Source: Bryum argenteum
Lineage: Eukaryota > Streptophyta > Bryopsida > Bryales > Bryaceae
Reading direction: 5' to 3'
NCBI GenBank assembly: GCA_037043015.1
Contig: CM073327.1
Coordinates: forward strand, 9,902,727 to 9,966,726
DNA length: 64,000 nucleotides
Position numbers and translations under genes: made by a program. The notes below the pieces were generated by a model. It ran no database searches and had not been told where the DNA came from. It saw only the letters and a program-made list of their open reading frames with translations. Every line of letters starts with the position of its first letter. Within the stretch, counting starts at the first letter, position 1. Below are positions 1 to 64,000 of the stretch, piece after piece.

Positions 1-95
1 CGAAGTGACAATATTGAATCAGAAGATGCTTATCTTGTTGTAGTGCTTGCAGATGCGAATGTGAATTTAATGTCGTGTTTGCAAATGCAAATGTC

Positions 96-221
96 AGTTC
101 TGAAGATGTAGTGTGAGAAAGCAATATCGCAAGACCTAGTTCTGAAGATGTAGTGTGAAAAAGCAATATTGCAAGACCTAGTTCTGAAGATGTAGTGTGA
201 AAAAGCAATATTGCAAGACCT
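96..221. repeat. Tandem repeat, 42-base unit x 3
   Basis: Three head-to-tail copies of a 42-base unit begin at 96, 138 and 180. The first copy differs slightly from the other two, which are nearly identical. No coding role is visible. Confidence 0.85.
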
Positions 222-1037
222 CAGGAGGTTGTGAATGTCATGATACTATACATAGTGTAACATTTGGTTTTTGTAACTTCTTGACAAGATAAGAAATGAT
301 TCTCTAAATAAATATATAGATCTTATCAGGTTGAATTCGATACAAGTGATAAAAACAAGCTGGTGTGGATGATCACTACTATGAATCTACTTCAAAATAC
401 ATTGATTCAGATATATTGTCAAATTTTGTATACTTAAGTAAGTTACAATAAAAATAATAAGTACAATAAAAAAGATTATAATTAGGTCATTTTTGTAATT
501 TCTAGCGATTCGGGGTTATTAATACTTCCAAATTCAATATCATCAGCCACAACGACCCATTTTGAATTCCAATTATTCTCTACAACTCTCCAAAACATCG
601 AGCTTCCGACAACACCTCATGCAGCTCCAACCAACCGGTTGTTCCCAAGGTCATAATGTCACTCGCAAAACAAAACAAACTACATGCCTTGTCAGAAATA
701 GATATTATATATACTTTTAAGTCCATGAGAAGGAGACAACGAAGACAACGAAGCACTAAGTTCTTTGTTGGACGAACGTCACTTCATTACTTCAATATTC
801 TCGGGACTTGAAAGATACAAATTCTGAAACGCAGTCTCTGCAATATTTAAGTTGATCGGAGACGAAATTCTACTCTCATCGGGGCATAACATGAAAAAAC
901 AGCCCCAAAACTACATCCACACGATGCTACGATGCACAAACTCCTGAGCTCTTAACGCCCAAATTGTATATGCAAATTCCGCTATAGATTCAGTGGAAAA
1001 GGTGGGCTGGCTACTACAAAAATAAAAACGAGAATAA
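222..1037. other. AT-rich intergenic DNA and 3' flank of BRX1
   Basis: No conserved open frame, RNA gene or clear transposon end is seen. The right part should contain the 3' untranslated region and poly(A) site of the minus-strand BRX1 gene. Confidence 0.5.
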
Positions 1038-3208
1038 TTACTCGTCCCAGACATCAGCAAGTTCACTAGGCTCAAGCTGATTGTCTGCTTCATAAGTCTT
1101 GCGCCTCTGTTTAGCTTTGACCTTTTTCTGATACTTTCCTGCTTTCTTTCTCTTTGCTTGCGAACGCTCCTGTACAAACACTAAGTTTTAGAACAATGGA
1201 CACTTTAACCATTAAGTGAGAAGAAATCAAAGGTAGGTCAGTCATACCGCATTGGGCGATACGTAGAATGGATTCTCAAATAGGGTCTGTCCACCGAAAC
1301 TACCGCTGAAGATCTTGATCGGGTTCATGGCAAACCTCGGACCAGCCTATGATAAAACAAATGGCAGGAATCAGTACGTTATTGGTTGATGTTATATGTC
1401 AACTTTATATAGAAGGAACTAATGATCAGAATTGAAAAGTATTGTACCTCAACAAGCGTCATCTTCTCTAAGGCAGAGCGGTCAATCTTGGTAGTGGCAC
1501 TCTGAGTAGGCACTGATATCTGTGTCCACAAGAATCACGACGTATTCATAAGAAGCTGAAAGTGAATAATAAACTAAGCAACGACGAGAAGGCAAGTACT
1601 GCAACTCTTAAGTCCTAAAATTGATGTACAAACCTGATAATTGCGAAACCAAATGTGATTATCAAGGAAGGAGAATGTGAAGACATGATCGAAGAATGGT
1701 TTTGACTTCCGGTGGTCCTTCGGAGTGCAGAAAACCTACATGGCAGAGGCACAATATGAGTTTCATCACGACCACATTGAGCTGAATGTAAGGCAAAAAT
1801 GGCAACCGCATTAAGCTGAATTCAAGACATACAGACAGAAGACTTTCTTGAGAGGAGCTTACCTGCAAAAGAAGCTCTTTGAGGAGCTGTAGATGTGGAT
1901 GCATCTCAAATTCGGCAGAAAAAGAAAGAAGAGGTCTAGATCCTTTCAAATGATTTCCTGTGAGCTTCAGCTCTTCAGTTGTGTGAACTGCAATTCAACA
2001 GCAACAGGAAGGTATTCGTTTAGCAACTACATAAAGACAATAGACGAAAGACGTTTATGCGCACCGAGAGTGAGTCTCTGATTAGTGTACACACCTATGC
2101 GAGTACATCAATTGTACGAGGATACGTACCTGCTTTTAGTAGAAACTTAGCAGATGGGCCGCTTGGTGATTTTGATAACCACATGTACAAATCCTTTTTC
2201 TTTCTACACTGCAAACACAACCGAATCGAACGAGCGAGTTCAGCTGTATATTCACCAGATAAAGCAAAACGATTTATGAAAATCTGATGATCACCTTAGC
2301 CCTAAAGTGTTTCTCAACACAATAAAAGAGAACTCTCAACAAAAGCAAAGGTACCTCAAAGAGAAGGCAGCTGGAGCAGCCTTTCAAATCAGCTAGCTCA
2401 TTAAGCGTGTCGGCTTTATTGTCTTTCGCCTGCACCTTCACATCCTTCTTGCTATGCGGCAAAAGCGCCATGATATCCATCATCAAGTGCCGATACCTGG
2501 ACATTCACAGACCTCTACAACGATCAATTCTTAAATACTCCGACACGCTCAAAATTCTATAGCCTCAACCGTTGTCCCTGTAGGATTCAGCGACAAAAGC
2601 ATTGCCAATGTAAGTCACCAAGTGCCGATATCTGAACGTTCACAGACCTCTACATCAATCAACTCTAGAATACTCCGACATGTTCAAGTTCTGGCGCATA
2701 TAAATATCGGAATAAAAGCTTCACCGATTCACGTCTGCAGTTTGGCTGCCAATTTAGGGTTCAAGAAATATTCGCTCCAATGCAACACTAGCAAGCCCTT
2801 CCTGTAAATGTAAGAGCGATTGCTTCTGCTTTATTCAGACGGCCAGGTGAACTGACGGTTGATAGTCACAGGACTTGCCGCTGGACTTATACTACTCGGC
2901 TATGTAATCTAAGCTCTTGATGAAAGAGCACGCGTGATGGCCACTTGAGCCTGTGGAGCAAGTTCATACCTGAAGGTGATGCGCCGGGAGCAGAGCACGA
3001 GAGTCTTTTCCTTGTTGCGGAAGGGCACGGGGGCTTTAGGCGCAACTTCTTCGATTGCGGTGGTGGTGCCATTGGCTTCGACTTCGGCTTCGGGCTGAGG
3101 CTCTGGCTTCAGGCCCAGCAGGGTGCGCTTGCGCGGAGGCTCCGCTTCGGGGACGACGGGCTTGGTTGGCGGGGCGACCACCTGCTGCGCCTTGCGCTTC
3201 TTCCCCAT
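1038..3208 (-). CDS. BRX1: Ribosome biogenesis protein BRX1 (Brix domain)
   Basis: BRX1 is a nucleolar assembly factor needed to mature the 60S ribosomal subunit. Eight exons, read on the minus strand, are 3208-2970, 2496-2355, 2208-2130, 1987-1863, 1735-1634, 1519-1448, 1346-1248 and 1169-1038. All junctions are GT-AG and phase is kept, giving 329 aa, close to the usual 290-315. The N-terminus is basic (MGKKRK) with a Pro/Glu-rich linker. The Brix domain starts near residue 66 (CSRRITFRYRHLMMDI) and continues through NELADLKGCSSCLLFE, DLYMWLSKSPSGPSAKF, LTGNHLKGSRPLLSFS, HIWFRNYQ and GPRFAMNPIKIFSGSFGG. A lysine/arginine-rich tail ends in ELADVWDE. The ATG was chosen because it begins the conserved lysine-rich start. 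It is divergent from NRPA1, which also acts in the nucleolus. Confidence 0.96.
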
Positions 3209-3308
3209 CCTTCCGAATTGCAATGAAATCAGAAGAAGAAAATTGCAGAGCTCTCGCTTTCGTGTGAGAAAGTCGGATTCTGGGTTTCTCGAGAGTCGAG
3301 GTTTCGCA

Positions 3309-3329
3309 TTAGGGTTTAGGGTTTTAGGG
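3309..3329 (-). promoter_or_regulatory. Telo-box cluster upstream of BRX1
   Basis: Three overlapping AAACCCTAA-type motifs (read on the minus strand) lie 100-120 bases before the BRX1 ATG. Telo-boxes are known plant promoter or 5' leader elements of ribosomal-protein and ribosome-biogenesis genes. The motif is seen directly; its function here is inferred. Confidence 0.7.
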
Positions 3330-3429
3330 TTCCTATGGTTCTCGCCTCGGTCCAGGTCACGTTTGAGCAATTGCTGGGCGAGCTGTCAAATGTTTTGGGA
3401 CCGAGGTGCCCGGCTTTACGGGTAGGCAA

Positions 3430-6400
3430 TCGAAGTCAAAACTGATCAAACATTGGATAATTACAAGTTTATTTGTCATTAAGTACAATTTGGCAAGTGG
3501 CATGTTCTAGTGCAATGGCTAAATACCTCTTATTTCAAGCTGAGATACTTTAAAACATAATTGTATAGATGGCAATGCATTTGTGTGGACGGATGGATGA
3601 CTAGTGATCATCTCCATCATTTGATCACTTTTGACAATCCTTGAGATTCAAAAATTCATGAAGTCATGTGAACAAATTCGTGAGAGATCTTCCACTAGCA
3701 CTCATAGAACTTTGAATTCTCAAGTCTTTGATGGTTGTGTACACAATTATTGTTACTGTGTAGGCCTTCTTCTTTAGTGTTTCAAAGGCCACAGACTCAA
3801 GATAATGTAGTTTTGATGCTCTTCATAGAATGTTCTCATACGGTAAGTGTGGAAAGTTTTCATTATCTTCGTTAACTACATGTTTTAAATGTTTTAGACA
3901 AAAAGCGGCTTGAGTGGAGGTAGACCTCGAAAGTTGGATAAAGCACATAAACGAAGGTGTGTATTAGAAATGGTGAGTATTTAGTGCACATTTAGCAAGG
4001 TCTTTGCAAAAAGTATTGAGAGTGAAAGTGACCTCTCATACTATTAAATGTGCACTTCATAGAGCTGATTTACGTTTCAAACCACTTGCCCTTAAAGCAT
4101 CCAGCATAATAGAACATTCTCCACAAAAAGCACCACAAATGCTTCACTACAAGGGCTAAGTAAAAACAACGCATGTCATCTAGAGAAGCAATTAAATTGC
4201 AACACAGGCGATAATCTGATTACCGTGCTGAAAAGGGTCTCCGTCCGTTCTTCATTAGACCAGAACACTATAATATACCTCTTGCATGATAGTGGTATCT
4301 ATCTGCCAAGCAAAATAGTTTTTTGGAATTCCAAACTTTGTATATGATATCCTACAAGTAGGAGATATGAAGTCGTAGTTTTAAGTCGCTTATTTCATGT
4401 CAAGGTTCCAATTCGAGGCAGCAGCGATGTATGGAAGCTTGAAAGAGTCTATCTCCAAAAGGCTGATACTGCCTCTCTTCCTAAAGAAAACTAAGATTTG
4501 GTATAAACACTTGTCGCACAAATTATTCAAGACTTGATATTACTAAACATGTCCCTTCAAGAAGGATACAAATCCTAATGATATTTTAAGACTCACATTC
4601 TAAGAGCCTTGTTTCTATGTGTCACACCTCGTGCGCCCAATTCAAACAAGTTGAAGAGACATGTTGTGTATTCCTTCTCCAAAATAAAGCATGCGTTTAT
4701 CCAAATGCGGAACCTTATAAGCATTGCCCCTTGTATTTTTGATAACTTAAATCATGCAACTTTGCCACGTTATGAAAATATCAAGAAGCTTGTTTGAGCT
4801 AAGTGTCCAATATGCTTTTCTATGTTAGATGAGTTCGTTGAGTCTGCTCCGTAGCAATTGATGTTGTGGGGATTGAATCCCATGAAACAATTCGGGATGA
4901 GGGAAATTCATGTTTGAGCTATTCGGAGGTTGATTTTTTGATTTTATTATAAATCCATCCTTCATCATCTCAATGGCCAATTCACGAACATTGTTGTTGA
5001 GGTGTAGACCAACATTTTCCTATTGACTATAAATACTACGAGATGTTTTCTCACTCCACGAATGCAGCCATTTAGATTGGATGGTGGGGAACAATTTTTC
5101 AATGAACATTTTTTGTGTCTCCTCATTGTCGATAAATACGATGCACTTCGTCTCCAAAGTCTGTGCTACACGGTTTTTGCTATTTTGCTTTGTGCGCTCC
5201 CGGAAGACAAATGGAAAGATTTTTCTTCCATGTCATCATCAAACACAGGGTACAACAATTGCAACAAGAAACATCACTTTGCTATTGAAGCTTTTGCTTT
5301 TTGTAGTTTGATAAGTGGCTGCTCGTGTGTCTCTAATTAAGATATTGCTTTCTGCTCTATAATTTAGAGCCACTCCTCTTTGACGTGAATTAAATTCGCC
5401 ATGTCTTTGGAATAGTCGGAATCATCTCGGTTCATACGGTTTATTTGCATTTGAATGAGGCTTGGTGGATCCATTCCTCACAATACAATGCACACTGCCC
5501 TTCCACACACCGAAATGAACAATCAAGGATCACATGTTCTGACGGTTGGCCAAGGAATGGTCTTAAAAACATCCATATGAACCAAAAGTTTCTTGCAACT
5601 AACTTTGTGGGTACAGAACTCTCGATAAGAGAGGAGGAAAGTTGAAGAGCCATCGTGAAGATACAATAAAAGAATTGTGGATAGGAAAATTGGAATACCT
5701 ACTTTGATAGCCACCAATGTGAGGCCAAATTTTGGATAAGAATAGAAATGGCGTTCATTTTAACCGTTTTTAATCAAATGCGCCTAGCTATTTTTGGCCA
5801 AGAAATACAATTTTGGAAAAGAATTCATAGATGAATATGTAGGCAAGCTCTTTGGATCTCGAGTGTACAAACTTGTAATAGACTTAGTGAAAATCATGTG
5901 TACCAATATATGGGTTGTGAGGCTGCATAGATTGCGAGATCATAACAAATTAGTACTCAAAACTGACTATAGAATTCCCCCATTTTCACTTTGGAGTAGA
6001 AATACTACTAACAAACCAATTGCAATCACCAGATCACCAACTAGAAAGTTGGTTACATTCATCTCATAAACACCCTAGTATTAGGGAATCAACCAATGAA
6101 ATTGAATGTTAAAGCAAGAGTGTGTGCATAGGATTTCTAAGCCTACTCAACATAAGTTGGCAACCTTCTACGATTAAAAATACTCCAAATCTCCTCTTTA
6201 TGCATAAACACTCACTATTTGTTAAGTGACGTATACCATATCTCTCTGCCTAACATAATGGTCGACCTCTGAAGAAACCAACCACATTCTCAAGTGTAAT
6301 TGGAATGCAAAATGGCAACATCTTAATAAGAAGTTATTTGGATTCAAAAGAGAGCACAACTTCAACAAATTTTATTACTCCATTCCTACACCGGAAGAGG

Positions 6401-6480
6401 GATTTTGGGCAGGCAGGGGTTTTGGGCGGGCAGGCTGACGACATCCCAAAAAGGAGGGGGAGTTAAGGACAAGGCACGCC
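3430..6480. other. Intergenic region between BRX1 and NRPA1 with decayed repeats
   Basis: AT-rich DNA between two divergent genes. Around 5950-6080 it holds a piece of the dispersed repeat seen again at about 22680-22830, 38760-38880 and 47390-47530 (shared stretch around CACCAACTAGAAAG). Open frames of about 105 aa near 5.0-5.3 kb match nothing I recognise and have no conserved motif. No RNA gene was found. Confidence 0.5.
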
Positions 6481-6498
6481 CAAGACTCGCAGAATACG

Positions 6499-6514
6499 TA
6501 GGGTTTAGGGTTTA
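6499..6514 (+). promoter_or_regulatory. Telo-box pair upstream of NRPA1
   Basis: Two overlapping TAGGGTTTA units about 260 bases before the NRPA1 ATG match the plant telo-box in reverse orientation. The same motif class occurs upstream of BRX1, suggesting shared growth-linked control of the two nucleolar genes. Confidence 0.6.
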
Positions 6515-6773
6515 AGCAGCTTAGCTTCAACAGTGATTTTGCTGAGAACAGAGATTCTGAATGCCTGAGACCCCTCTCTGAATTGTGAGGAGGTTAGGGC
6601 TGGCTAGTGTAGTTGGAAATTTGTCGTTGACCAGAAGCTAACTGAAAATCAATTGTGAGTAGCCGAGATTGGTTCCTTGTGACTCGTCTGGGAAGAGACT
6701 GCTGTGAAGGCTTGTTGTCGATTATGTTTCAAAAGCGGTGATTATACGCTGCGGTGATTGTGCGGGTGCAGCC

Positions 6774-9700
6774 ATGAGTCGCTTGCAGGGCCGCCCGGAG
6801 GTGAGTCCTCACAAACAGTCGATTATAATTCTACAGTCACCATTTCATGAATACGACTAGAATCAGTCATGTCCAAAGAACAGAATCCTGGAAGCGAGCC
6901 AGAAACCTTGACTGTAGCAGAATCAGTTGAAGCAATTGGATTTCAGGTGGACCGGGGCACGATCAGGCGATGGTGGTACCTGAGTCTGCTGGTTTCGGAA
7001 TCGTAACCAGGTTTCGGGTTTTGGCAGGTGGTCATGAACAATGTGGAAGCAGTCGGTTTCTCGTTCTACACAGACGAGGAGAAGCACGCCATAAGCGTGA
7101 GGCAGATTGTGAGCCCTTTGCTTTTCGACAATTTAAAAAACCCTGTCATAGGAGGGCTTTACGACCCGGCACTGGGTCCGTTGAATCAACAGGCAACGTA
7201 AACATCTGACTCTTCTGTGGCGATCGTGGATTTTGCTTCATCATGTTTTGACGGCTCTTTCGAGTCTCTGACACACGTTTTGATGTGTCAACCAGATGCA
7301 CAACATGTCGGCAACCGCAATTGCATTGCACAGGTCATTTTGGTCATATCGACCTCGTGCTACCTGTTTACAATCCTTTGGTATTCAAGGAGCTCGTGAA
7401 GATTTTGAAGTGGATCTGTGTTTTCTGTCATCATTTCAAAATGAGCGAAGAGCGGGTAAGAGTCTTTGGGCTTGATTTCATTTTCTAGGGTTTAGGGTTT
7501 AAGGATGGTGAAGTGGGTTTGTGATGTCTGTCATCATTTCAAAATGCACGAAGAGCTTGGGCTCGAGTTCATTTCTTAGAGTTTAGGGTTTTTTGGTTCA
7601 TAGTTTCAGTGATCTATGTCATTTGCAGGTTAGGTTATTTGCAACAAAATTGGAGCTCATTGCCGAAGGCAGGATGGTTGAGGCTGCAAGGGTACAACTT
7701 CCGAGCAAAGACGGTGACGAAGAAGGTCCAGGCGAGAATCTTTCTGACGAGGATGTCGAGACAATTTTGAGCAAAGCATCACTGACGAAGAGTGGAAATG
7801 CTAGAACTCAATGGACTTCTGCTCAGCTAGCAGCCGCTCGGGCCGTCATTCTTCGCTTCAAGGATGACATGCCGAAAACCAAGTGTGAAAATTGCAAAGC
7901 CCACGTTCCAGCCATAAAACAATCAGGAGTGGGAAAAATATTTCAGGTGAACATCAAGTTCAAGTAGCTTTGCATTTAGAACTACCTCCTGGGATAATTT
8001 ACGGGCATTTCCGAACTCATGTAATTGTTGGTTGCCGAATGTAGGAGCCGCTGGGAAGCAACTACCGCAGTAACAATCTGATGCGCGGCATAAGGAACGC
8101 CGTGTCATTGCGTAACCTCCGAAAAGTTGACAGTTCAGATGATGTAATGGACGGTGACAGGGAGGGCGTGGATGCTATGGAAATCGACATGGATTTAGTT
8201 GATGGTAGCAAGGGAGATAAATCTTCTAGTGGGAAAGCGAGCGGCATGTCATCAAGTGATTATGAGCTATGGACAAAGAAGAGGTTCCTAACCACGAGTG
8301 AAGTAAGTTTTCTGTGACGTATCTGTATTTGTTAACTTGACAGCATTTTGAAATTTCGTTAATTTCGATAGATGAAGCGCTCTAATGATTTGGTTGAAAC
8401 TGACGATTCTTGCATCAGTAGTACGTCCATAGAGCCCATCAGGCGCTTCGGACCTCGATTTTGATCAATCTTGTTTGCAGGTCAGAGAACACATTCGTTT
8501 GACCTGGGAGACAGAAAAGACGATCTGCGCTCTTGTGTGGGGTCTGGGTGCAGTTGGTGGCCATGCGGGTTTGGATGCCACTTCGAAGTCTTGTGCCTCG
8601 ATGTTTTTCCTAGAGACTCTTCTAGTCACTCCAAACAGATTTCGACCCCCAAACGTCATGAATGGCGATGTAAGTATAATGTGCCTAGTGTGATTGATTG
8701 GCTGAATGCTCTCTAATTTTCAGGCTCCTTAGGTGGAGTTGTTTGGCGAGACTTCAAGTTGCTACAATGCACGAGTTTCTTGGTTTTATCTTACATGGTT
8801 GTGATGCCTTGCTAACACGTTCATGACTTGTTATTGAAAGTGATTTTTCTCGTTACTGTTCTGTTTATTGCAGGTTTTGGAACACCCACAGAATGTGATT
8901 TATGGTCGTGTGATTCAAGGCAATATTGCACTAACGGAGGCTTCTAGAGGCAAGAAGCTGGCGGACGGAACCACCCAGAAACCTGACATTGGTCTCTGTA
9001 GCAGGCTTTGGTTGGCTTTGCAAAACGAAGTTTGCGCTCTTCTTGATAGTAGCACTGGTAATCCTCTCGTTTATCACTGTTCTTTGGCAGCGCATTAAGA
9101 AGTATGGCATGGTTCGGCTTATTGGTCAGCAATGTTACTTAGTAATCTTGTGACACCACTCGGATCCAAGATCCCTCACGACCATCCTTGTGAGGTTGTC
9201 AGCCTCAGTAGTACACTGTCTGAGATGTTAACCCCAATGGCTTAGAGTATTTGATACCAAGATTATCAAATTGATTCGTTCTTGTTTTTGAATGTAATCA
9301 GCAACTGACCTGGGAAAGAATCAGCAAAGCGGAGGTGTTCGACAACTACTTGAGAAAAAAGAAGGATTGTTCCGAATGAATATGATGGGTAAGCGCGTCA
9401 ACTACGCGTGTCGATCTGTTATCTCTCCAGATCCTTACATCGCGGTGAACGAAATTGGCATTCCGCCATATTTTGCGACGCGCTTAACGTACCCGGAGGT
9501 AAATTGTGCTGCTGCTGAAAACTTATCAAGTACTCCCTCTGTCCCATTATAAATGTCCAGTAGGTTCTTTTGAATCTATCTTGAGAGGTAGATTTGAGAG
9601 AAGCTATTGGACAGTTATAATGGGACAGAGGGAGTACATCTGTAGCTGTGCAAGTGTATTGTCCGTCAGTGGAACATCCTTATGCCGATTGGTAATGCTG

Positions 9701-12700
9701 AAAGTGTTCAGAGATGCACATTATCCTAGTCATTTCGCTCTCAACCTGCAGCGCCTTTGAATCAGGGCCTGATGGTAAATGACAAAAAATTGTTCACAGA
9801 GAGTGACACCTTGGAACGTTCATCAAATGAGAGAGGCAGTTGAGAATGGCCCCGATTTGCATCCTGGTGCAACTCATGTGGAAGATGAAGCGGGACGGAT
9901 TATTGGGTTGGATAAACTTCCGAAGCACAAGCGTTCGGCACTGGCAAAGACGCTCCTTTCGACTCCTGGAATGGCAGTAAGGGGCACGAATGTTGGTGCA
10001 GGCAGGTCAGTCGGAAAGACAGTGTACAGGCACCTTCGAGATGGGGATGTGTTACTGGTCAATCGCCAGGTGGGCCAAATGTTGAGCATGATTTGTGGAC
10101 TGCCAGATGTTAGGAGTACTTTATTCACTTCTTAGAACTGGTCGAATATGCATGTACTATCAAAATTGTACGGAATCTTGAGACGTTGTGTCAATGTCTC
10201 AATCTGTTCTTGTGATCCCTTTTCAAGTATCTGGTGATTAACTTCTATAGTCCGTTGAACAGCCAACACTGCACAAACCAGGAGTGATGGCCCATAAAGC
10301 GCGAGTGCTGAAGGGAGAGAAGACCTTGCGTTTGCATTATGCCAACTGCAGGTGCAGAATGCCTGAACTTTACATTTCCATGGCTTATTACGTCAAAATT
10401 ACAAGTTGATCTCCGAGTCACTCAGGAATCATGTAATTCTTTATTGCTTTCACCCGGAACTGCCTTCTAATAATTATGGAATGATGGGGCTTGCAGTACT
10501 TTCAATGCAGATTTCGATGGTGATGAGATGAATGTCCACTTTCCACAAGAGGAACTGGGACGGGCAGAGGCTTATGAAATCGTGAACGCTGACCAGCAAT
10601 ATGTTGTGCCAACTAGTGGCGACCCAATTCGTGGACTTATCCAGGTAGAGTATTCACAAAATTCAATTCGAGCTGATTAGGGAGCGTTGTCGTTGAAAGT
10701 GCACTTGGTCCGAACATCATGTTTTGAGTTGACGTACATGGTAGCCCGTTGTGAACCAAATTCGATTATTTTTTGCCCATCATTTGCTTGCAGGATCACA
10801 TTGTAAGTGCGACGTTACTCACGAAGCGAGACACATTTTTGACTAAAGAGGAATATCATCAGCTAGTTTACTCGGCATGCGTAACTATGACTGTTCCTGG
10901 TCTTAAGCGAAAGACGCCGAATGCTGCATTGAGTGTTCTTGATCAAGAGGCTTCGATTATCCCTCTTCCTCCCGCAATCATGAAGCCGCAGCCTTTGTGG
11001 ACTGGAAAGCAAGTAAGATTTTACTCAATGTGAATTTTGCAGTGTTATGATTTAGATTGTTGTTTATTATGCGTAATAAACTATCCAGGACATTTCCATC
11101 TTCTCCATGTTGTTTGTGGTCGTGAAACAGCCACGAGATAATACACTTCATTGTTGCTTTGATGTTCCTGCCTCCTAATGCGATGATACTTTGTCTGTTG
11201 AAAGTCGTGAGTTGGCGGATGCAGTATCTAACATACAGTGTGAATTTCCGTTTTACCAGTTGCGGCTTTTTTCTTTTAGTGACAATGAGCAGCATGTACT
11301 TGACAGGTTTTGACCACAGTTTTCAATCACATAACTTATGGGCTCCCGCCATTCACTTTGAAAGCACCTATTAAAGTTTCTGGAGATTATTGGGGGAAGA
11401 ATAGTGGCGAACTTGACTTGATTGTGAAGGATAATGAGCTCGTCTGTGGAGTAATTGACAAGGCTCAGTTTGGAAAATACGGTATCGTACACAGCTTCCA
11501 GGAACTTTATGGGCCTGGGATGGCTGGCCGTTTGCTATCAGTTTTCAGCCGGCTCTTCACTGGTTACCTTCAGGTGAGCTTCATGGTTCCAGTCACTGCT
11601 TTCATTCGAGTCCACTGATATCTATTGATTCTTGTTCGTTTCAACCAGGGCAGTTCCTTACTACAAATTGTATATTTCAGACACTCTTAGAAGTATTCCA
11701 AGATACCATAAAAGACCTATAAGAGCTTCATTGCGAGTATGTGTATCAGTGAACATTTCGGCAACCTCTGAATTCTGACGCCGACTCTGTGTTATGTGAG
11801 CCAGACGCATGGATTCACATGTGGGTTTGGAGATCTTTTGGTTGTTCCAAATGCTGAGGAAGCTAGACGTCAAAAGTTGAGGTTGACCGACAATTTAGGT
11901 GACAAAGTCCATGCGAACTTCGTTGGTATCAACGAGACCGACAAAGGTGATATTCTCATTCATGGCGAATGTTCTTGTAAATGCACAATTCAGAGGTTTT
12001 AGTAGTAAGAGAATTATCGTGGGATTCTACAGCAGGTTGTCGTTCTGTAACTATTTTCATATTTTCGTTTCTACGTATTGCCAGCTTTGTGGGTGATCTT
12101 TTTAGTTAACCTTTCATGGTCTGATGAGCAGAGTTGCACTTGGAGGAGATTCGGGATGACGTTGAAAAGATGATGCAAATGAAAGAAGACAAAGCAAGTG
12201 CACGGCTTGATATGCTTATGACCAGTGCCCTGAATCGCATTACTTCTGACATCAACAGCACCATCTTCCCGAAGGGGTTGATGAAGCCTTTCCCCGCGAA
12301 TTGTCTTTCATTGATGACCATCACTGGTGCTAAAGGAGGACTTGTAAGATTCATCGCCTTGTTAACAGATGCTACTGCTGGTGCTATTCGTACATACTCA
12401 TGATGTCCTTCAGGAATAGACTGCCTGAAACATCTACCCCTAACTGTCTTTGTGTTGATTTTCTTTTATCATTATTTTTTTATCTTCAGAAATGATGTTG
12501 TTGTGAGAAGTCACTTAAGAATCTGATCAATGACGCAGGTAAATTTCACCCAAATTTCGTCATTGCTTGGACAACAAGAACTTGAGGGCAAGCGTGTGCC
12601 TCGTATGAGTTCTGGGAAGACGCTGCCTTGTTTTTCTCCTTGGGACCCTAGTGCTCGTGCTGGAGGATTCATCGGAGATCGCTTCTTGACCGGTCTTCGT

Positions 12701-15700
12701 CCACAAGAATATTATTTCCATTGCATGGCAGGACGAGACGGGTGCGTAACGTCGCTTTCCATGTTCTTCCTTCTACTGACTGTCGTCGATCTCACGTTCT
12801 CAAGTATTGTAGACTTGGCTCTTTTAGCCCCCGGATCGTCTTAAGCTTTTACTGTATCAAACTGAGCGTCTCACTCTTATGAATGAACGCGAGCATCAGT
12901 GAATTAGGTTGACCGGCGTTCCCTTATCTAAAACTTCGATGATTATATTGCTTTGAGCAGCTGGCTGCTGTACTTTCGAGATCTATATTACAGTTCTTGC
13001 ATTGTCCTAAACGCTTTCGTGTTCTTCATTTTGTGACGCAGATTGGTTGATACTGCTGTGAAAACGTCTCGAAGTGGTTATTTGCAGAGGTGTCTTATGA
13101 AGAATCTGGAGTCTTTAAGAGTTCACTATGATTTTACAGTCCGCGATTCCGACGGTTCAATAGTTCAGTTCCGTTATGGGGAGGATGGTGTTGATGTGAC
13201 GAAGACAAGTCATCTCTTGAAATTTGAGCTCTTGGCTGCTGTAAGCTCAATATCACTATCTAAAGCATGTGGTCATCTTTTCCGAAGTTGTACTAATGCC
13301 TGGTGAGGGCCTCTATAGTACTTTCTGCCCATTTTCCGAGGATGTTGATTTATTCTTGTATGCTTTGCAGAATCGAGACCTAGTATCTTCTAGACTGGGC
13401 AAAGACATGATTCAGCGACCTAAACAACGAAAAAAGTCACATGCAGTTGAGAGTGAGGAGAACGAAGAGGCAGGAGCATCACTTGGGGCTTCTTCTAAGG
13501 CTTTTGATGAGAAGGTGGAGGAGTTTATTGCTGGTGCTAGTCGAAGTATGAGTGAGAAGAAGCGGTTACATCTTAAAGGTCATAAAGCTAGGGAAGACTT
13601 CAGATATCTAATGTCGCTAAAGTTTGCTTCAAGTCTCGCTCAACCAGGTGAACCAGTTGGATGCCTGGCTGCACAGTCAGTGGGAGAACCTTCGACTCAG
13701 ATGACGTAAGGAATTGCAGTCCTTTTCAAACTCTCTACATCGGATTTTCTTGATACTGTTCACTAATCATGATGTTTGATTACCGATTGATGTGTTTTCT
13801 GCTGTTGAGCGTTATCATGTTGAGGCTATTCTCGAATTCTCTGGCCGGTTTCGAAAACTTTTGACACTTGGCTGAATTTTGACATCTTTGTCTTGATGTT
13901 CAGATTGAATACTTTCCATTTTGCTGGGCGAGGTGAGATGAATGTGACGCTAGGAATTCCCAGGTTGCGAGAAATATTTATGACAGCGTCATCAGATATT
14001 TCCACACCTATTATGACGTGCCCATTGTTGCCCGGAAAAACCAGGTACTATTCAGTTTTGATTTGAAGTGGACTTGCTGAGGTGTGCTTTTGAATAGAGA
14101 AGGTACATCTGGCTGATTGCACATCTGAACCCGTTTGGTCGTGGTCTAAAATGTGTCCCTTGGATGTCTATTGGCAATCGATCATCCGAAGCTTACTCCA
14201 AGACTCTTTCGAACTAGCATTTTCTCGGGTTAACTCTGATGACTGTGTTGATGAATCACTTTCTTTACAGGGAGGATGCGGAGAGACTTGCAACTAAGTT
14301 CAGGAAACTGCGTTTATTAGATATTTTAGAGAGTGTAGAGGTCGGCGAAGTTCCGTTTTCTACTGACAACGGTCAACCTTCAAAGATTTTTAAAGTGCGG
14401 TTGAAGATCTACGAATCTCACCGATTCCCACCACACTCTAATCTCGAGCTTGAAGAGATTGAGGTAGTTGTGCGGGAACAGTTTATACCTAAGTTGTTGA
14501 AAGAAATTGAGAAATCCGTCCAGTCAAGATCTGGAAAGAGGAAAGAAGATGTGGTCCATGTCAAGCCCATACAAACAGGAGCTTCTGGAGCAGAAACTTT
14601 TGATGACGGTATCTAAGCTCTCCTTTGTTTGAGTTCATCATTTGCACTTGTCAATATTCGTTCCACACACCCAGTTCTACCTGGCTTTCTTCCCCTTTGA
14701 TCTTTAGTTACTCTGGCACAAAGGCAGGTCTTAATCGTGTAAAAATTTCTACTGTGTCAGGTGCTGAAGATGGGGATCGTAAGCGACGGAAAAAGGGGAA
14801 GGATACGGAAGTTGGGGAAGCTGAGGAAGATGAAGAAGAGGAAGAGGGCGGTGATGAAGAAGGTGCCGATGCTGAGAAGCGGCGAGGTCAGGACAATGAT
14901 GAACGAGGTTACGATGATGACGTTGATGATGCTGAGGAAGAGATTGCTGAAAAAACCAAAGAATCCGATCTGCAAGAACAGGTATAATTCGTTCTCGTCA
15001 TTAATGATGGATCACTGATCATGGTTTCTTTCGAATACGAATTTACTGACACAACTTCTTGGCTACCCACCATTTTATAGAACCTGAGTACAATTATTAA
15101 TTTTAAATCAGTTACTGAAATTACTTGAACAGGCAATCTATGAAGACGACGCAGAAGATGATCAAGAACCAACCGAGAGGGTAGATGAGGATTCTGCAAC
15201 TCCTGTGACACCTGATGTGCCAAGAAAAAGCTCCGTGACGAAACCTCCTTCTGGCAAGGGGCAAAAGTCACAGAAGGTGGTTGCTGGAGCAGATATGCTG
15301 ACCGTCACTGAGGACGGGTTTGATATGCAATTTAGTTTCCAACGCTCGACTCCCCATATCATTCTCGCAGAGGTAACTAGCTGAACTTTGCTATTGCTGT
15401 GCTCTTATCTTTTGATGTGAACATTCCACTTTCTAGTTGGTGATGAGACACCTTTCTTAAGATGCACACTCCATCTGCTTGGGAGTATCGGAGGAGTTTT
15501 ACGGCACCCCGCTTTCTGGATCAGTGCTAGTGAACTGGCAGCGTTCCGTTCCTGGCTCTCAACTTTTGATGTGGAGGCAGCAAGCCCTATCAGCTCATAA
15601 AGTGGGGAGCCAGGATATTCTCCTTATTAGAGATTTCTACTCTTTTTGGTTTTTGTTGTGCTCTCTGATCATTTCATTCGTTCCATTTTATCATAAATCA

Positions 15701-16401
15701 ACGTTGCAAGATATTAGAAGAAACTAAGTGCATTATGATGACTCGCAGATTGTAGAGAAGGTGGCATCCCAGGTGTCTGTCCGAGCAGTGAGCAATATTG
15801 AAAAATGTGCCGTGATCGACTACAAGGGAAACCCCTCTTGTCCCGCATTGCAGACTGATGGAGTGAACTTCGAGGGCATATGGATGCTCTTCGACGACCT
15901 TGATCTGAATCAGCTCACAACGAACAATGTGGCATCCATGCTCAAGGTGTGTGCTCGCTACCAATACTGGTCAGAGTACTGTTTGTCGTAGGGGTCTATT
16001 ACTGCAATTGCTTGACAGTTTCAACTAATATTGTGAGGTTTGTGCAGATTTATGGAGTAGAGGCATGTCGGGCCACAATTTTGTCAGAAGTACAGGCAGT
16101 GTTTGGATCATATGGTATCTCAGTGAATCCAAGGCATCTGGCTCTGATAGCCGACTTCATGACGTTTCAAGGCGGTTATCGGGCCTGCAATCGGATGGGT
16201 ATCAATTCATCTGCATCGCCGTTTCTGAAGATGAGCTTCGAAACCGCCACTGTGTTCCTTATGGACGCCACCCTGCAAAAGTTCTCAGATTACTTAGAGT
16301 CGCCGTCTGCCCGGATTGTTATGGGAAGAATTGTCGAGATGGGAACTGGGTCATTTGACCTTCTCCAGAACATTGATCAAATGATAGCAGCACAAGGCTA
16401 A
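6774..16401 (+). CDS. NRPA1: DNA-directed RNA polymerase I largest subunit
   Basis: Catalytic subunit of Pol I, which makes the large rRNA precursor in the nucleolus. The model has 24 exons: 6774-6800, 7028-7197, 7296-7455, 7629-7946, 8045-8302, 8481-8669, 8874-9057, 9302-9498, 9800-10069, 10263-10351, 10497-10644, 10794-11012, 11307-11573, 11805-11946, 12132-12343, 12539-12741, 13042-13240, 13371-13705, 13904-14044, 14271-14608, 14761-14981, 15133-15372, 15749-15946 and 16048-16401. They keep phase and give 1692 aa, near the Arabidopsis length. Visible landmarks are the clamp zinc-binding CxxC and [10 protein letters not shown] near residues 67-85, a second CENC zinc pair in exon 4, and the Mg-binding loop [10 protein letters not shown] at about 624-633. 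The trigger-loop region ([19 protein letters not shown]) lies near 1190-1206. A Pol I-type acidic insertion (exons 21-22, from about residue 1356) precedes the conserved jaw and C-terminal blocks. The short first exon (9 codons) is the least certain part. Confidence 0.96.
7401..7591 (+). repeat. Partial tandem duplication of NRPA1 exon 3 end and intron 3 start
   Basis: The segment 7401-7500 (end of exon 3 plus the intron start with a TTTAGGG-like run) recurs at about 7504-7590 with several differences. The second copy lies wholly inside intron 3. It keeps the run encoding CHHFKM but lacks the donor site, so it looks like a decayed exon copy. Confidence 0.8.
9533..9634. mobile_element. Stowaway-like MITE in NRPA1 intron 8
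   Basis: A 102-base element begins CTCCCTCTGTCCCATTATAA and ends with its inverted complement, with TA on both sides (9531-9532 and 9635-9636). TA target duplication and CTCCCTCTGT termini are the hallmark of Stowaway MITEs of the Tc1/mariner superfamily. It has no coding capacity and lies 34 bases after the exon 8 donor. Confidence 0.93.
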
Positions 16402-16830
16402 ATGACTTTATCATGCCATGTAGGTTTATCCAATGCACGAATACTTTAGTGTTAGCGCCGTAGTAATCGGTTGAGTCTATCTTAGCATTTTTCCCATTTA
16501 AAGAAACTTAGACTAGGTACTACATTCTGTGAACGTGTATTACTTGAAGCACACTCATGACAATTGGAGCTGCATTTGTGGTTGTAGCATTTGTGGTTGT
16601 AGCATTTGTGGTTGTAGCATCTGAGGATACGACCATGTCTAATTGTTTTAAGCACGAAGATTCAGAGATTGCAATTGGAAGCAACACACAGAAGCCACTG
16701 CTGTGTGACATTGACGTAGAAGAGGTTGAATGGGACTTCATTGCATGGAACCGAATGGTTTCCAGCCTGTTCACTTCTGCTCCGTGTAAAGTGAGATCCG
16801 TGTTGAACCCTAATGTCGACTAGCAACAAA
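16402..16830 (+). other. 3' flank of NRPA1 with 15-base tandem repeat
   Basis: Downstream of the NRPA1 stop. At about 16569-16620 a 15-base unit (GCATTTGTGGTTGTA) occurs three times in a row. It sits in an 88-aa open frame with AFVVV repeats that shows no known domain and is probably untranslated. Confidence 0.5.
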
Positions 16831-19800
16831 ACAGCCAAACAGTCTCAAAATGCCGAAAACCACCCTCTTCAGGTGAAAATTTCTAGGTGCCAAGGTGAAA
16901 TTATTTAAAAATATTTAGGTGAAACTTTTAAAGATTTTGACATACTTTCAGGTATGCAAGCGTAATCTAGTTCGTAACTTGTATGTGTAAATGTATATCA
17001 AATCTCAGATTCAATTCCTTAACATTTGTGAGATCATAAAGTTCAAAGTTGGAGAAAAAGTTTTTCTCCTTATGTACAAAGGGTAACTAGTTTTGAGGGC
17101 CAACAAATCCATTTTGGTAAAAACCTTTATATGAGGCTCAACACATTCTTGTTTCTAGATGAGTTAGGAACATATCTATGCAATTTTTAACCTCATACGA
17201 CCTATACAACCTAAAGAAATACTTGATTATTCACATAGATGTATGCTGAAATTCCACTACAAAGGCCAATGAATCTTTGATAGTAAACATGCCATGTGGG
17301 GAATAGTTGGATTGAAGATCCGTATGGGGAGATCATGCCTTAAAACTTTATTTACATGTAGAAAAAACAAAACTTGAAAAAAAAGTAAAACCTCAATTGT
17401 TGGTGAATTTTTGAAGTTTCTGCAATTTAAATAATTTGGGACACAATTAGAGAATAAATGAGCATATACCGTGGTTTGGGCAGTTTTGGGCAGACTTGGG
17501 ATAGTGTTTTCAAACTTGAACCATAAATATCTCCTAAAGTATGAGGAATTTTGAAGCTCGAAAGAACTTTTCGAAAAGGTATGGAAAAACTTTCCAACTT
17601 GGAAAAGGTTTCAACTTCATGCAAGTAGATGATGAAGGCTGACCAATCCCTAATCAACCAAAGTATGGGCTTAGTTGACTTTAGGGGTGAGATGCTTCCC
17701 TATATCATCCCTGTGAGTAGAAAGGAGGAAGATGCTAGTTGCATTATAATTGCTTTTGGCCAAGCTTGCGTCTATTCGATTTTGACTCGTTTGAAAAAAC
17801 TCCAATCCATCCAACTTGCATGCATACCCTTGTTTGCCCATGCATATCAACGTGCATTGTGCATTGTGAATTGTGCTTTTTTTTGTAAAGGATGACTTCT
17901 TAATACTCACTTGTGCTCCTAATCCTTGTCTTTGATGTTGTATACAACACGCACTTCCTACTTGCATCTTAACATTATTTATAGTATAGAAACCTATGAA
18001 CAAAAATTCTCATTTTAACTAAGTGTTGTACATTACCTTTTTGGTCTCAAAATTAGTCCCATTTCTTGTAGTAGACCTAATATCATCAACATCTATTCAA
18101 GTCCTTTGCCAATGAGGAACTATATAATTTACAATTGTATCCCATTGTCTACACACTCACCTTTTTATCGTGAAATCTGTAGTCTTTACATCCTTTTATT
18201 GCAACAATTTCTATGATACAATGGTGTTTATTGAGACTATATGAATACTTTATATTGCTATATACGGCAACATTACAAACACTATATTTTACCTCCAAGC
18301 CCACAGAGCAAAAGAAAAACAGAAGGGTAGTTCCGAAAGTGAGGCAATCACCACTTTTGAAGACTATTTCCACTTCTAGAACATTACTTAGGTCAGCCTG
18401 CTAATTTCCACAAGTTTGAAGTTACAAAATTTTAAGCAATTCTGTAACTCAATGATGGGATAAGGGTGGTTGGACAGCTCTTCTTAAGGGAGGCGACATC
18501 ATCTAGGTCGGTTGCGATATCACTGATGTTACAAAATAACAGTGATATTACATGGAGCGGCAGTGATAAGAGTGATCGTATCATCAGAAAGCCACCATTC
18601 CAATCGCATAGGAATGTAGGTTTGGTATGGCAATGTGGCGCTTGGAGTACTTTCATTCTAGCAGAGGTGCAATACATTACAATTAGGTCACAATGGTTCT
18701 TGTTTGGCAATTGTGAAGGTAATCTGGGAACTTCGACACACTAAAGTATGTTACATGGCCTCCTCAGGAACCACGTGCTGCAGCTACCAGTTCGCAAGCA
18801 ACGACCAGACTAAGTTAGCCATATTCAGGTTGAGAGTCTGCATGTTTCAGCAAACTAAACGATACTGCTGGAGAATGTCACGCTCTCAGACGGAATGTGA
18901 ATATAATGATTACGCACCTAATGAATGTCTCTCTTAGAATGTTCTGAGCTTGAAGTAGTTTATGTTAACCTCCTGAACTCAGATTGAAAGTGCTCAAATC
19001 TGTGCGGTGGACGGTGAACCTTGCGGACAACATTACCGTCGCTGAAGTCATGCTGTGCGGTGGTTAGAATTCTCTGGAGTTGCAAAAGACTCGAGATGAC
19101 TCGTTGATCAACGTCTGTTATTGCGGTTCGCATGCTGTGACTTCTGCTCCACTTTGATGTGCTATGTTCCTAAATGATCTATTGCTCCAATGAAACTGTA
19201 CTTCGCAGTGTAGGTTGCTTTAAATATTGTGCGTTCTACTTCCGCCGGTCAGTATACATCACACCGTTCTCACACAGGGATATTCTTGCTTTCAATTATG
19301 TGAATCCACAAACGTGACGAGTAACGCTCCACCAAACAGAAGATTCTTGTTTCACTTTTGTCCTGTCCAGGAGCGCTTTCATGAAAACGAAATCCCCTCG
19401 CATCTATCTGTCAATGGTATCACTAACGAAAGTTTCCTTATTATTGATTCTCTATGGTTGAGCAGCCCAAAATGGCGCAGTGCCGAAAATGGAGCCCTAG
19501 TAATCTTCACTGCCACGTACATAATAGCTTCTCCATACAACAGTACCATGTACACACTGCAAAGATTATAGGGCGTCACTTTAGGGCACCATTTTAGGAA
19601 CACCTATATTTCCATCTTTAGAAATTCATTACTTACTGTAGAAGAGTCGAAAAATGATGATTCCACTTGCTCTATTTTTCTACTAATTTTCCACATGCAC
19701 AAAAATTGCTTGCACTGGCAACATTCCTCTAGATTTTCTGTGCTGAAAATTGCGCCATTATAGGACACCTTACCATACTCAAAGTAGTGGTTGAGCGATC

Positions 19801-20300
19801 ACATACACCAAAGCGGAACCCAGGCGGGCTCGAGAGAGACTGAAGAATCAAAGCCTGACAAGGAGCAGATAAAGAACAATAAATGCCGACAAGTTCGAGT
19901 CATCTTGTCAGCAAGAGCTACGCTACAGTGCCTGCCAAAAGAAAAGGGTTCAATGACTCTAAAACTCACCCTAAAACTCCTTCAACTGAAAAACCCTTGT
20001 GTGCACAGGGCCGACTCACCATGAAACCAGCAAGCGCTTGCAAGTTGCAACATGCTCGAAGTTGGATTCAACCTAAGTTCGTCGATAGCAGGAAGGTACG
20101 AACCACGAAGACTAAGACTGCGATGTTCGCGATGAAGCTAGCGGGCCGGGGTCTCCAAACAGATAGAGGAACTTGCGTAGATACTGTGCATGGGCCAAAT
20201 ACTGTCTCATGAGTGGATATGTTTCAAGCACACACCCATCATTCGAACAAGCCAACATCTGACCCTGCACACCATCCACGCCAGTTCCGATACATGTCAG
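16830..20300. other. Gene-poor repeat-rich DNA
   Basis: About 17040-17230 is a reverse-orientation copy of a dispersed AT-rich repeat also present at 21390-21650, 31070-31410, 46341-46775 and 46815-47254 (shared blocks on GTTAGGAACA and ATGCTGAAATTC). From 18.4 to 20.3 kb the DNA is less AT-rich and holds several open frames of 75-115 aa without recognisable domains. I could not build a spliced gene from them. Confidence 0.45.
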
Positions 20301-23300
20301 CTCGATCGTCCTCAGCAGTCACAGTGAGAGAGAACTTCTGACTATCCTGCAAAGTAACTGCTTAGCTAGCAAGGACAGACAGTACGTAAATGTGTGAATG
20401 CGGGCGGCAGTGAGAGAAGTCTGACTGTCAGTTTTTCTAGCTAATGTATGTGTGTCGAAGTAGAAGGTGGGTGTTGATTGAAGCTTTTTATGCAGCGGAA
20501 AGAGGAAAGGGGCACAGACTGAAGCTGTGCTTTGAGCACGCAGAGCACGCACAAGGTCAGGCTGGGGAGTGTGTGAGGGCGTCGCTCTGGAAGAGAGTGG
20601 TCTGCCTCGGTTGGCGCGACGATGACTCGTGAGCCCCTTGCCCCCTCCCCCTTTGCTCCAAGCCTCCAACGCACTACTCTACCTACTAGACGTCGAAGTA
20701 TTCCACTTCTTTTATTATTTAGACTAGTTGGTTGTAGGTTTTCTTTTAATCAAATTTGGTATCAGGCGAAGGAGGTTTGTTTTCATTGACATTTATTGTT
20801 TTTTATGTGACTATGTATCATACCTGTTTTACTCCTGCACTTATATGTCATATACTTTCAATTGGTTGCATTTTGAAATGCTAATTTTTCTAAAGACATC
20901 GTGGAAAAAGTATAGAGGAATTCTTAAGTGAGTCTTTGTTGTCAAAATTTTACGATGTAGGTAGTGTAGTCAATGGATGTGTAGGTCTTAAGTTTCTCTA
21001 AATGTACCACAACTCTAGTTATGTAGTCAAGTTACAATGAGAAATTTAAAGAAGTATGATTTGAAGTTTTTGTGTGATTAAGATTACACAATTCATTTGA
21101 AAGGTAAGTGTTTGGATGTATGTTTCTGATCTCACTGAAAATCTACCGTTGTCAAATCGATGAGGTTAAATGTTTCATGAGTTTAGTTTTGATCTTGCAG
21201 CTTTCTCTACTTAGAGTCTGAAAATCAATCGCTAAAGTCAAAAGGCCTCAAAACCACCAAAAACTTTCAAAACTACACTATTTTGATATAAGGTGCAAAT
21301 TTTCAACTGTTCAAAATAAAGAGGAAACAACCTTAGGTCTGGCAATTATGTACATGTACTCCAAATCTTGGGTTTGCGCTCTTTATTAGTTGTGAGATCA
21401 TAATATTCAAAGTTGGAAAAAAAGACTTTTCTCCCCTGTTGCAGAATAGATTTGAAGTGTTTCGTGAGCAAAAAAACCAACTTTAAAAGAAAATTTGCTC
21501 GAGGCTTTAGTATTCTTATTCTAACGTGGGCAAGAAATATATACATGCAATTTCTAGCCTCATAGGACCTAAAAAAGCGATAGGAATGCTTTATCATTTG
21601 TATGTAGGTATGCTGAAATTCAAATACAAAGGCTCGTTTATGAGAATAAAAAAGCTCATAAAGAAATATTGAATAGAAATTCAAATTATGAGAATATGCC
21701 CTAGAACCTTATTTACAAGTACCAAAAAAATGGTGTGTGGGGCGATAGAGGGTCGAGCAAATGGCGACCGCCGGTCGGCCTTTGTCGAGTTGTCAAAAAA
21801 GACAACTCTGGTTGAATACCATACATCAATACTATTCAAAATATTGATCCTTCAGAACGTACACATGGTTGGTAGGGAAGGACATATCTATCCTAAAAGA
21901 ATATGAAGTCACTAGTAAGCAACAATGCAATGATGCCAAATAGTTGAAGTTTCTCACAAAATCTACGATGTTGAGATTGAATCAACCCCTTCCATGCGAT
22001 GAAATTTTGTTATGAATCCAATCAGTAAACTTTGTTGACATTTCTTTGCTTTCCAAAGTCATAAATTTCTAAATTACACCCTTGTCTCAGTTGCCCTACT
22101 AGCATGGCCCGTAGTGTTGTCACACCTACATGTATATTTTAACCATGCATGCCCGCTTCATCCTTGTTCCGTGTCTTCTCTCCTGTTCTTTCTAGGCTCA
22201 TAGGTCTACGTTTCTATTCTTAGTAGATTATTTAAGACTCCAAACAACGTGATTTTTGCACTTGTTGTGTTTTTATTGCTTATCTGCTCCATCAAAAATT
22301 AGGTTATCTTTTGTAATTTTTGGTATTTTCTAAATAATCATAAATACTCTAAGGTTTAATATTTCGGAATCTGCAAGGCCAATTGGCAATCCAATCGTAA
22401 CAAACAACTCTTTTGAGTGACGAGCTTTCAATAACAACTTCCACATCTCAATTAGACCGATGGTGCCCAAGATTTTGGCATTGTCACAAACAAACATATG
22501 CTTCAACCTACAAAAGTCCCAACCTATTCTTAGCCAAAAACCACATCTTTGAAAAAATTACAACATGGATATATTGTCGGTTAATTATTCAAATCTCAAT
22601 CGTGTAAAGTTTTAATAGACTTATCATAGGTCATGTGGATCAAATTTTGAGTTGGGAACCCTCATAGATAGATAGACCTGAGTATATTAGTACTCAAAAA
22701 ATTACAAACTTCATTGTTTCACTTTGAAGTGGAAATGCTACCAATAGATCTATTGCAATGAAAACACCACCAACTAGAAACAGTAGAAAGTTGTTCACCT
22801 TCATCTCAATAACAACATCCTCATACCAAAAGATTCTCCAAAAGAATATCTTTGCTAAGGTAATAACCTTGTAATGATAATAGGGCCCTAACATCTACAA
22901 AGGAAAAGAAGCCCAAAACAAGGCCTATTGCACTAAAATGCGTGAAATTTAAAGCATTCAAGTTTCTAGGACTAAAAGTAGATTCAATTTGGAAAGTAAC
23001 CCAAGAAACATGGAAGTGGACTCACATTGTATTGGCCGATCTATCCAAAAATCTGATTTTTTACCTCTAGAATGTACATGTCACATAGATAAGATTTCCC
23101 AATTTCAACCTTACTCCAAATTTATCGAATTCGGCCCATGCAACCACCGGTGGGTGAGCCTAGAATCAAAACCAAAGTGAGTCTAAAAGTGATAAACTCA
23201 AGATCCAGATTCCTCCATGACCAACAACCATTCGCCACCTACGATACAGTACCCAAGGAAGCAACTCGAGAGCCTCTTCCAAGGAGTAAAAATCAAAACA

Positions 23301-24707
23301 AGCTTCTACACACCAAGGAGTACAAAACCATGATATATCTTGAACCACCCATTCAAAAGCTCAAAGGACAGAAGAAAGGGGGCTTCGGATTATCAGCTAT
23401 CATGGCAAACATTCCAACTTGTAGCTTCTGAAGGAATCAATGCAAAATTAGGCTGCAAAGTGGAACTAGTACGGCAAGCAGTGGACACACTGAGCAAAGC
23501 TTTGAGCACACGCTCACCACACTCATCACAAACTTGCTCAATTGATGAACACACTCTCACATTGTGGCCTTTTCTCTTCTGAAACGGCGACCTCCATGGA
23601 ACTACACCTGGAATACAAAACAAAAACAACCAGAATTATGTAAGCTGACTTTGAGTTATTCATATTTTACAGCAAGAACTACGTAAGTTGACTTTGTGAT
23701 ATTATTATGTTACAGTTTTCTTAGACATAATATGCAAGTAATGAAATTATATCCAATTGTACTTAAAGGAAAAGAATCTTCTGCCAATGGAATGTTGACT
23801 TTTTAAAATGATATATTCTTGGATGTCATGTCAACTCCAACATTCCCAGCCTCTGACGTCTGCGGATTGTCGCAGTGGAATGTTGATTTTTACGTGTGCT
23901 TCACTCATTCAGTTCTCATTTATGAAGCATTGAAGCATAATTACTAGAATTTTACACAATAAGAAAAAGTCTCATTTATGAATCATATTAGAATTTTACA
24001 CAATAAGAAAGGAAGGTATAGTAAGACCTTCACTATGTAACAACATTGATTCATCTAGGGCCTTTCTTGCCACATGGACCCCATGAGTGCATTTAGTACT
24101 AAAATTTTAGTTTTTGAGTACTGCCCCCAGACCTCTTGTACTTTCTCAGGGGAGGAAGCAACTACAAATGATATGGGGTAAATCCTCTCCTCCAAGACTC
24201 CCCGCCCCCAAGACCCCTTGCCCCCAATACCCCTTCAGCTAGAGTGGTGGACCCCTCCCATACCCCCTCTTCTCCACATTTTCAAGTGTGCTTTGCGGCC
24301 CGCATTCCAGGGCGTTACTGAGATTTTGAGAGATAGTACTTAGATGATTGTAGTAAGAGCTTTGGATGAGAGTTGAAGGGTTTACCCCTTCTGATTTTGC
24401 AATATTCCATGCTTTGAACAAATAATTATCTCATTAAGTATTCTAAGTGGTTGTATTCACATCATGTAATCAACCTACAAATCAACACCCAAAAGCACAA
24501 AAAAGTCATGGTACATATCCCAAGTTAGTCAATCAAGGTTATAAATTGATTCTGGCTTTCTTGGATCTTTAGAGGTTTAGAACGAGTTATATATACTTGT
24601 TTTCAATATTTACTCTAGGATATATCAATAAAATCATTTGCAAAAGGTGAATCTGAACATCACCAAAGGTTTCTAGTCAAGGCCCCAAAAGATTCACCAA
24701 ACTCGTG

Positions 24708-24740
<33 letters not shown>

Positions 24741-25570
24741 GAAGCTTTCATAGTAATTGGGGTAATAATTTTAGAAGGTTGACAAAGTTTTCTAATAAAA
24801 AAATTAAATATGTCAATGTGGGTGCAAATTGAATGGGTTATAGACTTTTCAGGTCGTAGATGTATTAATAACATCCTAAGGCTAATATGAGCACCCTGGC
24901 TACATTCAAGTTACGAGAAGAGCCCTAAAATGTACATCTTGGAACCATGTTGTTCTCAGTGCTGGGCAAATATCAACGGTCCATCAATGGTATATCAAAC
25001 TGATATCTAGGTTGTACATGAGTGATACTCATGTAATATACATGTCATACTTGGGTATCTTTTAAGATTTTTAATCAGACAAAAACTTGAACTTCCAAAT
25101 TTAAATTGGCAACTTGAAACTCCATTATGTTTAGGTGTAACTGTATGCCGGCTCTTCCCGTACGATGGTCCGGCCCGTACATCGGTCCAAATGAGGAGAC
25201 TGAAGACAAAACTAAGAGAAGTAGGAAGGTAACTGAAGATCCAAGCTGCAACTTGAAACAATAATACGGAAATGCTGGAGCCACAGGCAGGCTGGAAGGG
25301 GTAGAGGTCAACGAACAATAGCCATCCAAGCTAGTACAGTATGAACAATTCCGAAATGAATCGGACCAGGCCCCATGCAAAGAGGGAAATGGCTTGGACT
25401 GGGCTCCGGATCTTCAGCGCACGTGACGGCCATGCAACGGCGCCCGCCCGCACACGCCCCGCCCCTGCCGCGAGCGTGCCGGCCTCCGCCGCTGTGCGCT
25501 TCCCTGGGGTCCCTGCCTGCCCCCTCATTTCCGCGAACCCCCCGTCCATGGATCAGGCATCTATTCCCAC
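20300..25570. other. Gene-poor repeat-rich DNA upstream of FRO
   Basis: Holds decayed dispersed repeats at 21390-21650 and about 22680-22830. Two loose tandem pairs of about 50 bases lie at 23630-23730 and 23900-24010, and a poly(A) tract at 24715-24740. The stretch at 20757 resembles a Copia-type primer binding site (TGGTATCAG), but no long terminal repeats or coding region could be matched. The DNA becomes GC-rich at 25380-25560, just before the FRO promoter. Confidence 0.45.
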
Positions 25571-25578
25571 CCGGTCAC

Positions 25579-25584
25579 TATAAA
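25579..25584 (+). promoter_or_regulatory. Possible TATA box of FRO
   Basis: TATAAA about 300 bases before the FRO ATG, following a GC-rich stretch. This is the best core-promoter match upstream of the gene. The distance allows a long or spliced 5' leader, which I cannot verify. Confidence 0.35.
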
Positions 25585-25883
25585 GCACGACGGGGTCGCT
25601 CCATGCTCATGTCAGCGTCTTCCAGCCACGCTCTCAGCTCCCGTACCACTTTTTGCTGCATTGATCCTTCAGGTATCATCTGGGGTCCGGCACGCTCTCA
25701 TCACAGGTGTGCCTTTTGTTGCATCAGAATCATGCGTGCATGTCAGGCACGCTCTGATCTGATCATGTTTGTGTGATCAGGTGTTACTGTATGTCGCTAG
25801 CAATCGAGGTTGACTTTGACATGTGACTACTGTTAAACTGCAGTAAGTAACTGCTGCATGACTTGGAGCTAACCGGGTCGACC

Positions 25884-28800
25884 ATGAATTCGCAATTTGG
25901 GAATGGTGGTACTCCTGGTCGTGTTCACGAGTCCGGAGCGATGCCTGATCGACGACCACCCTTGGCCGTGAAGGTTCTCAAGGTGCTACTGCTTCTTATC
26001 GCATGGGCCGATTTCGTGTGGTGGATTTCGCTCTGGTACCGAATGCCTAGCCATGAAGGAAAAGCCTTCAAGTCAAAGGCTTCGAAAGCTCTTGCGAACA
26101 CTTTCTGGGGGAAATACGGTAACTAAATTTTCATGCCTGGGAAGTCGTGCAACGAATTACACTACATGAATGATTCGATGATTCTAAGCAGGTGTTTTGC
26201 ATCATTTTTTAAAAGTGTCGTTCAATTTTTATTTCTGAACTCTGCATTGTGGGTTGTGCATGCAGCAACGGCTTACGTGTTATACGTGGTTCCAGTCATT
26301 GGCTTGGCTATCGTTGCCTTGCTGTATTTGGAGCTTGAGGAACGATTTCCTGAAAGGTGCCGATCTCTCGCACCACTCTGGCTCGCAGTTTTTTCGGGTA
26401 AACGACGATGAATTGATGGGAATTAACGGGTACGTTGAATTGCAGGCCGAAGTGCCCGGCTTCCGGCAGGCAGCCATTCCTGGTGAATCTGTGGCGGTCG
26501 ATTTGGACGCAGCCTTTGTTCGTGAAGACACCCGTGGGAATCATCACCTTAATTGACATTGCTGTCTTTTCCATCGTCGCAGTATGCTCTCTATGGATAT
26601 GGTTCGAGCTGATGTCGGGTCAGTTTCACACCATCGAACATGGCAAGCCCAAGAAGGGAGCGCCATCCAAGTAAGAAATGATCATCTTGGATTAACAACA
26701 TGCTGTTTCAGAGCTTCCAGTCGCTCAGAACTGACAAGGGATTCATACATTGTGCAGGACGATACAGAAATGGGACAAGGCTGGAGCTATGCTGGGACGA
26801 GCACTGCCATTCACGGTAGCTTGTCTGTTCATGCCTGTGTCAAGAGGCTCTCCAATTCTGAGGTTGATCGATGTGCCGTTCGAGCACGCCATCAGATACC
26901 ACCGCTGGTTTGGCTACTTCACGGCCGTCCTGGTTTTCGTTCACGGGGGAACATTTGCCATTTCTCTCGGCCTTAACGATAAGCTTCACCTCGTGCGTTC
27001 TCTAAAACTTCGCGCTCTGTGATTGGTTCGTCTCTGTAATGCGTTTCTCACATGTTTTGTGGTCGTGCAGTTGAGAGAATGGCCATATAGCGGAAACTCC
27101 AACTTCCCTGGCGTGATAGGAGGCATTGTGACGATGATCATGGCCTTAACGTCGATTCCTTGGGTTCGTGCACGGCACTTCAACTTCTTCTTCTCGATGC
27201 ACCACCTCTACATCCTCTTCTTCATGTTCTACGTCTTCCATGTGGACTGGAACCACGCCGCTCCGTCCATGGGTCCGATTCTGCTCTTCTTCATCGACCG
27301 CTTCCTCAGGATGGTGCAGTCGTGGAGGGAAGTCGACGGTGTTAAGGCACGCATGCTTCCCAGCGGGCTCGTGGAGCTTAAGATTCCAAGGCAACCTGGT
27401 CAGTAATCGAACACGTTATGAATTAAATCTGCATTTGAAATTTCGGGGTCTCATGAATTCTCACTGGAATGCAGGCTTCAAGTACAGTCCTTTGAGTTTC
27501 TTCTTCGTCAACATCCCTGGAATTTCACGTCTGCAATGGCATCCGTTTAGCACGACCTCCACTACACTCGACGATGCGAATGAGGTGACCCTCTGCATTA
27601 AACGTCTCGGAGATTGGACTGAAACTCTACACGACAACATCGCCGCACAATCTGCTAAGACTTCATCTGCATGCCCCTTCGCTGTCAAAACCGAAGGTCC
27701 TTATGGCCACGAATCAAACTACTTCCTCAGGTCCATCTCACTCCCTGCAATTTCACTCAAGTTGCATGAATCTTTTCCTCAACATGGTGTACTTATAAAT
27801 CTCACATTTGATTTAGTATTCTGAAAAGTGCAACCACGCTATGTCGATGAACAGATACAAGAATCTGATGTTGGTGGCTGGAGGAGCGGGAATAACGCCA
27901 TTCCTTGCGATGGTGCGAGACTTACTGAAACGCCATCAATTACAGCAAGATGGACTTCCAACAGACGTCCAGTTAGTGTGGTGCGTGAGGAGAAGGTCGG
28001 AGCTAGCCACACTGAAAACCATCAAGCCCGGTCAAATATTCCCGGGGTACTCGGCCACCAAGTCGGGGAGCTTGAACGTCACCATCAAAGCCTACGTAAC
28101 AGGAGATGAAGCCATAGCTGGAGAATCGGTGGAGCAGTTTACTGATAAAATACATGCAGCACCACTCCTTGACAGCCCTCAGAAAGGTGAACAGCCCCTT
28201 CGCAGTGGGATGCAGACGGTGAACTCGTCTCAGAACTTGTGGATGATCGCTCTCATTGTCGCATCATGCACCGGGTTCGTGCTCATGCACGCACTGCTCT
28301 ACAACTACGTTTCCTCTCCCACGCTCTTGAAGAAAGGAGAGAAGTTCCCTACTGCGGAGGAAGGTGTCTTGCATTTCGTGGCCTTGTTCGTGGGAATCGT
28401 CATCTGCGGAGGCTCGGTCATCTTTTTCTGGATCGCTAGTACTCGCTCTGGCAAAGGACGCAGCGATGGACTAGAACCGATGCAGATGAGAGACCTGGAG
28501 GGAAACGATGAGAGTGACTTTCTTGATCATACCAGTGTCACTGAAGGCAAGAGGCCGCAATTTCAAGGTACCATCCGCTCTTGTACACGTCCTCAATTCA
28601 AGTCCGGTTTGCATGTACACTGTAAGCGAATGAGCTTCTTATTTTGCACCAAATGTCATCTATTCATTTATCCTACCATTCGAAACACAATCTATAGTGA
28701 TTTTCTTTCTCTGAAACACTTCCTACTCTAGATCCCACTATCTTTCTTTGGATTCTAACGAAGCCATTTTGCGGCATAAAGCGCCAGATTGTGGTTGCCC

Positions 28801-29027
28801 ACAACTATTTCTGTTTGTGGCGGAAACATTCACTAATCATGGGTTTTTTGGATGCCGCAGATATCTTCGACGACGTTGCAGGGAGGCACGAGGGAGAGGA
28901 AGTGGGAGTGCTGGTCTGTGGACCTGGAAGTCTTCAGGAAAGCGTGGCATCAGCCTGTCGAGCACGGAACTTCGAGAGCCTCATGACGACGCCGTTCCAC
29001 TACCATTCCGTTAGCTTTGATCTCTGA
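25884..29027 (+). CDS. FRO: Ferric reduction oxidase (ferric-chelate reductase), FRO family
   Basis: Membrane flavocytochrome that passes electrons from NADPH through FAD and haem to ferric (or cupric) chelates. Eight exons are 25884-26118, 26266-26356, 26446-26670, 26758-26992, 27071-27398, 27475-27730, 27855-28567 and 28861-29027. Phase closes at 749 aa, normal for plant FROs. Several N-terminal membrane helices are visible, with haem-ligand histidines in HAIRYHRWFGY and in MHHLYILFF/FHVDWNH. The FAD-binding motif HPFS is at about 394-397. NADPH-binding motifs are GPYG (446-449), GGAGITPF (466-473) and CGP (714-716). Two further helices lie between the GGAGITPF and CGP motifs, as in other plant FROs. 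The end HYHSVSFDL matches the family tail. Which membrane it serves (plasma membrane or chloroplast) cannot be told. Exon 2 uses the donor at 26357, because the later GT gives the wrong phase. Confidence 0.94.
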
Positions 29028-30960
29028 GACTTTCATCGCCGGGACCTAAGAGTGCAAGTGAAGTCAGCACCTCCACTGGCTCGACTAGCAAGCCCACCAG
29101 GTAACAGAAACATTCATTTCTTGTGTCGATATAAGAAATATGGGTGCATCCGTGCATGTGAACAGAGTGGTCGGTTGAATGAGATTCTAATATGATTTTG
29201 ATGTGCAGGATGATGCCTGATCCACTCAAGAGAGGCGGGTGCAGTCGGACGGGTGAAAGCATGGTGCCGATTCGGTAGTTCGAATGTTGGTGGTGATAGA
29301 TAGGCAAGTGTGGGTTTTGACATGATTGGCTCGAAGTGTAATGTCAGTACGGTGGTCGAAAACACCCCAACTATGTGTATATACATGTCGAGTGTGAGTT
29401 TTAATAAAGGGAACAACATATTCGTTTATGTTGGGAATCTTCACAATCTCGTTTTCTGTTCTTGATTTCATTCTATTCAACAACTTCCATTGCAATTGCT
29501 TTAGATCAAAAAGAAGTCTCAACATGGCATTCAGTGTGCAATTTGTCATGATTGAATATATATCAATGGAAACCTGCTTTAGCTACGTGCTTTTTGCATA
29601 TCAGGGGGTGAGCTGTGGAGTATAATGTAACACATGCAAGGCAAGATGAACAGTATTTAATGGAAGGCATTGTGTTAACATCCATGGATCCATTGGAGAG
29701 AAACCACGGATGTGCAACATAATAGAAGGACACTGAAAATCCTTTGCACAAAAAACCTCAACTCTCATGGGACATTTCCTCCACTTTTCTTTTCACTCAA
29801 TTTGATATGATCCACGTGATGGAAAACAAGCATACACATACTGAGCCTTAGAGAAAAGATAAAGAGACAATACTAGCCTAAGACAAATTATACTTCAGAT
29901 GCTTTATTTACCAATGCAACTTTGTCTTCCTTTATAGCTCCTAAACGTATTCTGATTGGTGCATTCTGATCAGAATACACAGATCAGAATGAACACACAG
30001 ATCAGAATGAATACAGAGATCACATGTACGCACTGTAAAACAAATCCTGTGAACAGTGAGCTTGTAAGTCAAGCCTCCGCGAGCCGTGAGTTATCAATAC
30101 AAGAAATATAACTGTACATAATTCCAAAAAAATCAAGGAAAATACTTTTATAAGCTGCCATTTTTCGACTTGAAAGTTAAAATTTCTAGATGAAGGTTCT
30201 AAAATTGCAAACTTTATAGCATACACTTTACAATAGAAGGAGCATGCTGTAAAAAGGTTAACTAGTAGTAAGTCAGAACTAGACCCTTTATTTTACTTTT
30301 ACAGAGATTTGCATTCTTGGACCAAAAATGTCTTCTGCTGCCATTATAACTTTGAGCCAATGAAAGGTGAGCAGCTTGCACCAAGAGCAATAGCTGGCAT
30401 GAAGAGCACTATTCTCGGACCGAGAATGTCAAGCAAGCACCAAATTGCCAATGAAAGGTTGCCAGCCTCGCATGAATAGTCCCCCCAGATCATTCTTCGA
30501 CCAAAATATCGAGGTATAGCCATTTTGCTCTATGGTGCATGCCATGAATTCCTCGCATCTCCAGTGGATGGGATCTTGATTTGTACCACATAAACTCGAT
30601 CCAAAGTAGAATCCGATCCAACAAAATGTTGAAATTCGACAATGGACTAAAGAGAAAAAGCTCTTCAAAAACTTATTAGAATATTTACTCAACTCAATTA
30701 CCTACATAAAAAAGAATGTGCCCAAAATGTTCAGGGTAACAAACTTCAACTTGTCCTTGGCACCATTTACACTATTTGTCCCGAGCAATCCAAAACAGCT
30801 TTTGCATCAACCTTAAACATCAGGATCTTACAGATGGAGAAGATTCAAAGGTTGTTAATTTTAGCAATAGCTCAAAAACAAGTAAGATACAAGATTCCAC
30901 AATTGGAAGTTCAAAATTGGAGGAAAATTTGATTTACATGTCCGGGAGTGCACATGACTT
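29028..30960. other. 3' flank of FRO and repeat DNA
   Basis: The first few hundred bases should hold the FRO 3' untranslated region. A short direct repeat around CAGATCAGAATGAA occurs at 29965-30015. From about 30150 the sequence resembles the inner part of the TTAA-bounded elements (shared with 34790 and 61900) and leads to a TTAA right end at 31018. No gene was recognised. Confidence 0.45.
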
Positions 30961-31004
30961 ATAAAAGGTAGTTCTCAGACTTCTTGCTTCCACAACAACA
31001 AGGA

Positions 31005-31018
31005 AAATTAGGGGTTAA
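31005..31018. mobile_element. Right end of a TTAA-bounded element
   Basis: The end AAGGAAAATTAGGGG followed by TTAA (31015-31018) matches the inverted terminus of the element at 42709-42977. The left end was not found, so this is a partial copy. Confidence 0.5.
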
Positions 31019-31071
31019 CTGTAAGATCTTATAGTTTGATATGTCATTGAGAAAATTTGTTTTCTATGCAT

Positions 31072-31410
31072 AGAAAAAAGGTAATAAGCCATGATCGCAC
31101 CGTTCGGATTTTCAATCCAATAATGTTTTACATGCCTTTTTAATTGTTGAATATGAACCATTGTATTCGAATTTTACCATACCTCCATGCATAAAATCAA
31201 GCATTTCTTCAAGTTTTATAGGTCCTATGAGTGTAAAAATTAAATATAAACATATTCCTAACTCACGTAGGAACAAGAATTTGAAAAGCCTCATGTCAAA
31301 TTTGAAGTCAATGAAGTGCCTCTTTTAGAAATGGTTTTCTTGACCCCAGAACATTATTTTACCATCCTACAACATGGAGAAAAACTTTCCTTATGAACTT
31401 TGAGCGTTAC
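31072..31410. repeat. Copy of a dispersed AT-rich repeat
   Basis: Shares successive blocks with 46341-46775 and 46815-47254 (the TACCTCCATG, CTAACTCAC and GGAACAAGAATTTGAA stretches, then a run reading ACTTTGA near the end). Related inverted copies lie at 17040-17230 and 21390-21650. No coding capacity is seen. Confidence 0.65.
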
Positions 31411-31419
31411 GTACTAGGT

Positions 31420-31538
31420 AACTCAAAAGGAGCCACTGGTTATGGAAAATAACAAGTGGTACATCCTTCCGAGCCGCGGGAGCGGCGAGGGAGGTGCCCC
31501 ACTTGTTATTTTCCATAACCAGGGGCTCCTTTTGAGTT
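31420..31538. repeat. 119-base foldback with GC-rich loop
   Basis: Arms of about 40 bases (31420-31460 and 31499-31538) are inverted copies with about two differences. The arms read AACTCAAAAGGAGC and GCTCCTTTTGAGTT at the outer ends. The GC-rich centre is itself partly self-complementary. No target duplication is evident. It could be a small foldback transposon or a structured transcript. Confidence 0.85.
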
Positions 31539-31539
31539 C

Positions 31540-34360
31540 CCAAGCATAACCGCATTTCAAAATTTTTCAAAAAAGCTAATTTATCCCTTCCCGCAAACTA
31601 AAAAAATCATTCAAAAATCCAACAAAAATTCGTTAATTCTCAAAAAAAATTTAAAAAAGTTGCATGAAGTTGGGAATAACTCAATGGTCATCCTCAAAGA
31701 AAACCAAAAAAAAAAAAAAATTGAAAAAAAAGTGATTTATCCCATACTAATTGCAGGTGGAAAAAGACAAGTTGGCACATGAAGACCATTGATCTTGAAG
31801 ATCAATGTTGGTTGAGTTAGCGTTAAAGGAAATGACCACACTTCCCTTGGCGAACGCGGAGGTGCCACCTCTACAGTTTTTTCCTGAACTGCAGTTATGG
31901 GTTGGAATACGAAGGAAAGAAAAGAAAGAGACCAAAAATAAGGGAAAGCATGTCTTGCAAGAGAGCAGATCGTTATGTTACAGAGGGAAGTGGTGATATT
32001 ACACAAACCATCGGTGACCCGAAATTTCGACGTGGAGGCTGGAGGGCACTTCGGGGTTGATAGAAGACCACTACAGTGTTCCTTGACCGGATCCTGGTAC
32101 TCTGGTAGCACAAATCGGAAGAATCTTACCGACAATCCAGGTATTGTGCGAAAGCATTACAGCAACCGGAGCAACCGAACAATCTAGCTGAACAGGTACT
32201 GTAGCTGAAGTCAACGGGTATTGTGCAACAGCAACAAACTGAAGGCGATCATGCACGATGCTGCACACACGTACGTATAAATACTCCACCCGTGGAGATA
32301 TTAGATATCACCACATTCCTTGACAAGCTCTGTTCAAGCCTCCGCAGTACCTCTACAAGCCTCCATCGACAAGCTCTGTTCTTCGCATTCCTTGAGTACC
32401 TGCAGTTGGGCGCATCACTCACCCAAACACGGTTAGCAGTAACCGTGTGGACATATACATCCCCGAGCCGCTCAGAAATGTCGGTGTTCGGATCTATATG
32501 AATCGTTGGGGGCGAACCGCACTTGTATCGCCTTTGTTGCTGCTCATTGCATGCATGACGGCAATCGATACATGAGCGTCTCCCTCAGCCATTCATATGA
32601 GTCCTTACATCGACTCGATCCTTCCATGTCCGTAATGCTAGCTAACAAGTCGATGTTTTTTACGGTAATAGAATCAGATTCAGTTCTACAGAGACTTGCA
32701 GGAACGATGGAGGCTTACACATCCTGAGCTGAAATGTCTGTCTCGGTGAGAGGGTCTCGAATTTCTGTCACCCATTTGCCCCACGCTCGCATCCGCACGA
32801 CCTTGTAAGGCGACCTAGCTGCTCTTCTCTTACGCGGAGCTAGTCGATTGACTTCCATGCAGCGACGTTCTCGTTGCACTTGAAATGGAGTAGGCAAGGT
32901 TCTGTCGACCACAGCTAGCTCACTCTCATTTTCAAATCTTATAAAAATCTAACACTAATCTACCTATTTTGAGTAGTACGTGTACCCACAACACCCTAAC
33001 GTGAAGCTAATGAGAACCACAGAAAGACACCCCGAGTGAGATAGAGTTCTGCATTGACGATAGTGGTGTCGGTAGTGTGTCGAGACTGAGTCAGGCATCA
33101 GCGAGTATGTTCAAGTCATGAATTTTTTAAGCGTCGTGGAATGCCTGCATATGGATGGCTGAGAGAGACGCCAGTCATGTATTCAGTGAAAATCCAGCAG
33201 ACTTGCAGCGAAGGCAACAAAAATGCGAACCATCTCAGCCACCCATATGAAGTCAAACCGCGACATTTAAGGGGGACATGTAAGTCTCCATTGACCTTGC
33301 AAGCCTGTGTAGTAGACTCGATCACTCACCCGACCCAGGATAGGCTGGAAGTACATGGGTGCGTGACGGGTCAAACTGTAGGTAGTCAAGGAATGTAGAT
33401 AGAATAGCAAGTCAACACTTACTGAGAACAGGACTATGGAGAACAAATCTAGCCAAGGAACGAGAAAGCCAGTCAAGGGACAAACGCAGGAAACTTAGTC
33501 ACAGAATGTGGAGAACACACATTCAAGGAATGATGTCTCTAATCCCTTGTTAACTTTTATACATGAAATTAGCCTGGAAGCGGTCTCGACTGACATGATT
33601 GTTGGGTTCAATCGAAATGATTCTGAGTTCGTAGATAGCAGACTCATGATTCTTCCGAATCGGTCTCGACTGACATGATTGTTCGTTTCAACGGAGATGA
33701 TTCAGAGTTCGTAGATAGCAGACTTATTCTTCCCGATTGTCCCCGATGATTTCCTGCAGTGATCCTGCAAGCGAGGTATGATGCGGTACGTGCTCCAGAC
33801 TGCAAAAGGCAAACTCGCCTCGAGCGGGGATCTCTCTCTGAAAAATCGCCCGCTCTTTTCATCACGGTAAGTCCGTCTCACATGCCACTCTGTCATCATG
33901 ACTGCTTTGTCAGAAATATGGCCAAGTCTATTAAGAACGCCTAGAATACGGATACGGGAACGGGGGGAAGGGTCGGTTGCTGACCCGGCATAACTGGTAA
34001 CCGAGGTACTGAGTACCAATTATAATCATCTACCCTCCGGAGTGAAATAAATTCAAAATTTATAGAGTTGTGGAAAAAAGTTAGCAATTTCATAGGTTTA
34101 CAAAATATGTTTTGAAAATTTTAAGTTTTATAGTACATTCATGGAGGGTAGGTTACTCTCAACATCAACGTGCCTGTATAGTTGTACAGGCTGAAGTGAA
34201 AACTGAAAAACAAATTTAACAAAGTTTTGTCCGTCATAAGGACGTGGTCTTTCTATACCTGTACAAAAGGACGTGGTCTTAGTACACAAGAGTTGTGAAT
34301 TAGTGGTACAAGGAGATTAATATAATAGGTAACTTTTGGTAATTAACACTATTTCTCAAC
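31540..34360. other. Intergenic DNA with small repeats
   Basis: Includes a direct duplication of an 80-base unit at 33581-33660 and 33661-33736, short direct repeats around 32320-32380 (GACAAGCTCTGTTC), and a stem-loop with arms near 33148-33165 and 33234-33250 (CATATGG, TGGCTGAG and their complements). Many open frames of 60-130 aa occur, none recognised. Confidence 0.45.
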
Positions 34361-34364
34361 GCTC

Positions 34365-34951
34365 TTAACCCCTAAAGATACTTGTGTGTTTTTGGGAGCT
34401 TGAAACCTCAAAACTTCAATTCTCTACCTCTATGCACTTCAAGGGGTGCGAAACAAATTTTTTATTCTTTTTTTTAGCTTCTAACCGTAAGATCTTGTAC
34501 CTAAGCCAATTTTCATTATCTGATTTAAAAATTGACCGTTGGATGTTTACCATTTGAGAGATCATAACATCCAAAGTTTGTCTACGAAGTTTTTTTGGAC
34601 ATTGTTGAGATTATTTTTGACACTTTTGTAGGTTGCCCTTGTAAAATTGGTACTCTTTGTGACTTGGGGCCCTTTGGAACTTAAGTAGTGATTTGGTCAT
34701 GAACATATTTCCAAAAACAAATCTCAAAAAAATACTAAATTTAAACTACCCCAGTTCGGCTCGCAAACTAAGAATTGTCGTAGAAGACTCAAAAATTGGA
34801 ATTTGGCTTTGCAAATGTTACCACATACACTTTGCAGTATAGGGAGCACCCATTGAAAAATTTAGGCAAAAATATTACTTTTAACCTATTCATCTAGGCT
34901 GCCCAAAATAGCAAAAGCCTTATTTGGTCCTCTTGAATCTTTAGGGGTTAA
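34365..34951. mobile_element. TTAA-bounded non-autonomous DNA element
   Basis: 587 bases from TTAA-CCCCTAAAGAT to ATCTTTAGGGG-TTAA. The inverted termini match over 11 bases and no further direct repeat lies outside TTAA, so TTAA is the likely target duplication. The inner right half is shared with the 36.7-36.9 kb and 61.9-62.0 kb regions. No transposase frame. Confidence 0.8.
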
Positions 34952-34978
34952 AATTATTGTTCACTTTGTGCCACCATT

Positions 34979-35348
34979 TTGACCCTTAAACGCCCGTAAA
35001 AGCCCGAGGGGCTTTTTCCTAATAGAATATGCTTTGGAGCTCTCAATATATTCACCTTTTCATTTATATTTTGATGTCAAAGTGGTCACCTTCTTGTAAT
35101 ACATTCAAAAAGTGAAATATTACAATTCAAAACACAATTTGGACGAGCGATTTTGTGCTTTGAAAGATTTGTGGTAGGTAGGTTGGGGTTGTACATAACC
35201 TTGTAGGAGGTTGCAAGCTCATCATTGATTGGTTCATTCATGATGCCCAAGTTCAAAAAGTGCACTATTCATGATGCCCAAGTCCAAAAGATGTTGTGAT
35301 CGAGTTTCGGGCTGCCCGTTTCAGAACCCATGGGCGTTCAAGGGTTAA
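34979..35348. mobile_element. TTAA-bounded element, 370-base family, forward copy
   Basis: Begins TTGA-CCCTTAAACGCCCG and ends with GGGCGTTCAAGGG-TTAA. The interior (GCCCGAGGGGC near the left end; repeated GATGCCCAAGT near the right end) is shared with copies at 43549, 43912 and 44864. Non-coding. Confidence 0.8.
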
Positions 35349-35950
35349 TTAATGTGGCTTTATCTTTTCTTCAAGCCACCAATTGGACCATTTCCAGTAG
35401 ATTCTTCCACTTGCAAGAAAGTGTGCATGCTCTCACATTTAGTGTTATGGTTTGACAATAGGTATTGTAACATTATGGTAACATGTGACATTTTAGTGTT
35501 ATTGTTCGCAAATTTAACGTTTGTAACAGAATCGTAGTGAAAGCCAATTTCATATGTAACGACTAAGTAAGAAGAGGACATCCATACTTTCAACGTGACC
35601 TACCAATAAGTTCAGGCAGTACAGTACCCGCTGTCAAAGAGACGCTTCAAGAGTTCAGTTTTTGAATTAGATTAAAAATTGAGGAAAAAAAAACAAGGTA
35701 CTAAATGTTGGAAAAACATTAAATAAGGTCGCTGAAAGTTAGAAATAAATAAAGAAGGTCGCTGAATGTTTGAAAAAATCAAATACAGAAATAAAAACTA
35801 AGATAAAGTAAAATAAAAAATAATAAAGTGGATTCCGAATTGATTATACCTGTATGATTAAATAGGTCCACCTGTAACACAGAAAATTTGTTGTGTTCTT
35901 CTGAATTTAAAGCCGGATCTCCTTACAATATTAAAGACTTAGCATGGATA

Positions 35951-36887
35951 TTAACCCCTAAACGACCATGGTGTTTTGAGAGCTCCAAACTCCAAAACTG
36001 CGATTTCATACCACCTTGTAAACTTTGGTGTATGAGAATTTTTTTCACAATATTTTGAAACTATTAACCGTAGGATCTTAAAAATAACTATCATGAGCAA
36101 TAGTGTTTAAAATTTCAACCGTTGGATCTTTTCCATTTCTAAGATCGTAACATTCAAAGTTGATGCAAACTTTTTTTTAGCAGACATAGTCTACTTTGTG
36201 CAAACAATATTGTGATGCTTAATACCTCAAACATCTTGCTTATGTTTTTTTCCATGTAGGTAACTAAGTTGAGCATTACCATGCAAAATTTTAGACACTC
36301 ATTTGGTTTTTTGAACCTTCATGCAATTTAATTACTAGAAGAAGGTAGAAATCAAGGATTCGGTAAAACATGCACCACATTTGTCGTATTTGGTTTAGGG
36401 GGAAAATGAATGGTGAGTAGGTGCCTTCATGAGTTTGTGAATTTTGAGAAAAATGAAATTCAAAAAATTCCTAAATCTCAAATTTTAGCAAATTTCGAAA
36501 GAAAAAATTGTAATATTACAGAAACTTTGGATCTAGTTCTTGTAGTTTTTTGAAGGGTGCCCTTGTAGAATTAGTAAAAGTTTTGACTTGGGTCACTTGG
36601 AAACGTAAGTAGGAAATCAGTCAAGAAAAGAAATTTTTAAAAAAAATCTCAATAAAAAGTTAAAAATAAAAAGTTTTTTTCTGCCCGCCCCAAAGCTGAA
36701 AACAAAAATTTGTGTTTTAAGACTCCAAAAGTGGAGTTTGACTTTGCAATTTTTCCCATGTACACCTTGTAGTATAGGAAACATCCAATAAAAATCTTAG
36801 GAAAAAATATTGATTCTAACACCTTCATCTAGGCTGCCCGAAATAGCAAAACAGCCAAATTGGAGGCCTTGGTCGTTTAGGGGTTAA
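35951..36887. mobile_element. TTAA-bounded non-autonomous DNA element, 937 bases
   Basis: Ends are TTAA-CCCCTAAACGACCA and TGGTCGTTTAGGGG-TTAA, a perfect 14-base inverted terminus outside which the flanks differ. The interior shares its left portion with the 34365 element and its right portion with 34790-34950. No open frame resembles a transposase. Confidence 0.85.
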
Positions 36888-37010
36888 AGTTCTACCAACT
36901 AATTTGAACATAGAGTCAAATCTACATCCAACATGTAAACCATAAGTGGGCAATTTGTTGAAGAACAACATTTTGGATGATAAGCAGCAACTTTGAAGAG
37001 CCATGATTAT

Positions 37011-37090
37011 TTGACTCTTAAACGCCCAACCCCTCTGAAAATACACTAAAAAGCAAGCCCGAGGGGCATGCTTGGGCGTTTAAGGGTTAA
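37011..37090. mobile_element. 80-base TTAA-bounded mini-element
   Basis: Runs from TTGA-CTCTTAAACGCCCA to TGGGCGTTTAAGGG-TTAA, with a central GCCCGAGGGGC as in the 370-base family. It looks like an internally deleted derivative. Confidence 0.6.
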
Positions 37091-37129
37091 GTCTAAGATT
37101 GTTTTGGACGAAATCACTCAGGTTAGGTT

Positions 37130-37875
37130 CCATATCAAGTCTAGTTTGTGTGGTAAAAATTACATTCCCATCCAAGAAAGTACAAATTTATGGCATGCAT
37201 TTTATTGAGGCAGCTTTGGTAGTTAGGTTTTCGAACCTAGGGTGACCAACTACGAGGATGTTTACCTTTAACTCAATAAAACCTCGAACAAAAATAAGGC
37301 ATGAGGATTTATTCTTTGCGCAAGTAGGGGCGTTGCAAAGGGTGAAAACTGCCTTTAAAATGTCCAAATTAGGCCCCTTGAACAAGTACTAATGCCATAG
37401 CTTTCACACATCTCGGATGGAAATTAGGTTTCTTCCACAAAATTTAGATTCAAATCGGTATCTAACCCACCAATTCAAATCAAAATCCAAAGGTGGATGA
37501 ATGAGAAACTTCTTCTCAAAACCATGTATTTATTTCAACTTTTTCAAGATGGTTTCTGAGTTTTCAAACATGGGGCGATACAAGCCAGATATGTGAAATC
37601 CACTGTAATTTTTCATGGACTTTTTATTACATAAGTATGATCTTGAGAAGAAAACTCGCAACTTTGTAGTTGGAAGATTTCTGATTTGGATATCTGATTT
37701 GCAACAATTTTTGGATTAGTGACTGAAAATAGACTTATCTATGAGATCTTACAGGTGAAAGTCCAAAATGAGTTAGAAGATTTAGTTCACGCTCCCTGAA
37801 GTGCATAGAGGTAGAAAATTGCACTTTTGAGGTTTCAAGCTCCAAAACACACAAGGAAATTTAGGGGTTACAACA
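37130..37875. repeat. Decayed pieces of TTAA elements
   Basis: 37130-37390 repeats the inner part of the 38092 element (GGCATGCATTTTATTGAGGC block). 37790-37875 is a right end (AAGGAAATTTAGGGG then TTAC), inverted relative to the left part of the 34365 element. Boundaries are unclear. Confidence 0.5.
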
Positions 37876-38091
37876 ATGATCTTTTTTTGACTCACTATCA
37901 AATCTGAGAACATTTTTCCATTGACACGTAACTTATTTAGTAACCATCAAGCTCAATTTCGTGCAGGAAGCTATTGTTAAGTATGAGATTCTATTCGGTT
38001 TAGAGTATGAGACTTCAAAGAAGTTTAAAGTCGAGAGTATTCACAAACGTGAAAGTACTTACTTGGAAAGTATGCTACTTGTACAAATATC

Positions 38092-39071
38092 TTAACCCTT
38101 AAACGCCCACGATGTCGAAAAACGACATTTTGGATGTACATTAGAAACTTTGAAGAGCCATATCTTCTTCATCCGAGATCCGTTTTGGATGAAATCACTT
38201 GGGTTGGGTTCCAAATCAAGTCTAGTTTGTGCTGTAAAATTTTCAAGCGCATACAATAAAGTATGAATTAATGGAATGCACTTTAGTGAAGACAACTCTT
38301 GTTTTTGGGTTTCCAAGCATGGGGCATATATTACCATTGCAAGCCAATTATGTGAAATTAAAAATAGTTTTTCATGTTTTTTTTTTTCATGGTCATGATC
38401 TTAAGGTGATTCTTAACAACTTTGTAGTGAGAAGTTTTTTGATCCAAATGATTTTGCTATTGGATTTGCAATGATGTTTTGTCAACAGAAAAAGTGAGAA
38501 AATGGATGATATTTGAGGAGCTATATCTCCCTCATCCACCGTTGGATTTCAACTTAATTTTTTGGGATGGCCTCCAATTAGAGTCTAGTCTAAGTGGTAG
38601 AAACCTTAACAAGATCGAAGATGTTTTGAAGATAAGGCATGAAATTGAATGCAAAGGGTCTAGTTTTGGACTATTTTTCCTTTGTAAAATGTTCGGTAGA
38701 TTTACCACTGCATGGCTTTTATTTGAGCTAAGAAATTTTTTTGATGAATTTTTGTTGGGTAAAGGACTTATTAAGATGAAGGTGAACATCTTTCTAGTTG
38801 GTGATTTTTTCATTGCAATAGGTATATTGGTAGCATTTCCACCTCAAAGTGAAAATGATGGAATTTTGTAGTTCATTTTTGATATTAATATGTCACGATC
38901 TCCCAATCTATAAGGCCTCATGACTCAAATTTTGGTCCACATGATCTTCGATAAGTCTATTACAAGTTTGTACGGTTGAGATCTTAATAGCTTCTCTTGA
39001 TTTTCATCTATGACAATTTCTATGGAAATGTGCTTTTCTGCTAAAAATAGGCTTGGGCGTTTAGGGGTTAA
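38092..39071. mobile_element. TTAA-bounded non-autonomous DNA element, 980 bases
   Basis: Ends are TTAA-CCCTTAAACGCCCACG and GCTTGGGCGTTTAGGGG-TTAA. Flanking bases outside TTAA differ. Pieces of its interior recur at 5950-6080, 22680-22830, 37130-37390, 47390-47530, 49120-49230 and 63370-63520. It contains a 130-codon frame (38479-38871) that matches no transposase and is likely fortuitous. Confidence 0.85.
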
Positions 39072-40238
39072 AGAATCTGAGTGATGAGAAAATTGTCAAA
39101 GATATTGCACTAACACCTATCCTTCTTACGAATTCTTCAATCAAACTTTGTGAGATTTTAAATATTGAGTATGTTGGAACTTATATGTGAAATGGTGTAC
39201 AAAACATTTTGCAATGACCACCAAATTCTATTGAACTCAATTCTATAGAGAACGTGTAGAAGCAATTTAATACAAAGAAATAAATCACAATATAAATACT
39301 TATTGCGGGCATTAGCCAATTTTGCATAATTAGGAGGTTGTATCTCAAGGAATTATTCATTTGAGAACTTGAATTCTACAACACTGAACCAAATGGAACC
39401 ATAATAGCAGTTCAAGGTGGTAGAACTTGGTGGTAGTAGGTGCTTTACTTTAACATTGAATACGAATAGTTGCAAATTAATGAGTAAGACAAATAATAAC
39501 TTCATATCATGTTGGGCTTCTACATTGCTCTAGCTTCGAGATGGTACCTTCTTTGACTATGTTAATCACATATAAATTTAATAGATGAGTTTGATTGACC
39601 TTGATCTAGAATTGAACAAAAGGAAATTGTAAATATACATTACAGCTACATTGTGGAAAAATTTAATACAAAAGTGCAACTCTGTAATACTAAAGATTTG
39701 AACAATGATATTACGTATATATTGGTGCAATGGACTTTTACAAAATCACCAAATTATATGTCTCAATTACGTTTTGTAAAAATAAACAACAAATACTCCA
39801 GTCAACCGGTTGAAGTATGACAGCCAGTTCTGACCATAAACAGAGAAGATCTTCATGATTTTACACAATTTGCATGGTAGATAGCATATACGATACGGTG
39901 CAATTCACTGCCAAGAAGTCATGAACACAGGATATTCTTGCCAGTCAAATCTTCAAAAGCAGATTGGAAGCTTGGATGCTTCAGAGAAAGTTAAATCAGC
40001 AGTGGATATAGCCAAATCCTGCGAAGTCTCCTGAAACCTCGTTTACATTACTGGAAACACAGTGATTATTCAAGCCCATGTGAGCACTGCTCATCCGCTA
40101 CAAATGTATGGAGGGTTCCCAAAACAAGCCAAAAACAATGTACTAAGTTACAAGTCAGCATTACAAAACCCACACTCCTTATCTACTCAAAAACTAATAT
40201 CTACATTGTGTCATGTCTGTTCGAACACACAGGTTTCT
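39072..40238. other. AT-rich intergenic DNA and 3' flank of HIR
   Basis: No gene or clear element end. The part nearest 40238 should hold the 3' untranslated region of the minus-strand HIR gene. Confidence 0.45.
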
Positions 40239-41760
40239 TCAATGGGCATGGGGCCTGCTGCTGCCAGCATCACCCTGCAACAATCCATTCCTGATCTGAT
40301 CAGCCACATCACGGGCACCACCCACTCCGTGAGGAATGAAGACCGTAGAATTCTTGGAATGAGAGCCGATATCCCTCATGGTGTCGAAGTATTGAGTCAC
40401 CAACACCATGTCCATGACTTCCTTCGGTGATGTCCCGGGAACATTGTCGGAGAAGGCCAACACGCTCTCCCTCAGACCATCCACAATTGCTTGCCTTTGA
40501 CGTGCAATACCAACTCCTGACAAGTACTTGGATTCGGCCTCCGCCTCTGCCCGTTTCACTTGCAATATCTTCTCTCCTTCTGCCTTCTCGAGCGTTGCGA
40601 GCCTCATTCGTGCAGCTGAATTTCACGAGCAAGCAAACAAGTTATTACCGACTGCATAGGCCAATCGGAGCCTCCTTCTGAATAAACATCTCCCAGAATG
40701 AACTCAGCTTGTCCTACTTAGTAACTGCAAACTAAAGTCACGATGGCGGCAACATTCTTGTTTCACACTCTCGATTCATACCTGCATTGATTTCGTTCAT
40801 AGCACGCTTTACAGTTTCGTCTGGCTCGATATCAACGATAAGAGTTTGGACGATCTCATATCCGTATGTCCTCATTGCCTGCAAAGTGTTCGAGAGGAAC
40901 ATATTATTCATGCTGCTTTAGAAATCAACCTGTTAGCGGATACAAAATCATAATACTCTACATAGTCGTTCACCGACTTCTAGAATCTGTATTCAATTCT
41001 TTGAGAAGCATATCAAGAAATGTGATGGACTGACTGTCTTCTATGTACTTCAGCTTTGTAAACCATGTTAGGAATGCGACGCTTGTGGCATGCTGGATAA
41101 ACGACTGAATAAGTAAGCTTATTGAGATTATTTGTTTTGCGCGTAAGTACCTTCTCTAGTTCTTCCTTCACGCTGTTGGCAATCTCATTTTTCTGCTCAA
41201 AGACGTCGTCCAGACACATCAAGGGGACGCTGGCTCTCACGACTGTCATCACATGATCAAGTGCGGTCAGTCACTTCCGGTCCCACAACACGAGATTCTT
41301 GCACTTCGCAAAGATATGACAGTCACGATTATCAAATAAAAATGCTACATTCTCTTACCATCAAACACGTATGCCTTAATCTGCTCCCGGGGGTTCGTCA
41401 GCTTGTAGAAAGCATCTTCAGCTGTCTCGACGTGAGCACGATATTGGACGGAGGCAACGACAGTCACGAACACATTGTCCTGAAATACAACACCACCCAA
41501 ACACATCGTATAAGAATCTTACTAACTTGCATCGAACCAAGACATGGCTTGGGGAGTAGCATGACATGTACCTTCGTCTTCGTTTCGCAACGAACATCAA
41601 GCTGCTGCACACGAAGAGATAAGATGCCAGCAATGTTTACTCCAACGCACCAAGGTACGCAATGGCATCCAGGGCCCACAACATCCACAAACCGTCCCCA
41701 CTTCTCCTTCACAGCAACCGTGGACTGATCCACCTGAATAAGTCCAATCGAATTTCCCAT
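40239..41760 (-). CDS. HIR1: Hypersensitive-induced response protein (SPFH/band 7 domain)
   Basis: HIR proteins are membrane-microdomain scaffold proteins of the SPFH (stomatin/prohibitin/flotillin) family, linked in plants to immune signalling and hypersensitive cell death. Five exons on the minus strand are 41760-41572, 41479-41359, 41242-41151, 40878-40782 and 40615-40239. They keep phase and give 291 aa, the usual length. The start MGNSIG provides Gly2 for N-myristoylation, and a short Cys-rich stretch ([10 protein letters not shown]) is typical of plant HIRs. The band-7 domain includes [22 protein letters not shown] and [21 protein letters not shown]. An Ala/Glu-rich coiled coil ([23 protein letters not shown]) leads to the conserved [17 protein letters not shown] and [19 protein letters not shown]. 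Upstream DNA to about 42350 probably holds a spliced 5' leader. Confidence 0.96.
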
Positions 41761-42640
41761 CTTTACCGACTCTTAAACCCCTGCATTCCACAAGAAGAAA
41801 CGTCAGAACAAACAAACCTGACTAGCGGAATCAACAAGAAAAAACACAATCCATCATATCAAAGCGTACACCGCAACGGTACCATAGATACACAACTCTA
41901 GCAACAATTCGCCTACCGAAAAGAATGACAATCAAGAAAATTCACTCTCCTTGAACCCAACTCATCCGTAAATCCAAACGGGCAACTAAGAGCAGTAAGT
42001 CAAAACAAAACTGAAACCGGCACACGTAAAATCCATAGATCTTGCCACAAATTAAAAAGACACCGTTAAAAAGAACGTCACCGCAATTTTCTAAAGAACA
42101 AGAAATTTCAATCTGAGCCTTAAACCCTAGGATTTCAAAGCAAACGAATTCAAAGAGATCATGCTCCAAGCACGCAAATCTCAGTTCCAAGGAGCAATCG
42201 GAAACTGCAAAACAATCGCTCATCAAACCTGATCAACCGACTTCGAGATTACCAAGAAACAAACAAAAGCGGCAATGTCTGTTTGATGAATCGAATACAA
42301 ACCCGAGAGAAGGAGTTGTGAAAAACCTGTTTTATCGATGCAGAATTGGGAAACTTGCGGGACAAGCGAATTGTTGGTGAAAAGATGGGGAGACCGCAAA
42401 TCGAATATATACTACCGTAGAAGCAATGGAGTCGGAGCCTCCCTGGAAGTGGGCTTCCTTGGCGCTTCAACGCGGTGCTTCTTGATCGGACGGCTGACAG
42501 CGGGCCACCATCCTGATCTAACGGTGGTCCGTAGTCAGCCACGTCGAGTAAGGTGCTGTTATACAGCCTGTCAGTCAATTTCCTGGCAATTCAGTCGGTA
42601 GAATTTTGCCGACGAAGTGAATACCGAAAATGTCGGCAAT
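41761..42640 (-). other. Probable 5' leader and promoter of HIR
   Basis: Noncoding DNA before the HIR ATG. Acceptor-like TTTCTTGTGGAATGCAG (minus strand) just upstream of the ATG suggests an intron in the 5' leader. The exact leader cannot be fixed without transcripts. Confidence 0.4.
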
Positions 42641-42708
42641 GAAATGTGCAGTAGGTGGTTGGAAATTTGTTAAGGGCAAGCTTTGGGCTCCGGGACGGAG
42701 AATTAGTG

Positions 42709-42977
42709 TTAACCCCTAAATTTCCTTGTTGCGAAACGGTCTAAGTCACAAAATTTGACTTTCCTTTAGATTAAGCTCAGAAAATCTCAGTCTAAGCATT
42801 ATTTAGAACATTTCACCGTAAGATCTCAGAGTTCACTTGACATTCTTCTCACATTCCAAATTTGAACCGTTCATTCTTCCTCATTTTTGATATTATAATG
42901 GTCAATTTTTGGCTGAGTTTTCTCTTGCAGGAACCTTGAGACCCCGTTTTGGGTTTTGAAGGAAAGTTAGGGGTTAA
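42709..42977. mobile_element. TTAA-bounded element, 269 bases
   Basis: Ends are TTAA-CCCCTAAATTTCCTT and AAGGAAAGTTAGGGG-TTAA, inverted with one mismatch over 15 bases. The same terminus occurs alone at 31005-31018 and about 37858-37870. Non-coding MITE-like element. Confidence 0.82.
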
Positions 42978-43548
42978 GGATTACGAATAATTTTAAGTTT
43001 ATTCTTTTTATTGAGTGTGGATAGAATCTTTCTTGGAATATTGATGTTGAACTGTTAATTAATTTTGGATGAATTATGTTAACTAGAATCTAGTCACTAC
43101 AAGAGTTGTTAATTAGTGTTACATACGTTAATTGTGAACTGTAAGAGTAATCATCACATGTCATCATAGAGATACAACAGTAATTCGTCAAACCAGAACT
43201 CAAAAAGTTAGAGCAGGCGAACTTTCGTGCAAGTGGAAGAATCTATTGCAACTCGTGCAATTGTTGGCTTCAGTTGTATAAAAAGCAATGGACATTGATT
43301 GGAGTGGTGGCCCAAAGTGAACACTAATTTCAAGAGAGTTGAGAAATAGTGTTCTTTACCAAAACTTACCCATTACACTAATCTCCGTGTAACACTAATT
43401 AACAACTCTTGTGTACTAGTGCCCAAGAGATGACGAACTATATTATACAGGTCTTCAAAGAGCTCTGATACTACCTTTACAGCGAGGCTAGGAACCTACA
43501 AGATAATTCAAGAAATGAACCATTCCCACGTAAGGAAGTTTGGCCCTC
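42978..43548. other. AT-rich intergenic DNA
   Basis: No gene is seen. 43300-43430 resembles, in inverse orientation, sequence at 34270-34370 around GTTGTTAATTAGTG and CTATTTCTCAAC, so it is part of an older repeat next to TTAA elements. Confidence 0.4.
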
Positions 43549-43915
43549 TTAACCCTTAAAGGTCCATCTACTCCTCAATGGGCAGCCCGAAATTGGATCT
43601 CAACATCTTTTGGACTTGGGCAACATGAATAGTGTACTTTTTGAACTTGGGCAGCATGAATGAACCAATCAATGATGAGTTTGCAACCTCCTACAAGGAT
43701 TTGTGCAATCCCAAACTACCTACCACAATCCTTTCAAAGCACAAATCACTCATACAAATTGCGATTTGAATTGTAGGATTTCACTTTCAGTTGTAGATGC
43801 ATCACAAAAAGGTAACCAGAATGATATAAAAAAATAAGTGAAAAATTGAGAATCAAAAGAGCTACAGGCAAGATTCTTTTGGAAAACAGCCCGAGGGGCT
43901 GACAGGCGCCTTTAA
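43549..43915. mobile_element. TTAA-bounded element, 370-base family, reverse copy
   Basis: Begins TTAA-CCCTTAAAGGTCC and is an inverted relative of the elements at 34979 and 43912 (GGGCAGCCCGAAATT near the left; AGCCCGAGGGGCT near the right). Its right end meets the next element at one shared TTAA (43912-43915). Confidence 0.78.
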
Positions 43916-44280
43916 CCCTTAAACGTCTAAGGTGACCCGAGGGGTCACCCTCCAACAGAATCTTCTCTGTAGCTCTCAATGTACTCAAATTTTCACTTAT
44001 ATTTTGATGTCAAACTGGTCACCTTCTTCTGATGCATTCAAAAAGTGAAATTTTAGAATTCAAATCACAATTTGTATAAGTGATTTTGTGCTTTGAAAGG
44101 ATTGTAGTAGGTAGGTTGGGGTTGTACAATACTTGTAGGAGGTTGCAAGCTCATCATTGATTGGATCATTCATGATGCCCACGTTCAAAAAGTGCACTAT
44201 TCATGATGCCCAAGTCCAAAAGATGCTGTGATCCAATACCGGGCTGCCCAAATCCGTATAGCGTGACGTTTAAGGGTTAA
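43912..44280. mobile_element. TTAA-bounded element, 370-base family, forward copy
   Basis: 369 bases from TTAA-CCCTTAAACGTC to GACGTTTAAGGG-TTAA, a perfect 12-base inverted terminus. It is nearly collinear with the 34979 copy and lies head-to-head with the 43549 copy. Confidence 0.88.
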
Positions 44281-44863
44281 GTCTCATCAACAACTCAACT
44301 TTTCATGTAATAAAAGCTTCACACAAAGTGGAACAAGTTCCTTAGGAGTAACTTTAGTTTGGAAAGTTGATATGATGGGCAATGTAAAAGCACGATGAGA
44401 AAGTGTAGTGGAGATAAGTTGCTCAAGTACGCCACATAGCTGTAGATAGACATGAAGTACTACTTCCTCGCACTTCTAATGTGATTGTACTGAGTGCGGA
44501 GATCCTGTTACTGCAGAAAGTAGCATGAAATGCATAAACGCAGCAAAGCAGCAGCTCCTCACGAAGCATTTGTGAAAGCACCCCACTGCTTAAAAGTGAC
44601 TGAATTCCCTCTTTCGGAAGCGGTAGGAAAATACTTGGCCAAGAGTCAAAAGGCATTTGTCAAAGCACCCATCTGATTGTGTCCGAACGTGACCCGGGCA
44701 TGGATCACATTGCGAGACAGTCGGGAGAAAACTTGGACAAGATCGGGAGGCGATCGGATGGAAGTTTCAAAGAACCTGGAGCTTCAGTGGACTTTCATTG
44801 GATCATACGGTATTATACCGTAAGTATGCAGTACAGGAACTCCAGTGTAGAGTATTACGAAGT
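44281..44863. other. Intergenic DNA between TTAA elements
   Basis: No gene recognised. A short direct repeat (GCATTTGTGAAAGCACCCC and a close copy) occurs at about 44565-44585 and 44651-44671. Confidence 0.4.
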
Positions 44864-45764
44864 TGACCCTTAGGAAGCCCGAGGGGCTCGTCTCCAACAG
44901 AATATGCTCTGTAGCTCTCACTGTACTCAACTTTTCACTTATATTTTTATGTTAAACTAAGGTATACAGACCCAAAACCGACAGGCGACCAATAACCGAT
45001 CTAGCCCAATTCCTAGATTTTGAAAGGACAGATGTACCTCATTTGTATATTTGAGCATGAGGTCGGTTTTAGGTCACAAGCAACTTTTCACTTCAAACAA
45101 TTATAACTATTCGAATAATGCAAATAAAATCACGAAACTTTTTGCATTCAACAAGAACCTTATGTTTGCACACATGAAAAATTCTAAAAAATATATATAC
45201 CTTAATATCATGTGCTAAAATCCTTAAGTTGTCGGTTATAGGTCTGTCTACCTTAGTCACCTTCTTATGGTGCATCCAGAAAGTGAATTTTTTTCAATTT
45301 GAATCGCAATTTGTGTGAGTGATTTTGAGCTTGTGATAGGTAAGTTGGGGTTTTACAGATGGGTGACATTCAAATTGGCGTTTTGGTGATTCTAGAGATA
45401 GTGTCCTATGTACAACTTTGACACACTCCATAGGGCTGGAAAATTGTTAGTTTCCCATGATTCTTTGGGGACAACATTATCTTTATGGTGAAAAATGTGT
45501 GTACCAAATCTTAAGTCCAGAAGATTTATACAAAAAAAGATATGCAAGATTTACCAACATGCATGGGGTAGCTGTGAGAAAAGTTTCATAACTACCACAC
45601 AAAAAAGCATATTCCTTACAAGTAGGAGGTTGCAAGCTCATCATTGATTGATTCATTCGTGTTGCCCAAGTTCAAAAAGTGCACTATTCATGATGCCCAA
45701 GTCCAAAAAATGTTGTGAACCAATTTTAGGTGTTCGTTTCAGACACCATGCGTTTAAGGGTTAA
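44864..45764. mobile_element. TTAA-family element interrupted by other insertions
   Basis: A copy of the 370-base family starting TTGA-CCCTTAGGAAGCCCGAGG and ending CGTTTAAGGG-TTAA. It is split by a 294-base MITE at 44960 and by a second block of about 270 bases (roughly 45350-45620) of unknown origin, which the other copies lack. Confidence 0.75.
44960..45253. mobile_element. TA-flanked MITE nested in the TTAA element
   Basis: 294 bases with about 24-base inverted ends (AGGTATACAGACCCAAAACC on the left; AGGTAGACAGACCTATAACC as the complement of the right). TA flanks both sides (44958-44959 and 45254-45255). Comparison with the uninterrupted 370-base copies shows the empty site. TA duplication suggests Tc1/mariner-type mobilisation. 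Confidence 0.88.
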
Positions 45765-46340
45765 GTAGCAAGGAGATATACATTTTTTTAAATAAGTTTT
45801 TTCAAAATCCCGACTAAAATAACGTGTTTATATCACCAAAACAGTTTTGTGCTTGACTTTTTTATCTGATTCATTGCACCGAGTCTAAATCACAACTTGG
45901 GGTAGGATGTACTCGGAGAGGCAGGACCTCCATGTAACCATATAAATATGGTGGAGTATAAACTTGGGGTAGGATGTATTCGGAGAGGCAGGACCGACTA
46001 ACTAGCATTATTTATCCCGACTAACTAGCATTACATAAATATGGCGGAGAAGTAAGTTGTTTCCGACTAATTCATTTGGCAATTCTATTTATTACCTTCC
46101 TTTCCCAAATTCCCTAAAACCCCTAATGTCAAAAAGAGCCCAAAACGGGTTATTTGGATCTGGTCAGCCCCTTATTTACTATATTTAGCCCGTGTGAAAT
46201 TGAAACCTTTGGTAGGTTGTAGAGTTTTTCCATACCTTTCCGAAAGTCAGTTTTTGCTTTTAAATTCCCCATACTTTAGGAGATATTCACAATCAAAGTT
46301 TGAAACACTATTTGAAATCTGCCCAAACTGCCGTATATGC
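45765..46340. other. AT-rich intergenic DNA
   Basis: Includes two close copies of AACTTGGGGTAGGATGTA (about 45894 and 45961) with GGAGAGGCAGGACC after each, and a repeated CCGACTAACTAGCATTA near 46015. No gene is seen. Confidence 0.4.
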
Positions 46341-47254
46341 TCCTTTATTCTCAAAATCAGCCCAAAATTAATCAAAAACTTCAAAATTCATCAAAAATTG
46401 AGATTTTACATTTTTTTCAGGTTTTGTTTTTCGTACTTGGAATTAAGGCTTTAAAGACATGATCTCATTGTTTGGATCTTTCATCCAATTATTCTTCACA
46501 TGCCATTTTATTAGCAAAGAGGGGCTTTTGAGTTGAATTTTAGCATACCTCCATGTAAAGATTGAAGCATTTTTTTAGGTTTTAAAGGTAGCACGAGGGT
46601 AAAAATTGCATAGACATATTTCTAACTCACTTAGGAACAAGAATTTGAAGAGCCACAATTCAAGTTTACTCGTGAAATTGGTTTTTTTGGGCTGACAGAA
46701 AACTTCGAACCCATTTTGCAACAAGGGAAAAAAACTTAAATTTTAACTTTGAATGTTATGATATCACAATTGGTAAGTAGTTTGGAATCAATTTTTGGTA
46801 CACACATACATGCTCATTTATTCTCAAAATCTGCTCAACATCAATTAAATTGCAGAAACTTCAAATTATCACGAAAATTTGAGATTTTATTTTTTTCAAG
46901 TTTTATTTTTGTACATGTAAACAAGGTTCGAAGGCATGATCTTGCCGTTCAGATTTTTAATCAATGTTTTTTTCACATGTCATTTTTGTTGTCAAAGACC
47001 AGCCTTTTTAGTTGAATTTTAACATACCTTCATGTGATTAATCAAGCCTTTTTTTAAGATCTATAGGTCGCATGAGAGTAAGAATTGCATGGACACGTTC
47101 TTGGCTCACCTAAGAACAAGGATGTAAAGAGCCACAAGTCTATTTTTTCTACCAAAAATGGTTTTTTTGGCTCTCAAAAAACTAGTTACCCTTTCAACAA
47201 TAAGGGTAAAAAACTTTTTCTTCAACTTTGAAGATTACGATCTGACAACTGGTA
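46341..47254. repeat. Direct pair of about 440-base dispersed repeats
   Basis: Two collinear, diverged copies (about 46341-46775 and 46815-47254) share ordered blocks from TTTATTCTCAAAATC to a final AACTTTGAA-ATGA-type run. The same repeat appears once at 31072-31410. Non-coding. Confidence 0.75.
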
Positions 47255-49280
47255 AGGAATTTGAATATGAGAATGATGTGATATACATATTTACATACAA
47301 GTGAAGTATTAGATCCTACAAATACACACCTGAAATTTTGTCTAAATTTGAAAACTTGAACATACCTCAAAAGTGAGATCACAACATATTAGTTCTCAAA
47401 GCAGAGTAGAAAAAATTTCATGATTTTCACTTTAGATTGAAATTTCTATCAACATAGCTACAACAATGAAAATTCTCCAATTAGAAAGTTGTTCATTTTC
47501 ATCTCAATGATACCTTCGTACCAAAAAAGTTCCTCACTCAAAATGATAGCCTTGCAATGGTGAAAAATGCCAAATACCCTATGCCTTATCTTTAAAAATC
47601 TTTACATGTCAAGGTGCTATCCTCAAAAACTTAGTCAAAATCCAACTGTGGATGAAGGAGATATAGTTCCATTAGTCATTTTTTTCATTATAGAAACATC
47701 TTAGTAAATCTAGTACCAAAAGTATTTGGATATAGAGTACCGTACGCCGTGGTCAGTTTCAACACACTAGAGATGAAATGAATTACTTCTAACTCGGCAA
47801 AGCTTTCTGCAATAGAAATAGAAATATTTTGGATTTTGAACTTCGGCAGCATGCTTATTCTGCCCTTTCGGCATTTTGTGGGGTTACTATTAATGGTGGG
47901 GCCAGGCTTGAAAGAGTGACAAGAAATACGCTTCACAAAATAGTTTAGGTATGCATTTTGAGATTTGAAGATTTGATTTGCTAAAAATTAAAATCATTTC
48001 CATGACCAATGAGTTTTAATTATGTGTTTCATGTTTTGAATTACAGTGCAAAATGAAGACAAAACAACATATGGTGGTTGTAGAGTAGGACCATTGTGAT
48101 GCTCCATCACCATGCACTATGAAGCAACTTTAATATAGTATTTATCATTATCATAGTATTTGTATTGATATAAGATTGAGACTTTTTATTTTGGTTTGAA
48201 TATGAGTTGTATTTTTAATTTGAAGCAATTTTTTTTCTATATCTCAAATTTTATATTTTTCCACTTTAGATTTTGAATTTTTGCAATTTCAAACAACTCT
48301 AATATTTTCAGAAATTAAGCAATAAGGCTTTATAATTTCTGCACTTTCAACAAATCTAAACATATAATTTTCCAAAACATTCAGTTTTCTTGGTTTGAAT
48401 TTATGACAAAACTGATCACGAGGTAGGGTATTTGAACTAAAAACTTGTTCAAAGACTCTTTACATGGAGAGTTAAATCGAACATGGAGGCCCCAAGAGAA
48501 CATAAATTCTCTCAATTTCGTAGGTCCGTTACTTCCAATTCAACAAATGAATCAATAACGTTGAGAGAATTTTTTCCCCATAAACAACTTGACTCCCATG
48601 TAAAGCGTCTCTCAATTTCATCTTAACCTCTAAAAATTTAACAAAGTCAAAACGACTCTTTACTATTGCACGTAGCATAGATGAAGCATCCTATACTCTA
48701 AAGTTTATATGTAATAGTTGCAAAGCCAAATTCCAATGTTGGAACGTTTTTTTTAGAAATTTTAGGTTTCAAGTCCAAAACAAGTAATTAAAAATTTATT
48801 CTCCTTTTGAATTTATTTTAAAAAAAAAAAATCTTCATTACCAAATCACTAATAAATTTCCAAACTAATCAAAGTATACCAATTTTACAAGGGTAGTCTC
48901 CAAATATTACAAAACAATCATAGTTCTGGTAAGTTCCGAACTATAAATTTTCAAAATTTAAGATTTTAGAATATCTCCATAAGATTTTTCCTTGAAATTC
49001 ACAGACTCATCACAAAGGCACCTACTTATCATTCAATATAGTAGTATATTTTCTAGAACTAATGCAATACCTATTTTCCTATATTGTTGTTTACTTCTGT
49101 AGACCCACTCGTTACAATGTATATTAATGACATGCATTTTAGTGAAGGCAGTTCTTGATTTTGGGATTGTCAACATCGAACATGTTTTACCATTGCAAAC
49201 CAATTATGTGAAATCCATTTATTTTTTTTGTCTTCCAAACCACTTCGCCTTCTTAACAACCATAAATATCAATCTTCAAC
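47255..49280. other. AT-rich DNA with decayed repeat pieces
   Basis: 47390-47530 and 49120-49230 are fragments of the 980-base TTAA element. No gene or RNA was recognised. Confidence 0.45.
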
Positions 49281-49545
49281 ATGAGATTTTTAACGATCAG
49301 ACCGGAAAAAAAAAACTTTCTTAGAATCGTGTCAGTGGCGCGCACACTCCACAGCAGGAGCCAAACCTTTGCGGAGCTCACGATAAGCTTACGACTCGCG
49401 GTGCGCAATTCTTCCCCCATTTTGCCAATTGGAATCCGAATCCTTCTCAAAATCATCTTTACAGTCCAATTCTTCGTACTCTGACAGGGTCGGAATCTGA
49501 ATTCGGATGTAGTAGCCGAAAGAATCAAACAAGAAGTAGTAGGCC

Positions 49546-49779
49546 ATGGCGATGGCGACGGCGATGGCGGTGTCTTGCACCAGTCTCAGAGTAGAATGTA
49601 CAACCACCAGTTCCAGTTTCCCCCTCCGCCGCCGAGCTGCAAGGCTTGGCTCCTGTGCTAGTGGCGCATTGCCACTAGGATTGGTGGCATCGCGGCAGCA
49701 GCAGACAGCATCCAGGCGACGGACTTTCGTTCTTTCCACTCGGTGCGAGGCTTCCGAGAACGGGGAGGCTCCAGAAAAG
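49546..49779 (+). CDS. Orphan first exon of a DUF3007 (DAC-like) chloroplast protein
   Basis: A 78-codon exon opening MAMATAMAVSC, rich in Ser, Thr, Arg and Ala and poor in acidic residues, as expected of a chloroplast transit peptide. It ends [12 protein letters not shown] directly before GTGCAG. The last bases of the exon and about 105 bases of the following intron (49744-49885 overall) match 60108-60251 with two mismatches. The exon therefore belongs to the same gene type as the DUF3007 exons at 60557-61147. No DUF3007 exons follow it within 7 kb. It either splices over about 10.8 kb, across the whole pyrophosphatase gene, to 60557, or is a cut-off relic. Read straight into the intron the frame stops after nine more codons. 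Upstream sequence shows no other exon. Confidence 0.75.
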
Positions 49780-52500
49780 GTGCAGTATCACCAACATTGC
49801 TCCAATTAAGCTTCAATTGTATCCAGTTTCACTTGTTGAATGAAACCCTAATGTTGAATTCCGAATCTCAAATTGGTGAAAGAGTAACATAAATTTGTTT
49901 CTTGCTATTTGACATCCTTCTATTTTATATGACTCTTTAAAAATGAATAAGTGGTCATTCTGTCCAAGTTTAAATTCCTCAAACTTTAGAGTATATTCAC
50001 ATTTATAAATTACGCTTGAACTTGTAAAAATATTTGTAACTTTACTTCAATTTTACTTTTTTTGAACTTATGATTACAAGATTTGTAATATAAATATATG
50101 TAAAATATATAGCAATGTCATATGTTGACGATTGTTTAAATTTCCCAGGTTTTCTACAATTATCATCATTTATATTATTTATTTTCACTAGTTTTTTGAG
50201 CATACACACTTTTTATACGAGAATCATCTTTATATAGCATGTCACAAGTTCTAGCACGTTGCAATAAACAAAAGAAGTGTAGATGTAGTAAATGTAAATT
50301 TAGCTATGAAGAAGACGGATTTAAATTTGTTACTTATAAAACTCCACGACGACATCATAAACAAGACGTTGAACGACATACGGTTTCTCAACATATACCA
50401 AATGTAGGACGTGAAATTGAAATTTCTGAACAAACGATCAAATTTCAATTCCGCCTCTACTACTTTTAAATCGTTTGTATGTTTATATAATAGGGAGAAC
50501 TCTATACAACCTGAAAAATAAAGGATGTATTTAGGTACTCAGGATTATTCACACTAGCCTTTTATTTTTCTATTTGTAGCATATTTAACTATCTTAGCAG
50601 TTGTAACCAACTTTCAAGTTCAATGATCTCTCAAACTCTTTCCCATAGAATGCTAACAATTTTAAAAATTCAAAGAAGTACGTATACTTCTTCAGTCTAT
50701 TTTAAATATTTGACATTAGAAAAAAATAAAACAATATCATAACTTTTGGAATTTAAAGATATAATGAAAACTTCCAACCATACTTACCAACTCAAGATGT
50801 CTACGACCATATTCAGCTTTTCAAAAAGAATGCAAAACACTTCAGAATACAAATAATCATAAATCTGAAATCAATTCATATAGATTCAAATGCAAATCTT
50901 GTAAAAGATTAGTAGTAGCTTACATAAAACCTTTGATCTTAACTGTCTACTCGATTGGATACCAAGTCTCCTCCGAGAAACAACGTGGAGCTTAGGTTAT
51001 GGAATGGGTATGAAATTTAACGTACTCAGTGCAGACACAACCTCAACTTTATCATTATTGCCTGTATTATTCATTTCTTTAGGTGAAAATTTTCCGTACG
51101 TTGTGAAACGCATGAAGAGTAATTTTTATGCCTTTAAAACCTTTTTTGTTGAACAACTAGAAGTTTTTTTTTTTTTTATGAATGCTAAGTTTTTTTTTAG
51201 CAACCTTTAATCCCTATTTAAAACGGTTAATCAAACGCAATCTTTATATTTATGAGTGGTGACTATGTTGATATTCTCAAATCAAATAATTACGTAAGAA
51301 AAATATAAAAATGAACACGAAGCAATAAACAATATTTGAATTACAAAAATTGAAAAATGTTTATTCAAATAAAAGACAAGTGTGAATTTTGTGCTACTTA
51401 TACAATACTAAAATTTTATAATCTGAAATCTAGTATTATACTAGAGCAACCTCTAATACAAATATTAGTAGTAATTTTTGAAAATAATTATGAAAATTAA
51501 AAATAGGTTAACAAGTTTTATAGTTGAATAATTACTTATATAATAGCTAACCCAAATGGCAAGGACTAGTAAATATAATACAAATTTATCCGAAACAAAC
51601 TACAAAATTAGTGCAAACAAATAATTTCCAATCTATACAATTCCGCTCACACAATTAAAAATTTATGAACCTATTATTGAGTTAAAATTTTAGACAAATC
51701 CAATTACCAAAGAATTTGAATTCTCACCTAAGTCAAGTAAAAAAAATTGTTTACAATTGGAAGACTAATGCCTATTCAAGAACGAATCTTGCAAACAAAA
51801 AATTAATAATCTAAAAATATTATCAAAAAAAATCAATAAATGATATTCAAGTATGACATGATTATTGTCGTATATTGTCACAAATTAGTGTATACTAAAT
51901 TAAATGGTTCATTTACTATTTATGAACCAGTTATTTTAAGCTATAGTAAAGTTTCTACTATCCTCCTCTTTTATTATTTTTCTTTACGTTTTTAATTTTC
52001 AAGTTTGCGATATTCAAGTAATGTTTGTAAATTTTCTTTATTTTTCCATAATTGACAATACCGATATGACTCTTGAACATATCGTAAAATTTAAGAATGT
52101 CTTCACTAAAACAATGAGTTAATTTTGTTGATCAAGAGATTACTTGAATTTATTCTCAAACTTTGTGGAATGAAAAAATTACAAAGAAAGTTTAAAAGAA
52201 GCATTTAAAATTTTTGAATAAGAAAAAAAAAAACCACAAATGTCTTTCAAATTTTATCATATCATTTTACTTGATTAAAATTTACATGATATCATTTATT
52301 TGTATGTTTACACATACTTAAATATAAGAGAGTTGGTGAGTGTATAAGTATTTCATAATTTTGTAAAATGAATCAGTGCGCCATCTTTGTCAAATTACTT
52401 GTATTTGAGTTTGAAAAAAAATATTAACATCGAATGTCGAAGACGCTTATATTTCGATGTCAGAGAATCATCCTGATGGTTGTAATAATTGATGAACACG
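49780..52500. other. Very AT-rich block downstream of the orphan exon
   Basis: The first 105 bases are the duplicated intron start. Beyond about 49.9 kb the base composition turns sharply AT-rich. A 76-codon frame at 50239-50469 has a small cysteine cluster (CNKQKKCRCSKC) and basic residues, resembling zinc-knuckle starts of some transposon proteins, but I cannot assign it. No other gene was recognised. Confidence 0.45.
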
Positions 52501-55500
52501 TAAGTAAATCAGGTTAGAGAAGCGGAAGTGAAAATGATATAAATTGAAGTAGAATGACGATATCGCACTCTTCATTGTTCAATGTATTTTTGGGCGATTA
52601 TATTGGAGACAATTTGATTTATGTCCGCTTATTCATATAGTGTTGAATTAGTGTTGACTGTGTTGACGCAGTAAACAACATTTTAAAAAAATTTAATGAC
52701 GCTGTGTGTAAGTGTAACTATGCATACGGTTTGGGATTGTAGGAAAATGCTAACTGCATCTGGTCCAATTGAAAGCGATGGAGGCGTTAAACGAATGACA
52801 ATGAGAAATGCGAATGCAAGATACGAAAGAGGATCCGGACGAGTTTCGCGTAATATGTCTTATTAGATATCTTCTGCACCATCTGTACATGGATGGATGC
52901 CTTCCAATCGCATGCAAAGTGACGATCTCATTAATCCGAACACGGGAGTAAAATGGAAGGAAGATGTCGGCGCGGAAAGCGCTAATAGGCGGTCGACTTA
53001 GGCGTTTAAGTGTATCCGTGGGATGGAGAAGTTTGATTTGACCAGAACGCGTCGCAAATAACAGCGTGGTTTAGAGATTAACGGTGAAAACTGCTCCAAC
53101 GCCGGAGAATGGAGAACAAGTTAACCGCCCAAAGTTTACGTTGAGTCGAATAGACCGCGGAACAAATCTCACATCTTGTATGAAAGAGTGGGTGACGAAG
53201 AAAAGCGCTCTTTCTCGCTATCTTTGGGTAGATAATGACGTAAATCGGAGGGCTGTGAAGCTTCAAGAGACGGAGACGGGTTTTATTTCCGCACACACGG
53301 ACGGACGAAGTAATCGGAGCGATAATAAGATCTACCATGAAGTTAAGAGAAATAGTAGTGACACGAAGCGCTTGAGCAGAGAGCCTCCATTTTGTTTTTA
53401 ACGGAGATCGGTCGTGTGCGAAAGAAGAAACATGTCTTCTAAGCCCATCGTTAGAGACTTCAGATCTTGCCATCTTGAGAAAATCTCAGAAATTCAGGAA
53501 ATTTTCGAAGATTATTTAAGGGGATAACCAAGATGAATGGAGTAAAGTATCTTATGAAGATTGGCAAGCCAAACTGTCGAAGGCATTCATCATCGGACGT
53601 GACATTTTAGACTTCCGTCCTATCGACGAATTCCAGGAAAAGGAGGATTCGAGTTTGATGCAATAAGTGGGCGTAGTTAGAAATTCATGTTGGACGTGCT
53701 GCTGAAGCCCGCAGATGTGTTACATCCTCCACCACATTGGTTGTTGATCTGACACTATAACAAATCTAAGGAAGTGGAGCGCGCGTTCTTAGCGTCTATG
53801 TAGAAGTATACAAAGCGAAATTTGAAATCTCATGATTAAGAAGGCAGAAGTGACCAATAAACTTACGGAATACGGAAAAAATTTCAGCGAATTCAAAGAG
53901 ACGATTCTTATAGATGATGAAATGATTGACTCGTTGAAATCTCAGCTTGTTGCAATAGCTGCTTCATTTCATGAAGTGAATCGAAGACACAATTGAAGTT
54001 GTAAAATATGGTGTCGAAAAAATTGAAAATTAAAGGATGATCTTTGCGGAAAAAAAAAGAAAAAAAAAAGTTGCGCCTTTCCAAGTTTTTTGGCATTTTA
54101 CTGGATCTTCTTTTGAGTCTTCTTTTCCTACAAGATAAGCGTCATTTTTAACGGATTAAGTAGGAAGAATCGACGGCCGTTTTTTCGTCATTAGGGATTC
54201 AAAGATTAGCGAAGACAACAAAATGGGAAGATCTCTTCTTCATTTTATTTACATTCTTGCAATTTTTTTATATGATTTAGTGTTTTGGAATCTTTAGTAG
54301 TCTTAACAATGAAATGGTAACGTAATTGTCAACAAAAACTTTTCTAAAGGGCGATGTCGTTTGATTGAGTCTTGGCTTAAATAAGTTGTCTTTGCATTTG
54401 ATAATTTTGGTTTGGTTCTTGAATTTGGGCAGTGAAGAGAATGCGCGGAAGAATTTGCTTGGAATCTGGCCTTGATTGATTTTTGCGTTAGTTTGTATTT
54501 GTGATAATTGGTAGGGTGCGTGTTTGTATAGGAATCAAATTTGCGTGTATGTTTGAATATCTTGGGCAAGTCTAGATTTAAATTGCATATTATATACGTG
54601 GAGTTGATTGTTCCATTGATTGATTGATAAACAATTTGTGTCACACCATCGTCCGACCCAATCTTTTTTTTTTATTTTCTTGTAAGAAGAATTCGGTGTC
54701 GCATTAAGAAGAAAAATAATAAGGATGAGAGTAGATCTAACAACTTTAAAGCTCCAAAACGAAGCGCATTGCAAAAGATGAGTGTATTTTAGTTAAATGA
54801 GGATGAGCGGCGTTTGAAAGCTTAGAGAAAGCGAGAAAAATACGCTTTATGAAGTTCTGGGCGTGTTATGAATCTTATCTTGTTCTTCTAATTCCACATA
54901 CTTCCTCTCTCTTGCCTCAACTATCGCTCGTTGTTGTTGTTTTAAAAAAATGAAACCATGTCTTTGCGTTAGTATAGATTTGCCAAAAAAAATTCGGTGA
55001 CGAGAAAAAAATATTTGTCCAATTTTGGCGTCCTTCGTCGAAGCTTCCTTTACCTTCTTCAATTCAAGATACCTCTATAAAATTACCTTTTTCTTTTATC
55101 CCGTCTCCACAATCTAAAAATCCAAAAAATTCTACATCCTTTCTATAAACTCGGTTTTATGCGTGGTAACAAAACATTTTTTTGAAAATATTATTGTTCG
55201 GAATGAAGGTAATCTTGAAACCTCCCAAATTTCACTTCAGCTAGAGACAATTTTTGAAAAATGTAAAGAGTTAAATTGTGATGCCGTAAAACAACGTGTC
55301 TACACTTTCAGATATTTGCGCGGGTATTACATTCTTGATGGGATGACTAAACTCAAAGAGTTAGCAACTGGGCCTACGTGGAGTACGTCCAACGTATCAT
55401 GTTCCGGGGGCAAAGAAACAAATCTAACAACTCAGTTTAAGATGTCTGAAGTCGGCAATGGTAGCCGTGTTGACCTCGTCGACCGAATCTACAAGGGCAA

Positions 55501-55520
55501 CCTCCAAAACTTTTAATACG
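52500..55520. other. Less AT-rich island of unidentified, decayed coding-like DNA
   Basis: Within the AT-rich block this stretch has clearly more G and C and several protein-like reading stretches on both strands (52740-53050, 53084-53473, 53430-53670, 54847-55062). They are broken and match no family I know. It could be an old transposon or virus-like insertion, or a relic of a host gene. It appears broken in several places and no repeats at its ends were found. Confidence 0.35.
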
Positions 55521-56727
55521 AATCTTCACAATGTCCAAAAAGTTTGGAAGATAAACTTTGGATGTTATGATATCTCAAATGGTAAACATCCAATGGTCAA
55601 TTTTTCAATCGGTCACTAAAATCTACTTAATAATATTTGATCATATTGATTGTTTTTTTTCTAAATTCTTAGAACATAGCATTTAGATCACCATTTAAAA
55701 CTTGATATGCTTTGTATTGCACACATCATTTTAACTCATATACTCTTCGAAAACGGTCCAAAATCATCATATTCACTTATCAAACCAAACACTCAAAATT
55801 TATTGACATATCACTAACACTTGTAATATTTACCTACACTTATTTGAATTTTCTTATTATACTACAGGTAGTAATTTCATACCATTGAAAATGTCTTACA
55901 TCTAGATAACTGACTAATTTCTCAAGGTATTGTTAGAGATTGATTTGATTGTTGTTGACTTATTGTGTAATGTTGAACGTCTCAAAAAAAAAAATTAAAA
56001 AAATTAAAAAAGTAATGTATATATATAATTATTAGTTTTATTTTATTTTATATGACATGATCTAATGCATCAAAACATAAGTTCATTCTTGAAGTTTTTT
56101 AAGTAACTTGTGAAATCATGTATGTTGTACATGGTTAAACCAATTTTCTTGCAAGTGTCATGTACAAGCTTATTTTGATTCAATTGAGGCAAATTATTTT
56201 AAAGTGAATAGGATTTATTATAGGATAAATCTCATAAAAAACATGTAAGTATACGCAATTTTAACATTTAATTTACAACTAAGATACACTTGTAGAAATT
56301 TTAGGCTACAACTATACACATCAAATGTTTTCAATTACAACTAGTAGATATCAATTTTACCGTAGGAATGGATATTGTATTTTCATGGTCATATGAACTA
56401 TTATTAAAAGAGCCTCTTTATGTATTAAAAGTGCATAAGTGATTTGATGTACAAAGATGTCAAGATACTTAAGGATCAAACATGTTGAAAAAGTTGAAGG
56501 TGTAAACATAGACTACTTTATCTTGAGATAATAAACAATTGAATTTCCATATTGATAAAAGTATCTAATCATCTTTGTTAAACAAATTGAAATTGTCAAT
56601 CTTATGAGTAAACATTTCATTGAAGTCATCAATTTTCTCAAAACTTCAACCAAAACTCCATTCATAAACACGTGAAGATGCAAAATTTGTAGATTAGGTT
56701 ACAACAAGTACATTTCAATCTTCTTCT

Positions 56728-56772
<45 letters not shown>

Positions 56773-57240
56773 ACAAATTCCTTTAGCTTACAACAAGTAA
56801 ATGTATCAACAACAACAATTAAAGTACTCATGATAAAGAAGTATCAACAAGCATAATACACATAACAAGTATGATATGATAATAACTACAATTACAATTC
56901 AAAAGATATTCATTTCAGTTGCATCTTCCACTGAAAATACCTAACATGTTGGACACCAAAATTTGAAGACAAACAAATAATCAAATATCAACCTAAAAAT
57001 ATGATTATTTTGTAAATAGAACATACAAATCATCACAATTACAATTTTAGTATACAACTTATTTGAAATGTATTTTGTCATAGAAAAGGAAATCATGATT
57101 TTTGAATAAGCAACCAAGTTTATTCAAGTAGAAGAAAAAATTTCAATTCTTTTTGTGAAAAAAATTAAACTTCTTCATTCACTAGAATGTATGAGTTGGC
57201 ATAAAAGAATCAGGGTATCATACCCCTCAGAAACGAACGG
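55520..57240. other. AT-rich DNA with long poly(T) tract
   Basis: No gene is seen. A poly(T) run of about 39 bases lies at 56729-56767. The sequence up to about 57240 is strongly AT-rich and then changes abruptly to the GC-richer PPase promoter and leader. Confidence 0.5.
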
Positions 57241-57631
57241 TGCAAGAGAAGTTCGCTATCCGTTCCCTGTCGTTTTAGAACGCGTTCCCGAAGCAGCCAT
57301 CAATACCAGATGAGGACAAAGGTAACTAGAAAAAGTAAGAGGAAAAAGCAAAAGTAAAAATGAAAAAAGTAACTAGTAAGTCACGCAGTCCAGATTCGCT
57401 TCATTATGCGCCACATACTAAACTTCAGCATCAGATCGCAGTCGAAGAACGATCCGTTCGCTTTGTTGTTATCTGTCCCGTCAGTCCCTTCGAGATTCTG
57501 CTGCTGGTTCGCAGTTCCCTCTCCGAATTCTCTTTTCAGGCATGCAAAATTCGGCAGTTTTGATGGTCTTTTGAGAAAGTTCGGGGTTTTTTGAGGTTTT
57601 GAGGGGGATTTGTGCTGTTGTACAGGCGACG

Positions 57632-60175
57632 ATGGCGGCCGCAAGGGCAATGGTAGCAGGCTGCGTGTCGCATTTGCCACAATGCGTGGGTTCGACGGTC
57701 GCATTGGCGTCCTCGAGCGTCAGGGCTGCACCTTTGCGTCAGAGATCCTTCTTGAGGTTGTCTGTTCCGTCGGTGCAGCAGAGCCGGAGAGTGCAGAGCT
57801 CCAGGGTTGTGGCTGCGGAATATTCTACCTCGGAGGAGGGCGATGCCAATTCCCTTGAGTACCGGATGTTCATCTCGGACAAGTCCGGCAAGACGGTGAG
57901 CTCACCATTTCTAGGTTTACTCATCGCTAGGGTTTGGTCAATGTAGCTCAATTCCTCACCGTTCTTGCTCAAATTTCTGTCACTTGAACCCTCGCATTGT
58001 ATGTGAATTGGTGATAATTTACTTATCCTTTGTGCTGGCTCATGACTACACAACCTACTAGCGTGGAAGTGCACACAGAACGAACTCATTTTTGACACAT
58101 ATAGCCCGTAGCTTATTGTCCTTTACCGAATGTGATATCGAAATCAGTTTAATACATTTTATCGCACATTAGGTGCAGTATCTTGAGCTTGGACAACGAT
58201 GTAGTCAACTGATCGTTTGTTGTTATGGAGTTACAGGTGTCGCCATGGCACGATATCCCACTCCACGCAGGAGATGGACTCTACAACTTCGTAGTGGAGA
58301 TTCCGAAGGAGACGAGTGCTAAGATGGAAGTGGCCACGAATGAGCCCAACACGCCAATCAAGCAGGATACTAAGAAGGGAAAGCTTCGTTTCTACCCGTA
58401 AGTGTCCAATTTTAGCTCTGAGCTTTGTATGTGAGGAGTTGGCAATAAGCTTATGTAGCATTCTTACATCGTGTGCTTGTTCAGCTACAACATCAACTGG
58501 AACTATGGACTCCTTCCCCAGACATGGGAGGACCCTTCTCACTCCAACAGTGATGTGGAGAACTGTTTCGGTGATAATGACCCAGGTATGTGCTATTTGC
58601 GGCTTTACTTTCAATCCACTAACCAATCAATCAAGTTCTTTCTTGATTCATTAATGCTGTTACGTCACGTTTTTCATGAAAAGTACACCGTTTACAATCA
58701 TACTTTCAACTTGTCTTTGTTGTTGGTAAATTGATTCATAATGTGTGAAATGTCATAGCATTGGTAGTGCGGGGAAATTTTCGTATCGCAATAATGGAAT
58801 TTCCACATGGTTCATTCTGTAGTTTCTGAAGAGGTTTTGGTAGCTTGATCCTTGCTAAGTGTTGGTATGTACAGTAATGTGAATGGTCAAAAGGCAGATT
58901 CAGGGAATGGTCATTACAGGAGTAGTATACATAGAAACTACTGGTGGTTCTGTTGTTCCTCTATTTCCTCACGAGTCTTCTAGTGTGCAGTATTTGACTG
59001 AGGTGTCTGTACGTGTGGCAGTGGACGTTGTCGAGATTGGAGAGAGGCAAGCTAAGATGGGTGAGGTCCTGAAGGTGAAGCCTCTAGCAGTTTTGGCTAT
59101 GATTGACGAGGGTGAGCTGGACTGGAAGGTTGTGGCCATCTCCGTGGATGATCCTAAGGCTGATCTGGTCAACAATGTGGCTGATGTTGAGAAGCACTTC
59201 CCAGTAAGACTTCAGTCTGCTCTACTTGGAATCTGAGCATACCTCATCTACTGACGTTATAGCATCGACTTGAATCATGATGCCTTGTGTTTTGATATAC
59301 GTGACTAGATGTACCAACTTCCAATCGATTTGAAGTATCACAATAGCTTTCTTTGCTTAGTGAACTTAAGCCTTGCATGGGGAGTCTTACACCTTTTTTT
59401 CTTTTGGTGCTTATCTGCAGGGAACGTTGACAGCAATCAGAGACTGGTTCAGGGATTACAAGATCCCAGATGGCAAGCCTGCCAACAGGTTCGGACTTGA
59501 TAACAAGCCCGCCGACAAGGTAATATATTCGTGTTGATCTCTATTGGCTAAAAAAGACATCTTACTTTGTGCCCTTCTTTTTCTCATGAGAATTAGGGTC
59601 TCGTGTTTAGAATGCTTGGATTACCTCATGATTTATCAAGCGGTTTGCTAAATTTCGATTCACTTTGTGGCTTTCTTGTTTCATTCCGCTTTGATACTAT
59701 CTGAATCATCCCAGTTCATGTTCTAAAGGCCTCCATTTCGATGAATGTTAAAATCTTCGTGATTGGATTGTTAATAGTTATGTACTTTAGAAAACCGTAC
59801 TAATGAATGATGCAAGGCAATTTTTGTTCCTTAATAACTCTTATATGGCTTGTGAGGGGTTAACAACCTGTCTGTATGTTTTTTGTGTTGCAGGAGTATA
59901 CACTGAAGGTTATTGAAGAAACCAACGAAGCATGGGCAAAGCTGCTGAAGAGGTCCGTCCCAGCTGGAGAACTCTCCGAGAACGGCGAGGCTTCCGAGAA
60001 CGGCGAGGCTTCCGAGAACGGCGAGGCTTCCGAGAACGGCGAGGCTTCCGAGAACGGCGAGGCTTCCGAGAACGGCGAGGCTTCCGAGAACGGCGAGGCT
60101 TCCGAGAACGGCGAGGCTTCCGAGAACGGCGAGGCTCCAGAAAAGGTGCAGTATCGCCAACATTGCTCCAATTAA
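57632..60175 (+). CDS. PPA6: Soluble inorganic pyrophosphatase, chloroplast type (family I), fused or extended at the C-terminus
   Basis: Hydrolyses pyrophosphate to phosphate in the plastid stroma, pulling biosynthetic reactions forward. Exons are 57632-57895, 58237-58397, 58485-58585, 59022-59203, 59421-59519 and 59894-60145, and phase closes. Residues 1-60 or so are a transit peptide ([14 protein letters not shown], rich in Ser, Arg and Val). Family I landmarks are VSPWHDIPL (from 89), [12 protein letters not shown] (109-120), [19 protein letters not shown], the metal-binding signature DNDPVDV (172-178), DEGELDWK and [25 protein letters not shown]. Plant homologues end shortly after AGELS or a similar run. 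Here the frame instead enters eight perfect ENGEAS repeats, then ENGEAPEK, and reaches a GT donor at 60146. Splicing to 60557 makes a 465-aa fusion with DUF3007. If the intron is kept, nine more codons lead to the stop at 60173-60175. The ATG was preferred over an upstream in-frame TTG. Confidence 0.93.
59978..60136 (+). repeat. 18-base minisatellite coding (ENGEAS)n
   Basis: Eight perfect copies of GAGAACGGCGAGGCTTCC (59978-60121) and a ninth partial copy (60122-60136) lie in frame in the last PPase exon. The orphan exon at 49.7 kb carries just one such unit, so the array looks like a recent expansion of the DUF3007 exon 1 tail. Confidence 0.97.
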
Positions 60176-60556
60176 GCTTCAATTGTATCCAGTTTCACTT
60201 GTTGAATGAAACCCTAATGTTGAATTCCGAATCTCAAATTGGTGAAAGAGTTTGTTTCTAGGGCACAATGAGAACAAGGATACTTAATTGCTATTTAATT
60301 ACTTTTTTTTTGGTGTGACTGAACTACTATTTGAGAATTACTGTATCGGTCACTGGAGCTATATGTAGTTCACTTCTTGATTTGTAGTGTTTTAGGGTGT
60401 ATACTCTGACTACTTCTCATTTGATCAGAGTTTTAAATTTTACTTCAGAGAGCTTATTGTTGAAGTTTTTAAATGTCGGTTTCTGCTTTAGAAGATTTCA
60501 AGGATGGTCTGTTTGATTCTTATTGTTCATGCTTCGTTTCCTTCTTTGTGGGGCAG

Positions 60557-61147
60557 ATTCCGTTTGGTTACACTAGGAAGGATGTGATACTCATCGGAGT
60601 GGGCATCACCGCTTTGGGCGTTGGTCTTAAGTACGGTTTGGAGGTACTGTACTCTCTCTTTTCTTCAAGCTATTTCCCTCATCTGTTGCTTATCATGAAT
60701 CAAAGCGGGTGTTGAATTGCTACGTTGTGGTCATGTATGTTGCAGGCGTTCGGCGTGGATTCACTGAAAGCTGGCAACGTTGTGCAAATCACAATGGTAG
60801 CTGGTCTCACAATCGGTTGGATCGCCAGTTATGTCTTCCGAGTTTCAAATAAGGACATGACATACGCCAAACAGTTGAAAGACTACGAGAATAAAGTGAT
60901 GGAGGTAAGTTGCAAATTCCTTGCTGGCATCAGAGTTATAATCTTGTCAAATGCAATGCATTACCAGTTTCATTGCATGTGGTATGGAATGAAGCAAGAA
61001 GAGGGAGTTCGTTGTTTAGTAATGGAACCTTTTGGGGTTGGTTTGGATGTTTAGAAACGGCTGGAGGAGCTTCCTGAGGCAGAGCTTGAATCGATGCTGG
61101 CTCAAGTGGAGGAGGAGAAGATTCGATTAGAGCAACGACGGAGATAG
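60557..61147 (+). CDS. DUF3007 / DAC-like thylakoid membrane protein, shared 3' exons
   Basis: Three exons (60557-60643, 60746-60904, 61055-61147) encode 112 aa ending in EEEKIRLEQRRR. The block IPFGYTRKDVILIGVGITALG, the second helix VVQITMVAGLTIGWIASYVF, and FRVSNKDMTYAKQLKDYENKVMEKRLEELPEAELE are characteristic of the DUF3007 family, conserved from cyanobacteria to plants. From memory, the Arabidopsis member At3g17930 (DAC) is needed to accumulate the cytochrome b6f complex. Two membrane helices are predicted. There is no start codon or transit peptide immediately upstream. The first exon opens in phase 0 and matches exactly the phase left by both the PPase exon (60145) and the orphan exon (49779). 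It must therefore be reached by splicing from one or both. Confidence 0.9.
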
Positions 61148-63512
61148 AAGAATGCGCCTTAAAAGTTTTTCTAATCTCAGTAATCATGTGTACATTGGAT
61201 ACAGGAGCAATGAGGTCTGCAAGCTTCTTGCGAAGAGTGTGCTTTTCATCATCTTCTGCTTACCGCATGCAAAGTTGTCAATATGTAAACCACATTCATA
61301 TTCTAATTTTTTACAATTTTGAGTGATTACCTTCGGACGTGGAAATTTCTTCAAAAATTGTGCCATTATGCCACATTTGATCAGTTCAAATAGTTTTATC
61401 TGGTATGCAGCCGAAGTGACAAGATACTTAAGCTTGAAAGTATTGTTTTACGAACTTAAGTGACATGGTTATGTATAAGGATATGCACCAGGAAGAGGGC
61501 TCATGGAGGGTGGGAGCCTGACTTCTTAGACTGTGCTTTCTCATTGATGGATGCAAAGCCCGGTGATGTTAGGCATATGGCATTCATCCAATTTGAATGT
61601 CTATCTTTCGCTTTTCATCAAATGTTATGTATGGAACTGTGTTTGAATGTCTACCATTCGATCTTCATCAAATGTTCTTCATAGAACTGTGGTTGCACAA
61701 TCACGGGAAAATAACAAAATTTTGACTGATCAAATGTGAAAATGAAAATGACAAATTTTTGACTATGTCACTTTAAAACTTGAATGATGATTTTGTATTA
61801 CAAATATTTCTAAAAATAATTTCAAAGAAGTCTAAATGTAAAGTGCCCTATTTAGACTTGAAACCTAAATTTCTAGGTGAAGGTTCTAAAACTGAAATTT
61901 GGTTTTGCAAATTCTACCACATACACTTTGTAATATAGAGAGCACCCAATAAAAATCTTAGGCAAAAATATTACTTTCAACTCCATCTAGGTTGCCCGAA
62001 ATTGCAAAGAGCCATTTTGGCTTTCTTGGGCCATTAGGGGTTAGGGAGAAAATCTGACTTACTGCTTAATGCTAACTTTAAATCACCACCCTATGACGTA
62101 TTTAAGACTGTACCGTGGGGTCCAATATCAATTCAAATTTCTCCATTAGGGAGTTTTTGAAAAAGTTTGAAAATTGCAAGTGTACTAAAAAATGATTGGT
62201 TTTGGAAATCATAAAGCGTGTTGTAATCGCACCAGAGTGTACTATAATAGATAGATAGATAGATAAGAACTCCAATCTTCAAGTCGAAGATTGGCGTGAA
62301 TACAGTGTCTGTTCGTAATGTCTTTACCTCAATGGCCACAGGACAAAGAGGTAAAAGAACAAAACTACTCACCCCTTATAGGAATAGACACTAAACTAGT
62401 GTACTATAATACCTTAGAAAACAACCAGAGACTCTATTTGTGATAACACTCAAGAAGTTAGGACTTCTATGTGCATCATCTGACGTCAACAACTTCTATT
62501 TATTACTTCAATTACAATGGTGATTTTTACTTCTAGATTTGATTTGAGCTTCTAAAGTTGTTCTCAAGGTACTTGAACCCATGCTTGTTTTTTCATTAAC
62601 TGTGAACGCGCATGGCTATTTTAAGCCAAAAACACAATCTTGGAAAAAGTGACATAGATGGAAATGAAGACAAGCTCTTTAGATCTCAACCATAAAAACT
62701 TAAAACAGAATTACACCATAAAAAAATCAAAACTTTTTCAAAAGAGTCATGTATCAGAATTCCTTGATTCTTGTGTAAAATGAGTCATGTAAAACTTCAG
62801 TGCAATTACAGAGATATGAGTCACTTGGATAAACTAAAAAGAGTCATGTAAAACTTCAAGATAAAGTGCGATAAGTACACTTGGATATGCATAAGAAGAT
62901 TACCCTTGGATCAAAAAACTTCCAACTAGAAAGTTGTCAGAAATCAACTTAAGATCACAATTGTGTAAAAAGAGTCATGTATCAGAATTCCTTGATTTGA
63001 TTTGAGGGATTGAAATAGCGGAGAATGTCGCATTTTTTAAATACAGAAACTAACGAAACCATCACAAAAATTCATGCCATAAATTTATAACATCTTGAAT
63101 TGGGATAAGGCTTTCATCATAAGAAAGTAGACTTCAATTGGAATCCAATCCAACAAATTTCGTTAAAAAACGGAGTTTGGATGATAACATTTTTTAGTTT
63201 TGGGGTTGTCGTCGACATTGATCACATTCAACATTTGGCGCGTTTAAGGGTTAAGTGATAGGTTGTTAAAGGTGGATTGTCCTATTAGACAATTCTTACA
63301 AACTGTCCTTTGAGACAAGTGACAACCAAAATGACAAAATTCTTGTCTTTATGGATGACACATGTATGCATTTTCCTATTAGTGTTTGTCTGGTAAAAAT
63401 TGCACATCTATAGAGGAAAGTGTGAACTCATGGCATGCACTTTAGTCAAGGCAGCTTTTCTTTTGGTTTTCAAACATGGGGCATGTTTTTACCATTGCAT
63501 GCCGAATATATT
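61148..63512. other. 3' flank and repeat DNA
   Basis: A 50-base unit is tandemly doubled at 61592-61641 and 61642-61691. 61860-62045 is a right half of a TTAA-type element (ending CCATTAGGGG then TTAG). A TAGA-type simple repeat lies at about 62251-62269. Another TTAA right end (GGCGCGTTTAAGGG-TTAA) is at 63238-63254, and its left end was not found. No gene was recognised. Confidence 0.5.
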
Positions 63513-63643
63513 AAATTAATATTAGTTCTTCATGAATATGTTTCAAATATATAGGATCTTAAGGTGGGTTCTAATAAATTATTAGAACCCATCTTAAGAT
63601 CCTATATATTTGAAACATATTCATGAAGAACTAATATTAATTT
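63513..63643. repeat. 131-base near-perfect palindrome
   Basis: Two 65-base arms (63513-63577 and 63579-63643) are inverted copies with a single mismatch, separated by one base. The left arm continues the 980-base TTAA-element sequence (it keeps AAGGTG as in 38.4 kb), so the right arm is the inverted copy. Confidence 0.92.
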
Positions 63644-64000
63644 CAGTGTTACAATATTAATTAGATATTTCTAGTGTTAAATTTGTCATTATGTTTTCTG
63701 GCTGAGAAAATTGAAAAAAGTACATGGTTCTTGAGAGTTGTATTTCCTTCATCCACCATGTTTGTTGAATTGAATTTCAATATGAGTCTAGTTTATGTGA
63801 TAATAATATTTTTATGATCCAAGATGTCAAGAAGATATCGCATGTGTTCACAATTTTAGTGCAAGGTGTGATTTTGAACTTACTTTCCTGTGTAGTTTCT
63901 GTGGTGGTTTTCACTATTGCTAGGCTATTATTTGAGACAAGATTATTATTATTATTATTTTATTTTTTAAAAAATAAATTTGAAATTTCTAGAACTAATC

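Follow-up and report, generated by a model that had tools for sequence, protein, structure and literature searches.

A reading frame joining pyrophosphatase and DUF3007 domains in Bryum argenteum, and its probable recent origin

Structure of the Fusion Gene

The window analysed here, a 64,000-nucleotide stretch of Bryum argenteum DNA (assembly GCA_037043015.1, contig CM073327.1), carries a nine-exon gene model at 57632–61147, whose exons, when joined and translated, give 1398 nt encoding 465 amino acids and a stop, with no internal stops. In this frame a transit-peptide-like leader is followed by a family I pyrophosphatase (PPase), nine SENGEA units, and a complete DUF3007 domain. The features of the model are the following:

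57632–57895, forward strand: exon 1, encoding the transit-peptide-like leader of PPase and the first part of the mature enzyme
58237–58397, forward strand: exon 2, PPase, with a phase-0 acceptor
58485–58585, forward strand: exon 3, PPase
59022–59203, forward strand: exon 4, PPase
59421–59519, forward strand: exon 5, PPase
59894–60145, forward strand: exon 6, PPase C terminus (KRSVPAGEL) continuing stop-free through the repeat array to PEK and the donor
59975–60136, forward strand: SENGEA array, nine perfect 18-bp units, TCCGAGAACGGCGAGGCT = SENGEA
60146–60175, forward strand: read-through tail if the donor is unused, VQYRQHCSN, then TAA
60557–60643, forward strand: exon 7, where the conserved DUF3007 core begins (IPFGYTRKDVILIG...)
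60746–60904, forward strand: exon 8, which on comparison with a cyanobacterial model encodes the second DUF3007 helix and the beginning of the C-terminal helices
61055–61147, forward strand: exon 9, the C-terminal end of DUF3007 and the stop codon

The introns have GT-AG borders throughout and span 87–436 bp, so that the fusion intron of 411 bp is ordinary among the eight. It runs from the donor at 60146 to the acceptor ending at 60556, with phase 0 on both sides, and the exon join bears out the initial annotation, which had proposed a PPase gene without a stop at its domain end, spliced in phase between these two sites into a 465-residue product. Little weight attaches to the phase match itself (1 in 3), since an exon lying upstream, described below, has the same donor. 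Beyond the donor, which appears weaker by eye (unscored) than most others of the gene, the PPase frame meets its first stop only after 9 codons, at the TAA of 60173–60175, exactly where a stop had been placed before. An in-frame ATG without a later stop is present at 60473, 28 codons 5' of the exon-7 acceptor. Removal of the first 61 residues (the cleavage site being an assumption) leaves a predicted mass of 44.7 kDa, in agreement with the mature protein near 45 kDa expected earlier. As to the linker, an array of repeats had rightly been recognized, while its count of eight ENGEAS units is to be corrected to nine SENGEA units. The PPase-DUF3007 fusion is solid at the DNA level, and its transcript is likely to be made.

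Pyrophosphatase and DUF3007 Parts

The enzyme part matches Pfam family PF00719 over residues 106–283 (E 6.6e-41; 140.1 bits versus a cut-off of 23.5; profile positions 1–152 of 153), and the search for solved relatives returned structures with E down to 1.1e-74 and an alignment with 116/223 identity. Fifteen positions, which we take to be the active-site residues in yeast PPase numbering, were compared with the yeast enzyme, and 14 are identical, the exception being Y89 (Ile here), which falls in a gapped loop. The first 61 residues of the leader are, in composition only, transit-peptide-like (S+T+A 36%, 8 R/K, no D/E). In the transit-peptide-like leader, the family I fold, and the checked active-site positions this part resembles the plastid PPA6-type PPase (At5g09650), of which it would be the orthologue; the difference is that here the protein has no stop at the domain end and continues into the repeat linker and DUF3007. 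The chloroplast enzyme is very abundant in the stroma, with PPA6 at rank 32 in a tomato stroma table (PMC10493611). Such abundance fits poorly with obligate joining of the enzyme to an assembly factor.

The second part matches PF11460 over residues 359–454 (E 1.7e-33; 115.1 bits versus a cut-off of 25; profile positions 2–96 of 96) and possesses two hydropathy peaks, in 19-residue windows starting at 362–364 and 391–397. A structure model of a cyanobacterial DUF3007 protein (mean pLDDT 78.9, pTM 0.48) has two long helices from the N terminus onward, which is consistent with a hairpin whose N terminus and C-terminal helices lie on one side. The assignment of this part to the KwaA family was rejected, since the NCBIfam match was at chance level (E 0.16, under the cut-off). 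Likewise five weak matches of the DUF3007 profile to solved structures, the best of them to a 29-residue stretch of Pumilio (E 5.8e-4), were taken as chance, and no stretch passes alone.

Among known proteins DAC of Arabidopsis presumably belongs to the DUF3007 family, as CPLD38 does. CPLD38 of Chlamydomonas is reported to be a DUF3007 protein (PMC8448359), and a role in cytochrome b6f accumulation is reported for both CPLD38 and DAC (PMC9279372).

DUF3007 in Cyanobacteria

When the plant DUF3007 sequence alone served as the query against bacterial genomes, 39 pattern-matching stretches were obtained and 0 were confirmed by tblastn. With a degenerate motif designed around a conserved stretch of DUF3007, 55 stretches were obtained; the record title of each is cyanobacterial by name or by genus, and 55/55 match DUF3007 by tblastn. 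These loci encode the same 96-position domain, 39–52% identical to that of the window. Seven core residues (G32, G39, Q43, W54, Y58, R61, and K83) are identical in all 55; M67, T68, Y69, Q72, L73, D75, Y76, E77, and V80 are identical as well, the latter identities being non-independent, as these residues fall inside the stretch demanded by the search pattern. A start of MRRI or MRKI lies near residue 5 of the exon-7 sequence in 54 of the 55 loci (the remaining one, L048, has RRID without M), and for this reason exon 7 can be regarded as the place where the conserved protein begins and the preceding part as a replaceable leader.

Unlike the protein of the window, the cyanobacterial DUF3007 proteins are stand-alone. 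No PPase was detected beside DUF3007 at any of the 55 loci (1.6–8 kb each; tblastn with a plant-type PPase query, E up to 0.01, no positive control), while PPase frames of 175–266 aa were present in 9/9 cyanobacterial genomes searched. Across the phylum DUF3007 occurs in 62/146 genomes (84 without a match), in frames of 98–188 aa, and none of the 62 frames is long enough to include a PPase. The earlier remark that no such fusion is known holds within cyanobacteria and open-licence papers, where no PPase-DUF3007 fusion was found; the linker sequence was not found in open-licence papers either.

Direct Repeat and an Intact Upstream Exon

About 10 kb upstream of the fusion joint lies a second set of features:

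49546–49779, forward strand: stranded exon, probably the first one of the DUF3007 gene originally, ATG, 78 codons, transit-peptide-like, phase-0 donor AAG/gtgcag
49745–49885, forward strand: upstream repeat copy, 35 bp from the end of the stranded exon and 106 bp of intron start
49886–57199, no strand: AT-rich left part of a ~10.3-kb segment, separating the PPase gene from the stranded exon
60111–60251, forward strand: downstream repeat copy, covering the exon 6 end and intron start

The two copies of the 141-bp direct repeat are identical at 139/141 positions (98.6%), far above chance (blastn E 2.65e-67 within the window), and after a 9-bp gap the match continues for another 9 bp. The donor of the upstream exon is identical to that of the fusion joint, and the intron start is near-identical. 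Its ATG is preceded by in-frame stops, and its first 66 residues contain 42% S+T+A, 10 R/K, and 1 D/E. Joined to 60557–61147, the exon 49546–49779 encodes a DUF3007 protein of 191 aa, uninterrupted and led by a leader sequence, and it is therefore very probably exon 1 of the original DUF3007 gene, now stranded 10.8 kb upstream. The claim that DUF3007 here has neither a start nor a transit peptide of its own is thus incomplete and, as worded, unsupported, since an intact exon with a start and a transit-peptide-like sequence lies in front of the same donor. Position 49779 had been named as an alternative splice partner, but the in-phase transit-peptide-like exon ending there and the repeat that it shares with the joint had been omitted.

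Most simply, the PPase gene would sit in a ~10.3-kb segment within the former 411-bp intron 1 of the DUF3007 gene. Like CPLD38 and DAC, the locus has a complete DUF3007 domain, and an intact stand-alone first exon persists upstream; in contrast to them, DUF3007 exons 2–4 are closest to the PPase exons and share the donor with these, and therefore the expected default product has PPase at its N terminus. The stranded exon also holds about 1.4 units of the array, and on this sequence evidence the linker is an expansion of a sequence shared with the upstream exon and no new invention.

Origin of the Locus

It is considered probable that the locus is a young plant nuclear fusion gene, in which a PPase segment lies inside DUF3007 intron 1 and is spliced by default into DUF3007 exons 2–4. 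We infer the order of events, the use of splice sites, the membrane side, and the function of the fusion as follows. A segment of ~10.3 kb with a stop-less chloroplast PPase gene would have come into the first intron of the DUF3007 gene by a rearrangement that duplicated about 141 bp, namely the end of DUF3007 exon 1 and the intron start. The duplicated exon end would have been joined in frame to the PPase C terminus, and therefore the PPase gene would inherit the DUF3007 donor, with a default splice across the original 411-bp intron into exons 2–4. A short acidic EASENGEA would later have grown to nine units, forming a flexible linker. With the PPase transit peptide serving for import, the product would be anchored in the membrane by two helices and carry its PPase on the stromal side, while the insert would separate the old DUF3007 transit-peptide exon, still upstream, from its partner exons.

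From the repeat divergence the event would be roughly 0.04–5 Myr old over the substitution rates tried. At this divergence the probability that the frame survives neutrally without a stop-making substitution is about 0.65 (0.22–0.95), and, as the divergence suggests a young event, the intact frames say little about selection or function. Blastn detects no further copy of the PPase gene, the insert, or the DUF3007 exons in the window, and tblastn none of the DUF3007 part; apart from the array, self-matches are limited to the 141-bp repeat and to dispersed repeats that are short or AT-rich. As second copies are lacking in the window, models of tandem duplication would demand additional deletions, and a single duplicative insertion was preferred to them. 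A scan of 93 ORFs of the window identified 11 Pfam families, none of them a transposon domain; a 141-bp duplication exceeds the usual length of target-site duplications.

The intact, in-phase upstream exon with its identical donor also agrees with nested genes giving two separate proteins, where PPase would be polyadenylated inside the 60146–60556 intron, its product ending in a (SENGEA)9-containing tail after the TAA stops the read-through at 9 codons, and DUF3007 would be spliced from 49546–49779 over 10,777 bp to 60557. This would preserve abundant free stromal PPase. However, it requires an intron of 10,777 bp in a gene whose other introns have 87–436 bp and the skipping of five PPase acceptors, three of which (exons 2, 5, and 6) are phase 0 and in frame; moreover, AATAAA and AATAA are absent from the 411-bp intron, which has one AATGAA and one AATTAA. 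The latter scan does not discriminate, because AATAAA and AATAA are equally absent from the 501 bp that follow the DUF3007 stop, where a transcript end is expected. Overall, nested genes appear unlikely. A non-functional or redundant young chimera, with a duplicated PPase part, intact parental PPase and/or DUF3007 elsewhere, and a drifting locus, is distinctly unlikely: the estimated age is too brief for decay to be visible, but both domains, the GT-AG borders, and the checked PPase residues with the one exception are intact, and the window, as distinct from the whole genome, holds no second gene copy by the searches above.

By itself the repeat gives no polarity of the duplication, and the 1.4 units upstream could represent a contracted copy of the array, as expected if the fusion were old and the end of exon 6 with the intron start had recently been copied 10 kb upstream beside a leader-like sequence. 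The 141-bp copy must then have landed in frame beside a ready transit-peptide-like ORF, its ATG behind in-frame stops, which makes such a history very improbable. An assembly artefact, with two loci misjoined at the repeat or at the 18-bp array, is the most improbable reading, even though the locus is flanked exactly by repeats and short reads have difficulty with nine perfect array units. Two bases distinguish the repeat copies, whose flanks differ as well, and, by reasoning, swapping the ends at the repeat would turn the PPase segment into a closed circle, so that a simple misjoin of two linear genes would be insufficient.

Possible Function and Related Fusions

For the young fusion gene preferred here, a newly born bifunctional chloroplast protein, in which a b6f assembly factor holds PPase at the thylakoid on the stromal side, is a tentative possibility; pyrophosphate hydrolysis might then be tethered near cytochrome b6f, as the initial annotation proposed. 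Depending on which promoter, splice sites, and polyadenylation sites are used, the locus may yield free PPase (stop at 60173), the fused protein, and free DUF3007. Production of the fused protein would imply that DUF3007, whose mechanism as a b6f assembly factor is undefined, tolerates an enzyme of ~27 kDa at its N terminus, and a soluble stromal enzyme anchored at the thylakoid could be used to probe the DUF3007 role.

Fusion genes are usually studied long after their formation, while here the 141-bp repeat scar, the first exon stranded upstream, and a linker whose repeats are still perfect would make each step of formation readable and testable. For recent Oryza fusion genes it is reported (PMC9199173) that a duplicated or relocated parent was inserted beside another gene and existing splice sites were reused. 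The adjacent insertion of a parent, the existing splice sites, and the recent evolutionary time are common to those genes and the present locus, which differs in the 141-bp direct repeat and stranded first exon left behind and in having chloroplast proteins as both partners.

Structure of the fused gene

The chloroplast-type family I pyrophosphatase (PPase) gene and the DUF3007 gene part of the window comprise nine exons, which when joined by script give a 465-aa product without internal stop.

Exons of the fused gene (all with GT-AG borders, scripted exon joining)
57632-57895, exon 1, PPase
58237-58397, exon 2, PPase
58485-58585, exon 3, PPase
59022-59203, exon 4, PPase
59421-59519, exon 5, PPase
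59894-60145, exon 6, PPase
60557-60643, exon 7, DUF3007
60746-60904, exon 8, DUF3007
61055-61147, exon 9, DUF3007

In Pfam search the product matched Pyrophosphatase (PF00719) at residues 106-283 (E 6.6e-41) and DUF3007 (PF11460) at residues 359-454 (E 1.7e-33), three other families all being under their cut-offs. Among solved structures, eukaryotic family I enzymes match the PPase part at E down to 1.1e-74, and 14 of the 15 active-site positions (yeast numbering) are kept in it. The inter-domain linker is TCCGAGAACGGCGAGGCT (SENGEA) in nine perfect units followed by PEK and the donor; when this donor is unused, the PPase frame ends nine codons on, at the stop at 60173-60175. The initial annotation, which described an in-frame PPase-DUF3007 fusion with an (ENGEAS)8 linker, was right in its essentials (465 aa, open frame) and miscounted the array, which has nine units; its account was also incomplete, having overlooked a 141-bp repeat and named the intact upstream exon only as an alternative splice partner.

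Probable origin and age of the fusion

The 141-bp direct repeat, identified by repeat search, lies at 49745-49885 and 60111-60251 (98.6% identity), and past it a 9-bp gap is followed by 9 more matching bp. Its upstream copy is not random sequence, being the tail of the intact exon 49546-49779, which has an ATG preceded by in-frame stops and encodes 78 residues of transit-peptide-like composition. The phase-0 donor of this exon (AAG/gtgcag) and the intron start after it are both as at the fusion joint, and its joining to exons 60557-61147 gives an unbroken DUF3007 protein of 191 aa.

In the simplest reading the exon 49546-49779 is the original exon 1 of DUF3007, and the 411-bp intron 60146-60556 is its original intron 1. 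A segment of ~10.3 kb carrying the PPase gene would now lie within this intron, flanked by the duplicated exon-1 end, and the PPase C terminus (GELS) would pass directly into the duplicated DUF3007 exon end, so that linker, donor and intron would all be DUF3007-derived and the phase match would need one single frame match (one-in-three) at the joint. That the fusion is old and the upstream copy secondary is a less simple and less likely alternative, the duplication's polarity being judged from this one locus.

Dating assumed annual substitution rates between 5e-9 and 2e-8 per site, at which two differences per 141 bp correspond to about 0.4-1.4 Myr (95% limits across those rates about 0.04-5 Myr); gene conversion could have lowered this apparent age. 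The join is real and, on the simplest reading, probably recent. At the divergence of the repeat the chance of a fused frame without stop-making substitution is about 0.65 (0.22-0.95), counting such substitutions alone and leaving out frameshifts and splice sites. Because a stop-free frame is thus likely by chance, open frames and GT-AG sites are no proof of use.

DUF3007 in cyanobacteria

A degenerate DNA pattern retrieved 55 cyanobacterial stretches from a bacterial genome collection, all encoding a DUF3007 relative (39-52% identity). The pattern required part of the most conserved stretch of DUF3007, whose conservation in that part is therefore no independent evidence; a further seven core residues outside it are identical in 55/55. 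MRRI or MRKI stands near the fifth residue of the exon-7 sequence in 54 of the 55, with start codons assigned by eye and some frames open farther upstream, which argues that exon 7 opens the conserved protein and that the upstream part is a leader or extension. No PPase was detected near DUF3007 at any of the 55 loci (tblastn, E up to 0.01, without positive control). In phylum-wide search DUF3007 was present in 62 of 146 genomes, with open frames (98-188 aa) too short for an added PPase; PPase frames in nine cyanobacterial genomes have 175-266 aa.

Of the 55 sequences, 43 went into a structure model (mean pLDDT 78.9, pTM 0.48). It shows two helices, 3-26 and 31-59, mostly of high confidence, then two shorter, lower-confidence ones, and two hydropathy peaks in the window's protein match the model's helices in place. 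The model fits a hairpin with the N terminus and C-terminal helices on one side, which would be the stroma.

Expected products and possible function

With 411 bp the fusion intron is of ordinary length among the eight introns of the gene model (87-436 bp), so default splicing of PPase transcripts into DUF3007 would be expected from the sequence; by eye the fusion donor looks weaker than most others of the gene. Free DUF3007 from the old exon would need splicing across 10,777 bp and past five PPase acceptors, among which those of exons 2, 5 and 6 would be in frame. A mixed output is possible, in which polyadenylation within the intron would yield tailed free PPase and splicing the fused protein; a polyadenylation-word scan found no AATAAA in the fusion intron, but none either in the 501 bp past the DUF3007 stop, where a transcript end would be expected. 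At 60473-60556 an in-frame ATG, 28 codons upstream of the exon-7 acceptor, is open into DUF3007 (MSVSALEDFKDGLFDSYCSCFVSFFVGQ-IPFGY...), and an intron-initiated transcript could give DUF3007 without known leader from the ATG at 60473.

In a tomato study the plastid soluble PPase PPA6 has rank 32 in the stroma list, chloroplast PPase being abundant there (PMC10493611). The Chlamydomonas DUF3007 protein is CPLD38 (PMC8448359), and CPLD38 and DAC are reported to influence the accumulation of cytochrome b6f through undefined mechanisms (PMC9279372). Stromal PPase is abundant, whereas DUF3007 proteins are assembly factors, and an obligate one-to-one fusion would be of odd stoichiometry unless more PPase copies exist. 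The locus resembles in kind the recent fusion genes that are common in rice, where 310 are reported across four species, >44% of them expressed (PMC9199173). The PPase-DUF3007 pair was found neither in the literature searched nor in cyanobacterial genome searches, and is provisionally new, cyanobacteria being the genome comparison.

Other features of the window

13245-16398 (+), ORFs matching domains 2-5 of RNA polymerase Rpb1, probably parts of a single large-subunit gene
27150-28728 (+), ferric reductase-like gene, NAD_binding_6 within ORF 27817-28728
35021-45736, dispersed repeats (118-197 bp) in direct and inverted orientation
49904-57200, left part of the PPase-bearing insert
63513-63643, near-perfect inverted repeat

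Rpb1 was located by eye, using ORF 13245-13706 and the ORFs next to it, the Pfam tally being without coordinates. The same tally places Ferric_reduct and FAD_binding_8 matches in other ORFs and a Brix match (E 6.9e-08) in one ORF, and gives no positions. The dispersed repeats, with copies near 35.0-35.3, 43.5-44.2 and 45.6 kb, are possibly short mobile elements. The left part of the insert is strongly uneven in composition (GC by thirds 0.26, 0.38, 0.28), with a run of 38 T at 56730-56767. The inverted repeat has 65-bp arms, 98% complementary, with one base between.
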